Positions 1 through 64,000 of a stretch of 64,000 nucleotides of DNA are shown in pieces (position 1 is the first letter of the stretch; every line of letters starts with the position of its first letter). Origin of the DNA: Cyanodermella asteris (lineage: Eukaryota > Ascomycota > Lecanoromycetes > Ostropales > Stictidaceae); NCBI GenBank assembly GCA_900618795.1, contig UYJD01000018.1, forward strand, positions 295,537 to 359,536, given 5' to 3'. The translations under genes were made by a program, and so were the position numbers. The notes under the pieces are model-generated. The model saw only the letters and a program-made list of their open reading frames with translations, ran no database searches and was not told where the DNA came from.

Positions 1-1976
1 ACGTTGGGACACTCAGCTCGTGGTCAGCAGGGCATTTCGCGGTTGACTGAATGCATTTGCAAGGCAAAATCTACAATGGCGCCGCGAAGAAGGCGGACTA
101 CTACATTGCCGTGCGGCCGGCTATGGCTTTGCTGCGGACCATTTTGAGATGAACGTTAGTGCATCTGACGTGGTGATGACCCCTTATCCTGAGCTTGCCC
201 CTATCTGGGTCCCGATATGTGTTGGCGTGGTGCTTTGGAGATCGGCGGCGTCGCTGCGGCTAGAGCGCCGACCAGGTCGGCTTCAAGCAATATGTTTGAG
301 GCGGGCCGACACATGTTGTGCGCAGAATTGAACATGTATTCCGAAAGTCGTATTTGGAAGTGCTTCTACGGACACATAAGCTAGATAGGTAGTGATATGA
401 CCGCCAACACAAGTCCTCTTGTGAACGACCGGTGTCAATGTACCTGTTCGCGCAGCTGCACACGACGCTGCGAAGGCTCCAATCCCGACATGCTTGATTG
501 ACTTTGACTCAATCTAGAATTTGAGCAGAGGGAGATGGTTTGTGCAGATAAATATCTTGGGCTCCAAGATTACTGCGATGCCATTCACGATCTCCCGCGG
601 CACGATTTACCATGGCCGATATCAACGACTTCAATTCGAACTGGCCGCGGTTGAATCTCCAATTACCATTGGCTGGTAGGCCAAACCGCTGTAAGACTTA
701 TTGTAAGTTCATTCTGCAGAGGTGTCGTCTATAAGTGTAAGCTTCGAAAGAAAGGTATGCTCCAGACGTTTTCCTTGCAAGTCCAAACCCAGACCTCGAT
801 CAACACAGACTTATACCTCCGCGACAGCCAAGGAGACAACTATGGACACGAGATATCGCGGCAGAACCAAACCAAAAAGGTCTCCCATGTCGACCATCGA
901 CAACCTTGGCTAATGGAGGCTATCGCACCTTTACCGAATGGCGAGGCTTGCTCTCGCAGGTAATGGCCCTGGTTCAAGAGGTCAAAACCAAGAATACTAT
1001 GCTCAAAGTTACAAGGAGAAGATCAATTTTCAACTGGACGGATATACTGTTCAGCGTACTGACTGTATTGTGCATCGGCAGTCGTTGCGCTCCTGACTCG
1101 GACAAGATACTACTCGAAGCCGGATTCTACTATCAGCATATCCGACACTGCGAGCTCCCATTCGAATCCGAATGGCACTGACTTATGCTTTCTTTGCTAT
1201 TTCGGTCACGTTCCACCTGGCCATGGCGTCGAAAAATTCCCTCTTGTTCCTCTTGCGCATCGATCTGCGTAGACGGCGACTTGAGGCGTGGTATATCGTG
1301 ATTGAAAAGGAGCTTAAAAGCGCGCGGCTGTTCGCGATGTCCGGCGCTGCTCTGTTGTACTCTTGGCCATAAGTTCGATCATTCCTGAATTCGGAAAATC
1401 TCGTCATCTGATTCGGGATGGGGTTCAGATCACACTTTGAGCGAAGGCTCGCGATAATCAGAGAAAGCCTGTAGTGCGATACGACGAGCTGGGCAAGTTT
1501 GTGTTGACAGAAAGCTGAGATCCTCCAGGCTGTCGATGACTAGGGCAGCAGAGTTGGCTGTGACCTGTCCGGCTACTGAGAGGTGGATATATACAAGTCA
1601 GACCAACTGTCGTCCTCAATCAATTAAGTCATGCACAATATTTCAGTGGTTTGTTCTACGACACACCCAAGATCTGAAACGCCTGCCCGTTGTAAGGTTT
1701 GGCCGTCAGCGACGATCTCGCCTCGGCCAAGCAGCTTCCGCCCGCCGGCTCCCCGGGCAACGGAACCTCCAACACACGTTCCACCGAAGTCAATACCCGC
1801 CCTGCACTCCACAATTACACAAGTCCCAGACGCCATCTTCACGGTAGTGGGTACGGCTACCTCTCCAGCTCTCTCCACAATCCTCGCTCCCAGCTGCTCG
1901 CTACAGCAAATTCCGAGCTTCTTCTCTCCTTCAAATCCCCGGGCTGGTCAAATTGACCTACGGAAGCTCGCCCGCC
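1..1976. other. Left-edge stretch without a recognisable gene
   Basis: Only short open frames are present and none matches a family I know. A short frame near 50-150 on the plus strand reads like coding sequence (KADYYIAVRPAM) but is closed by stops on both sides, so at most it is the tail of a gene starting outside the window. Positions 1850-1976 probably hold the 5' leader of the CDC14 gene that follows. Confidence 0.4.
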
Positions 1977-2931
1977 ATGGAGTCTCTGCTGTCGCTGTCC
2001 TTCGACTACCTTACCTCGCACAACTCCGACAAGATCAGGAAGGGCTTGAAGCAGCTCGAGGGATTGCTGGCACAGATCTGTCTCTCAAGAAGCGGGAGCT
2101 CGTCGTCGTCGGCACAGAGGCCCGGACACGTCAAGAGGCATTCGGTCGCCGTGCTGCCATCTCAATTAGGGAAGAGTGCGCCTGCTCCGTCGCGGGAACT
2201 AGGTCAATTGAAGGACGACCCGGCGTTCAGAGAATTTTTCAAACTACAGGACGGATTCGAGTACAATGTGGCCCAGAGACTGATAGGATGTCTAGAATGG
2301 CTACTCGGAAAGAGTACGTTCACTCCGCCCACGAGCGACAATCTCCACCTTTACCCAACCCGATTGTCGTTCCGGTCCATTGGTTGCTAACATCTCCTCA
2401 GGCGATAACATGGCTCTCCTCCTCGCATCGGCCCTCTCCCTCCTCCACGGCGTCCTCCTCCTCCACCCGCCCAGTCGCGCCCTTTTCATCCGCGAAACAA
2501 ACATGAACCTCCTCCTCGACCTTTTGTGCGAACCCTCCGTCTCCTCCCCTACAGTGCAATCCCAAACCCTCCTCGTCCTCGTCACGGCCCTCCTCAACAA
2601 CCCCGGCTGCACCCGCACCTTCGAATCTCTGGACGGTCTGCTGACCGTCACGACCGTCGCTCGGGATACGGAATCGAGCAAGGAGGTCAAGATGAAGTGC
2701 ATGTCTTTTCTCTACTTCTACCTCATGCCGGAGACGCCTTGGGGATGGAACCCGACGGCGGATGGCGATGAGGAGGAGCAGACGCAGGTCTGGGATGAGG
2801 AGAAGGCGAATAGTGCGACGAGGAGTATGAGGGATAAGCAGAGGTTATTGGCGAGGCATATCAATAATGTGGATGAGTTGGTGGAGGATTTGATGCAGAG
2901 CCAGGAGTTTGGCGGGATTCTCGCTGGATGA
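1977..2931 (+). CDS. CDC14: Cdc14-type septation initiation network protein
   Basis: This is the non-phosphatase Cdc14 of the fission-yeast septation initiation network, which partners the Sid1 kinase at the spindle pole body to trigger septum formation. There are two exons, 1977-2313 and 2402-2931. The intron has GTACGT at the 5' end, a TGCTAAC branch site and a CAG acceptor. Splicing joins GKS to DNMALLLASALSLLHG without a frame break and gives 288 residues, somewhat longer than the roughly 240 of the S. pombe protein. The fold is helical (LLHGVLLLHPPSRALF, TLLVLVTALLNNPG), and the C-terminus is acidic with the conserved-looking MRDKQRLLARHINNVDEL. I chose the ATG at 1977 because its context is CGCCATGG and the protein then begins MESLLSLSFDYL. 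An in-frame ATG eight codons upstream is the alternative. Family recognition is from memory. Confidence 0.85.
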
Positions 2932-3371
2932 TCCTGGCCGAAAGCGATGAGCGAATCTTTTTTTTACTTTTTTTTACTGGACCGAGTTCTTGCATCGCTG
3001 GGAGTTCTGGCGCTGGTGTGGGTTTCGAGAACGCCCTTGGGCGGGGACAAGACTGGCATAGCGTTCTGCTGTTTTTCGCACGATACCATTCGGATCAATT
3101 TGAAGGTTAGAAAGAGTCACAGCAGTGGATCCCCCATCATGAAGGGATCCTTTCGGCAGGCGTGATGGAAATTTATCACAGTATATTTCCATTCAGGATT
3201 CATAATGGATCGGTACAGTTGAGACCATTCCACCCCAAGCTTGGTCTTCGTTGTCTCCTCCACATACATTCATAAAGTTCAAAGTGATACAGGTGTTGAT
3301 AAAGATTCGCATAGACTGGAGAATCCCCTATGTTGCCGTACAAAAAGTCGTTCGCTGGGCAATCTGCATCA
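2932..3371. other. Convergent 3' spacer with two adjacent hairpins
   Basis: This spacer separates the 3' ends of CDC14 (plus) and the BRCT-WGR gene (minus). It starts with two T-runs near 2958-2980. Two inverted repeats follow closely: GGATCCC/GGGATCC at 3127-3150 and GGAAAT/ATTTCC at 3167-3190. They may shape the ends of the two transcripts, but that is inference. No gene is seen. Confidence 0.45.
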
Positions 3372-4942
3372 TCAATTCATGGCATGGCCCCAGTTCCAAG
3401 TGACTATACCAGGTTGGTTGGCATCGGACCAGTCATCAACAGCAGTGGAGGTTGCTGCGAGTGCACGCTCGTGTCTGGACTGAAATGCAGGGCGATAGTT
3501 GGCCGCGACTTCGCGAAAAGCATTCACAGCATTGGCTGGATACGGGCTGCTGTTCGCAGCCTGCGGAGCCGGCACATGCTGCTGCTGCTGTTGCTGAACT
3601 GCGGCAGCATTGACTGACTGGAAGCTCACGTTTGGGAGGGGTGTGGAGGCATGGTCGAAAGCCGCAATGGCGTCCAAGGTCGGCAGACCTTGTATTGGTT
3701 CGTCGTTTACACCATGGTATTGCACGAGGCCCATATTGTCGACATCCATTTCGGCTTCAGACTGTGGTTCAAAAATCTGCACTTCGTCGTTGCCCTCAGT
3801 TCGCTCGTCCGCCACGACGGTTCCTGATCGACCCGGCGGAACATCCATCCCGAACGGTCCTAGCTCCGGTTGATGATAGACGAAGACCGAACGATCTCTG
3901 GTGCCGTCTTCGAGGATGCTGTTCGTAGCATTACCGCGATCAGCCCATACGTGATGCGTGTATTCCTTGAACTTCTCCTCGACAGCTTCGAAGGCGACGG
4001 TGAATTCGCTGCCAGCAGGCGCCAGCACCTGCCTCGCCTCCTTTCCAACAGGTGAGAAGTATGTCGAGAACGCAGCATAGGTATATGGCGGCTCGTGGGA
4101 CTCGAAGAGCCTGATGAAGACGTGCTCGCTGCTATTCGGGAGGACATTGCTGCGAGCGAGAGTAATATCGTAGCCAAATCCGGTCGGGTCGTAGTAGAGG
4201 TGGTGGCCTTCGAGGTTATATAGCGCCTTGGCTTCCTGAACGATTCTGCGGAAATTCGCCATGTCCTGACCCAGAGCTGCCTTGCGTGCGAGTTTTCTTT
4301 GTGCCTTCGTTTGACGACGTTCTTCAACCTCTTTCTGCGGATCGTATTTCTTTGCCGATCTCCGCTTTTTGGTTCCCATGGAGTCGATCAGCCAGTCGAT
4401 CTTGACAATCTTCACAGGGTGCTTGTCCTCCTGAGTTTCCAAGGCATGTTTTACTTTAGGTATAGTCAGCAAGGGGAAACAAGATACTCGACAAGGGCAT
4501 TCAGAAAATACCCAGCAAAGTATTTGATGAAGGAGCGCATCAAACGCAACATCAAACACGCCACCAAACGCCCATAATACAACCCGGGAGCGGACATAGA
4601 AGGACTCCCAGAGGCTAGCTCGAATAGGTACTCGGCAAGGCTCTTCCATGAGGTATCCAGCAAAGTAAATCTGCAAAAAGCCCCGCAAAATGCATGCGAA
4701 GCAGCACAACTGAGAGAAAACACCCCATTGCGACATCACCTACCATCAAACGTCCTGGCCTTGAAAGCCTTGATGCTGCAGATCAGATGCGTGATTCTCT
4801 CTTGTCTCGGATTCGGCACAAATGTACCACCATGCTTGGTAATGAAACGTCTGATCTTGTCCTTGGGATAATTCTCTCCGAATTGGCCAGAAATTCCGAT
4901 TTTCAAGCCGCTGAGGAGATCCTTCTCCCTGTAAGTCGCCAT
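3372..4942 (-). CDS. BRCT-WGR domain protein lacking a PARP catalytic domain
   Basis: There are two exons, 4942-4744 and 4453-3372, joined in frame as FDG/VKHALETQ to give 426 residues. Residues about 8-92 form a BRCT domain (GLKIGISGQFGENYPKD, ERITHLICS, KIDWLIDSM). A basic linker follows (GTKKRRSAKKYD). Residues about 148-240 closely follow the WGR domain of poly(ADP-ribose) polymerases (HLYYDPTGFGYDITLARSNV, FIRLFE, ending FKEYTHHVWADR), although the name-giving WGRVG is replaced by a diverged STYFSPVG. The C-terminal third is disordered with a short polyglutamine tract (VQQQQQQHV). Fungal PARPs such as Aspergillus PrpA have BRCT and WGR followed by regulatory and catalytic domains. Here the frame stops after the disordered tail, so no ADP-ribosylation activity is expected. 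A DNA-break reader or PARP-derived adaptor is inferred. The 290-base intron is unusually long. Confidence 0.75.
4485..4667. repeat. Diverged direct repeat inside the BRCT-WGR gene intron
   Basis: Within the 290-base intron (4454-4743), the segment at 4485-4522 recurs at 4629-4667. Both copies begin TACTCG(A/G)CAAGG and end CCAGCAAAGTA, with a more variable centre. The copies are about 144 bases apart in direct orientation. The rest of the intron is not repetitive to the eye. Confidence 0.55.
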
Positions 4943-5289
4943 CGTTTTGGCGCGGTTAGAAGATTCTCAAAGTCGTCGAAGCCTTCCAATTGGCCCGCGG
5001 TTGATGGTCGGAAGTAGATGCCTAAGGTATGTCAAGGTTTAAAGTGCGTCGACGAGACTTGTCCATATAGCAGTGGCCTAATGATCAATAATAGGTGTTG
5101 GAAGGGAAGGATAGTTGACGAGTAGGGTTGCTCAGCCGTTAGATGATGGGGAGAAGTGGACTGAGACTTAAGAGTGTCTGGACAAGTCGGTGGATGAGGC
5201 GAGAATACAAGTTAAAGAAGGCCGGCGCAAGGTGGTGTTTTCACAGCAGAGTGAGATCGCGAACTTCGGTGAGCGGCAAGTGAAATTCA
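4943..5289. other. Spacer between BRCT-WGR promoter and TRPC 3' end
   Basis: This spacer holds the upstream region of the minus-strand BRCT-WGR gene and the downstream region of TRPC, which is also on the minus strand. No gene or notable site is seen. Confidence 0.4.
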
Positions 5290-7617
5290 TCAGATTCCTT
5301 TGGCCTGACTGACGAATCGCTTTATCTTGCCGAGATCTTGCTTACCATCAGTCTCTACCCCGCTGCTTGTATCAACTGCAGCAATCTGAGCACGCGCATT
5401 GCCGTAACTTCCAAGAATTTGAGCAACGTTGTCGGGATTCAGACCTCCAGCCAAAATCACCCGCAAATCAGGCTCTGATTCAATGCGAGCCTTGACACTT
5501 CCCTGGTCTGTGAGATGACCCGTACCTCCCTGTGCAGAATCCACCAGTGGCAAAGAATGGAAGCCTCGGGTTGCCAATGCTGGATCGCTTGTTGCAAAGC
5601 GCTTGATCACAGGCACAGGAATCAAAGACGCCCACTCGACCGGCTCATCCCCATGAAGCTGAACAACGTCTAGGCTAAGAAGCTGCACGTGTCGTAGTAT
5701 GTAGGCAAGCGACTGGTTCTGGAACACACCGACGAGCAAAGCACGTTGCGGAAAGGTCAAGCTTTGTACGCCCTGGGTGAAGAAATCTTTGGCTTTCGCA
5801 TACGCCGCGAGATCGAGATCGGAGGAAACAGGATCGTATGGCCGTATGGTGTCGTGCACAACCGAGGAGATCTTCAAAGCCGTTTCAGGAGGAACGTATC
5901 GTGATCGACCCTCTACCAAGATTATGCCAACCATATCTGCGCCAGCTGCGATCGCTGCTTGAGCAGCTTCAGGCGTTCGTGTACCACAAATCTTGACCAA
6001 CAGCTCTTGTTTCGCTTGCTTCAAGGCTGAGTCATGTGGAACTCCAAGAGTGTCGGCAACCCACGCGGTGACATCCGGAGCTCGCATCAGGGCCTCGCCG
6101 ACCAACACACCTCCAACACCATTCTTCCCGTATGCATCAACGTCTTTCGAGCCAGAAATTCCGCTCAGTGCCAGGACCATGGTATCAGAAGGCACACCGT
6201 CCATCAGTCGACTCGTCGTGTCGAGATCCACTTCAAAGTTTGTCAAGTCACGGTTATTCACACCTATGACTTTTGCTCCAAGTTTCAAAGCCCGTTTCAT
6301 TTCGTCGGTAGTGTTGACTTCGACCAAGGGTTCCATGCCAAGTGATAGTGAGTAGTCGTAGAGCTTTTTCAGCAAATCGTCATCCAGCATCTTGACGATC
6401 AACAAAACTGTATCGGCACCCGCAACTCTGGCCTCGAGGATCTGGTATTCATCAAATACAAACTCTTTCCGTAAAATGGCGGGTCGATTTGGCATTCCAT
6501 TCAGGCTTGCGCGCACAGCGCGGAGATCATCGATGTTACCTTTGAACCAAGTTGGCTCTGTGAGTACTGAGATCGCGCTGGCGCCTGCCATCGCATACTT
6601 CCGTGCCTGGACTGGTGCGCTGATATGCATGGCGATCTCACCCTTGGACGGAGACGCTCTTTTGATTTCGGCTAGCAGACACAAGTTGTATGGAGACTGG
6701 CGAAGGCGATTTCTGAAAGATATCAATGGTGGCGCAAGCCCCAAGTCATAGCATTCCTGCATGTCCTCGGGTCTTTGAGATGGTATCAGCTTCTGAGTAG
6801 CCACTTGATCAGATCGGTTTCGATATATGGTCGCAAGAATGGACTGGCCCTGCCAGCGTTCCGTTGCGGGAGCAGATCCATTGGAAGCGACCACTGGTTT
6901 CGGTTTCTCTGCGCCGTTCAGCATTTGGGGATTTTCTGACCATTTGCCGCCCTTCATTTTAAGAAAATTCCGGAACATCTTTCGACCATCCGAACTGAGG
7001 ATGCTTTCTGGATGAAATTGGACGCCTTCAATGACCAGCTCTTTGTGACGAACTCCCATGATAATTCCTTTTCCGCCATCGGGACCACCAGATATCCAGG
7101 ATGATATCTCCAAGCACTGTGGAAGCGTGGCGTGAGTTCCTGCAAGAGAATGGTAGCGAGTCACTGGAAGCTCAGCAGGTAGGTCCGAGACTCCCTTGTA
7201 GACTCCTTTTCCGTCGTGACTCAAGGGCGAAGTCTTGCCGTGCAGAATCTCACCAGTCACGTCAACGACACCGCCAAAGGCGGAAATGATGCATTGCTCT
7301 CCCATGCACACCCCGAGAATAGGGATTTTGCCAGCAAAATGTTTGATGGCCTCTGTACTGATTCCAGCATCTTGACTGGGATGACCTGGACCAGGGCTCA
7401 GGACCAGCTGAGTTGGATTCTTGGCAGCAAGCTCCTCGATCGATATCTCATCGTTTCTGTAGACTGTGACTGTTGCACCCTCTAATTCAAGATACTGGTA
7501 GACGTTATACGTAAAGGAATCGTAGTTGTCAATCAATATCAAATTTGAAGCACTGTCCAGCTTTGGTCTGGCAGCCTCTTGTTGTTGCAATTGCTTCACG
7601 ATGTCCACCTCCGCCAT
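5290..7617 (-). CDS. TRPC: Trifunctional tryptophan biosynthesis protein (GATase / IGPS / PRAI)
   Basis: One uninterrupted 775-residue frame carries three enzymes of tryptophan synthesis. The first is the class I glutamine amidotransferase subunit of anthranilate synthase (about residues 24-225: [13 protein letters not shown], nucleophile in GVCMGEQ, triad end VQFHPES). Next is indole-3-glycerol-phosphate synthase (about 270-520: [32 protein letters not shown]). Last is phosphoribosylanthranilate isomerase (about 545-775: [31 protein letters not shown]). This order and length are typical of filamentous ascomycetes (about 770 residues in Aspergillus). The amidotransferase works with a separate TrpE-type chain encoded elsewhere. 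I took the ATG at 7617 ([13 protein letters not shown]) because it begins just before the first domain. The open frame extends 33 codons further upstream to 7716 with sequence unlike the family. It diverges from NUP188 across about 430 bases. Confidence 0.95.
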
Positions 7618-8044
7618 GTTGAATTCCCTTGCGCCCAGTCGCCGCAGGGCGTAGTTCCGCAAACAGAATGACCAGTCGTCGCTCTTAGTTGATGTCGGGC
7701 TTGCTTGTAGGAGCAAACTGCAAGTGGGGATGGCTCAGCCAGCGCGAGAAACACGAGTTCCGGCCGTGTGTTTCACGAGAGAGAAGTTGCTCATTCAAAG
7801 TTTCCCGATGTCCCGCACGGGCCACCGATGCTCTGACTCAGTGAGCTCTTTCGGACTTACTGCCCGGCGTTTACTTCGCGACCTGAATCCGCGAGTGAAG
7901 TTCAACACGGCGGAGCCGCCGTAGAAGCTTTGATTGGGAGAGCTTCGTTTGCTCGACAAAACGCTTTGCAGCCGACAACATGGTCTGAGGCGACACCTCC
8001 ACGCCGTATCTCTAAGAGCGCATAGCATTGGCACAACCGTCTCC
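7618..8044. promoter_or_regulatory. Divergent TRPC / NUP188 promoter region
   Basis: About 430 bases separate the two start codons, so both promoters and leaders must lie here. An inverted CCAAT box (ATTGG) is visible at about 7932-7936. No Gcn4-type TGACTCA site was confirmed, although ATGCTCTGACTCAG occurs near 7829. That is a TGACTCA-like core and would suit amino-acid control of TRPC, but this is inference. Confidence 0.4.
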
Positions 8045-11000
8045 ATGGCGTCCCCAGTCGCGTCTGGCCATCTTCCACCGCTGGGCGATTGTTTGGATGG
8101 TACTCAAGAGCTTGTGTAAGTCGCGTATAGCTCTTCCAGCTGCAGTACGTACTGATTGCCACAGGTCATGGAAGCATGCATTCCTCAGCATTCGCGATGA
8201 GCTGTATCTCGAAGATGGAGGTCCCGTCCACGAATTCCTCAGCGACCCTGAAACATTCAAATATTTCTCGCGACTTGATCATCCCCTTCCCGTCGAATCT
8301 CCAGAAGCCAAAACAGCTTTTGAACGCCTGAGCTCAGCGATTCATGCACCTACCAGCGCGAACGGCGAATATGACATCAAGCAAATCAAGGAGGACGCCT
8401 TGTGGTTGAGCAAAGAGGCCGGTATAGACCAAGTCACTGCGCTGCGACTTGTAGCTCTTGAGTTCCAGCAGCAGCCGGAGGACTGCATACTTAAGGAAAT
8501 ATCCGCTGGAGACACTGAACCGGGTGCGCGACCTTTTCAGAAGACGGCTTTACTCCGGTCAGTAGTCGGGAACCGTCCCACCGAGCCTTTGAGTAGCTCA
8601 TACAACACGCCGGCTGCGCGCCATGTAAGATTGCTGGGGCTCCTGGTCTTGGAGCAAAGCTATGCTGTCAAATGCAGGGAGCTTATCGCCTATTCTCATC
8701 TGTCCAAAGCGAATCCGGGTCCACGATGGTTACAAGAGCTGGGAGCAAAGATGGTCAACCACTGGCTAGGGCAGCCTGGACGTCCCTTCGACGGCATTAT
8801 TCTACAAGTTATGGAGGTTGTGGAGCAGAATATCGAGAGATTGCGCGCTGGATTTCCATGGCAAAGGGAGGAGGAACAACACGACCAGAGCTTGATAGCG
8901 TTGTGGTACGAAGTAGGATGCGACGAGCTCGTGCACGACCTGACACTACTTCTACACCTTGTTCAGTCCAAGAACGGAACTCTGTCGGTGAACGTTGTGA
9001 AGGCTTGGTATGGCCTGATGGACAAAACTTCCTTTTTCAGCGAGCCCAATAATATCGACCTCAATTTGAATGGCTTGCAGACACAAGGAGTTCAAGCATT
9101 GACCGCCCTGCTCTCGGTAGCGGTGCTACAGCCTTCGTCTTCAGTCGCCGCCCTGCAGGACCTCGCTGTTGAAGGCACAGCCTCCACTCCCGCGTCAGGA
9201 TCGTATCTTCGCGACGGGGAATGCGTCGAGTTTGTCACGTCTCTGATGGTGTCAGCTGGTCAAGCACTTGTTATCCCTGCTGGTCCAGCGATACTCACTT
9301 GGGCTATCATTATCTTCAATCTTCGCGAAATGTCGAAACACGCTTCCGAAAACCGAGCGCTGCGCGCGTCGCAGCGAGCACTCGAATCCGGACAATCCAT
9401 TGATAGCGACAATGAAAGTTTGGACTCGTTTGGCCTTCGATCAAGTCGGGATCATCGACGGACGTCTTTTGGGAGCGACGGAGGTCAGCCTCCGACTGTC
9501 CTCGAAACAGTGTGGGACGCGGCGGTACGTGCCGCTCCTCCAAGCGATGAACTTGGGGACGCATCTCTCGGTGATATACTATTCAAACTCGCCAACGACC
9601 ATCTATCGGCGTTCACAGTCGTCTCACAAATTGTCACGGACTTCTGCGCCTCTCACGGGTCTCTATTTGGCGGCTTGTTTGACGTTGAAAGCAGACTCGT
9701 CCTTTTCGATGCTTTGAGCATCACAATCGCCAACCTCCAATACGATGATGACCTTCTCGAGGCCATGATCACTGTTCTCGGTGGTGCTCAGTCCGCTGAG
9801 AAGCGGAAAGCACAATACACAAGATATCCCGGCGTCCATCCCATCAACCGCCTCTGGGAAGAGCCGAAATGCCGACATCAATTTCTGGACATCGCAAGGA
9901 GCCGTTTTCCTTGGGAGGCCGCACCTTTCCTGGCCTTATGCAAGTGCCTTGGGCCTGTTGGCAGTCAACACGACCCTAACGATTCTGCGCCAATCACAGA
10001 ATATCTACGCAACCTCTCGACCATAACGACAATTCTCTATGACACGAGCGCTCATTATGACCTAGGGAACGACGACGAACATGGGAACATACGAATAAAC
10101 TCAGATGTGGAGATATTACCACACGTCCTCGATACCGGCACGGCGGAAAGTCTCCGGGTCAGTCGCAGGGTGCTCGGTCCTCAGGGACCCTCGAACCCAT
10201 ACGTACTGTCTGCTGGAACTCACGGGCAAACTCTCAATGAGCATAAGCCGATGATAGTGATGTGGAATTTCAACTACTCTGGCCCAAGCTTTGTCGGCGT
10301 CGTTTTACAGATCGCAGCAGAGCTATGGCTCGGGGAAAAAGCCGGTCAGCTACAACCAGTCCATGCCGGCATCGTCAATGAATCCTTGGGTCTCATTGAC
10401 AGCCTTCTTCAGCCTTGCAGCACCGCTGATGCCACGCAAGTCTTGGGAGATTTCAGCGAACACCTCGGTGATGGTGCAGATATAGTTCAAATTGTCTTCG
10501 ACATTTTCGAGAGCTTGATGTATCGATCGACGTTCGATCAGGTACTCGCAGAGCTGCTCGTGACATGCGCTGATGTGGTGCGCCACTTTGTCAGGGTAAT
10601 ACCCGAACGCGTGTGGCCCTTCATGGGACGAAGCGGACTGCTTGGTATCGACAAAACTGATAGCCGATTGCGAGTTGTGCTTGCGTCGAACGAGATACCA
10701 AGCGGCCGCTTCGGCTTTTTGCTCAGCAACGTCCAGCTATTTGAGGCACTGGTTGAAGATTCTGTCACGAATTGCTTGAAGAGGAAGTCACCTTCTAAGG
10801 CAGTGACTCGCTTCCAGGCTAACTTGGCAAAGCCCTCGGGCCTGGGAATATCCGAGGCCTCCGAGAAACGCATTTTGGGGCAGTTCCAAACCCTACTCAT
10901 CGACGTCTTTGAGAGCAGCACAAATTGGCGCTTCCAAAAGACCTTCGAAAAAACACAGATAACGACCATTCTTATCAGAACCATGGATAGCGTCCTTACC

Positions 11001-13613
11001 TATTACCACGATGTTGACGAAGACACGAGCGCCAACGGAAAACTCCTCGGCTTTCTCTCTTCGACGGCATCCCAAATTTCGAACAGCTTTCTGGTCAATA
11101 GTCAAAACAACGCCGCCTGTCATGCCTTATTTCAACTGATAGAAGAAGCTATGCAGACACCCCTGAATTCATTTACGACGCCAACGGCTCGAGCCTGGCT
11201 GGACCAGTCAATCACAGCGCTAAATTTCGCGTCGAGGCTGGTCAAGCTCCGAATAAAGCTTGATCAAGCTCCAGGTGTTCTCGAATCAGGACTACTCAGA
11301 CTTGTGGCAACATTGGTCAAGACATATGCCCTCCATTCCGAGTTCAAGCTGCCAGTGATCCGATTACTGCGAGAGCTCGTCATCTCAGCCAGCAAAATCG
11401 ACTCGCCACCGTCCATCCTCGCTCATTTGAGCACGGATGCTGCTAAGAACTTTGTCAAAGAATTGAAGAAGTTCGGTAGACCACACAAGATTCCGGAGCT
11501 CGGCACTGCGATATGGAGGTTGCTGAGTGCTGTTGTCAGTTTGCAGCAGCGTTGGTTCTCGATCGTCTTGCTCACAGGCTCGACACCTCGTGATGCTCTA
11601 AAAGCCAAGAACGACGATATCTCACCAAAGCCAGTTGGTTCACTTCTCTCCTTGGCCATGGACGAGGTATCCAATCTCTGGGGTCCAGACACAGACTACG
11701 CCGTCGCACTTCTTGAATTCCTTGCCCAAGCCTCGGACTTTTGGCCCTGGGTAGCCGATAAGCTTCGTAAGGACAAGAAAACCTGGAAAAATATGCTACA
11801 GTTCATCAACGACCTCGAACTCCCCAGTAAGAGTTCAATACCCGTGCAGAATACCAAGCAGCAGCAGATGGCTGCGCACATTCTCGATATTGCAGCAGTT
11901 CTTGTGCATCAGAGTGTAAGAAATGGCGATGATGATTTCGCAAGAGACTTGATTCCAAAGCTCAATTATTACCTCTCGAAAGGCGTATCGAATCCCGATT
12001 ACAGCAACACCTTGCACGTTAGACTCGAAAGCAATTTCGCAGAGCGTTATGCAAAGACAGGCTGTCATTTGACAAACTTCAAGCGGTCCGCCAAGGCCGA
12101 GTCACGGCTGGGCGATGGCTTCTACTACGACGTGGCATTTGCCTCGAAATTGCTTTCGTATGATGAGGCCTGGAATAAGGCGCAGGGTGGTGGCTTCGCG
12201 GGTGACCTGCGCCTTGCAAACAGGAATTTGTCGCTTGTTGAGGCGCAGGTCCGGCTCTTCCAAAGCTGGAAATCGCTGTGTACTGAAATGACTTCGGTTC
12301 TCATTGACCATGGGGAATTTCGCGAAATGATGCTAGGTGTAGCACGCGATTGCATCAAGGAAAACCTGGAGAACACATTGCCTCTGCTCATTTTCGATCG
12401 ACTATCACTCTCCCGCGCGGAGCTTGCCTTCACGCTTCTGCAATTTGTGGTCCCTCGAACAAAAAGGAGCGAGAAGACGGAGCGAATGCTTTTCGAGGCT
12501 TGGGACTTGATTCGGGAACCGGCCAACGACCTTAGTCTTGCTCTTGCTGGAGACTCTGCTGACTACTATCGCACCAGCCTGAGGGTTCTCTACCTCATCC
12601 TGCAGCCTCATGTACAAGGCCCGGCTCTGCATGTCTCACGATCACAATACTCCAACAAATTGGAAAAGCCTATGGGAGTCGATGTCCCTATGCTTGAGAT
12701 TGTGCGCACGATAGTCGCGCGAGGATTCCAGTCTCTGGTCACACTCTTGCACGACGACGCCACAAAGGTCATACCGGCAGACTTTGCACTGATCCAAGCA
12801 ATGCTTCATACAGTTTTGCAGTCGCCCGAGATGGAACGACATCATGAAAGTTTGTTGAACATCTTCTCCGACGCGAGAACACCCATGTATGCATCGACTT
12901 TGTTCTCGTGGGCTGACAAGATCCTGGTAGATGGCGACCCAATCTACGGAGAAATTAGCATCAACATGCTTCTCGAGCTGTCGACCATTGTACCACTCGC
13001 GGAGGCAATAGTCACGAGCGGTGCTCTTGCGTTGATCGCCACAAGCAACCTTGCCAGGGTCTTTCAAAAGGGAGCTGGGCAGTTTGACCAGCCTACACGA
13101 TTATACAGCATTTGGACAAAAGGCATCCTTCCCCTGGCGATCAATCTATTGGCCGCCATAGGACCACTGATCGGTGCAGATACGGCAGCTTTCATCAACC
13201 AATTCTCCGGCCAGTTGGACAGGGCAAGTATCTGCATGGATTCAAGCCGCTCACGACTACACGGCCAAGGCGCAGGTCTGATCACCCTGACTATGGCTGG
13301 TGAGGCGAACTCGCTAGCATTGATTTCAAGTTCCCTGCTTGCGTTCAAAGATGCCGGTGCCAGCGCCGGCATCCTCGCCGCCGACATTCCAGATCTCGTC
13401 TGGAACAGACTGCAAGTAAAGCGAGACATTGAAGACAGACTTTCCCGACGCTCGGCCCTCCGAGATTCGATCGTGGCAACAGATGAGCGAGAAGAGCATT
13501 GGCTGAGACAGAAGGCACCAGACGACAAGCACAAGGCCGAGAACCTTTTGGAGCACAGGATAGTGGAGCTGTTGATCGCAACTTTGGAGATGCTGGGTCC
13601 GGTTGAGGCGTAG
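8045..13613 (+). CDS. NUP188: Nucleoporin Nup188
   Basis: This is a large scaffold nucleoporin of the inner ring of the nuclear pore complex, partner of Nic96 and paralogue of Nup192. There are two exons, 8045-8115 and 8165-13613, with a 49-base intron (GTAAGT..CAG). They join in frame as QELV/SWKHAFLSIRDELY to give 1,839 residues, the expected size for fungal Nup188. The start MASPVASGHLPPLG follows from the first exon. The unspliced frame reading through the intron from 8028 gives an implausible N-terminus. The protein is helical throughout with no transmembrane segment, as expected for a solenoid. An N-terminal LEDGGPVHEFLSDPETFKYF and a long run of HEAT-like helices are visible. Identification rests on overall length, the N-terminal sequence and recall of the family. 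Confidence 0.85.
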
Positions 13614-14381
13614 TTCACCTCAAGGCAAAGCGCGGCGTTTATGGGACGGGAGAAAAAGGCTCACGACAAGCAAGTGCGCTTTGCGGAGTCTCGCATTGAC
13701 GGCAATGAGCATAGAATGTATGAGTAAGATACCCAAAAGATCTTCTTTGAGCAGTTTAATCCACTAGCACCCACTTTTCGGAGCGTTTTTAGATCATGTG
13801 TGCCGTGTTTCTTTTGTATTTCCACGCAGTGATTCTCACAGGCCAGAATTGGCAAAAGTGTTGCGGCCAGATGAGGCTGATTTGGCCGTGCCGGGTGTCT
13901 GTCTGCTCCCGCGTCGGGTCTCGGATGAGGACATATACACGCCAATTTGGCAGCTGTCGCCGCCGCAGCCACGCTCTCAAAGCCTCCCTGAATAGTATGA
14001 GGATTCCTGGATCATATAGACCGGGCGAGATTCTGCATGTTCGATCCTTCGTTCTGTGATATGATTCTCTTGCTATCGTGAATCCACTTCCCGTCTTCGT
14101 CCCGCCGGAGCAGCATGATTGATTCAAGCTGTTGACCCCGGCCATGTCTCAAGCAAAGTGGATCGCGCAAACAAGCTGGCTGGCCTTCCCTTCGTGGCAC
14201 GCTTCTTGGGTTCTCATCTCGCCTGGACGGATTGGTAGGTGGAGTATGATGAATGAGCTTCGGATAGCAAAGCAGCCACAATCGAATATGGTCGCTTTTG
14301 TCGGGAGGACGATATAAGCTGGCCGGATGGAGCCCATTCCGTTCTCTTTTCGACGCCAAATTCCCTCATGTAGCGTTCAAC
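13614..14381. other. Spacer downstream of NUP188
   Basis: This holds the 3' region of NUP188 and the upstream region of the cysteine-rich membrane protein gene. Because that downstream protein lacks a signal peptide in my model, a missing first exon may lie here, most likely between 14100 and 14380. No exon could be chosen with confidence. Confidence 0.4.
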
Positions 14382-17229
14382 ATGGCGATGATGGGCAACT
14401 TGGGCAGGATGCTTCCACCGTCCATAACCCCAACAAGATTCAAGCGCGATGATATCGTTCCATACAATTGCGACGGTGCCAGCATCTGTGAGCTCGTCCG
14501 TCAAACACGTCAAAGTATTTTCCTGACCTTGACTAGGGACATGCAAAACGCAAAGCGGTACCTGTTACACCGGGGTGGAGCCAGGGTGGAGCGACTATCA
14601 GTACATCGGCTGCTGCACAGCGTAAGTGCAATCCCTCCCTCAACGCAAAGACCCAAAGAAGCTAACTCAATCAGATCCTCCTGCGCACAACGTACAACCT
14701 GCATCGAGTATCAAAGCGACAAGCCCAAAACGAGCTGTGATATGGACCTGGGCGGTTGCCTCACGTGGTAAGTTCCGTTGCCGTCCCAACTCACTCGCTC
14801 ACTCGCCAGCCCCTTTTTCTCCGTCCGAGCTTCGCGCTTTGCTGACTATCCTCACTTTTTCAGTGCTGATCCAGCGGCGCCTTATTGCAATACGGAGGTC
14901 AACGTCCTTTTTAACCAATATATCCTCTTTTGCGATTCTACAAAGGATAGCAGGAGCTCGTCGTGGATGAATGAGGTGACCACGGGTCCTATTGCCGTTC
15001 CTGCTAGGGGTATGTGAGCTTTTTCTCAGCTTTGCTGCTTTCGGTCATGTCATTGCCGAGTGAATCGGCTGCTCTTCTGAGGTCTGTAAGCTCAGAGCAG
15101 CAAAGAGACTTCGACACAGTTGTGATTCATGAAGCTGTCTCTACTGGTATGATTCAAATTCGTAAACCAGTCGAGGAGATCCATCTCGCGAAACCAAAGC
15201 TGACTTTGTTCTACAGCCACAAGCCTCCCCGCAGTAGGTATAGAAATATCCAGCGTGATATCCAACGTATTCTCTGCAGTTGCTGTTGGTACTGGACCGT
15301 TCTCATCCATCATCGTACCATCCACATCTCCGACAATGGCACCACAGACCGCCTCAACAGCTTCGTTTCCAGTCGCCTCTACGACATCAAGTCCAATTGC
15401 AACTGCAGCAGCTTCGTCAGATAGTTCTGGTCATTTCAGCAAAGCCGGCGTCATTTCAGTCTCGGTGATCGGGGCTCTCATTGCCCTGTTCGGTGCATGG
15501 GCGTTGTTTTACAGATGCCGGATGCCGAAATACAGGTTGAGAAACAATATGGACGACCCCAATGTTTCGTTTCACTACCAGAACCCGGTCGCAGGTATGT
15601 CTACGCGCATGACTCTGTCGTAGGGAGTTCTCAAAGGGAAAACCTAGGGTTCACGAAAGCGTTGCGCTTGTACTGTACTGCTCTGTGAATCAAATTTTTC
15701 GATCAATACGAATCAGCATTTAAACAGCCGGCCGAAAGGTCCCTGTGCCAGCATATTCTGCAAACGCTGTTCTGAATTGTGCTCTGGTCGTCCCAATTTC
15801 GAGGCTTCAGTTTGGACTGACAGCTCTTTTGCAGATCCCTCTCCAGCTCGCACGACCAAATCTCAGACCCCAATGCTGCGTGCATCCAACGACGTGTTCG
15901 GAACACCCAGCACACAGCATACGCAATACAATGAGGCGGATCAGGGTATGAGCTTTCTCAATTTCGCCGCTCCGAGCAGGATCAGTGGAGACGGTGGCGA
16001 CGGCACAATCTCCCCATCACGGACATCCAGCCACCATCCCAGCCGGGGACCAAGTACGAGAGAAGCTCCAAACCACACGTAAGTGCAGCCCAAAAGAAAT
16101 TGGAAAAGTCATAGCCTTTCCGTATTCCTACGGAATCATTGTACCAGTCTGCTAGAATATTACCTGATGCCATGCACAGAGCAACTCGAGGATGCCACTC
16201 CCCAACACCATCCGCCATCTACGCCCTAAACGCAATGCCCACTCCCGAAGGCGGCCGCATCAGCATCTACAACCCGACATACAATCCCGCCCTCGAGACA
16301 CCAACAAGCGACAATCCCCAGCGCAGCGTCCAATACAACCTCAGGGAGAAGCTGAGCATTCAGTCGACCCCAGAAACCTTAACTCCAACCCCAAAAAGCC
16401 GCATCACGGCACCTCGCTTGATGGCGGGCCAGAGGTCGAGGGAGGAAATGGGCAACCACCCGCATCCCGCTACGCTCACGCCGGGAAATGAGACGCAGAT
16501 GGCAAGGGCGTATTGGGCGCAGTTGGGAGGTAGGATCGTGGTGGCGAGGAAAAGTTCGGGGAATTTGGAGAGGCGTTGGGCGAAGGGGGAGGTGACAAGA
16601 GATGGGCCGGCGATTAAGCTCAGTTCGGAGAGTGTTGGACGCGGTCAGCTGGTAAGTCTCATCTTCTTTTTGATGTGCGTTCCGTTGCAGAGTGCGATCG
16701 GATTACTGACCGTTCGTTTCAGCCCGGGGTGTCCTCGCGTGAGATTCATAAGCTCAGCTATCCAGCACGTTCCCGCCGGTACCCACCACCAGACAGTGAG
16801 TTCGCGAGTCAAATCACCGACGACAGCGTCGATAGCGGTCCCTCGGAAATGGAACTCCAGGAGCAGCGTCAGCTGGAGCACGTCCAGAGACAGCGCGCGG
16901 CGAGTCTGGAGAGAATGAAGGCCGAAGCCAGCTACCCGAGCGCAGAGACCCGTGCCAGGTTCGCAAAGTCGAGTATCAGAGCTCTTAACTCGCCGTCGCC
17001 GGAAATGGGCCCAGACGGCGAATTCCATGTTCGTGTGGAATCGAGGAACGATAAGCGAGAGGGGGATCCGGGACAGGTGGAGCGTGTGGTGGGACAGGAG
17101 TGGACGGGTCCTCGGGAGGGTATGCATGCAAGGGGTTCTAGCGGCTATATTAGTCCGGAGGCTGCTCAGCTGGGGTACTGGGTTGATGGCCAGGTGAGGA
17201 ATACAGTGCCTGGACGTACGGGCCGGTAA
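14382..17229 (+). CDS. Cysteine-rich single-pass membrane protein with long cytosolic tail
   Basis: I do not recognise the family. Eight exons keep one frame: 14382-14487, 14537-14621, 14675-14767, 14864-15009, 15217-15594, 15835-16078, 16180-16651 and 16723-17229 (676 residues). Residues about 28-140 form a cysteine-rich domain (YNCDGASIWTCK, YIGCCTASSC, TTCIEYQ, CADPAAPYCNTE, YILFCD). A Ser/Thr/Pro-rich stalk follows, then one transmembrane segment near 222-243 (VISVSVIGALIALFGAWALF) with a basic stop-transfer (YRCRMPKYRLR). A long disordered tail of about 430 residues follows, with a charged coiled-coil-like stretch (EMELQEQRQLEHVQRQRA). The layout recalls fungal wall sensors of the Mid2/WSC kind, but no WSC motif is present. 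RFKR just before DDIVPYNC would suit Kex2 processing. No signal peptide is present, so the 5' end is probably incomplete. Introns five (207 bases) and six (240 bases, by order: 15010-15216 and 15595-15834) are long and could hide variants. Confidence 0.65.
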
Positions 17230-17659
17230 CATGGCATGGTACGGGATGCAAGAGCAAGCTGAGAGCGAATGAGGCGCCAGGCTTGCAGAGATCGCTGGTC
17301 CCAGGGCATGCTTATACGCGACGCAAGTTCGCTCGCCGTCTGACTGGGTTGTACTTGATGCTTTCCATAGGCGTATACGAATTTTGTCCATCAGTGTACG
17401 ACTGAGCATCCTAACGTTTTACCTGCCGACGAGCCTGGATCACGTTGGGCGTTTTGGGTGCTAAAGTAAACCCTGACATGATTCACAAATTGTGGGCATT
17501 CGATGATCCTGAACTTGTTCAAGACTCTGCAGGCTGTTCAGCTTCATGTTTCGCTCCCACGAATGCGCTCTGTCCTTTCTGATCGTCGCTCTTTTGGGAA
17601 CATTTGCACGAAGGCCATCAGGCCATCACTTGTGGCTCACTTTCTTCCATTCCCGACTC
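17230..17659. other. Convergent 3' spacer
   Basis: This spacer lies between the 3' ends of the cysteine-rich membrane protein gene (plus) and the F-box/LRR-type gene (minus). No gene or notable site is seen. Confidence 0.4.
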
Positions 17660-19194
17660 CTAAAAAATAACCTCGCCTACCGTTGCCGAGCTACGTAGCA
17701 CGATTGTTGAGATGCGGATCAGTTCGATTGCGCGCTTCTGCTCCGACAGCACGACCTTGAACCTCCGACAGTGGAAGGTTCGAAACTTGATGGTCTCAAG
17801 ATTGGGCATGTGTCGTAGAAGTGCACGTATTGTCTCCGTGCCCTTCTTGTTACCAATGTAGAAATGACGGACGACAAGGATTTTCAGCTCTGGAAATATT
17901 GATGGACCTGCAAACCTCGGGGCTTTGATTTGGTCTGGTGAAAATCGTGCCCAAACGGACAATTCACTGAGTTTGGTCAACTGCCTCATCGCGGCTACAA
18001 ATCCTTTGTTCAGTGTCAGCGAAAGATCGGGCCCTCCGCAGATCTCCAAGGACTTCAAGTTCGGCCAGTGAGGAGTCAGCCTGGGCAGTGTGACCTTGAG
18101 GAAGCTTTTGAGGTCCAGTGCGGCTCCATACTGGTTCACATCAAGGCGAAATGATTCAAGACCATTGAAATGCTCCAAATTCTGGAACGGTGTCGAATTC
18201 GGGAGTCTGCGAGAAGTCACGGGAATCATGATCTCTCTGACACAAAGGTTAGCATCAGGACACAACAGCGTTCTATCAGCTTACAGAAGGTGCCATAGGC
18301 CTCTCTGCGAACTCACGCAACGAACCCGGGCTAGCGATAGCAGCCGCGGTAACAGGCGCCGAACGACCCCCGCATTTACGTGGGTATTAAAGTTCTGCAG
18401 TGTCGTAAATGCTCGAGGGTCGCTCAAGAAGAAATCCAGATCTCGTGAATCCCAGCCTCGGTCGGCGTTCCCATTGACATGGAGTTCCTTTATAGAGGGA
18501 TTCGATGCCAGAGCCCGGACTCCGAGAGCTGCAATTGAATTACTGTTACAGTTGGTGATGTGGACGCTCTCAAGGTGTACTAAGTTCTGCAGGACCACCA
18601 GAAAATCGTTCGGCGAGACAAAGAACACGTTCGCATCGAGGTCCAAGCAACGCAAGTTCGGACAGTGTGTGATCTCCCGCAGTATTTCAGAAGTAATGGA
18701 GGGAGGGCTCTATCATTGTGAGCTTTGTTATCGCTTCGCCCAGGAGTGGTGCAAGACTGTGGCGGTCCTCCTTCAAGCGGTTTGGATAATACCTAGCCGA
18801 GGATGTGACACTCGTGACAGACTTCAGAACACCTGCTAGTGCCCTAGTTTGGCTAGCTGTTACCCGATCGAAAGGGTTATGGTGTAAATGGACCACGAAC
18901 GAAGCCAATTCTTGTTGTCTGGTGGAGTTCGAGATATCGATCAAATTTGACGCCAGGACTTCTCTATGATGATTCAGTACGAAGGAAAATCTGCATTGGC
19001 AGGGCGTTCAAAGCTTCAGAGTCCGCAACTCACTTCCAGTAAAGAGGTTGAAACCACGGTGTCCACGTTTTGCGGACATAACAGGCTGCTTTGAGGGTTG
19101 GTATATCGTCCTTGCATAGCTTCACAATCATCTCACAAAGCTCGATTGGAAACTTGTCAACGAAATCGCCGGCGCAGATAGCACGTCTCGCCAT
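17660..19194 (-). CDS. F-box/LRR-type protein
   Basis: This is a probable substrate adaptor of SCF ubiquitin ligases. A model of four exons (19194-19034, 18963-18793, 18707-18285, 18236-17660) gives 443 residues in one frame. The N-terminus looks like an F-box (VDKFPIELCEMIVKLCKDDI, then WTPWFQPLYWKEV). The rest contains leucine-rich-like segments (CPNLRCLDLDANVFF, LVHLESVHITNCNSNSI, HWPNLKSLEICGG, FPELKILVVRHFYIG, MPNLETIKFRTFHC). The first and third introns have good signals. The second (GTATTA..ATAGAG, with a CTCAC branch) is weaker, and the alternative is that 18708-18792 is coding with a one-base frame change near 18704. In that case the allele would be broken. The substrate cannot be guessed. 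Confidence 0.6.
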
Positions 19195-20014
19195 GATGAG
19201 CACATACGAATGAGGAGCGCTGGATCAGAGCGCTGACCTTCGAGCAATATTTATGCTTGCGATAAGGTACCAGGCAGAAGGCTTGCCAGCAATCACTGTC
19301 TCTCAGACGATTCAAGCAGCGAAATTTCGACAAGCCTAGAGCCATTGTTTTATGATTGCTTTCCAGGCTTTCCGTCAACAGGTTTCAAGTTTGCAAAACA
19401 CGACATTCTGCTTGAAACACGCGGCAGTTGCAAGCGACCGAGAGCGGGTTAAGCAGAAAGGAGAGAAGCTCTTCCTCAATACTCATGAGTGCTGTGTTGG
19501 GCCAGCGACGCACCGAACCTTTGACATGTGGAGTCTTGAAACTGATTCTTGTTCAAGACAACGAGATGCATGTTCGAGCATGGGCAGCTCGGATCGTGGG
19601 CAGTCAGAAATAGCATTTGTGACAGGAGCTTCGATTGACGGGGAAAACTTGCAAATCGCGGGCATCTGTATTCGCCAAGTATCTGGCATGCACGGGATGG
19701 TACGTTCGTAGGCAAAGAAAGGAACTCAATCAGCGCACGTGATGTTTGCCATTTCACACAAACGATTTTTGCTTGGCAGACCCAAGATGGCAATCGTGTG
19801 TCCATCAATGACAGAGAAGCTGTCAGATTGCTTTTGACAACAAGCGCAATACAGTGTCTGTTTCTATCACTTTGGAGTATTGGAAGGGCCCCATTCTGTT
19901 CCTAGACGCTCGATATTCGGTCACGTGGAAGCTCGCCGAGAAAAGGAATTTCGTCAATCCGATGCGCATCTAAATCTTATCATTCCCACCATCAAAGATA
20001 GTATCTTACTAGCG
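19195..20014. promoter_or_regulatory. Divergent spacer, F-box/LRR gene and KTI12
   Basis: About 820 bases hold the 5' sides of both genes. Open frames here are short, overlap on both strands and match nothing. No specific element was identified. Confidence 0.35.
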
Positions 20015-21033
20015 ATGCCTGTAAGGAGTTCTTGTAATGCATCCCTTTTGATCAACCGCTTATCGTTCTCCAGTTAGTCATAGTAACCGGCCATCCGGCC
20101 AGTGGGAAAACAACCCGCTCCCAAGCCCTCGCCGCAGCCCTCACCAAGATCATTTCCGAATCCACCAACCCAGCACACAAGAAGCTCTCCATCAAGGTCA
20201 TCAACGACGAAAGCTGCGGTCTCTCCCGGCGAATCGCGTACGTCGACGCTCGCTCAGAAAAGGACGCTCGCGCAACCTTTTCCTCCGCCATCAAGCGGTC
20301 CCTCAGCCGTGACTGCATCGTCATCGCAGATGGCATGAACTACATCAAAGGCTTCCGATACCAAATTTTCTGCGAAGCCAAAGCCCTACAGACGCCCAGC
20401 TGTTGTTTGCATGTCGCTACGACGCCGGAGTATTCGACAGAGTTGAACGCCAAGATCGAGGAGAAGGCCCCCGGGACGAGCTATTTGCCGGATCTGCTTG
20501 AGAACCTTATCTTTCGGTTTGAGGAGCCGAGTGCGTTTGCGAGGTGGGATAGTCCTCTGTTTACATTGCCGGTGGACTCTGAGGTGCCGGCAGAAGACAT
20601 CTTTGAAGCGATCGTGGGTGGCGGTCCAGCAGCCAAGAAAGGCTCGAGCGATGGCACGGTCGGCAAGGACGCTAGCAGCGGCGGATTGAAGAGGGCAATC
20701 CCGAATATGGCCACTGTTGCGCCGGTACAGACAGACGCAGATGCTTTGCAGAGGGTCGATGGTCTATGTGCGGCCGCTGTCAAGAAAGTGATTGACTGGC
20801 AGCGGGAACGGGGCATCGAGGTGGAGGCCGACATTCCCATCGATGAGAACAGGAAGGAACAGACAACTGTGAAAGTGCCTGCCGGCGGATTCTCTACGGC
20901 AAACATCCAAAGGCTGCGAAGAGAGTACGTGGGCTTGATCAGAGGCAATCCCGGTATGGCACGGCAAGCTGAGGATACTCTACGCGCCGAATTCGTCTCA
21001 TTCATAAACCGAAGGACCTGGGAAGATGGCTGA
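20015..21033 (+). CDS. KTI12: Elongator-associated protein Kti12
   Basis: This is a P-loop ATPase-like partner of the Elongator complex, needed for wobble-uridine modification of tRNA. Two exons, 20015-20020 and 20074-21033, give 321 residues. The first exon encodes only Met-Pro. The 53-base intron (GTAAGG..CTCCAG) joins it to LVIVTGHPASGKTTR, which reproduces the usual N-terminus (MPLV..TG.P.SGKTT) with the Walker A motif. Other features are VINDESCGLSRR, the Walker B-like region CIVIADGMNYIKGFRYQIFCEAKA and the C-terminal LRREYVGLIRGNPG. Without the tiny first exon no ATG lies ahead of the P-loop, so the start is well supported. Confidence 0.93.
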
Positions 21034-21096
21034 GTTTGGACTTCGCACTTGAGGGGGACAATAGTATTACAACCGATGATGACCATCAATTGCACG

Positions 21097-22218
21097 TCAA
21101 CACCACCGTGGTGGCTCGTTCTCAGGACCAAAGTCCGTCAAGAACCTGAAGATCCCTTCCTTCTTCCATCCCTTCTCCCTCCATCCGTTCGCCAACTTCG
21201 GGAAGAATTCTACCACATCCAGCATGCTATTGTCATGCGCGAAGAGCACCAACACCCTCTCCGAAGCATCAATCTCCTTCAGAACGTCGATACTCCATTC
21301 CGCCTGCTCCAAGTTGTCCGGAAACTGTGGTTGTGGCGAGAAGAAGGGCTCTCTCCATCTATCTTCGCCTTCCTGACCGATGTTCGCCTCAGCAAAAATA
21401 TGGCCGGGGCAAATGCCACCCTTCCACGGAGGTTGACGAGGATCGGGCTCGATCTGTTCCGGAATGGGACGGTATTTGCTTGGCTTATATTCGCCGCCGT
21501 GGTGCGAGATGTCGCCTCCCATGAGGATGAACTCGTCGTCTTCGGTCGAAGCTCCGAGCTTCGTCCGCGCGAAACCACACAAATGGTCGTTCGTATGTCC
21601 GGGGGTCTGCAAAAGGTAGAATGATCCGTCGCCGAAATAATCAATAGCTCGGTACCTCCCGACAGTTGTTCTCCGACGGTCTGTATCGAAGTTCAACTCG
21701 ACCAAATCGCGCCCTTTCCAATACGAGGAACGAGCCATCGAGTCCTCCTTCTCCGGCCACCCAGGTCCAATGACATCCGAGAAGCCCGGACCCACCGTCA
21801 AACTCGTCGAGCCCGGGAACGTGGACGGATCGCCCTGATGGTCGAAATGCCGATGAGACCATATGATACTCTTGACGCTCGATAGTTCGATGCCGTTCTC
21901 CGTCAGGATCTCGCTGGTGTTCTTGCCAACCTCGACCTGCATGCCGCTGTTCGTGACCACTTTTACAGCCGCCGGCGACATGTTCTCCCAGTCCTTGCGC
22001 ACACCGAGATCAAACAGCACACGATCGCCTGAAGGATGCTCGACGAGGAACGAATATGCGGGTCCGGAGTAATAAGGAAAGTTGGGATACTCCGGGGTCA
22101 TGAATCTCTTCATCGGGATCTTGGCCAATCGCGTCGTGGTGTCGATTATGCTGACTTTGACCGAGGTCTTGGACGCTGGAATATCCAGCTTTGGTGGTGA
22201 GGCTGGTGAAGGCGCCAT
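21097..22218 (-). CDS. Metallo-beta-lactamase-fold hydrolase, lactonase-like
   Basis: One intronless frame of 373 residues. The HxHxDH metal site is SHRHFDHQGD, residues about 121-130. Later ligands are in LLQTPGHTNDHL (about 209), the bridging Asp in LMGGDISHHGG (about 236) and FAHDNS (about 341). The order and spacing fit the glyoxalase-II/AHL-lactonase branch of the superfamily. There is no signal peptide, so a cytosolic enzyme is expected. Fungal relatives are often annotated as N-acyl homoserine lactonase-like, but the substrate cannot be read from sequence. It is convergent with KTI12 and only 63 bases separate the stop codons. Confidence 0.8.
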   Translation of the reverse strand: MAPSPASPPKLDIPASKTSVKVSIIDTTTRLAKIPMKRFMTPEYPNFPYYSGPAYSFLVEHPSGDRVLFDLGVRKDWENMSPAAVKVVTNSGMQVEVGKNTSEILTENGIELSSVKSIIWSHRHFDHQGDPSTFPGSTSLTVGPGFSDVIGPGWPEKEDSMARSSYWKGRDLVELNFDTDRRRTTVGRYRAIDYFGDGSFYLLQTPGHTNDHLCGFARTKLGASTEDDEFILMGGDISHHGGEYKPSKYRPIPEQIEPDPRQPPWKGGICPGHIFAEANIGQEGEDRWREPFFSPQPQFPDNLEQAEWSIDVLKEIDASERVLVLFAHDNSMLDVVEFFPKLANGWREKGWKKEGIFRFLTDFGPENEPPRWC

Positions 22219-23752
22219 ATTGTAACTCCTGGGTAAACTCGCTCGAAAGTGCTAGACGTCAAAACCGCCGACAGGCTTGTTGCGTGGACTACCGATCTGA
22301 AACATGCTCAATACACGATGCACACGAAGAGGGCGGTAGATAATAACGCATTCTAACGACCTATGCTGGAATGACGACACCAGCGCCCTTGGTAGTCTGT
22401 AGAAGCTTACGTAGTACAAAACGTTCCATTCTCACGATGACGTTTCACGGTTTTCCCGGACTGATGGTGTTTCGGTTCCGTGGATCGGCGCCGACATATT
22501 CCCACCTTGAAGAGAACTTTCAATAGGCATTTGTCGGCTCGACGATGCGAAACAAACAAGCAGTCGCACAGAAGATTCACATATATCACGACAGAGAAAA
22601 GGAACCCAGTGCCCGAATCTGACGTTGACGGAACCAGTGACTTTCTCCCGAGGTCCGATGGGGGCTCAAACCGTGTCGGGAGAGGGAGCTTATTCTTCTC
22701 ACTTTTGATCCAGACCATCTTTCTACTGCATGAGATTGACTCGATGGTCATTGTTTCGTCGACAAGTGTAGTTGTTGGATGCGCCGCAAAAGACGTGCAC
22801 GTTGTGGCGAGGAACGCAGCAGACTGTCCCGCGGCAGTCCCCTCAACAAATCACCCGTCGCAAAAGAGCTGGCTGGCCGGCTAGCTAGCTAGCTACTCTT
22901 GGGGAAGGATTCGACACCCAGATCGGAGCATGCACGTGGAGAGAGCTCAAGCGAGATCTAGAAGCTTGGGTCGCGGCTGGCGTCCGAATCGCGTGCAGCT
23001 GCTCGTTTCGACGTGCGGGGGGGCAGGTGGACAGAGATCAATACATGGTGGTTTTTGGGACACTAGGGCTTTGAAACCAGCGGACTATGATTCTCACGGC
23101 AATCTTAGTCTACTCCTGTATCAATTCACGGATAATCTGAGGCGAGCAGCCTTGCGTTTGCTGGGCAGTGCGCGTTACTGGTAGACTTTTGAACAAGGTT
23201 CAATTGATGGTAATGTTTCTTCACAAATCTTCCACAACTCCCGCTCCAGTAAAGATGATGCTCACCCACATTGCTGTGAAATCCCTTTACAAATAGTAGT
23301 CTCATGCACATGCTGCCAAATTTCAATGTCGCCAAGTGTGGGTATCTTCTTCGTCTCTCGCTCTGTTACCAGTGCTTCTCAATCATATCTTTCGCAAAAT
23401 CAAAAAATGGCAAAACCTCCAAAATCGTTCCCACATAAAAATAGTTCTTCACATCCGTGCCTGAGCTTTTGGTGCTCTCATGTGCCTATGGGGCCCGTCT
23501 CTTATATCTAAGTCGTGCATGTACGTGAGGAAAAAAGCCAATCCGCCGGGTTGTCCAACAAGGGAAAAATCCATGTCCGTAAATGGGTGAAGGCCATGTA
23601 CACTTCATCTTCCGGGTTCCGTGCTCCAAAGTGTGGATCCTCTTTTGAAATAAGAATAATTGCGTCCCAAAACTGGAGTCCAAATGTGTGGTCCATGTAC
23701 CGTCCATGTGTGGAATCATAGAAAGGAGAGAATATTTTGAGTTTCCAACCCC
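22219..23752. other. Spacer between lactonase-like gene and C2H2 factor
   Basis: This holds the promoter of the lactonase-like gene and the 3' region of the C2H2 factor. A short CTAG repeat (GGCTAGCTAGCTAGC) lies near 22877-22892. Open frames on both strands are short and unrecognised. No gene is called. Confidence 0.35.
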
Positions 23753-25049
23753 TCACTGCATCCACTGCTGAGGAGGAAGGAATGGAGCAATGCCATCGGC
23801 CTCCCATGTTGGCTCATACTTGATGTCCTGATGCATATCAGGAGCCCAAGACTGAGGCACTGACATCCGGGTCGGTCTCCGGATGGAAGAAGCCTTGATC
23901 GTGTCGTCCTTGGAGGTCCTGGGCTTGGGGCTAGCTCGGGTGCCACGCTTCACTCGCTGCGGACCAGCAACGTGCATGCTTGGAGACTCAGGTGGGGTGA
24001 TCGGGGACGCAGCGGATTTGGCGGCAGCCTCCTCATCGTAGTGGTGCACGCGCTTCATGTGGTCCTTGAGGTTCCACTTGCGTGGGAATCCATTCTCGGG
24101 GCTAGCTCTTTCACAGTCCTGGAACTTGCAAATGTAGGGCTTGTGGCCATGTCCGTGCATTCCGTGAGCTTCACGTTCGTGACGGAGGACGCATGCAGTG
24201 GAAGAGAACTGGATGCTGCGGCAGGCCTCCCTGGTGCAGCGGTAAGGCCTCAGGTGAGCGTCGAGGTGCTTGCTGCAGCCAGTCAGTAAAGGTCGAAAAA
24301 GGACAGGGTTACAAGTTTCTGTTCTCTTACTCGTAGTTGCACTTTAGCTTGTCCGCGTCGTGGTCGCAATCCGGGAATGGGCAATGATAAAGGCCATCGG
24401 GACCCGGGCGCTGCTTGTACCTGGGATCCGAGCGAGCCTCGCGGGGTCCTGACTCGTTGCTCATGCGGCGCATGTTGTGGTCAATGGGCCTGTGAGCGGC
24501 AAGCTGCTCCATGGAAGAGTAGGGCTGATCCATCATAACCGAGTTAACCATGGCGTTGGGGGCAATCAAACCGGGCGCATCATATGGAGACGGCTCGTAG
24601 GCAGATTGTCTGACGTCCAGCAAAGACACCTGAGATTCATGGTCGTCGTAGGTGCTGGGAACAGACAGTGGGGAATCCATGGCTACACTGGTCCACTGGT
24701 GCTTCATGGGGTATGCAACGGGCGCTTGCGGGAACATGGCCTGGGACATGTCAAAGTTCAAAGCCTCCTGCGTCTGGTTGGGCTGCTCAAGCCACGAAAG
24801 GTTCTCAGATGACGGAGAGGAGAAGTCCGAATCTCTGCTTGGTGTCAAGGCCGGTACCAACTGGTCGTTCTCAATCCAGCCGAGGCCAGAGTCCATTGAC
24901 AGGGTGTCAAACGCGGCTAGGGAGTCCATGGACATGGCAGTGCTGGCAGTCACGGGCATGCTGTGGAAGTCCTGTGACTGAGATGTGAACATATCGCCGG
25001 CCATGAAATCCTCCTCGGCGCGGTAACCTGGGAAGTATGAGGAATCCAT
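23753..25049 (-). CDS. C2H2 zinc-finger transcription factor
   Basis: Two exons, 25049-24331 and 24272-23753, join as KCNYD/KHLDAHLRPYRC through GTAAGA..CTGCAG, giving 412 residues. The N-terminal half is disordered and rich in Ser, Met, Asp and Gln, as in activation domains. The zinc-finger region is near residues 220-320: YHCPFPDCDHDADKLKC with KHLDAHLRPY, then CTREACRSIQFSSTACVLRHEREAH, then YICKFQDCERASPENGFPRKWNLKDHMKRVH. This gives three C2H2-like units, the first and third with long Cys-Cys/His spacing. A basic Ser/Pro tail follows. The start is uncertain. The frame is open upstream to 25196 (LKRKSSSDSFLEQGIAP looks coding) without an ATG, so an upstream exon is likely, with possible acceptors at about 25173 and 25237 and a donor near 25291. 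Target genes are unknown. Confidence 0.75.
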
Positions 25050-28000
25050 TGTCTGTGTTGGGATCCCGCTTGTGTTCAAATAGGGAAGAGATGCAACGGC
25101 CTGTTTTTTTAATACTGGTGCAATTCCTTGTTCAAGGAAACTGTCTGACGATGACTTTCTCTTGAGGCTACACGCATGATGGTCAGTCGTGATCAAATGC
25201 GCAAACAGAACAATAAAAATGGGAGATAAAAATCAACTGTCAAAAATGTTAGCTCATTGTCCTGGCGCAATCGATCATTGTAGCGGCTTACCAAGTGCAG
25301 AGGCAAGATGGGTTATCCGAATGGAGGATCCAGGAGAGCCAGCGGTGACCTGGAAGCCGGCCAGTTGGAAGCGGAAGGCGGTTGGCCACGCCTCGCGGGA
25401 AGGTGCGGGGTCGCAGACACGGAATCGCAATTGGAGCACAGCGGGGAACCAGTCGAAAGCCATTCAGGTGGACCAAGGCGAGAAGCCACAGCTGGTGCCG
25501 AACAAGGTCCAGATGTAACCGAAACCATGGTCTGTCGAGAACAAGCCGATGAGGAGACGCCATGTAGCTACGGTGTGGTTTGACAAGCAGCGCAAACGAG
25601 GCTCCAGAGAAAATTCCTGCAAGCAAACTGATCCTGGGAAAACGCAAAAGATCATAGGGCCCAGTGGGAGGGCCTGGAATACCGGAAACAGCATCAGAGC
25701 CAAATGAGAGTAGCTGTGGGAGGAGTCCAGGTGAACGAAGCAGGGGATCCCTGGGCAACACTGGGAGCGAGGAACAGACAAGCCGGAAACGCGGTATTTA
25801 TCCAGCACGGTATGTACGAAACGACCACATCATCATGTCGAAGACCACTATTACTGTCTTGACTGATGCGACGTCAAGAGTACGGGGGACCGGGTTCCCC
25901 CCCCCCCAAACAGCGCGGCAAGGTGTCAAGGGTCCAGTGGTGAGACAGCAAGGGCCAAGTTAGGAAATCCCCTCGAAGCCGAGCCATGGTAGAAGAAAAC
26001 GCAGTCCAGGAGCGCAGCGCGCATGCGATCAGGGTTTACCTTGAGCCTCGGACAGGGTAGGATCATACATGATGCGAGCAAAATACATGACTTTGATTGC
26101 CAACGGTGGCAGGAAGAACAGTGTCAAAGTAGTAGCAAACGGAAGGTTAATACCTCATATTCTCCTCGAAGGGTTCTTCCAAGTAACGGTAGAGCGGATG
26201 CTGGAGTGCGCGTCAATCAGGTCCAGACCAACGGTGTGGTCAACAGCAGCAAGAAGATCAAGGTCAAGGTCAAGGCCAGTGGAATCTCCTTTGGAAAGTC
26301 AAGTCCTAGCACTGTGGTCCTGATGGATTTGGGTACAGTTCAGTGGATTCAATCCTTGGCAGTGTCCTTTGTCCTGGGAAAAACTGGAAGCGTGGTCCTT
26401 TGGGCAAAAGCAAGAAAATCCAAGCGCGGGCGCGCGATAATATGTTTGATATGATAAGTGTGATAGTATGTGTATGTAGATGTCCTTGGACGTGGTCAGT
26501 CCTTGAGCCTGGGTAGCAAGAGAGTCGAGAGTAGGGGTGTGCGAGGGAGAAGAGGAAACTCGACCAAAACGGGGGAGACGAGGGCCGCAATTAAAGTACC
26601 GGCGCGACAGCAACCCCTCTCCACTCTCCCTCACAAGCAAGCGCTGACTACTCTATCGTCGGCGCCAGCAAAGCAATGGCCGGCCAAAGCTGCAGGGATG
26701 GCTCGGCGAATAGAGAGGCGGGGCGCTCTCGAGGCTGGAACTGCCAGCGTGTCGCACGGAAGCGAAGGGTGGTGGTGAAGCCGGCGGCCGCGCATTGGCT
26801 GCTTCCTCGGCGTCGACCCACTCCACATGCGGAAAAGATCGCTGAGTTGTCACTTCACGGCTTTCCTGCTTGTGTCGGCCGTTTCTGGCTGGGAAGCAAC
26901 CACTGGGATGGCGGCCATTGGTCCAGAGCCGTTCACCGTGGTAGCTCTAATGCAAGCTATGCACACCCACGCTTGCGCTTGATCACACGATTCGTAGCAC
27001 GTTCGAGTCGGCCCTTGGCGGATGGTGAACAATAGGCCTGTTTGCCATGCTGAGCAGCGAGTCGCTGCGCTCCAATATGGTGGGGACCGTGAGTCGGCGC
27101 TTGCATATGACAGCTTCCATGCCAGCGAAGCCATCACAAGATGTGCTATTGTTCTCGATCCGATCCAGTCAGAGGGTTGGATTTTCGTCGAGGCTGAATG
27201 GGCCCGCTTGAGCAATCGCGAGTTCGCGCAAGCTGTCAATGAGCTTCGCACTGACTCATCTACGGTAGGCGCGCCAGGTCTGGGTTGACTAGCAGAGGCC
27301 GGAGCCGGCTGCGAAGCTCGGCTGAGCCAGCAAGGCTGAGCAGAATTCAGAGCGGCCAGATTGAAATTATTGCCAAGCGCCATGCTCAATTCGTATCGAT
27401 AGCAGACAATCTTTGCGCCTGAATCCCAGCCAGCCGAAGCAGATCGATGGTCTGGAGCGCATATGATTGACCACGAAATTAGCGGAACGACATTCGAACT
27501 TTTTTCTCGGGCAATGAGTTTGACAGCCAGGCCAAAGAGAAGCATTCGATTGACGGGATGGTAGGGGATGCTGTGCATTGACGGGACAATGAAATGATAA
27601 CAGAGTGTCGTCATGTCAGTGAATCGCTTCACGTCCGAGGCTCGTTGGCCGCTCGGATGATAATTTATGGATACGAATCACACAGCCAAAAGCAAGGCCG
27701 TGTCATGTCAAAACTCGCTTGCAATCAGGCCGAGATCTGAAGATCTTGTGGGATCTGATCAGTCATCAAACAGGCTCAGCCTTCATCTGGATCGACAGCA
27801 ATAGATCATCTTGAGATCTTGGGCCTGCATCCAAAACGGACCAAGATCATAGCACGCCAATGAAGGTCAGTCACTACCTGTGAAGCGTTCAGGGGTCGAT
27901 GTGTGTGTACGGCTAGTCTGTCTTGCCCCAACATCAAGGGTCCAACAGAAGCTGAAACCTGCAAATTTGTGTCAGCTCAAGGTCTTCCAAGCGATCGTGA

Positions 28001-30106
28001 GCACAAAGTATGTTGTTTCGTTTTGTCAGATAGGAGCGAAAGAATTTTTTTGTTCGTTCAGCGGGTTGTCCCCTCAGTTGAACTATGCTTATTGTTTGGT
28101 ATATCATCATAAGGAGGTAAAGGAACGAGTGTCAGTCTGTCACAGCAGAGACGTACCTATCTCATACAGGCCCGAGGCCCGGGCCAGAATTGGCGTATTG
28201 CGAGGGCAAGATCTTCAGTCCAAGCGAACTCTGATTCATTCTACTTTCCAAGTTCAATATTCTGAGAGTCGGGCTGGAGCTGCGTTTCCGATTGTAGAAG
28301 AAGACGAGAGAGGGAACGATGGCGGGCCGAAGCAGGTTGTAGCTGCGCTTTGACAGCTACGGCAGAGCTGATGTACAGGGTACACACCGTCAGGTTTCGC
28401 CGGGCTGAAATTCCGTCGCGAGCTGCGCTCTCATTGATCATGAATGCCGGTTCCCTTTGATCTCGATCCGAAGGTCTGCACACGAGTACCACGATCTAAA
28501 GTACACGTTCGTATATCGGACGCGGGGTGGCAGCTTTGAACGAGATCTGAGAGTGGTGTTCGCGAAGAGAAGAAAGCCATTGAAGCTGTCGCGAAAAAGT
28601 GCGCAAGGAAGGTCACGTGAGTGCAGCTACAGCCGTACGCGCAGCCGGAGTCGACCTGCTTAACGCCGAGGCCGCTCGTATGAAGTCTGTCCGATATCAC
28701 AGATGAGCAATTGCAGCATGAGACTTGACGACTGCCAGCGATCTGGCAATTTGTTTCATCGATCGTTGCTGAGAGCTGAGATGGATCGGAATCTGTCAAG
28801 ATGTGATCCGGATCGTTTATTCCTGTCATGTCGTTCCCCTGGCAATCTTTTTCCGAATATCCTCCAACCTTTGCATCATCTTACTTACCATCCTGATCCC
28901 AGTTCCCTGCTCCCAACCACTGCTCTAGTGCCTCCCTATTCACTTACCATTCCGAGTCCAGCATACCGAAAACATCATCATCATCATCTCTGCTTCGCCC
29001 ATTCACAATCTGCATCTGCCGGTTCGTTCCCTCGGACGTATATCCAACCCTCAGCGCTGCATTCCGCGATCTCGTATTCGGACAACCGCATTTCCACGAA
29101 ACTCTTCTGTACGGCGGTGACATCCAATCAAGCACCGGCGAGTCCTCGTCAAGGACATGCTTCAGTAACAGACAGTGAATCTCCGTAGCCGCTGCCGCTG
29201 CAACGCCGGCGAGAACAAGGCGCCAGTCTCATTCACACGGTCAGGGGTGCTGATATGCCCGTAGAAGACGATGCCGAGGACATCGGGGTGCGTAAAGTCA
29301 CCTGGTTTGGAGTCCCTGCTCGTTGGTAGAGGGTTCAATTGGGACGGATTGCCAAGCACTGCGTAACAAATGGGATCGTTGGAGTCTATCAATGCTTTCA
29401 TCTCACGGGGCACGTCATCTTCGCTGTAGACCGGTGGAAATGATACGTAAGAGAGTATCTTTGTCGAGGTGCTGCTCAGACATGGTTGTGATGAGTGAAA
29501 AGCTGTTCAAAATTTGGTTGATATCCAATAATTTTGAGCGAACAATATATGCTACCGGTCTGACACTCAGTTCTCATTGTACATTAAGCAATCCGTGACA
29601 ATCTCGAAGCACCGGAGCCCTCGATGGTTATCCTTGACTCATTCTACGCAGCCAATGGCACATGTACCTCGGTATCTGACAGGCTGTTATCTTGTATAGT
29701 CCCCGACTTTGATCCGTTGAACCGCTTGGGATGCGAGAAGCTTAGTCGCAGCAATTGAAAAAGGGCTAGCCATTCCAGAAGTCATCCCCGCAACTCCAAC
29801 AGTCCCACTCAAAGGGACCTGAAGTAGGATTATCTGATCAAGTGCTAATTGAACGAACCGATTCACAACGATTGCAGGACTTCCGGATGATCCCCGAAAA
29901 GAAGGCATTTGCCGCTTTACAGGCATCGCACGAAACAGCGACTCGCAAGCCGCGGGCCCAGCTCCGCGCACAAAGCAGCGATCGCATCCTGCGGGCGTCA
30001 TAGCTGGCCCTGATATTCACGATCAGCTCCAAACCCCTATCCTATCGATCTACGGAACCGTCGCCTTCCCTCCCAATCTCATCTCGATTCCTGCCAAATC
30101 GACAGA
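25050..30106. other. Five-kilobase stretch with no convincing gene
   Basis: The first kilobase probably holds the leader, leader introns or a first exon of the C2H2 factor (donor GTAAGC near 25291, branch GCTAAC near 25250, acceptors GACAG and TGTAG). A C-run lies at about 25898-25910 and AGGTCA repeats at about 26254-26274. A 260-codon antisense frame at 26850-27632 has implausible composition. The only other coding-like piece is at 29162-29490 on the minus strand. The rest shows nothing I can name. Long upstream regions are common for fungal regulators. Confidence 0.4.
29162..29490 (-). other. Coding-like fragment, possible small or broken gene
   Basis: The minus-strand frame here reads like protein (SFPPVYSEDDVPREMKALI, then DPICYAVLGNPSQLNP, then THPDVLGIVFYGHI) and ends at a stop at 29162. 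A nearby ATG at about 29482 (MSEQHLDKDTLL) is in a different frame and no consensus intron joins the two. It may be an exon of a small gene with unrecognised introns, a degraded gene, or chance. I do not recognise a family. Confidence 0.25.
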
Positions 30107-31105
30107 ATGGCCCGTTCCGCATTGGCAGCGCTCGACTCCTCGGGCCCAGACATCGACGCAATCAACCTCCGCCGCCTCCTCATTCGTCTCGAACAGCAGA
30201 TTCTGGTCCCAGGGCCAGATTTGCGGATACTGCATTCTAGCTTCGAGCGCAGCAGGACAGCTCAAGTACGTTATCTTGCTGCCCGAGTGACGGAAGTGGT
30301 CGTATCGTGAGGTTCTGTTTGGTTGCTGACTTGGGGGTCTAATTGACAGAATGTCGAATATGCCCGAACGCTACTCCTCCGGCTCGAGCATAACACACCC
30401 GCCATCAAAGTCCAGGCCCGCAAACATGCCCAACAAGCCGAGCTCTCTCGCCACCGAACGTTGATCAAGCGGCTGACGGAACGGCTGTACGAACTGAACC
30501 GACGAGACGACGATGGCGCGCAATCGAGCGAAGGCGAGGAAGACATTTTAGAAGAATACTTTGCGCCTGAGACGAGGACGACGCCCAAGGCGACACACTC
30601 TCGAGGACCATCCACATCAGCCTTGCCCACGACGAAAAGCGAGGGGCTGAGAGCACGAAACATCCGGCCAGAGTTATCACCCGGCAGCTCAGCTACAAAA
30701 GCCCCGTCAACGGCGCTGGCAGACGAGTTGTTCGGGCGAAAACCCAACTCCATGAAGCCGGGGTTCGCGCCCGCTGAACTATCCTCCGAAAAGCAGATTG
30801 AAAACCAGGATGCGTTGCAAGCGGACCTGACGTCGTTGCTGGTGCAGCAAGCGCAGCAGCTCAAACTGGGGTCTCTGGAATTTCAGAAGACGCTGGAAGA
30901 GGACGAGGAGGTACGAGCCCGGACGGAGGGCGCTATTGCGAAGAGCTCGGATTCAATGGCCATAGCGAGTCGGAGTATGGGTACGTTGCGGCGTATGTCT
31001 GAGGGACGCTGGTGGTGGCAGCGGTATATCATGTTCATCCTTATTTTCTTCCTTTGGTTTGTTGAGCTGGGGATCGTGTTTCTCAGCCCCAAGTTGCGTT
31101 TTTAA
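30107..31105 (+). CDS. USE1: Vesicle transport SNARE Use1
   Basis: This is a tail-anchored SNARE of the ER that acts with Sec20 and the Dsl1 tether in retrograde Golgi-to-ER fusion. Exons 30107-30265 and 30350-31105 join in phase as RTAQ/NVEYARTLLLRLEH, giving 304 residues. The intron is GTACGT..GACAG with a GCTGAC branch. An N-terminal helical region is followed by a disordered, charged middle and a SNARE-like heptad segment (LLVQQAQQLKLGSLEFQ, then MAIASRSMGTLRRM). It ends in one C-terminal membrane anchor (RYIMFILIFFLWFVELGIVF) with only SPKLRF beyond it, the expected tail-anchor layout. Identification is from this layout and family recall. Confidence 0.85.
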
Positions 31106-31934
31106 GCGGGACTTGTGACGATTCAATCCAATTTCCACTGGTCAACATGTGTCTCTCTGTTAATACCGTACGCGTGCATTGGCTCTGATATAGGTCCACG
31201 CTGTCTGGGCTTGCCTGCGAAATCGTCACTAATGTTACGGACAATTGCATGCACATAGGTCCTGCATCGATGCAATCTGAAAAAGTAGTCATGTTCTCCC
31301 GAAATTCCTCGTTGATGATTGACTGACCTGATCGGCCTCAATTCAATTTTCACACAACAAACCCGTGAGAGTGCCCACAAAGGACCATGGTCCATGAACT
31401 TCGACCGACTGCATACGTCTACAAATATTCTAGCAAAAGGTCCCTTCCAAGGTTCAAGCTCAAGACAGTCGATCAGCGGCCATATCGTTGTTCCCTCAGG
31501 GTGTGGGGAGCAGGGATCGTGACTTGATTTATTCTACAGCCTCGAACATCAACCGCAATCTTGAACCTCAAGTATCCACACCTGCACACTGTGTTGTCCG
31601 CAAATGGTGCAGAGCGATTGGATAGTTTCCAGATATTCGTCCCCAATCTGCACCCGCAGCGTGCGTAGAAGGGCAGGCTTCCTTGCCAGGTCAAACAAGG
31701 ACATTCGTACCCCCAGATCTGTTCGTGGAGATGCATCCTGGTCTTGATCGACATCGTAGTGCGTCCAGGGTTTGCTACCCTGAAGCTGCTCTTTCAAACG
31801 TCCATGTACATAAACACATTGGACGCTCCAATGTTTCAACATCGTTCCTCTTCGCCGGCCGCCGGGACCGGGGCAGTCACCTCCCAATTCAGCTCGACTC
31901 CAAATATACCATCTCGACCTAATGTCATGTCATC
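31106..31934. other. Convergent 3' spacer
   Basis: This spacer lies between the 3' ends of USE1 (plus) and the BMT6-type gene (minus). No gene is recognised. Confidence 0.4.
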
Positions 31935-33338
31935 CTAAATCCTCCTGAACAAGTGCCACTGCATCCTCATATCCTCCAACTCCACCCCAGGGACTCTATA
32001 TCTCAACTTCTCGCGATCCATCCTCCACCAACGACTCTCCTCCGCTCCAACCTTCTCCCACTGCGACCTGCCATCTTTCCTTTTCCTTCCCTCGGCCCCA
32101 CCAGACCCTGCGCCCGAACCTGGTTCCTCGGCGTTCCCTCCCTCATTCTCGATCCTGGACGCTTGTTGCAGCAATGTGTGGTCCAGCATCCACTGCATTG
32201 GATACTTCTTTTCGGTCCCGCTCTCGCCGATCTTGACGGTGCTGTAGGAGCCGGGGGAGTCGACGACGAGCAAGAGCGTTCCGGGAACGGTGAGGGAGGT
32301 GAGGTTCAAGAGGAGGGATGTCGTGCGAGGGAGAGAGGTCGAGTAGAGTTCGTTTAGGGTGAAGAGGATTGTGATTAGGGGCCCTGGGGACTCGAGGGAT
32401 GCAGAGGTTGGAGTTGGCGCTGAGACGAGGGGCGCGAGGGTTGTGGTGGTGGGGAGGTTGAGAATGTCGAGGTGGTGGAAGGCGATGGCTGGAAGGTTGG
32501 CTGGCGAAGAGGAGGGTCGAGATTGTGCTGAAGGCTGCGTTTCAGCTTGGGGTTGAGCCGCAGACGAGGAATTAGTTTGGTCTTGTGATATCGCGAGTAC
32601 TGACAATCCGGTTTCGAGTTGGGTCGAGGGCGCCGTCGAATCTGATGTTCGTTTGGCACGATTGAAGACTTGCTTGATCCCTGTGTCGAGTTTGGATATG
32701 ACTTCGGACCATGGAGCTATATCAATTGCATTCAGAGAGACGGTTCTGGCATCGATCATCTCGAGGGGATCATTTGCATTTGGCCTGCGTGAACCGTCAC
32801 CAATCGCCCGGGCATAACTCAAAGCTGCTGAAAAGGCTACAGCTTCGGCGCCAGCACCTCCGCCGATGCAAGTGATATTGACAGCGGATGGTAGCGATTT
32901 GAAGCCATGCTCCGAAACAGCGTCATCGACAGGTATCGAACACGAACAACTTTCCAAGAAAGCAAAAAGCTCTGGAATGGTACACAATAAGTCGGTGTAG
33001 CCAAGTGCTCTGCTTGGACTCCATCGTAGACAGTACGCTTCCTGACTCTCAAGACTTTCCCATGCGTCGACAAAAGCACGATTGTACAGGGACCCTTTCA
33101 CCTTCTGAATATTCTCACGCAATTGATTTGCGTCCTTGGTTTCAAACGACGACGCGAAAACGTCAAGCACCGCTTGCTGGAGCCAGATTGGAATGGCCGA
33201 AGACTCAGCACCACCGACAGTGGCTTGCTTGGTTACTGACTTGCCGGATTGAGCATTTTTGTGGTTGTGATTTTTGGTGTTGCGGCTCTTTGAGCTCGCC
33301 TTCTTGTCTTTGTTCGACTTGGCCGCCGAAGGAGCCAT
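31935..33338 (-). CDS. BMT6: 25S rRNA (uridine-N3) methyltransferase, BMT6 type
   Basis: One intronless frame of 467 residues. A basic N-terminus (NKDKKASSKSRNTKNHNHK) suits a nucleolar protein. The SAM-binding motif I region is NITCIGGGAGAEAVAFSAAL (about residue 155), followed by NAIDIAPWSEVISKLD and later LITILFTLNELYSTSLPRT and GTLLLVVDSPGSYST. The C-terminus has QWMLDHTLL and SRWWRMDREKLRYRVPGVELEDMR, which I associate with the family of yeast Bmt6, the enzyme that methylates uridine 2843 of 25S rRNA. Two disordered inserts lie within the fold. The exact target uridine is inferred from the family. Confidence 0.75.
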   Translation of the reverse strand: MAPSAAKSNKDKKASSKSRNTKNHNHKNAQSGKSVTKQATVGGAESSAIPIWLQQAVLDVFASSFETKDANQLRENIQKVKGSLYNRAFVDAWESLESQEAYCLRWSPSRALGYTDLLCTIPELFAFLESCSCSIPVDDAVSEHGFKSLPSAVNITCIGGGAGAEAVAFSAALSYARAIGDGSRRPNANDPLEMIDARTVSLNAIDIAPWSEVISKLDTGIKQVFNRAKRTSDSTAPSTQLETGLSVLAISQDQTNSSSAAQPQAETQPSAQSRPSSSPANLPAIAFHHLDILNLPTTTTLAPLVSAPTPTSASLESPGPLITILFTLNELYSTSLPRTTSLLLNLTSLTVPGTLLLVVDSPGSYSTVKIGESGTEKKYPMQWMLDHTLLQQASRIENEGGNAEEPGSGAGSGGAEGRKRKDGRSQWEKVGAEESRWWRMDREKLRYRVPGVELEDMRMQWHLFRRI

Positions 33339-35950
33339 CGATGCTACCGCAGTCGGAGTCAGATCTTGGTCTCACAAGTCTCGTGTTTCGAGTCTATCCC
33401 TGTTTCGCGGCCCGAGCAAATTTGTTTGGTAGTCGAGTTGAAATGAGAAGGACAACGTCACGAGGCCGATTGGCCGTCTCAGAGGATCTTTGGTGCAGGC
33501 GATTTTTCCTACGTTGCAGGGTTTCCCTGTTACATTCCGAAGCAGCAGCAACGTGACTGCAGGCAGTTTTCATGCCTGTACCGCCGAACTGCACCAGCCA
33601 TGTTTTGCTGCTCGGTACATATGCATGAGATGATTTCATGCCAGTCGCTTCTCGCAGGTTATTGATCATATTCCCACTTTTTCGATATACACACGCTTGG
33701 GTCTAGATGGGCGTCAAAGTGGTCTACTGGAGAATAATGCATCGACTCCATCTGATAGTGCTGAATCCTCTGATGCCAGTATGCAGACCGCTGGTTTCCA
33801 GCTTGAGCATACGCCGCATGTATCAGCTCTTGACCTGCATACGCATCTTTTTTTGGCTGCTCTAGAACCCACCTCATGACTTTAGCCAGTAGTCGCCGCT
33901 CCGACCACTGGCTGGACACGGCTCTTGGGCATCGATGAATAGGTGATCCAGGGGTTTGTTCCAACGGGATCGAGCCTCGAGTGCTTCTGGAAGGTCACTA
34001 ATGATTCGGGCGCCACTATGAACGGGCCGTGCAACGTATCCTGAAACACGAGCTGCATACGTAGGCCATGTCTGCCTCGCTTTCTTTGATGACTTGCTTC
34101 ACCCAACAATAATGCTAGACAATGCTAGTCATAAGACCTCGGAACCACAAAAGTCTGTGACCTTGAAAGGATGGTGATTATTGGCGCAATGACTGCTGCG
34201 GACACCTCTAAAGGCCCAGGAGGATCCCAGGCGACAACGCTACTGCAGCATGCAACGCACTCCAGAATGCATCCCTTCGGAGTGCAGACGATCTACTTTC
34301 AAGATCGCGTAGTACCACCAGTACGCTAGGCACTTTTGTCTTGCACCTTACTATTGTAGGCATGTAGATCCATCAATAATAGATGGTGGCGTGGAGTCGT
34401 AGTATGAAGGTGCTCAAATGAACCTGTACACATCTGCATCTACGATGATCGATCTGTTCGTCCGTTGACTTTCTCCTGCGCGGTGGTCGAGAGTAAGACC
34501 TTTTCCGAATGTCACGGACTTACCGAGAAACATGTCAAACTCTGTCATATTCGGCTGGCCCAAAGCTGACCGGATTGCCGTAAAGAGCAGTCCTCCCGCT
34601 CTTCATGACGACTTTGCCGACGGACGTTGCCATGGCCCCAATAAGCTCGTCGCTCAGTTTATCGATCGTCGTGAGGATAGACCGGCTGCCGTTGTGACGG
34701 ACCGTGCGACAGGAGCTCAAGTAGGGATGAAGCATACAGTAAACGAAGGTGACGGCCGACAAGAGGGTTGCAAAATTTGGAGTGAGCAGTGAGGACAGAT
34801 TATGGCGACGTATCATCCGGCCCACATCGGGCGAATGGTCACGGTGACGGTGTGGAACCACATTTGCTCAAGATCTCAGTGACCAAAACCAGACTCCTTG
34901 CTTGGTGAGGTGAACGTGATTGCTGTACCACACTGTAGCGTCGCCTCTGCCACGGGTTGACTTGGAGGCAAACTGTTGGACCTGTCAGGCGGCCAGCTTA
35001 TCGAGTGTCGGGGCATGATAGCAGACGAAAGGCGCAGCGAACCGTCTCGAGAAGAGCGGGTGCCGCAGAAGAGGGTAAGAGGCGCAAAGGCGCAATTGGG
35101 AGCTGGAACCGCAATTTCGAGGCGTCGCATGGCCGGCCCAAAAATAGGCGTGATGAAAGCGGATTCTGGAGGTTGCCGAGAAAGCCAAAAGCCAAACCTC
35201 GACGAAGCACCTTCAGGGGCTGCAGGCTGCTCGCCCTGCCGCAGTCTACGCGCCCGGCCCCCCGGACAGGCAGCGCGGCGGCGGTCGCACAGCGGCGGTC
35301 GCCGGGGAAATTAAGCAAGTCATGGCGCCAGGCCGCTATTCCGCCGGCTGGGCTGCTGTTCTGCTGCATCGCTCCTGCCTCGCGTGTGGTCTGCTTGGCC
35401 GCTCCTGCCTTTCCTCTCTGTCTCTCCAACCGCTCCCGTTTCGACCGCCAACGGCCTCACCTCATCTTACCTCACCTCCAAGCCGTCTTTCTCACTGCTC
35501 GCCTCTGCTCGCCATCACCACCAATTGCATCAACAAGTCTGGTGTGTTGCCACTGTCGCCACGCCTGCTACGCCTCCACAGTTCCCGCATTGCGCATTGC
35601 GGCCTCTGCTTTTGGTGAGTCTATCCTTGCGCTTGCGACCGAGCGTGCAGCTCCAAATGCCCGAGCACCACCAGCCTTCACCCTCGACCCGGCCATTCAC
35701 ATCGTCGGCCTGCAATTCGACCCGCAGCATTGTTAGCAGCCTCGCAACTCCTCGACGAGCCACTCGGTGGCACAATACTGCGCAAACCACCATCAGAGGC
35801 AAACACCCAGCTCAACACAACTTTTCCTGCTACCCGGGCATCGCCTCTTCTCAACCTCTGCGCAGCCGCAGCACCTTTTGCAGCTCGATCGCATGCTAAC
35901 GTGTCGCTAGATACCCCGTTGCATTCGCTAAGCATTAATCAACCGTCAAG
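33339..35950. promoter_or_regulatory. Divergent BMT6 / G-alpha upstream region
   Basis: The left part serves BMT6. The right part, about 35300-35950, is rich in CT tracts (TCTCTCTGTCTCTCC-like) and is very probably the long leader of the G-alpha gene. GC-rich open frames on both strands at 34957-35899 are by-products of low stop density. No gene is recognised in between. Confidence 0.4.
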
Positions 35951-37175
35951 ATGGGTTGCGGAATGAGTTCAGAGGAGAAGGCGGGGAAGCAGCGGAATGA
36001 GGAGATCGAGAAGCAGCTGCGAAGCGATCGGCAGATGCAGCGCAATGAAATCAAGATGCTGCTGCTTGGTACGTTCTGGTTGTGAGATCGACAATGGGTC
36101 ACATCTGACAAATATGCAGGCGCTGGTGAATCCGGCAAGTCGACCATCCTCAAGCAGATGAAGCTCATCCACGAGGGTTCATACTCTCGCGACGAGCGAG
36201 ACTCTTTCAAAGAGATCATCTTCAGCAACACCGTCCAGAGCATGAGGGTCATTCTCGAAGCCATGGAGTCCCTCGAGCTTCCCCTCGCCAACCCTCAATC
36301 CGAGTACCACGTGCAAACCATTTTCATGCAGCCACAACAGATCGAAGGCGAGAGCCTTCCGTCAGAGGTCGGTCAGGCCATCCAGGCTCTGTGGGCCGAC
36401 GCCGGCGTTCAGGAGTGTTTCAAGAGATCGAGGGAATACCAGCTCAACGACTCGGCCAAATACTACTTCGACGCCATTGACCGCATTGCCAAGCCAGACT
36501 ACTTCCCCAGCGATCAGGATGTCTTGCGCTCGCGTGTTAAGACCACAGGTATCACCGAGACCACATTCATCATCGGCGAGCTCACTTACCGAATGTTCGA
36601 TGTCGGTGGACAGCGATCGGAGCGAAAGAAGTGGATTCACTGCTTTGAGAACGTCACCTCGATTCTCTTCTTGGTCGCCATCTCCGAGTACGATCAGCTC
36701 TTGTTCGAGGACGAGACGGTCAACCGTATGCAAGAAGCTCTTACCCTGTTCGACTCGATCTGCAACTCGAGATGGTTTGTCAAGACGTCGATAATCCTTT
36801 TCCTCAACAAGATCGATCGCTTCAAGGAGAAGCTCCCGGTCAGCCCGATGAAGAACTACTTCCCTGACTACGAGGGTATGCAATGCTCTACCGTGATGAC
36901 AGCTGTCGAGTCCGTGACTAACATCTTTTAGGTGGTGCAAACTACGAGGCGGCTTGCGATTACATTCTGAACCGTTTCGTCTCCCTCAACCAGCACGAGA
37001 CGAAACAGATCTACACTCACTTTACGTGCGCCACGGACACGACACAGATCCGCTTCGTCATGACAGCCGTCAATGGTACGTAGTCCTTGGTCTATTCAGC
37101 TTTTGCACCAGTGCTAACGTGTTGATAGACATCATCATTCAAGAGAATCTCAGAGATTGCGGTATTCTATTCTAG
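35951..37175 (+). CDS. GPA1: Group I heterotrimeric G-protein alpha subunit
   Basis: This is a fungal Gi-like alpha subunit (FadA / MagB / GNA-1 group) that relays receptor signals for growth, conidiation and virulence. Four exons, 35951-36068, 36120-36875, 36932-37075 and 37129-37175, give 354 residues. It begins MGCGMS, the myristoylation signal and palmitoylated Cys3. GTP-binding motifs are complete: P-loop GAGESGKST, switch I RVKTTGITETTF with the catalytic Arg, switch II DVGGQRSERKKW, FLNKIDRF and FTCATDTTQ. The C-terminus is RDCGILF, so the Cys lies five residues from the end, not four as in the CGLI ending I recall for this group. It is one residue longer than the 353 of FadA. The symbol follows the group and is not unique to one species. 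Confidence 0.95.
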
Positions 37176-39185
37176 CCCCACGTGATATGGCGGACGTATT
37201 ATCTGATACATGAAAAGGTTTCCTTTGAGGCCCGTCTGCCAGCCGGCCCATGTTGTATTGATTCTTACTGGGCTAAAGGGGGTCTCTCTCGGCGGCTCCA
37301 ATGAAGAGCGCACTCGACTTTCGAGCGATTGGAAGCGCTGCCGTACGGTGCCGTGCGAGCACGGCCGTGTTTTGTGTCATCATACTTTGCAACGAAAGAT
37401 ACCATTTGCCCCATTTCAGAGCGCCTGGCAGCGACGAGTTTGGGAAAAAGAGAAAGGAGCGAAAAGGAAAAGCAGGAGGAAGCCGAGCCAAATAGCCAAG
37501 TGTTGTTGCGGTCTGTATGTTATCATGTGGGAGGACATGTCAGGAGTTCCACGGCGTTTTCAATAGCTGCTGCCTTTTCCTCTCCTGCGTGTTGTCATAT
37601 GCCGGGAGTCGGAGGAAGATTCTTTGCAGATGCATTCGCAAGCATACGGCAGAGGTGGGGGCGACCTATATGTCGAGCGCCTGTCGTGGCGAAGGCTATT
37701 CGCCTTTCTTCTACTCTGTTGAGTTGTATCAAGAAGAATCACAATGTCATAATAATGCTCGATACGAACCCAGTCTTATGAATGCTTTGGCCGTTGTCGT
37801 CTCGCTTGCTGCCTGAAACTACCAATATCAACCTGACCGATTATGGCTGGTGCCCTTGTCTTGGTGGATTGGTCAGCAGAAGCAGGCGTGGTTTTGGTGC
37901 TGAGCCTGTAGGGTTTATTGGTGTTTGCTCAGCCCATGGTCATCTTCAATCCTTCTGACTGATGGACGAGGAATATGCTGAAAACGGCTTAATACTTCGC
38001 CGACTAGCTTACCTATTGCTAAAGCTGCAGTAACTTCACAGAGCTCTCGTTAGCCCATGAAGTGCTGACATCTCAGCCGCCTGTGTTGGATACTCGCAAG
38101 CTTATCGTTCTGAGAATTTCCGAGCGGCTTCCCTCCGTGGTAACCACTCCTTCGGCTCGTCCTAGCAAGCGTACATTTCTGCATGACTCAGACACAGTTC
38201 TGCATATCTTCAATGCTGTCGTAATGGTGCTTTTGTCAGTCCTTGTTGTTCACGAGGCGGTCCTTCCGACGTTAATCTGAGTTTATCGAATCGAAGACCA
38301 ACAATCTGATAAGCCATGCTTAGGGACATTCGTCGAGATGACTTCAAGAATGAGCGGGCACTGTGTCAAATGTCCTTGATTACCTAGTTCATTGCATGAT
38401 TTTCTTTGGCGAGTCAGCGCCGAGCACAACGGTGCGTATAACAACGCACCACCGTCACCGGATCTCACACACAACAAACAGCCGCACGATGCGCTTTCGA
38501 CAGTAGTTTGTATTTGTAAGCCAACGCTGAGTCCTGGCTCATGGTGTAACGAGCGCTACACCCTTGACTCGTCCTTCCAGACTAGCGTCTACCAAAGATT
38601 ACCCAGACACTACCACACGTCAAGAAGCGAGCCTGTACGAAATAGAATTGGTCCGCGGCCCCGGTATCCAACGAAATCTCGGTTAGAGTCGTGAAATTTC
38701 CTGATTCGGTCACCCGAAGCGCCAAGAGACCGACGGTCCGTTGCGGAAAACATTTAGGCTCAAGAGCTTCGGACTGCCAATGCTGACCTCTCACCGCAGA
38801 CTCTCCGTTAAGGTTGTGGATCTTTCCTTCTACAACGTGTCCCGCCGTGCGAAACGTTGGAATCTGCTTACCATCTTGCTCAACATCGAAGGGCATGGAT
38901 GGCATTGGCTGACGTTTTGTGGAGGTGGATTCACCGTCATGGACATGCAAGGCACCACCTACGCGTTTGCCAGAAGAGCTCCTATGCTGGAGCTCCTGGT
39001 GCTTGATCAAATATGTATATAAGGTAGAGCTTCGTCGAGTCTTCCCAGTCTCCATCCCGACCAAGAACATTGCGCATTCATTCCAAGTCTTGTATTCCAC
39101 AAGGCCGTTTCAGAAGCCAAACCTATCACATCTGCCCAATTCTTTCTAGAAGAGTTCAGTCCTCCAAAGCCATATACCAGCAATC
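37176..39185. other. Two-kilobase spacer, G-alpha to GST
   Basis: This holds the 3' region of the G-alpha gene and the GST promoter. A TATA-like ATATGTATATAAGG lies near 39011-39024, well placed for a GST start at 39186. No gene is recognised between 37300 and 38900. Confidence 0.4.
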
Positions 39186-40011
39186 ATGTCTTCCAACATC
39201 AAGCCCCTACAGTTCATCGGCGCCAAAGGTCCGGCTCCCAACCCATGGAAAGTCGCCATGGTCCTCGAGCAGCTCGGTCTGGCCTGGGAATTCGTCAACG
39301 TCGGTGACGAATTCTTCAAAGCCGTCAAAGCCACTCCCTACACCAAGCTGAACCCCAACGGCCGCATCCCGGCTTTGGTGGACCCCAACGAGAACCACCT
39401 CGTCATCTGGGAGAGCGGTGTAAGTCCAAACAAAGCTCCACCGGCCCCTTTCCTTCCTTCTCAGACTCATTTGACTAACAACACCTTCTTCTCAGGCCAT
39501 CATCGAATACCTCGTCGAGCACTACGACCCCCAAAACAAACTCTCCGCCCCGTCGTCCGACCTCCGCCGTAAATGGCAAGAACGCGCTCTCCTGCACTTC
39601 CAAATGTCCGGACAGGGCCCCTACTTCGGCCAAGCCATCTGGTTCCACAAGTACCACCCGGAAAGACACCCCGACGCCGTGGACCGGTACATCAACGAGG
39701 CCGAGCGCGTGACCGGCGTGCTCGACACCATTCTCAAGGAATCAAAGGGACCTTGGTTGACGGGCGAGAAGCTTAGCTACGCGGACGTGGCGTTTGCGCC
39801 GTGGTTCTTGGTGCTTGAGAGCACGTATGAGGACGCGAGGCCGGGGTTTGTGAAGGGGGTTCATGACAAGTATGCGGCTTGGGCGACGTGGTGGGCGAGG
39901 GTTAGGGAGTTGGAGGGAGTGGGTAAGGTGCTGAAGATGTACAAGGAGGAGAATTGGACGGCGTTTGGGGATAAGCCGATTGAGGAGTTGGCGAAGGAGA
40001 TGGGTATTTAA
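39186..40011 (+). CDS. Glutathione S-transferase, Ure2p-like
   Basis: This conjugates glutathione to electrophiles. Exons 39186-39419 and 39496-40011 join as WESG/AIIEYLVEHYDP through GTAAGT..TCTCAG, giving 249 residues. The thioredoxin-like N-terminal domain has NPWKVAMVLEQLGLAWE, the cis-Pro region LNPNGRIPALVDP and the gamma-Glu site ESGAIIEYL. The helical C-terminal domain has LHFQMSGQGPYFGQA and the N-capping box LSYADVAFAPWF. This pattern is that of fungal Ure2p-like GSTs without the prion extension. It converges on the first gene of the tandem family with about 250 bases between stops. A detoxification or redox role is likely but the substrate is unknown. Confidence 0.9.
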
Positions 40012-40259
40012 GCCAGGAGTTAAAGTGTAGCCACGGCAATAAACATAAATAAAACACTGCGTTCTGCCTGGAAGGTGCTTCAAATGATGTGATTTCAGCT
40101 ATTCTCAGCATCAAGACCGCAACAGATCCCTCCAGGTTTGTTATCAATCACCAATCCACCACTGACATTGTCCTCATCCACAGATACATCATTCATCAAG
40201 ATTCATATTCCAAAAAGGGCTCTACCTCCTCTCGTCCTCACCCACCTCCCATCCCTCCA

Positions 40260-41180
40260 TCACGCAAAAGGATACGCCTCCCCAGCAATCGCCAACCAAG
40301 GCGTGCTAGCGCCCGCGACTCTGAAAGCCGCATAAATCTTCATCCCTTGCCCCTGCGGCACGAACCGGACCTCCACCGTCCCCGGCTTCGCCAGGTCCTT
40401 GGCCGCATAATACTCAAACGTCACCATCACAGGCTCGTGACTCGCCATAAAGCCGGATCTCAACAGACCCGCTGGCCACGGCGCTATGATTTCCCCTGAC
40501 GAGTCCAAGGTGCCCCCTGTAGAGGTACTCCTGGAGTCGGCGCGGAGGTAGAGTTTGACCGGCTCTGAGGCGTTGAAGAGGCTGCAGATGAAATGGCCCG
40601 GTTTGATCGGTGTCTGCGCCGGGCGAGTGAGCTGCGCGAGCTGATACGAGGTCCCGACCACGGGGGCCGAGATCTCAGAGATTTCGAGATCGGGGTTGAA
40701 CTGAACGCGGAACTGAAGGAGGTTCGGCACCTTATCGTTCAAGTACGGCCGCTTCAACATGCTCAGCTGGACGATTTCCACTGAATACGTCCGGACGATA
40801 CTCAGGGCCGGGGCCGTCTCCACGCCGAGTCTGGGATACATGCTCGTTCGCTCGCGATGCGCCTGCAGGTCGTGGACGGATACGTGAACGACTTCTCTCC
40901 GCAGGGATTCCTGGTCTATTGCGTGGTATATCGTGGGATCTCCGGATTGTTTGCCTCGAGGCGGGACGTTCAGTGGGAAGTCGTGTTCGGGCACGTAGAT
41001 GCCGGCGTGGAAGAGGAAGATGCCGCTGTTTATGAAGTTGGGCCCCCGTCGAACGGACTGGCTGCACTGGTCGGAGAGGTTGCGGGCGAGAATTAGGATG
41101 GGAACGGGGCCGGCTGGGTGGCGGGTCGATGCCATGGTCTCCAGGTCCCCAGGCGAGTTTGCGTTTTGCTTTGGTGGCAT
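40260..41180 (-). CDS. Tandem family member 1, shared C-terminal beta domain
   Basis: Unrecognised intronless gene of 306 residues, the member nearest the GST gene. The N-terminal part (residues about 1-125) is mixed and shows no low complexity. The shared domain starts at about 128 (RTYSVEIVQLS), continues through LLQFRVQFN and reaches the family signature near 228-306: PWPAGLLRSGF, MVTFEYY, VEVRFVPQGQGMKIYAAF, PWLAIAG. It differs from its neighbours by having IYAAF where the others have C.A. There is no signal peptide, transmembrane segment or catalytic motif. The MPPKQN start is the first ATG of the frame. The four relatives follow upstream on the same strand. Confidence 0.6.
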   Translation of the reverse strand: MPPKQNANSPGDLETMASTRHPAGPVPILILARNLSDQCSQSVRRGPNFINSGIFLFHAGIYVPEHDFPLNVPPRGKQSGDPTIYHAIDQESLRREVVHVSVHDLQAHRERTSMYPRLGVETAPALSIVRTYSVEIVQLSMLKRPYLNDKVPNLLQFRVQFNPDLEISEISAPVVGTSYQLAQLTRPAQTPIKPGHFICSLFNASEPVKLYLRADSRSTSTGGTLDSSGEIIAPWPAGLLRSGFMASHEPVMVTFEYYAAKDLAKPGTVEVRFVPQGQGMKIYAAFRVAGASTPWLAIAGEAYPFA

Positions 41181-41827
41181 GGCGAGAGGTGATCGCGATC
41201 AGGGGTTGAGGAGTCTTTTGGAGAAGATCTCGAAGACATGATGGATAGGGGCAGATATGTCAAAATTTGGCAAGTAATGATGCGTGGTGACGGATAGGGA
41301 TGAAGGGGACGGTCGATGAAAGCATTTGTGTCGGAGTAACGCATGCATAGTGAATTCGTTTTCTCATCACTGTCATTGTGGCCCGTTGTCATTCCTGACG
41401 TGGGGGCACTTCTTCAAGTTCAGATTGTACAATGAACACTCATGTGAACAATAAGCGGATAGGCACAGAAGGTCTGCCGGGCAAGCACCTCTGCGCTCAA
41501 ACTGCAGATTGAACACGGCAGCTTTGATGTTCGCATGAAGGATGTACAGTGTCATCGGTAGCAGACAGTAATGAGAGGCAAGTATTGATTGAAGCAAGAT
41601 GCACCTCGTAAGATTGCGGCAAACATTGAGATCGTGAACTAACCTCTGTACAGTTCTGTGTGTCTGATCACCGGACCGACCATCACAGTCGTGGCTTCGA
41701 TGTGCTGGCTGAGCTCCGGCCACAAGAAGAGTGCGCCACAAATCAGCTGCTTGCCTTCGGACAGGCAACGGATCGGGATCGCAGTCTGCAGTGAATGCCA
41801 AGCTCGTTCTGTCGGATGCTCGAAGTC
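41181..41827. other. Spacer between tandem family members 1 and 2
   Basis: This holds the promoter of member 1 and the 3' region of member 2. The open frames here resemble neither the family domain nor any known protein. Confidence 0.35.
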
Positions 41828-42973
41828 TCAGGTCGCGCTTGTCGAGAGCACCAGCCAAGCCGGTGTTATACCTTCTGGCGTTGGGCGGAGCATGTCTTCT
41901 GCACAAGCAGCAAAGCAGGTGACGTTCCCGTCGTCATATGGCGTGAAGCGAACCGCCAAGACTCCCCGTGCGTCTGAATTTGATATATTTGAAGCAGGGT
42001 GGCGGTATAGGAACTCTAGAACTACACTTTGTGAATCAGTGATAAAGCCGGAAGGTCTGAGGTTGGACGGCCACGGTAGACTTTCGCGTATAATCGAGCT
42101 GCCTTTTAGCAGCAGGCCACCGTTGAAGAGTTCGAAATTGATCATGTGATCAGTACCGGCTTGAGGGGAATCGCCGAGTTGGACCGAAGGCGTTATTGAG
42201 CGATTCAAGCTAACAACAAGCTGGAGCTCCTTGAGATGGACGCCATCGAACAGGTGTCTGCCTCTGGGGTTGATGAATTTCCCATCATAGTGCCGCACGA
42301 GGACCGGGTAGGTTCCCAGTATACTCCGTGGTCCGTATTGTTTTACGCTTGGGTCTGACTCGTAGCACGTAGATGGATCTCTGGAGAACGTTTTTGGAGC
42401 TAGGCGAAGATACTCTACCAAAATCGACTCTGCTGTATTCGTTGGAGGCTCTGGCAGTTTCTGCAGTATTTGCCGCGATTTCCCCATCCAGTCCAGGCAA
42501 GTATTGACGAGCACCCGGTATGCAGGGGCGCCCCATAGCTCATGTCTTGAAGCGTCGCTCGATGGCAAAGCTGTCGTGTTGATGGTTCGAGACCCGGCTG
42601 TTGCCCGCGCTGTGACAAAGGACCCCACAGCATGCTGGGGGGTTCGACGAGCATCTCTTCGAACTTCCACCTCAGCTTGAGGTACAGCTCGTTCATGCTT
42701 AGATGCTTCGCCCAGCGTATGACGAAGCATAGCCGCCGCTGAATTGTGATCTGGGATGAGGTTTGCTCTGGGTGGCTTCACGACGACCTTGTCACCAGCC
42801 CTGTCGTGGGAATTGTGGTCGTCTTCCAAAAGTGACGTTGGAGGATTTTCCGTAGAGTGCTTCTCAAGCAATTTGAGATAACGCTCAAAACAGCAGCTCT
42901 CAGGGTCAGAGCATTGATGGGACTTGCGGAACTCCCCCGCCTCGTGCAGGCTCTTCCCTTGGTGTTCAGACAT
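41828..42973 (-). CDS. Tandem family member 2, shared C-terminal beta domain
   Basis: Unrecognised intronless gene of 381 residues from the ATG at 42973 (MSEHQGKSLHEAGEF). The frame is open with another ATG at 43063, but the intervening 30 residues look like translated leader. The N-terminal half is hydrophilic with paired cysteines (CSDPESCCFERYLKLLE). The family domain begins near residue 235 (GTYPVLVRHYDG), then ELQLVVSLNR, and ends with the signature LPWPSNLRPSGFI, VVLEFLYRHP, LAVRFTPYDDGNVTCFAAC and TPAWLVLST. Compared with member 1 there is a longer loop before WLVL. No targeting signal or enzyme motif is seen. Confidence 0.6.
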   Translation of the reverse strand: MSEHQGKSLHEAGEFRKSHQCSDPESCCFERYLKLLEKHSTENPPTSLLEDDHNSHDRAGDKVVVKPPRANLIPDHNSAAAMLRHTLGEASKHERAVPQAEVEVRRDARRTPQHAVGSFVTARATAGSRTINTTALPSSDASRHELWGAPAYRVLVNTCLDWMGKSRQILQKLPEPPTNTAESILVEYLRLAPKTFSRDPSTCYESDPSVKQYGPRSILGTYPVLVRHYDGKFINPRGRHLFDGVHLKELQLVVSLNRSITPSVQLGDSPQAGTDHMINFELFNGGLLLKGSSIIRESLPWPSNLRPSGFITDSQSVVLEFLYRHPASNISNSDARGVLAVRFTPYDDGNVTCFAACAEDMLRPTPEGITPAWLVLSTSAT

Positions 42974-43554
42974 GTTGGCAAAGCGATGGAAGGAGAAGAA
43001 CGGAGTAAATTGAGATGAAGGAAAGGCCCGTAAATAAATGGCCGTCAGCTTGTTTGCGACCATAGTTGTTTTTTATACGTTGGCAGCTTGAATCTTGGCT
43101 TGTTTGGGACAAAAGGCACACTTGGTCAAGCAACAGCGGGAGGCTTGTTTGCGCATAATCGCGAAATGGAGCGTAAGCTGGTTTGAGGTAACAACCCGAC
43201 AGGGAAGCCCTTCGTCAACAGCTATGTTCACAGGAACATTGCCCTGATGCAGGTTGAGATCAATGAAAGGCTCGATGCTCAAAGACAAGATGGGCAGCTA
43301 GGCCGCTTGGCTTGAACTGCCATTGGTGTTGCTAGACAGCGAGAAAATGTGGATTACCTGGAATCTAGCACAGTCCATGTATGCTTTCCAGTGTTTTGAT
43401 TGCCGCCGCCGCAAACTGTGATGAGTCCATTGAACTTTCGTCACAGTAGCAGAGGGCCACTGTCACTCGCTTGCCTTCAGACGGAACGCTGCCAAGCAGA
43501 CTCGCAGTCTGTGGTGGCTGTCGAGCTCATCCGCTTTTTCGCATGCTCGATGTT
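42974..43554. other. Spacer between tandem family members 2 and 3
   Basis: This holds the promoter and leader of member 2 and the 3' region of member 3. No gene is seen. Confidence 0.35.
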
Positions 43555-44826
43555 TTATTCAGAGCTCGTCATCAACATCAGCCATGGTGAGTGAGGTAGT
43601 CCCTTTGGCGAGATCGTGCCCCGTCCAAACAAAGCAAAGCAGGTGATGTTGCCATCTTGATATGGAGTGAAACGCATCACCGCACTGCCTCCAGCAGCTT
43701 GGTGTGGAATCTGGCAGTCAACTTCTATCTCCGCATATAGCGGGTCAGTGAGCATGCCGGACGAGGTCAAGTTCGCTGGCCAATCGTATGCTCCGCCAAT
43801 CCTTGAACAGCCTATGAGAAGTGGTGCAGGACGGCCGGCTCTGACCAGCGTGAAGTCGAATTGATGAGGAACACGAGGCGGGTTGGGGCCGCTGACTTGA
43901 GCTGAGGAATTCAGGAAATGGTTCAGCCTGAGTCGCAACCGCAAATCGTTGTCTTGACAGGGTTGCAGCGACTGCCCATGAACCCCGATCTGCGCAGCAT
44001 TGTAATGCGTTATATGGACCTCGTATTCCCTCAATATGCTCGTTGAGCCGTGTTGAACAGCCCGTGGATCCGAATCATAAAGTATAGGTGGATATGATAG
44101 GGGTCCTCCTGGAAGTCTATGACTATTCAGTAATCTAGAATATATCGTACTCATGGTCCGCCCATGCATTACATTCGACGAAGGCTGGGTTGTATGCGGT
44201 TGCTGTTGTTGACCTGAATCTGTCGGAGTTGAGGAGCTCTGGATGATTTGCTGGCAAGCTCCACAAGTGTCGGCCAACGGCTGCTGTCTGGTGTTGAACG
44301 TCAATGGAGAGGTCGCTCTGCCAACAACACCAGGCTCATCTAATACCATCTCTGTGTCCAAACTCTCCGCTGCAGCATGGGTAAGCTGAAATTCGTTTTC
44401 GTGTGCACCAATTACGGCGTCCACTGCAGTTTGTTCGTACTCGTCTAGTTCCATCTCCGCAATCGAAGGCTCCACAGCAACATGAGCGGGCCGAAGGCCA
44501 ACTTCACGTGCGGAAGTGTCGGTTTCCATTTCAATTTGTTCGTGCTCTGGTATTTCTTCCGTGGCGACGGCAGTTGCAGTGACCGCCTGACCGTGATTTG
44601 AGTCAAGGCTGGCTGTGCTGGTCTGGGCGACAGTGACCGTGCTGCCATTCTGCAAGTTTGACTCGCGGCTATTATCGGGAGGAGCCATGGTGGAGTTGTC
44701 GGATGACTGGTTTTCAAGATTTGCGAGGTCATGAGAAGAAGTCCCGTTATCAGGATGAGACATCCGATGTGCCCTGCGATAGCCCGGCTCACATTGGGAC
44801 CTGCTACCTCGTCGAAAATTGGACAT
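43555..44826 (-). CDS. Tandem family member 3, shared C-terminal beta domain
   Basis: Unrecognised intronless gene of 423 residues from the ATG at 44826 (MSNFRRGSRSQCEPG). An in-frame ATG at 44877 is the alternative. The N-terminal 190 residues are disordered, acidic and Ser/Thr-rich, with two similar segments that look like an internal duplication (EMELDEYEQTAVDAVIGAHE and EMVLDEPG, each preceded by a VAVEPSI or AAESLDT run). A QQQQPH stretch follows. The family domain starts near 275 (REYEVHITHYNA), then LRLRLRLNHF, and ends with YDWPANLTSSGML, AEIEVDCQIP, AVMRFTPYQDGNITCFALF and SPWLMLMT. It is closest to member 2 in the RFTPY..GN.TCFA block. Confidence 0.6.
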   Translation of the reverse strand: MSNFRRGSRSQCEPGYRRAHRMSHPDNGTSSHDLANLENQSSDNSTMAPPDNSRESNLQNGSTVTVAQTSTASLDSNHGQAVTATAVATEEIPEHEQIEMETDTSAREVGLRPAHVAVEPSIAEMELDEYEQTAVDAVIGAHENEFQLTHAAAESLDTEMVLDEPGVVGRATSPLTFNTRQQPLADTCGACQQIIQSSSTPTDSGQQQQPHTTQPSSNVMHGRTMSTIYSRLLNSHRLPGGPLSYPPILYDSDPRAVQHGSTSILREYEVHITHYNAAQIGVHGQSLQPCQDNDLRLRLRLNHFLNSSAQVSGPNPPRVPHQFDFTLVRAGRPAPLLIGCSRIGGAYDWPANLTSSGMLTDPLYAEIEVDCQIPHQAAGGSAVMRFTPYQDGNITCFALFGRGTISPKGLPHSPWLMLMTSSE

Positions 44827-45220
44827 CTTGGCAATAGTGCTGACAGAAGACGAGGGGATGCAGAGGGAAAATGGCAATCTTTAAGTAACAGCCATAGACA
44901 CCCTGGCCATTGTGGTAGCCAGCACAACAACGTGAACAACCCATTTCGCCCACGCTAACTGTTTTGTGAGAAAACGCTGGATAGAATACAAACTCATTCA
45001 AGGTGACAAACTGATACCCATCTGTAGACAGCCAGTTGAGTAGCAAGATCGGTTTGATATCGATCCGATGGAGGCATCTCTGACGTCTCCGCAGCAGATT
45101 GCCTGTAAATAAGCCTCCGCTGATCAAGGCATTCTCGAATCAATCCGCTCTTGAGAATGACTGACCAATTCTCCCCTCCGATGCATGACACGTAGATAAT
45201 CCTGCGCGACACCCGCGATA
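44827..45220. promoter_or_regulatory. Promoter of tandem family member 3
   Basis: The upstream side carries AGCCAGCACAACAACGTGAAC at 44917-44937. A closely similar pair of blocks (AGCCAGCACA and AATGTGAAC) occurs upstream of member 4. This suggests that the promoters were duplicated with the genes, or that the blocks bind a shared regulator. Both ideas are inference. Confidence 0.4.
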
Positions 45221-45712
45221 TCACTTTGTGATTGGTCCCAGCACCAGCCACTCTCTCTGTGCCATCTTGTAAGCGTCCTGGTTGAATATTGCACGGCAGG
45301 TGACTTCTCCATATTCATTCTCATCCAGTCGGATATCAGCCACACCGGCCAGGCTCGAACCCTCAAACTCCCACTTGAATTCACGCATCGCCAACACTAG
45401 CCCAGTTGGCAGATGCGGCACGGCTTTCGCGGGATAGGTTAGCGTTACACCCTGAATCAATCCCTCCTTCCTAGTTTCGGAATATACCTTGAACTGAAAC
45501 CGGTTTCGCCGTCCGGGCACGCTAGGATTATTAACGCTCACCTCTTCGATCCGCAGGTGTAGCGTCTTGTTGCCATAATTCTGCCAGAGTAATTGTGAAT
45601 CAAGTGACGTGTTCGTATTTAGCTTTTCTATTCTGACACGGAAAGTTTGGGTTGGACGAATCGTCCGCTGGGTGCTAGCCCCAACTCCAATTCCAGTTAC
45701 GTCCTCGCTCAT
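45221..45712 (-). CDS. Tandem family member 4, minimal form of the shared domain
   Basis: Unrecognised intronless gene of 163 residues from the ATG at 45712 (MSEDVTGIGVGAST). The frame continues to an ATG at 45778, but the extra 22 residues look like translated leader. This member consists of almost nothing but the family domain: QTFRVRIEKLN, LHLRIEEVSVNNP, RFQFKVYSE, then HLPTGLVLAMREFKWEF, VADIRLDENEYGEVTCRAIF and REWLVLG. It lacks the WP dipeptide and the F.P element, so it is the most diverged copy. It marks the domain at about 130 residues and gives the clearest boundary. Confidence 0.6.
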   Translation of the reverse strand: MSEDVTGIGVGASTQRTIRPTQTFRVRIEKLNTNTSLDSQLLWQNYGNKTLHLRIEEVSVNNPSVPGRRNRFQFKVYSETRKEGLIQGVTLTYPAKAVPHLPTGLVLAMREFKWEFEGSSLAGVADIRLDENEYGEVTCRAIFNQDAYKMAQREWLVLGPITK

Positions 45713-45780
45713 CGTTGTGACCGGGATGATTTTTTTCCTGAAGGTCGATTGTCTGCTCAGACGAGACGGGTGAAACAAGA

Positions 45781-45837
45781 ACTCTATATAGAGTTTCCAT
45801 AGTGGGCAGCCAGCACAGGCTTCTGGACAATGTGAAC
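45781..45837 (-). promoter_or_regulatory. Palindromic TATA element and shared block upstream of member 4
   Basis: ACTCTATATAGAGT at 45781-45794 is a perfect 14-base palindrome containing TATATA, about 70 bases upstream of the member 4 start, which fits a TATA box. Just beyond it lie AGCCAGCACA (45808-45817) and AATGTGAAC (45829-45837), matching the element upstream of member 3. Confidence 0.45.
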
Positions 45838-46134
45838 ATGTCAGCAGCCGGGCTGATGATGACTGCAGTATGGTCAGAGTTTGCTGTCAGTGAGTGTTGA
45901 ACATGGGCAGCGAACAATGGCGCAGATAGATCCGTGGCCTGTGAGGTATAGGCCAGTGTGCATTCATACGAACGCTTGTCAAGAGTGCCACACTAGCAAG
46001 CGACACCTTGCGTGAACTCCCCGTCTCCGACCGTGTTTCGACCTTCAGGACAGCACTGAGACGTTGTCAAGATCACGATGGTTCCGTTCCGCGGCTCTCC
46101 ATATTGAAGGCGCCCTACTTTTGAGCTGGTTGTG

Positions 46135-47901
46135 TCATGCTGCGCTTCCCTCAAGAGTAAGCCAGGGCTGATTAGGATTTCGAGAATGGAACAGATCTGC
46201 ATAGCAAGTGACTTGCCCATTTCCGTGTGGCACGAAGCTGACGGTAATCGACCCGCTGTGATATCCGCGCGGTGCAATTTCATAGACAAACTCCATGTGG
46301 ACGGTCCGCAGCTCCGTAATCAGTCCATCATGGGTCAGGTGGCTCGGCTCAGGCCACCGACGACCAATTCTGGAATCGCCTCTCAAGTAATGGTTGTCCC
46401 CATTTGGAGCAGTGAGAATCTTGCAACTGAACTTGTTTGGCAAACCGGTACCGCAGGGCGAGGGTTCGAGCTTTATGCAGAAGGGGAAGATGTTGTTGGC
46501 AGCAGCGTCGTAGAATATGCGGGTTTCGTCCATGTAACGGCTGAAAAATGTCTTCATCTGATTGTCGATGGTCTTTATTGCCAAATTGTAGGTCTGCAAT
46601 ATGTTTGGGGGGACACTTGATTGGATGCTTGCTCCTTGAAACATCTGTGAGGGCGGACTCTGGTTGATTGGAGCTTGCGGTCTTGACTGTGAGGTCTGTG
46701 TTGGAGGCCCGCGAACGCCTGGAGAAATCATTGAAGTCAGGCGCAGGGGCGCTGCTGGAACCCTATGTGGTTGGAGTAGTGTGGAGGGATGATCAGTGCG
46801 CTGAGAAGGTGGCTGATAAGATGGATTATACGGCATTTGAGGAATGGTTTGTGGATGGAGTTGATGAGGTCCTTGACGCTGAAATTGGAAGAATGGTTGA
46901 CAGGGCTGCTGAGAGGGGCCGTCATGAGATGGTTGAAGACGTGATTGGCAAATACCTTGAAGCTGCATTTGAGGATGTAATTGAGGAGGTCCTTGAGGAT
47001 AGAACGACTGATAAAGCTGTGTAGGAGGGTTTCCAGGAAGTGCTTGAACACGTGGCTGAGGAGGTTCTTGTGGCGGCCGGGGAGGCAGGAATTGACAAGA
47101 CTGCCGAGAAAAAGGCTCATCTTGCAATTGAGTAGATAGCTGCGGAGGGACCTGAAGTATTGGCTCCTGAGGAGCAAGATCCTGAGGAGCAGAAACCGCA
47201 AAAGGCACTTGAGGAGGTATCTGGAGAGGTGCTTGAGAAGGCGTTCGCGGGTTTACTCCTGAAGAACTGGAATATTGCGAAGGAGTCTGCGGCAAATTGA
47301 CGTGTGGAGGTCCTTGAGAGAGTGGTTCGACAGGGGGCTGACGAGGTGGAATAGGAGTCTGCTGGTGATCTTGTTGCGCTCGTGGCAATGATGCAGGTAG
47401 AGAGTGCTGGCTTTCAGGCGTGCCCTGAATAGTCGGCGATGATTGATCACTGTGAACACCAACATCATCGTCATCACAGCTTGTATTTGGACGCTCAACT
47501 GCACCTTGGTCCGAGACTGAACTCTCCCTCACTTCGGTACGTTCGTTGGCGATCGTCCTGCCACTATGAGAAGGCGAGCAGTGACGGTCGTTGGGAGTCA
47601 CTGTATTGCCTCGCTTGAGGCGACGAAGAGACTCCATGTACCGGCCCCTTTTCTCGTGCTCAAGTACCTGTTGTCCGGGATGTTCCAATTCCCATTGGGC
47701 CGCCCATTCAGTTGCTTCTTGCAAAGCCGCAGTCATTTGAGGTGTCATTTGCTTGGGCATGCTTGTGCTTGCACTTGGACGACCAGGGCTTTGCACTCCC
47801 CGCTGAGTCGCCCTTGGTGTTCCTTTCTGGAAGGCCACAGTCTTCCGAGGCGTTGTCCGCTTAGACACGCCTGCGCTTGCCCTGCCACTTATGCCAGCCA
47901 T
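46135..47901 (-). CDS. Tandem family member 5, Pro/Gln-rich with shared C-terminal beta domain
   Basis: Unrecognised intronless gene of 588 residues from the ATG at 47901 (MAGISGRASAGVSKRT). A further in-frame ATG at 47949 is less likely. The first 75 residues are basic, with a loosely repeated segment (RTTPRKTVAFQKGTPRAT, then SMPKQMTPQMTAALQEAT). Residues about 180-430 are a long Pro/Gln-rich, prion-like tract built of imperfect PPQ.P / Q.PPQ units. The family domain follows: QTYNLAIKTIDNQ near 450, FPFCIKLEP, then WPEPSHLTHDGLIT, VHMEFVYEIAP, ITVSFVPHGNGQVTCYADLF and QPWLTLEG. The same C-terminus on such different N-termini argues that this domain is the working core. Cellular role unknown. 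Confidence 0.62.
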   Translation of the reverse strand: MAGISGRASAGVSKRTTPRKTVAFQKGTPRATQRGVQSPGRPSASTSMPKQMTPQMTAALQEATEWAAQWELEHPGQQVLEHEKRGRYMESLRRLKRGNTVTPNDRHCSPSHSGRTIANERTEVRESSVSDQGAVERPNTSCDDDDVGVHSDQSSPTIQGTPESQHSLPASLPRAQQDHQQTPIPPRQPPVEPLSQGPPHVNLPQTPSQYSSSSGVNPRTPSQAPLQIPPQVPFAVSAPQDLAPQEPILQVPPQLSTQLQDEPFSRQSCQFLPPRPPQEPPQPRVQALPGNPPTQLYQSFYPQGPPQLHPQMQLQGICQSRLQPSHDGPSQQPCQPFFQFQRQGPHQLHPQTIPQMPYNPSYQPPSQRTDHPSTLLQPHRVPAAPLRLTSMISPGVRGPPTQTSQSRPQAPINQSPPSQMFQGASIQSSVPPNILQTYNLAIKTIDNQMKTFFSRYMDETRIFYDAAANNIFPFCIKLEPSPCGTGLPNKFSCKILTAPNGDNHYLRGDSRIGRRWPEPSHLTHDGLITELRTVHMEFVYEIAPRGYHSGSITVSFVPHGNGQVTCYADLFHSRNPNQPWLTLEGSAA

Positions 47902-48500
47902 CGTGACGGTGTTGATCGATAGCAAGGTTGAAATATGGCAATAGAGCACGGAGTTGATGGACTAGATATGCGTTGTTCGCTTCATAGGCAGCAACTTGTT
48001 GTTCAGAAGTTCATACTCGTAGCCGCATGTACGGTTCCTGAAAGGTCGGTGTTGCCATGCTTCACGTACTGTGGATGAGCAAAAGCGCAGGTCCTCCCCC
48101 CTGTCAGCCAGGAAGGGCGTGCGGTTGTCTTTGAGCTGCTTCGGGCTGATGCATACAACTTGCGTCCAAGTCACGGAAACATGACTTTGGACCCGGGAAT
48201 TTGCGTTATGTCAATCATCCACGTAGCCAAGTTTCAAGCCAACCGCGGGTGTCTCGGATGGTATCCGTAGCGCGACACTTTGGCGAGACCGATGCTTCTT
48301 GACGCCTGTAAGGCCCTTCTCCAGGCCGTCATAGAATAGACTGCTTGGTTAGTGGAGTGAAAGCCCCACCGCTCTTGTCAGAAGTTCTTGCTCTCGAAGC
48401 TGACCGACAATGTTTCAGAAGATATTAGTGGAGAGACCTTCAGCGAGATAAATGGTTATGGGCATGACAAAGGCCCTCCTCCGGGTTGTCATTGGCTTTA
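47902..48500. other. Spacer between tandem family member 5 and DUF924 gene
   Basis: This holds the promoter of member 5 and the 3' region of the DUF924 gene. No gene or repeat is seen. Confidence 0.35.
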
Positions 48501-49316
48501 TCACTTAGTCGGCTGAGCAAACGGTCCACCCCCATTATCCAAAAACTCCTGCTCCTCAGGCGTATTCTCCCTCCCCAGCGCCTTATTCCTCCACGGAAAC
48601 CTCCCAAACCGTCTCAGCGCATCAATATGCGCCGTATTCGCCCTCGTCTGCTTGATAAACTCCACAGCCTCAACATCGCCATTCTTCTCCGCCAAGTTTA
48701 ACATCTGCAACCTCTTCTCATCCAGCAATTCATGATCGGCAAGGCTCTCGCTGTGAATCAACGGCATATAAAAGAATTGACGCCACGAGACAGCCTGTTT
48801 CCAACGTTCCGCTCGGTCGAAGCCTGCGTCGCATGCTGCGCTTGCGACGGCGCGTGCGAGACGATCAAAGTGCGTGAAGACGACCACCCCGGCTTCGCCG
48901 CGGAAGCAGACCCGGGTCATTTGATCCAGGAGGAGGACGAGGGCATACGCCGCGTTCTCCCGATCTTCGGCTCCAGGTTTGGCAACCCTGTCATTGAACT
49001 CTGATAGGAAAGGGGCAGCTAAGGTCGGATACAGCTTACGATCCGCATCGTGACTTTCAAACGGCGGGAGCGAGAGCTTCGACGGGTCAATGGAGGACAG
49101 CGCAGGCGAACTGATGGCGCTGCAGTCTTTGTCGAAAGCTGCCCGCTGTTCCGGGCTGGCGCCGATGCCGAACCAGTCGCGAAGATCGGTCGAGTCGGCT
49201 ATTGTGTGGGCAGTTGGCCAGCTAGGGAGCTGTCGTTTGAGGACGCCGAGGTAGAGGTCCTGGTTGAAGAGGGCGGGGTCGAGGTGGAAGTTTTTGATGC
49301 TTTGTTTGTTGGCCAT
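48501..49316 (-). CDS. DUF924 family protein
   Basis: This is an all-helical protein of a widespread family of unknown function (DUF924, TPR-like). One frame of 271 residues from the ATG at 49316, whose CCACCATGG context is strong. Family hallmarks are DLRDWFGIGASPEQRAAFD, ENAAYALVLLLDQMTRVCFRG, WRQFFYMPLIHSESLADHE and HIDALRRFGRFPWRNKALGR with TPEEQEFLDNGG near the end. The frame is open upstream to an ATG at 49397, adding a basic 27-residue stretch (MLFKPSYLSRLIRRDQIR) that could act as a mitochondrial presequence. It closes the tandem family block on its upstream side. Confidence 0.85.
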   Translation of the reverse strand: MANKQSIKNFHLDPALFNQDLYLGVLKRQLPSWPTAHTIADSTDLRDWFGIGASPEQRAAFDKDCSAISSPALSSIDPSKLSLPPFESHDADRKLYPTLAAPFLSEFNDRVAKPGAEDRENAAYALVLLLDQMTRVCFRGEAGVVVFTHFDRLARAVASAACDAGFDRAERWKQAVSWRQFFYMPLIHSESLADHELLDEKRLQMLNLAEKNGDVEAVEFIKQTRANTAHIDALRRFGRFPWRNKALGRENTPEEQEFLDNGGGPFAQPTK

Positions 49317-50092
49317 GGTGGACGTACAACGATGATTTGCAATGCGTATTTGATCTCGTCGGATCAGACGAGAAAGATACGAGGGCTTGAAGAGCATCTG
49401 ATGGCCGTGATTTGGAGAAGTCGCGCGCCGTATAGCTATATATCGTTGTTCGGCGACTATTTTGGCGGCTCAAAGCGTACTCCACGAAAAATTCAGAGAG
49501 CCGGTCGAGTGTCCGAAGAATTGATATAGTAAGGTAGGCCACAAAAGAAGTGGCTCCGATGGATGGTGGTAGCAAACATGATGAAGTTTGTTCAGGCGTG
49601 AGGGCGTGGTCCGAGCGTTCGCAGCATTTATTTCTGCCGAAGCTTTGTGTAGATGATGCTATAGTATGCCACTGAGATGTACCTCGAAGCGCTCAATACG
49701 ACCATGACAGTTCCTATCGAGAACGCGATACCTTGACTGGCCCATCCTGAGTAAAAATCCCGGCTCACCAGAGCACAGCAGCCAAAGTCGATTTCGGTCA
49801 GCGTGCCGAAGTGAGTCGGCACCAGGCCGAAGAACACGAATGTTTATCTGTCGGGCACTTTGTCCCAAACTGCACCTGAGTACATTCGACAATTGAAGCG
49901 AGTCTATAATGCACGTCGTGAAGGACGAAACCAAATCTGCGGCCATCACGATGCATTTCACGCTGGATGCCCGGCCTCGTCTTCCTGGCGTCGTTGTTGC
50001 GCATTCAGTCATTTCTTTCCTTAGAATCATAATCTATTTAAATAAACCGTGGCCCGCCATAATTCAGCTTACAACCCCCAAAACTCTCCAAC
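49317..50092. other. Spacer between DUF924 gene and transketolase
   Basis: This holds the DUF924 promoter and the transketolase 3' region. A minus-strand frame at 49628-49837 has membrane-like composition but no ATG and no family match. Confidence 0.35.
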
Positions 50093-52520
50093 TTAAATCA
50101 GCTGCTGGAATGCACGGTTGAGCTGCGAGCGCGGCTTCAAGCCCTTGTAGAAGTCAACGGTGGCAACAGCGCGCTTGGCAATGCCCTCAGGTGTGAACTC
50201 GAACTTCTTGTAGAGGTCCTTGTACGCGCCGGAGGCACCGAAGCGGTTGAGACCGAACTGCTCGTGAGCATATCGCTCCCAGCCGAGAGTGCTCAGAGCC
50301 TCGACAGACAATGCAGGGATTCCGTCAGGCAGGACACTGAGTCTGTACTCCTTGGACTGAGCGTCGAAGACCTCGAAGCAGGGAATTGAGACGACACGGG
50401 TCTTGATGCCCTGGTCGGCAAGAGTCTTGATGGTGTCAATGCAAATGGACAGCTCAGAGCCAGTTGAAACGAGGGTGATGTCGGCGGCCTTGTCCTCGTA
50501 TGCGACATAGCCTCCCTTGATCGCGTTCTCGATGGTGCTGTTCTCGAGATGAGGCAGGTTCTGACGTGTAAGAGCAAGGATGGAAGGAGAGCTCTTGTTA
50601 GTCAACGCCATGTAGTAGGCAGCGCTGGTCTCGTTGCCGTCGGCTGGGCGCCAGACGTGGCAGTTGGGAAGAGCGCGGAAGTGTGCAAGGGTCTCTATAG
50701 GCTGGTGAGTGGGACCATCCTCACCAAGACCAATAGAATCGTGGGTAGCGACGTAGATGACCTGGTGGTGGCTCAGTGCTGAGAGACGCACGGATCCGGC
50801 AGCGTACGAGACGAAGTTGAGGAAAGTACCACCGAACGGAATGATACCACCGTACGCAGCGAGTCCGTTCATGATACCGGCCATGGCGTGCTCGCGGACA
50901 CCGTATCGGAAGTAGCGTCCCCTGCGGTCACCGAGACCAGTCTCTGGGGGCTGAAAGTCAACAGCGTTCTTCCAGCGGGTGTTATTTGAGCCAGTCAAGT
51001 CGGCAGAACCACCGAAGAGCTCAGGCAGCTCGTTGTGAAGAGCCTCCAGAACCGACTCGGAGAGCTTTCGGGTGGCAATAGCCTTATCTGTTGGCTTGTA
51101 GGTTGGGAGCTTCTTCTCCCAGCCATCTGCGAGCTTGCCGGCCAAGCGACGAGAGAACTCTGCGGCCTCGGCCTTGTGCTCCTGGCCGTATTTCTCGAAG
51201 AGCTTGTTCCATTCGGCCTCAGCAGCAGCGCCCTCGTCAGAGTGCTTGTGGTACTGGTCGTAGACCTTCTGAGGAACGACAAACGACTCGTCCTTGTTGA
51301 AGCCGAACTTCTCCTTGATCTGCTGAGCGTCGTCCTCCTTGAGAGCGTTACCGTGGACACCACCAGTGCCCTGGAGCTTGGAACCATATCCGATGGTGGT
51401 CCTGAGTTTGATGACGGATGGCTTGTTCGTGACCTTCTTGGCCGCAGCAATTGCCTTTTCAATGGCCTCAAAGTCCTCATCGCCCTTGTCGACGGTCTGC
51501 GTGTGCCAGCCGTAAGCCTCGAATCGCTGCAGAACGTCCTCAGTGAAGGCGCAGGCAATGTCGCCGTCGATTGAAATGCGGTTGTCGTCATAGATCATGA
51601 TCAGGTTGCCGACTGTTTTGGTCAGTTTCTGGACCAAGATATCCTAAAATTGTACTCACGCTGCTGGTGACCAGCAATCGAAGCAGCTTCGCTGGCAATA
51701 CCCTCCTGGGCACATCCATCACCGAAGAAGCAGTAAGTGTAGTTGTTCAAAAGCTCGAAGCCGGGCTTGTTGAACTCAGCAGCAAGGTGAGACTGAGCAA
51801 TGGCAAGTCCGACAGCGTTGGCGAAACCCTACTTCGAAGTTAGTATTTTGTTTCCCTTTGCCCTCTAGCATATATCTTACCTGGCCAAGAGGGCCAGTGG
51901 TGACCTCGACGCCGGGAGTGTCGTGAGCTTCGGGGTGACCCGGGCAAATGCTGCCAACGGTACGGAAAGCCTTCAAGTCGTCGATGGATACTTCGTAGCC
52001 GAAGAGGTGCAACAGAGCATACTGGAGCATGCATCCGTGGCCGTTGGACAGAACGAAACGATCTCTGTTGATCCAGCTCGGGTTCTTCGGGTTGAAGGTC
52101 ATGAACTTGTTGAAGAGAACGTGAGCAGCCGGAGCAAGACCCATGGGCGCACCGGGGTGGCCGGAGTTCGCCTTGGAGGTGGCATCGACCTGGTGAGCGA
52201 GAATGTCAGCGTGTCTGCCCCCACCCGAAGGTAAATTGGGGGTGGATTGAGTATGTACTTACAGCCAAAATTCGGATGGTGTTCACCGCCAACTGGTCGT
52301 CCTGCGAGAATGTCAGTGTCAGTGTCAGTGTCAGAGTCAGAGTCAGAGTCAGATGTCAAAGATCAACAATTGCAGCCCAATTGCCAGCCAGCAAAGCGGA
52401 CAAAGCCATTCAGAGGTCCTCATCGTGGTCGACAAGGCGGTAGAGACGGCCACGGCGGCTGATCAGGGACGTTCTCGACGCTGGATTGGAGTGACTGGAG
52501 CTTACCTGAGTGTACGGCAT
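50093..52520 (-). CDS. TKL1: Transketolase
   Basis: This is the thiamine-diphosphate enzyme of the non-oxidative pentose phosphate pathway, moving two-carbon units between sugar phosphates. Five exons (52520-52506, 52301-52263, 52189-51881, 51828-51660, 51612-50093) share one frame and give 683 residues, the normal length. The first exon encodes only MPYTQ and the second only 13 residues ([13 protein letters not shown]). Key motifs are [34 protein letters not shown], the ThDP-binding [45 protein letters not shown] and [19 protein letters not shown]. Intron signals are good throughout (GTAAGC, GTAAGT, GTAAGA, GTGAGT donors). Intron 1 (204 bases) carries a hexamer repeat. Confidence 0.95.
52314..52362. 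repeat. TCAGTG/TCAGAG hexamer repeat in transketolase intron 1
   Basis: About four TCAGTG units are followed directly by about three to four TCAGAG units within intron 1 of the transketolase gene. On the coding strand this reads as CACTGA/CTCTGA repeats close to the intron's 3' end. Such a tract may vary in length between strains. Confidence 0.7.
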
Positions 52521-55085
52521 GTTGGGCAAGCTGTATGATGGAGATTGAGGTGTGTGAAGGAGCAAAACGAAGCTCTCGAAGATTTTCGCGGCCAGGAAGA
52601 AGAATTGCTCAGCGTCGTCGGCCAGCAATGACGACAGGTGGGGAGCAAAGCGCTCAGAGCCCCGCGGCCAACAATTCTCCCTCTCATGATTTGCCGCAGC
52701 TTATTCACCGTTCAGCAGCGTCGGCTAATCACCATCAGCGTCCATCTTCTCTATCCTCAATTCGCTGCTCTTGAGCGAGTCCGTCGAGGCCGCCATGCAC
52801 CTCGTCCGACATCGCCGCCCGGCAGCACCGGCCGTTTACCGCACAATCAGCACCAGCAAAGGATAAATCTGCGGCTGCAACCTGCTCCGTGACACGTTGT
52901 ACTCAGCCCGCGGAGGTGCAGAGGTACCTGGTACTTGACATGCCAGAGGCTCGTCGTGGGTGAGGCTTGTGGAGACAGGAGCAAAGATAGCAAGCTAGCT
53001 CTTCGCCGGTTTCTGGGCCGGCCGATATGTACCTCCCAAGATATGCTCGACAAGCGTTCCCAATCTCCCATTGGGACACCCACAACTTATAGCGGCTAAA
53101 TTCTGGAAGCATGTTCGCCATCTCGCCAAAGATTTTAGCCCCAGCAACGTGATTTTTGCCCAGCCGCTCCGACAGGGCTGAACCTCTTTTGCCAGGTACA
53201 AGCACGCTTCCGTCTCTCAGCCACCATGGCCTTGTCAGGTCGAACGCTCCATGTCGCACTTGGACTGGAATAGACTGCGCTTCTACAGCTGCTGTCCACC
53301 GACATTTCGAGTGGGTGTGCCGCCAACCGGACACACTTTGACACGTCCGTGGAACAACCATGACACGCGCTCCCAAACGTTCTGGAGGCTGACGAGACAC
53401 GCTGATGCCACCGAGCCTGATTGAGGAGGCCGGCGTCGCGGTTGCCAGAACGCGACATGGTCATCTTGAAGATAACACTGGAAATGGAAATCCAGCACAC
53501 ACGAACCACCGAGCCTCCTGCGTCGACAAGCTCAATGTCTTCCGTGGTGTAGGTAAATTTTGACCGTGTCGGTTTCAATTCGAGCACACGTCGCATGTTT
53601 TCTACTGCATAACCTGGTTTAGCAATCATGTATTTGGCCGCGGGCGATCTATACATAACGTGCTATCAGGCCACGCGAGACGCCTCTGGCCTGACGGTCG
53701 TGGCTGAGCCAAGCTTTTCCATCGTCGCAGCACCCGCCGAAAAGTGTCTCCGAAGAGGCGAATCTCTCAGGCTCGCTTTCACCTGCCTGGCTGCATTTCC
53801 GCAGGGCTGCCGAGATGGATGGCCGACCTTAGTCATTAGCGGCTTCGAGAGCTTCTGGAATGCGTCAATGACAGGTGAGCTGGCATGCGTTTCATGCTAT
53901 GCGCTGCAACACGACCCATACCGTCCAAATGGTGTCAGGGCCGCACCGCGGCTCCAAAAGCAGGTGTCAAACAGTCAGACTGATCTCGCAAGCAGCCGAA
54001 ACATTGCATTGCGGCTCTGGAAGTGCTCCCTTCACCAGATGATAGGGGGTTACCACTTGTACGATGTGAAACTTCCATAATCGAGCTTGAAGAATTGTCA
54101 TAGGACTTGCCATGTCCAAGGTTGAGAACCGGAATCTTGCCGATCCCAGCACACCGGGTCTGTCGGTATGCTATTGTGGATCATCTACGTGCAGCGCATA
54201 CTTTGCATGCTCCGACCTAAGGCCAGTTGAACCCCGGGCATCACACCGCAGATCCCCCGGGGTGGTGGGTAACGACTTTTTTCAATTGGCCTTAACCCGA
54301 GCTTCACTTTGACCAGTTGTGGGGCTTCCGTGCATTGTCACACGGTGTGCCATTCGTTGTATGACAACAACCACCCTGGGCAAGATAGCGCTCGCCGAGA
54401 GTCGAACATCGCAAATGTTTCGACAAGGGGCTCACTCGGGAGCATGGCTGTTCGAAAGATGCCTCCTAAGCTCCTCATTATCGTGCCTGCGCCGCGCATC
54501 AGACCAAATTACTATCCACCACTGATTGTCGTGTTCGAGAGCCGCAATCAAAGTGACCGTGTGAGTGGGTGAGTGTTGGCTTGAGGTGTGGCTGCTCACT
54601 AGTACCACGCGGCCGAGTCTGACCTCACCTTCCTTCGCCTGCTCCAATGATCGAGTGGTCCGGAGTACGTCTGCTCATTGGTCTTTTTGGTTTCATCTGT
54701 CTTTGAAGCTTTTGTCTTCCTCGGCCAACGACTGGGTCAAGTCGGATCCTAGCACTTGACTTTATTGCATACGTACAGCGTCGGAGCCCAGGCTCAGCAC
54801 TAGTTTGCTTGAAACTTCTTCCGAATTCGAATGTTGGCAGCGGTCCCATCCGTGTGGCTGCAGCGGGAACCCTGAGACCTAGCCTTTTGTCTTCACGCTA
54901 TAAGCCTCAAAGGCTCATAAGGCTGCATCCATCACAACTTCCATCGGATCCACATCTCTACTGTCCAACATATCCACCCGTATATCCTGCTTGACTAAGC
55001 TTATATACATCCTATGAACACCAGTTTCCGACGGCCCGTGACGCACCAAACCCATCTCCGAATTTTATCAATCACAAAACCAACC
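52521..55085. promoter_or_regulatory. Divergent transketolase / bZIP upstream region
   Basis: About 2.6 kb separate the two starts. Overlapping open frames of 150-173 codons at 52903-53656 (minus) and 53628-54080 (plus) are unrecognised and contain no domain I can name. A TATAAG-type element lies near 54899, about 190 bases before the bZIP start. No gene is called. Confidence 0.35.
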
Positions 55086-55981
55086 ATGACTTTTCAGCCT
55101 CATACCCATCAACAACCATCGTACTATACAGCGAATGGAATGATTTACGAGGACGTGACAATGTCACCTGCTATCTCGACGCCCGGTATACGTGCACAAC
55201 ACGTCAGCCAGCGAAGCGTGAGGGTTCAGCAGGGTCAGAAATACGATTTTGTTACCTCGCAAGCTCCAATGCATCACCCAAGCGCCACTCCATATGCGGC
55301 CAGCTCCCACTACGCACCAGCTACACCAGCCAATTCTCTCGACATGAGTCCTGTCGAGCATGTACAGGTTGAATATACGGATATTTCTGCTCCATATCCC
55401 GAAGATCTCAACTACAGGCCTCGCAAACAAGATGGAAGTCGACAGCCTAGCACAAGCATGCACATGGTGAGTAGGTCCGATTTTCAACATGCCGTGTATG
55501 GCGACCCGATCAACATATCCTTCCCGATATGTGCCTTCTCGTGTTCCAGGCCACCTCAGCTTTCCGATATCTTGGCTGTACACTCGGCTGACTCCGTGCT
55601 TAGCGGCGAAGAGCACAGAACCGGGCCTCGCAACGAGCCTTCCGCGAACGGAAAGAAAAGTATACACAGGACCTCCAGCGCCGCCTCCTTGAAGTCGAGC
55701 AGCAATACGAGGAACTCAAGCAAAGCTACGACGTTGTCCACAAAGAGAAGTGCCAACTGGAAGCCGCGAGTCGTCGTTGCTCGTGCGGTGGCAGCATCGT
55801 TGCAAGTCCCGGAAGCGTGGGGGGTTTTAGCCAAGCCTCTGATTGTGGCGACTTACCAGGCGAGCGAAGCAGCGCTGGCGGCGAACATTACAGGAGAGAG
55901 GCGGTGAGCATGGACTTCGACCTAGGCGAAGATCCAGATGGAGTATACGAGGTTGTGGACTGGGGCCTGGCGGGCCAATGA
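55086..55981 (+). CDS. Yap-like bZIP transcription factor
   Basis: Two exons, 55086-55466 and 55604-55981, give 252 residues. The intron has GTGAGT, a GCTGAC branch and CTTAG. The second exon opens with the basic region RRRAQNRASQRAFRERKEKY, which is the Yap/Pap1-type DNA-contact signature (N..SQRAFR). A leucine-zipper-like heptad stretch follows (QDLQRRLLEVEQQYEELKQS..V). The N-terminal exon is disordered and rich in Tyr, Pro, Ser and His. The tail has RRCSCGG, but there are no paired Cys-rich redox domains of the AP-1 kind, so an RsmA-like small Yap factor is a better comparison. RsmA in Aspergillus acts on secondary metabolism. I infer no target here. An in-frame ATG at 55014 would add 24 residues. 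Confidence 0.8.
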
Positions 55982-58401
55982 TGATGTGGAGAAGTAAAGT
56001 TATGAGGCGCACCGCTCTGCGGCTGGAACTCTGGTCACCCACAAAGCGATCTTCGCAAGAGGATGGAAGGCAAGGGTTTTGAGGCTTCAATATTCGGCTG
56101 CCACCGCATATGGTCTGCGTTGCACTGGCTAGATCAGACGATGCCGGGTACGGGCACGTTATGCGGAGACCAGTTTACATTGTTGTTCAATTCGGTAACT
56201 GCCAACCTGGTCTTGACCCTGCATTTGTTTGGCATTCTAGACCGGGTGTCGTGTCTGAGGCGCTGGCCTGTCATGGCGAATACCATTCGAGCGCAGTATT
56301 TGCTGAGTACATAAAGACGGGGAATATTGAACTGTCTGGCAGAAGCGACGAATCGCGGCATCGACGATGCATATACAAGCATGGAACAGGGATGGGTTAT
56401 AGTACGAGGTCCAAGCGCTGGCACACTTGGTCTCCCGTCAGGATGTTACAGAGCCGAGATGTTTCAACAGCGGAACGGATGAGCTACATCCCCACTGGCT
56501 GAATTTATCATCACGATGGTAATTTCTCTATAATCTGTGAGGTTTTGCTCTTCGATGTTCCCACAACGAGGTCTTCTGCGCGTTGAGGGCGTGCTGCTAC
56601 GCAAATACATGTCCTGCCGAGCAATATGGGACACGCAGCGCAAGTCAATTCCGTGCCTCTTTCATCGACGAGTGGTACGAGTGATGCCATGCTTGTCTAC
56701 CACGACCGAGAAGTGGCAGTCCAGATGCTAGGCTGCAGGCACAGAAGCATCGTTGAAATAATGACCGGCGGACGCAAGTCTGTAATGGTCGATTTCCTTG
56801 ACGAGTCTACTGTACTAGCTACAGTCACAACCCACGCTCACCCAGCAAAAGCAGGCCCAACAGGGATAGTGCATCGAGCTTAAAATTCAAGCTGACAGGA
56901 GCGGGACTGCAACCAGCCTGTGGTTCGTCCGATAAGGGACACCCTTTCAACCAGCCGAGAAAAGCCGCTGGCTTCTAGCAATCAAGGTAGCACAAAGTCT
57001 AGTTCATGCCCCGGGCCCGGCTTGGAGCCACACCACCAGGACAACCGGCTTGGAAGACAATCAGGGCTGAGGACAAGCGCCAAGGTCGCCGATAACGATG
57101 GATACTGGAGAACATACCAAGCAGTCCACACGATTTACACCCCCCATACCTTGACAGACGGCTCGAGATTGTCGTCTTAGTGCTTACAGGCGGATTCTCG
57201 ATGCTCCACTTGAACGGGGCATCGTCGATATACTAGAAGCCCTGGCGCAAGTTTAGTCAAAAGCCCAATCCACCAGAAGACCCTTCGTAAGCTCATACAA
57301 GCTGCCACCGCCTTTGCGAGTCAGCAAAAGCGACCCCTGCCATTGGAATGCTCGGACGTGGGATACTGGATTTGTGTTGGACCGAGGCGAGATGGGAGCT
57401 CTGCCACCGCACACACATTGCGTGACGATGGCTCACAAGCTCGGCCTATCCAGACGTTCGCGTCAAAGCCTAGCTTGTCTATGACACGAGGATGACAATT
57501 GCCGAATTGTGCGCAGGTCTTGCGGCCCGAGGGATGAACTAGCATGCAGTGTTGGCACCGTGCTTTGCTTGACGCACGCTCGTATCATTATGAGTACTCG
57601 CAAGCGAGAAGTTCATTCTATTGGTTCTCTTCATTCGCCAGCAACCACATATCGAGATGCGCTCACACCGGCCTTGCGACTCAATTGAGGGGCAACACGG
57701 CAATAACGAACGATTAATGAGCATATCTTCCAAGAAGTTCGTGCCGCAGCCGAGCTTTCATCATCTGAACCAGATTGTCGGAACGAGGCCGATGATCTCC
57801 CGCAAATGTTGCATGCGTGTCTCTAAAGTCCCGAAATACTGTCGGCGAATCGAGCGGTTATTTCAATCGAACTGTTGACAAGGACTGTCTCGTGGTGACA
57901 AGAACCAAGTAAATTGGATCGACCTCGACCGAGTTCCATTCCACGCACCGCCAGCTTTTTTCATTTTTGTCACAGACCGTGGCACGCCAGTGGTAGGCCC
58001 AAGAATCGAATGCCCGGGTTACCTGATTTTTCTATCGCGCCGTGAGCGTTGGAGATCTCCAAATTCTGCACCCAGCGGTCGGAACAAGCCAAACCGGATC
58101 CTAGCGGGTCGTCACCTCCGCTGCGGAGCTCCCTCTTACAGTAGCGTGGCAGTGGCACAGTCATGGGACGTAAGTACTAACCTCCTCAAATCTAGTTTGC
58201 TGACATGCTCGTCGGCCGCGACCTGCGCGCCGTCCAATCGCAACCTAATTTCCAGAACAGGTAAAAACGTGGCCGCACCACCGACATCTCGGCCCAACTT
58301 CAACTTCGATGCCCACTGGTAGCAGCTGCGGTGGGCAACATCAAGGTTGCGATCTTACACTTTGACGTGTCAACTCCTTAGGAGTGATGACTGCTGCAGG
58401 T

Positions 58402-58432
<31 letters not shown>

Positions 58433-61400
58433 GACAATGAAGCCACGTTCCCGGTCGAGACCTATCTGACAGGCGAACGCCCGGAACCAAACTTTTGCAG
58501 GATAGACCATGCGCGCGCGCCTGCTGAGCGGATGTTGCGGTTTGTTTGGCTAGATCGAGGCAATCGATGGCCTTCTGACGCCCTCCTATTTTTGCACGGT
58601 ACAGCTGAGCGTCACAGCGGCGAAGCTGGTAAGCTTGATTAATCTTCTTATTCAGTCAAAGTTTGGGGCGTTCGCCAGAGTGGAGCGCCTGTCTGATATC
58701 ACGGACTCTCAAACAAATCAATGTCATTCGATGCGTGTTGGCTGTCGTCTCGGAGCTCGGAAAGTCCAACCCTTTGAATGGGAGGAACTCAGGTGGAAGT
58801 TTCCAATCGACTCATTTTACTCCTTGCTTTGAGTGGTAACGTTCGTGTGCTCGACTTTGAAGACCCGAGCTCCTCACGTTTTCAACCGATTGGCTTATAC
58901 TGAGGACTATCAGAAGCATGCGGATGGTCTCTTTGACTCTGGGGAATCCGAGTCCTGTTCCTGGACGGAATCGCCTCCAACCAACACCGTCTACCCGTCC
59001 ACCACACGGTTCAGGACATCGGCAGTCTACAGCTTTGACAGCTGATACCAGAGTCCTTTGGAGCTTCGCTTCGTACTCTCTCTACCTCTTCGAGAACTAC
59101 CATACCGTATTGGCTATACCTGAGACGTGCCAGACACTTGGACATAGCTTCCTACTCATTTGCGCCGAGGTGCGTCGCCATCAGGATTCAACAAACCACA
59201 ACTTAATGGAACGTCAGGGCATAGTGTGCCAGTCAAATGCAAGAGCAATGATACTGTGCTCTTGTCCTCGAGCAAACCGGCATCTGCCCGGCGCCTTCGA
59301 TCATCCTCCTCCTGGGACAGAGATTCGAGATGCGCACAGTCGCCCCAACTCGTTACACGCTCCGTGTCTAACGAACTCAAACTCCTCCAAGCTTCAGCTT
59401 CGAATCCTGCCGGCAGTCGATGAGGTTCAGCTGCATACGCCCAGCTTCTGCACCTGGGACGTGCGTGCTGCAGTCAGAAAGCGTGGTTGCTGGGCCGATC
59501 GTCGCACTCAATGCGTCTTCCACATGGGCCTAACCAGTGTGCAAGATGTTGGTGCTGGATTTCATACCTCCCATTGGACAGTCTGACGCGGCAAATTGCG
59601 TGTGACAATTACGTGCCTCGCTGTTTTCGCTCCGTCCGACACAGACCTGACGACTTCAAAGACTAGGCTGATAGCCTGGGAGGGGACAATTTCCAGATAC
59701 TCTGGGTCATGTGCCACAAACATGTGAACATGGGATCTCTTGCTGCTGTCCGGATGCAGTCTTATTGGCTCATTTTGCTGCCCGATGAAGCGCGGTAAGT
59801 GATACTCGAGCAATTGAAAAGAGGCACAATCACTTGGCTTCAAGGATTGAGGCTGTGACTAAAAATTGTGTGGGAGGGTGGGGCACTTTTACCAACGAAA
59901 TGCCCCTGTAAGTGATCCAATTACGGCGGGGCAGAGTCATCGCGCAGACTCTATTCAGTCTCCTCTGGGTAGCATCTTGGTGGTAGCGTCTTCAGGCACA
60001 GATACGGACGCTGGAATCAAGGCACAGCTTGTCACGTAAGGTTTCAAGGTAGGTTTGACAGTCGACAAGACCATCATAGCCGAGGTAAGTCAGAATACCT
60101 CACTGCCACAGCTTTGTCAGCCCGCCTTGGATTTCCTCCCTCAAGCCCGACAGCAGCCTTCCTGTTGTCAAGGGTGCGGAAGAACGCCGAGGAACCGAAA
60201 ACAGCAGCCCGGTGTTGTCTTGTGTCCGCCCATCAGAATGACCATCACTGTATGTGACTCTCACTGATTGGTCCACGCTCCACAGGAAGGGTACCAGACA
60301 GACTTAAGCATCCACAGGAAAAACGATCCCGTATTCGCGGATTCGAAACGGACGAGCGGCCCGATTAGGGCCTGACAGACAGGGAAGCTCGAGTGGAAGT
60401 CGCGGTGGAGCTCTTATCATCCCTGCCACGGAATACGTGTCTATGCGCCTTTTCGGGTGTTCCGTGACAGATGTTTCAAAGGGTCCATGCTCCTGTTCTT
60501 TACACTGATGTCCTTGTAGTGACCCCCACCAATGACCAGCTGAGCCTCGAAAAGCTGATTTAGACAGCTACTTCAGTGATGAATCATCCCCTGCGCAGAT
60601 CGAATGTTTTCAATCCGAACGACATGTGGTGCTTTGCGAGCAGCATGTATTGACTGATTAGGTATTCAATCCGACGACTTTGGCTATCTCGAGTTCATGT
60701 CTTTCCATGTGCAAGAACCGAGAACCCGGAACTTTTCACGGAATTCGTGCACAAAAGGACTATGATGAGCTCGCGACAGATGCGTCATGGAGTACGTCTC
60801 GCACCTGGTTGGCGATCACCGCCGCGAAATTCGAAGATCACACCAGGGGCTCCTAGCCTTCTTCGTACGCCAGGCGAAACAAAATGAATACATGGCTTAC
60901 TTGGTAAGAGTACCCAGGCCGGCACCATTATGACCCCTTTTCAGGCACCAAGCAAGATATCTGGCGAGCTGCTGGAACAATCATGACCGCGAGTACATGT
61001 ACCATTCCTACTGCCAGTATGCACATCAGACCTCAACAACATAGCTGAGCGAATTGACGATGAAATACCTGGGCAGGGACTTGAATTCATATGAATTGCA
61101 TTCCAAGACTTCGAAACATCAAGGCGTGGAGCATCATTCCAAGCTGTTCTCACCCTCTCGAGGGACCCGGCATTTATTGAACCAAAAATGGTCTCTTTGT
61201 GCACAATATTCTGGCGTGCTCCATGCTACGACTGGCATTTTCAGACTTCGGTCTCCTGGATTACTGCTTCATGACGTTTATATGGCGATCGCGGACCTTG
61301 GAAACAAAAGTCTTGTCTCCTCCTTTCAGCTCGTCGGTTGAGAACTACCATGGTATCCTCACCTCAACCCCTCAGTTCTGTATGTTCTAGAAAATTCTGA

Positions 61401-61649
61401 TCGCATGACCACAATTCCTAATAGTTTGTCTGTCTTTCTGCCCGAAATTCGTTCTTTCTCCATTCCCACAAAGTTCTGGAGGTTTTCCTTTGTCTCCTAC
61501 TTTCTCGACTCCAACCCAACCAACACCAGAGTTTCGAGAACCAGTCCCGTCCGTGTCCCGTAACAGGACGCTCAGCATCAATCCTACTCATGATTGTGTA
61601 CACCGAGACGCCGTCCCCCGAACAAAAATTCACCACCGACCCAGTCAAG
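55982..61649. other. Gene-poor stretch of 5.7 kb
   Basis: No domain is recognisable on either strand. Frames that look partly coding are at 56683-56883 (plus; SIVEIMTGGRKSVMVDFLDE) and 59160-59423 (plus, Ser-rich), but neither can be extended by consensus introns. A TTTTC repeat lies at about 58401-58432. The last few hundred bases hold the promoter of the two-TM protein gene. I saw no terminal inverted repeats, transposase or reverse transcriptase motifs. Confidence 0.4.
58401..58432. repeat. Pyrimidine tract with TTTTC units
   Basis: A T-run followed by several TTTTC units and a further T-run, within the gene-poor stretch. No function can be assigned. Confidence 0.6.
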
Positions 61650-62651
61650 ATGGCAAATCACAAAAACATGGACAGCAACCCACGCGCTGAGGAACAAATC
61701 GAGTTCCCTGACCCCTTGCAGAATGCTGCCGGCGAGAGCATCACGTACGGTCTCCTGATGGCCAAGTGCAGCCGGGACTCGCTGAGTCTCGCGTACCATT
61801 GGTATTATGGCGATGATGGAATCCTGGCCCGTGAGCGCTGGGCTGAGATCGACAAGCGCAAAAAAGCCGCCAAAGATCGCACACGAACCGACATCAAGAC
61901 GCCATTTCCCGAAAATAGCCCGCTTCAGGAGGAGTTCGATCTCGAGAGACCTCGCCGAGTAGACACCGACGCAACTGAAGTCGGTGAAGCGGCGACCGAC
62001 ACCGACGTCCAAATCGACGGCAAGCATGACAAGGCACCACTTCTCGAGACCAACATTTCCGGGGCAGCTGCTTCGGCAGCATCTTAGGAACCGGCACAAA
62101 CACCGCCTCATAAGCCCGATCAGCCCGACTCTCCGCATCAAGACACGACTCCAGCTAAACCGCGCTCCGAATTGGGATCGCTCAGCGGGATCTTCTCCCT
62201 ATTGCAAGACGTCAGCCTCTTCGCCCTGCTCTCCCACCTCATGGGCTTGACGAACAAGATCGCCACCCTGTCCACCTCCAAACAGATCACCGCCAAACTG
62301 GGCTCCCTCGGTAACATGCTAGAGTTCCTGCGCATCGCGGCGCTAGTCTCAATGGCATTCGAACTCCTTTTCGTCTTCGTGATGAGCAATGCCCCCGACA
62401 AGGACGAGTCGTCGCAAGGCAGAGAAGAGCGTGCTGGAGCCGAGGACTCCGAGGCACTGACGCGGAGAGAAGCGGAAGCGACAAAGGCGGACCTGCCGAA
62501 CTTCATGCTGGGTTGTGGGTGCTTTCGGGCTGTGGTGATTTTGGTTTTCACTTTTGTCTTCTGGTTGGCGGGCGTGATGACTCATGACGAGAGTCGTGCG
62601 ATGGAGGAGCTGTATCGCGGAAATTCTACCGCCGCGGCGTGGAGGGGATGA
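61650..62651 (+). CDS. Two-TM membrane protein gene with an in-frame TAG in a linker
   Basis: I do not recognise the family. From the ATG at 61650 the frame reads as protein to a TAG at 62085-62087 (GITYGLLMAKCSRDSLSL-like N-terminal region, AYHWYYGDDGILARERWAEIDKRKK). It then continues in the same frame to 62651 with two hydrophobic segments (LEFLRIAALVSMAFELLFVFVM and CFRAVVILVFTFVFWLAGVM, quoted here in part) separated by a charged loop. Sequence around the TAG is a disordered Ala/Pro-rich linker. Three readings are possible. First, the TAG is intronic: its own AG could be an acceptor (CATCTTAG/GAA), and phase-0 donors exist at about 61969 and 61980, though weak. Second, it is a true stop and two short genes or a broken allele remain. 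Third, read-through occurs. An ATG at 61590 is an alternative start. Confidence 0.5.
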
Positions 62652-63321
62652 TGGAAGTCGGCGGTGTGATGGGGTAGAGGATGAGGTCGTTCGCAGGCGA
62701 TTGGGTTGCGTGGCTATCGAGTAATCATCTGGCTTGTGAGTCAAGTATTTCGTCTGGTACTCGGTCAAATATCCATTCGAGTGTTCGATCAACTGTCCAT
62801 CAAAATGTCTATTCAACTTTCCATTCGAGTCTTCATTCAAGTGACCATTCAAATGTCCAATTAACTATCTGATCGGGTATCTGGCTAATCGCCAAGTTTA
62901 AGACGAAGTCAAGCTTGATCCCTTCAACAAGAGAACCAGGGGAACGCAAGCATTGAAAACATTGTCTGATCACTTGGCACGTGCAAGTACCCTCATTGAT
63001 CCTGCATGAAGAACTATGAGCTAGCTGGATGGTCAGATACACGTTGTCACCGATGTTGTGGGAACACGTTCGTGATGTATAGTGAAGCGCCCATACATGC
63101 TGCTTGGAGCAAGCACCAGAGGGGGCATGTGTTCGAACATCTACTCGAGGCCGGTCTCACGTCAGAATGCCCATGTCGTAGTTCTCGCAGAGAGACTTCT
63201 ATTCGTAACGAAACTAAAACCTGCATTTCATGCATACTAATCATTCTATTGCTCCCAGGAACCTTGCATGCACGCACTCGAAATTCGCACCCTTGCCTGC
63301 CATTCACCACCCCTAAAACGA
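62652..63321. other. Spacer with degenerate short tandem repeat
   Basis: This is a convergent spacer between the two-TM gene and the WW-like gene. It contains the repeat annotated at about 62750-62880. Nothing else is recognised. Confidence 0.4.
62750..62880. repeat. Degenerate CATTC-containing tandem repeat
   Basis: Variants of a unit like CCATTCAAGTGT recur roughly every 12-24 bases (ATCCATTCGAGTG, GTCCATCAAAATG, TTCCATTCGAGTC, TTCATTCAAGTGA, CCATTCAAATGTCC). The copies are clearly related but eroded. There is no sign that it is coding. Confidence 0.5.
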
Positions 63322-64000
63322 TCAGCCAGCTCGGAACGGGCCGCCTGATGACCTCCCCTGTCCTCCATCATTCGGCGGGCGCTCGTATGTCACGATGCCC
63401 TTCTCACCGTTCTTGTACAGCCATGCCTTGTCTTCAGGGACCCAAACGCAAGTCCAACCTTCCGGCAAGGTCGACCTTTGTGGGATCTTGGAAAAGGCTG
63501 ATCCCTGGCCTTTTGGAGCTTTGCACTCACGCGAAGGGCGTTCCTGGCCGGCATCGACCGTTGGCTCCTCCAGTCCAGGACCATAAGAAGCTTCGTACTC
63601 GTCCCGTTCCATCGCAATCGCTCGCAGCCGGTTGAGCGAGCTTTTGTATGACATGGCCGGATGCTCGGCGTTCTGCCAACGCTCGCGAATTTCTCTGAAC
63701 GATCGCCGTCTGAGCGCTGTACGGCCTTTGATGTCGATGCCGGATTCCTGGGGCTCGGGACCCGTCGTTCTCGGAAAGCTGGAAGCCTGACGCGGGTGTT
63801 TGAGGTCCGGCAAACTCTTCGCCTCCTTGTAGGCTTGCATGAAGATTTGTACGAGAGCCCGCTCTTCGTCCCGGTCGATTTCCAGGTCGGTCTTCTGCAG
63901 TCCTGCTGAGACACACTCTTCCAGCTGCGACGGAACAATAGCCATTACCATATCCATTGACGGACCAGGCTGTGGAGCTTGAAACAGCGGAGCTCGATTT
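63322..64000 (-). CDS. WW-like domain protein, 5' part outside window
   Basis: The frame runs from the stop at 63322 to the right edge of the window without interruption, so the N-terminus is probably missing. An ATG at 63957 (MDMVMAIVPSQLEECV) is the first inside, but the residues before it (APLFQAPQPGPS) also look coding. The middle is charged and helical (RRRSFREIRERWQNAEHPAMSYKSSLNRLRAIAMERDEYEASYG). The C-terminal segment LPEGWTCVWVPEDKAWLYKN..VTYERPP has the LP.GW...........Y..N......T...P pattern of a WW domain, with the second aromatic changed. Such domains bind proline-rich peptides. No family name is offered. Confidence 0.55.
   Translation of the reverse strand, partial: NRAPLFQAPQPGPSMDMVMAIVPSQLEECVSAGLQKTDLEIDRDEERALVQIFMQAYKEAKSLPDLKHPRQASSFPRTTGPEPQESGIDIKGRTALRRRSFREIRERWQNAEHPAMSYKSSLNRLRAIAMERDEYEASYGPGLEEPTVDAGQERPSRECKAPKGQGSAFSKIPQRSTLPEGWTCVWVPEDKAWLYKNGEKGIVTYERPPNDGGQGRSSGGPFRAG

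Follow-up and report, generated by a model that had tools for sequence, protein, structure and literature searches.

Between a glutathione S-transferase (GST) gene and a DUF924 gene of the filamentous ascomycete Cyanodermella asteris lies a row of five minus-strand frames, g1 to g5, of 163 to 588 aa and without internal stops. Do these frames form one gene family and, if so, what kind of protein do they encode? We analyzed them within the surrounding stretch of 64,000 nucleotides (hereafter the window), whose coordinates are used below.

Layout of the array and its genomic surroundings

The five frames are adjacent and lie on the same strand, as expected of a tandem paralog family, and the row proposed from the bare sequence was confirmed, with every frame open. 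Because start codons were picked by eye, the lengths of tails and domains given here depend on the chosen cut. Gene g1 (40260-41180, minus strand) encodes 306 aa, with a Pro/Ser/Arg-rich tail of approximately 122 aa followed by a C-terminal domain of approximately 184 aa that contains insertions. The 381-aa product of g2 (41828-42973, minus strand) has a tail of approximately 214 aa, partly common with g3, and a domain of approximately 167 aa, and that of g3 (43555-44826, minus strand; 423 aa) has a Ser/Thr/Ala/Glu-rich tail of approximately 262 aa and a domain of approximately 161 aa. The most divergent copy, g4 (45221-45712, minus strand; 163 aa), consists of the domain except for a tail of approximately 17 residues, and g5 (46135-47901, minus strand; 588 aa) combines a Pro/Gln-rich tail of approximately 425 aa with a domain of approximately 163 aa. 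Two starts are ambiguous. An in-frame ATG at 43063 would make g2 30 aa longer. In g1, the chosen in-frame ATG is at 41180, whereas the ATG at about 41239 begins an overlapping 48-codon frame (41093-41239) in another reading frame; inspection by eye found no plausible intron joining it to g1, which leaves the start of g1 in doubt. The additional frame may be an upstream ORF, or it may reflect a misplaced start or a changed 5' end of this gene.

The genes recognized in the window are TRP (GATase-IGPS-PRAI), NUP188, KTI12, a gene for a Methyltransf_34 protein, a G-alpha subunit gene, and the GST gene, followed beyond the array by the DUF924 and transketolase genes. The GST gene (39186-40011, plus strand) is split over two frames, 39186-39572 with GST_N and 39604-40011 with GST_C, and is therefore probably spliced; the same probably applies to the transketolase gene because its frame is without the first half of the N-terminal domain. 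The DUF924 gene (PF06041; 48501-49397, minus strand) is a single open frame of 298 aa, so the description of the flanking genes as spliced appears to hold for the former two but is not visibly true of the latter. Eight other ORFs of 185 to 455 aa in the window (3372-4739, 18072-18839, 24327-25232, 52903-53460, 54999-55907, 58861-59586, 61425-62651, and 63000-63635) likewise had no Pfam match at E 0.001; part of them could be exons or frames open by chance.

The array occupies positions 335796-343437 of contig C4, starting approximately 336 kb from base 1, and a search of the assembly for telomere repeats detected none. Genome-wide, 123 HET-domain matches were obtained, counted by frame, so that the genes are fewer, and several of them contain stops. 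The match nearest to the array (C4:225580-226008) is approximately 110 kb away, and the array thus lacks the adjacent HET gene by which a recognition cluster would be identified. None of the nine HMG-box matches in the genome is on contig C4. These positions make a connection to known recognition loci less likely.

The shared C-terminal domain and the divergence of the copies

To define the family, profiles were built from four of the domains, with each copy omitted in turn, and compared with the 314 window ORFs of at least 80 aa. The omitted copy was recovered in all five runs, with E-values of 5.1e-7 (g1), 8.1e-22 (g2), 2.2e-22 (g3), 3.3e-7 (g4), and 6.1e-17 (g5), and no ORF beyond the five scored better than 0.16. 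With re-trimmed rows, the values were 1.8e-6, 9e-21, 8.7e-21, 1.3e-5, and 1.8e-15, respectively, and the best control was 0.042. Compared one to one, g1 and g4 scored weakly against several partners; their membership, above all that of g4, therefore rests on profile and position. The domain measures approximately 145 to 185 aa across the copies. The idea of one C-terminal domain common to all five was thus upheld, and we regard it as nearly certain that g1 to g5 form one family; the profiles, together with the pairwise codon and identity comparisons described below, also support tandem duplication from a single ancestor.

The motif originally proposed for this domain (WP..L..SG, (E/F)F.Y, (D/G)G.VTC.A, and PWL.L among its elements) is best taken as a sketch: its elements recur in the array, but no copy carries the complete set letter for letter. 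The closest is g2, which has AWLVL in place of PWL.L. In g1, GQG-MKIYA replaces (D/G)G.VTC.A and PWLAI is present, and in g5, EPSHLTHDG replaces WP..L..SG. Both g3 and g4 are without (E/F)F.Y; g3 carries MRF and ITC, and g4 contains YPAKAVPHLPTG, IRLDENEYGEVTC, and EWLVL.

The ten pairwise domain identities were 18.5 to 34.4% over 135 to 157 aligned residues. By the NG86 method, the closest pair, g2 and g3, gave a dN of 0.65 and a dS of 1.84; dS was 1.8 to 2.2 in four of the ten pairs and undefined in the other six. Since synonymous sites are saturated, the copies may simply be old. Age accounts for the distances no less well than the "fast" divergence of the sequence-only reading, which was not borne out. 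The third codon position was the most changed in all ten pairs, and the second had changed less than the first in nine, the exception being g4/g1; this pattern suggests that the array proteins are under constraint. Five of five frames, 163 to 588 codons long, would hardly have stayed open by chance after saturation. When codon usage was scored with seven window genes as the training set, the true frame was not favored in g1, g3, g4, or g5, but this is a weak measure because another forward frame also won in two of the seven reference genes. GC3 was 0.75 in g1 and 0.46 to 0.55 in g2 to g5. A maximum-likelihood tree, weak since it was built from five short rows, paired g1 with g5 (support 89) and left the grouping of g2, g3, and g4 unresolved (43).

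The N-terminal parts had been described as unrelated, and this was found to be true of most but not all of them. The tails of g2 and g3 align over approximately residues 15 to 115 in both with a score of 74, which none of 500 window shuffles of g2 reached (maximum, 66), and they look related; the scores of the other five of the six tail pairs were equalled in 86 to 420 of 500 shuffles. Searched alone against the genome, the stretch shared by g2 and g3 gave only E 5.8. A 27-nt stretch that starts 22 nt past the g2 stop (41779-41805, minus strand) shows 78% similarity to 43502-43528, which starts 26 nt past the stop of g3; it may be a trace of the g2/g3 duplication, or, as a short two-copy match, a product of chance. 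The g5 tail contains 17% Pro and 15% Gln, and the g3 tail is rich in Ser, Thr, Ala, and Glu. The DNA coding for the g5 tail includes degenerate repeats at 46849-47238 (8 copies of 30 nt at a threshold of at least 65%) and a 12-nt period over 46969-47000. A scan with three simple patterns for basic motifs detected one short basic stretch in g5 and none in g1 to g4. Hydropathy analysis from the chosen starts detected neither a hydrophobic N-terminus nor a membrane-like segment in g1 to g5 (largest 19-residue value, 1.05), which may speak against classical secreted effectors, with the reservation that the starts of g1 and g2 are uncertain.

Relatives and predicted fold

No extra copy or remnant was seen within the window, and single-protein searches of the whole genome (28.5 Mb, 25 contigs), one per gene or domain, found no copies elsewhere at E up to 10. 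Because the same searches did not link g4 with the other copies in either direction, they could overlook any copy that has diverged as far as g4. As the sequence-only reading had supposed, no Pfam family accounts for the signature: g1 to g5 had no significant Pfam match, the only hit being Avr2 on the g2 tail (E 0.037; 14.3 bits, cut-off 27). NCBIfam gave no match, PHROGs gave none of significance (one at 0.13), and the sequences of solved structures in the PDB gave no significant match. In a collection of 5.8 billion proteins, in which fungi near this organism are thinly sampled, there was no match at E up to 1 or up to 10 (720 and 2138 candidates, respectively); that search requires shared 5-residue words, and identity within the array is itself only 18.5 to 34.4%. 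As a control, the conserved DUF924 neighbor was searched in the same collection; its best match was 52% (an ENA record), its best named match was 42% (Xanthoria), and a fungal name stood on only 4 of the best 120 of 173 matches. Because of these few named fungal matches, the negative result from the protein collection is weak. Taken with the 123 HET-domain matches, they suggest that the fungus probably represents a sparsely sampled branch of the filamentous ascomycetes.

The structure models were weak (pLDDT 52 and 37). For g4, modelling predicted 8 strands and a single helix with low confidence, and the better model (pLDDT 52) resembles small antiparallel beta barrels, a likeness that we treat only as a lead. 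The C-terminal domain is probably all-beta. Among the known systems compared, lipocalin- and streptavidin-type meander barrels differ from the array in that the sequences have no significant match to it, and the array model is of low confidence. The GID4/GID10 degron receptors (Vac_ImportDeg, PF09783) also differ: the matches of this genome to PF09783 are on C9 and C5, whereas the array is on C4. Pfam listed no PF09783 in g1 to g5 at E up to 10, with filters that drop most hits above 0.1, and the array profile found nothing up to E 10 among frames of at least 40 aa from those PF09783 matches.

Possible nature of the array

The best reading of these results, to which we give a probability of roughly 35%, is an old single-locus family, expanded by tandem duplication, of intracellular binding proteins with a beta domain and low-complexity tails. 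Tandem duplication at one locus would have produced the five protein-coding genes. Their all-beta domain, perhaps a small antiparallel beta barrel, would act inside the cell by binding a ligand, whether a small molecule, a glycan, or a peptide. The scaffold would be retained from copy to copy, with differences in the loops and hence in the ligands, and the tails, mostly copy-specific, would determine location or partners. Ligand binding by the barrel is, taken singly, a tentative proposal.

The strongest competing explanation, still rather unlikely, is that the array belongs to a known fungal family whose members are too divergent or too thinly sampled to be detected. The scarcity of fungal names among the DUF924 matches and the dependence of the collection search on 5-residue words agree with this, and against it stand the blank results of Pfam, apart from the marginal Avr2 hit, of NCBIfam and PHROGs, and of the protein collection up to E 10. 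That the frames are not genes at all, being chance open frames or decayed copies, is very improbable: the codon-usage score is in its favor, but all five frames have stayed open through saturated divergence and the shared domain stands well above the controls. A nuclear or regulatory role, in which a binding beta domain would be joined to activation-like tails, would suit the composition of the g5 (P/Q-rich) and g3 (S/T/E-rich) tails, the N-termini that are not hydrophobic, and the basic stretch in g5; with g4 nearly tail-less, no DNA-binding family in Pfam, and no basic motifs in g1 to g4 by the three patterns, we consider such a role improbable.

Two further possibilities, about as improbable as a regulatory role, draw on known fungal systems. 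Cytoplasmic defence lectins have no apparent signal peptide, as seems to hold for the array proteins; they are also compact, and long P/Q-rich or S/T-rich tails such as those of g5 and g3 would be unusual among them. They would share with the array, whose fold is predicted, a small all-beta domain (for example, galectin CGL2; PMC2798750). The array could accordingly encode lectin-like toxins against fungus-eating animals, stored without a signal peptide and tuned copy by copy to different glycans, but besides the unusual tails, galectin matches appeared only at noise level. Alternatively, the copies could have diversified for self/non-self recognition, mating, or sexual development. The results as a whole neither favor nor contradict the roles listed in the sequence-only reading, namely self/non-self recognition, host interaction, and reproductive isolation. 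In Neurospora, lineage-specific genes, paralogs included, are reported to form clusters, to react to conditions under which reproduction is switched, and to occur together with HET genes (PMC10684091); like the array, such clusters consist of duplicated neighbors with no recognized domains and no outside homolog found, so that orphan arrays in themselves have precedent. The genome has HET-domain matches in number (123), but the nearest is approximately 110 kb from the array, the contig has no HMG-box match, and the surroundings are housekeeping genes. The saturated divergence of the array, which points to age, is a further difference from the Neurospora clusters.

Returning to the reading as an old family of intracellular binding proteins, its further extension, that the array is the first known member of a new family of fungal domains, namely intracellular beta-barrel receptors with various ligands or partners, amplified at one locus among housekeeping genes and carrying mostly independent low-complexity tails, is at present a doubtful proposition. 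Unrecognized domains are common among fungal genes, and this array offers five old, intact copies of one at a single place. Five copies suffice for a profile, with which the origin and the binding partner of the domain could be asked in sister species, and the main value of the array is as a pointer to a possible new family of domains.
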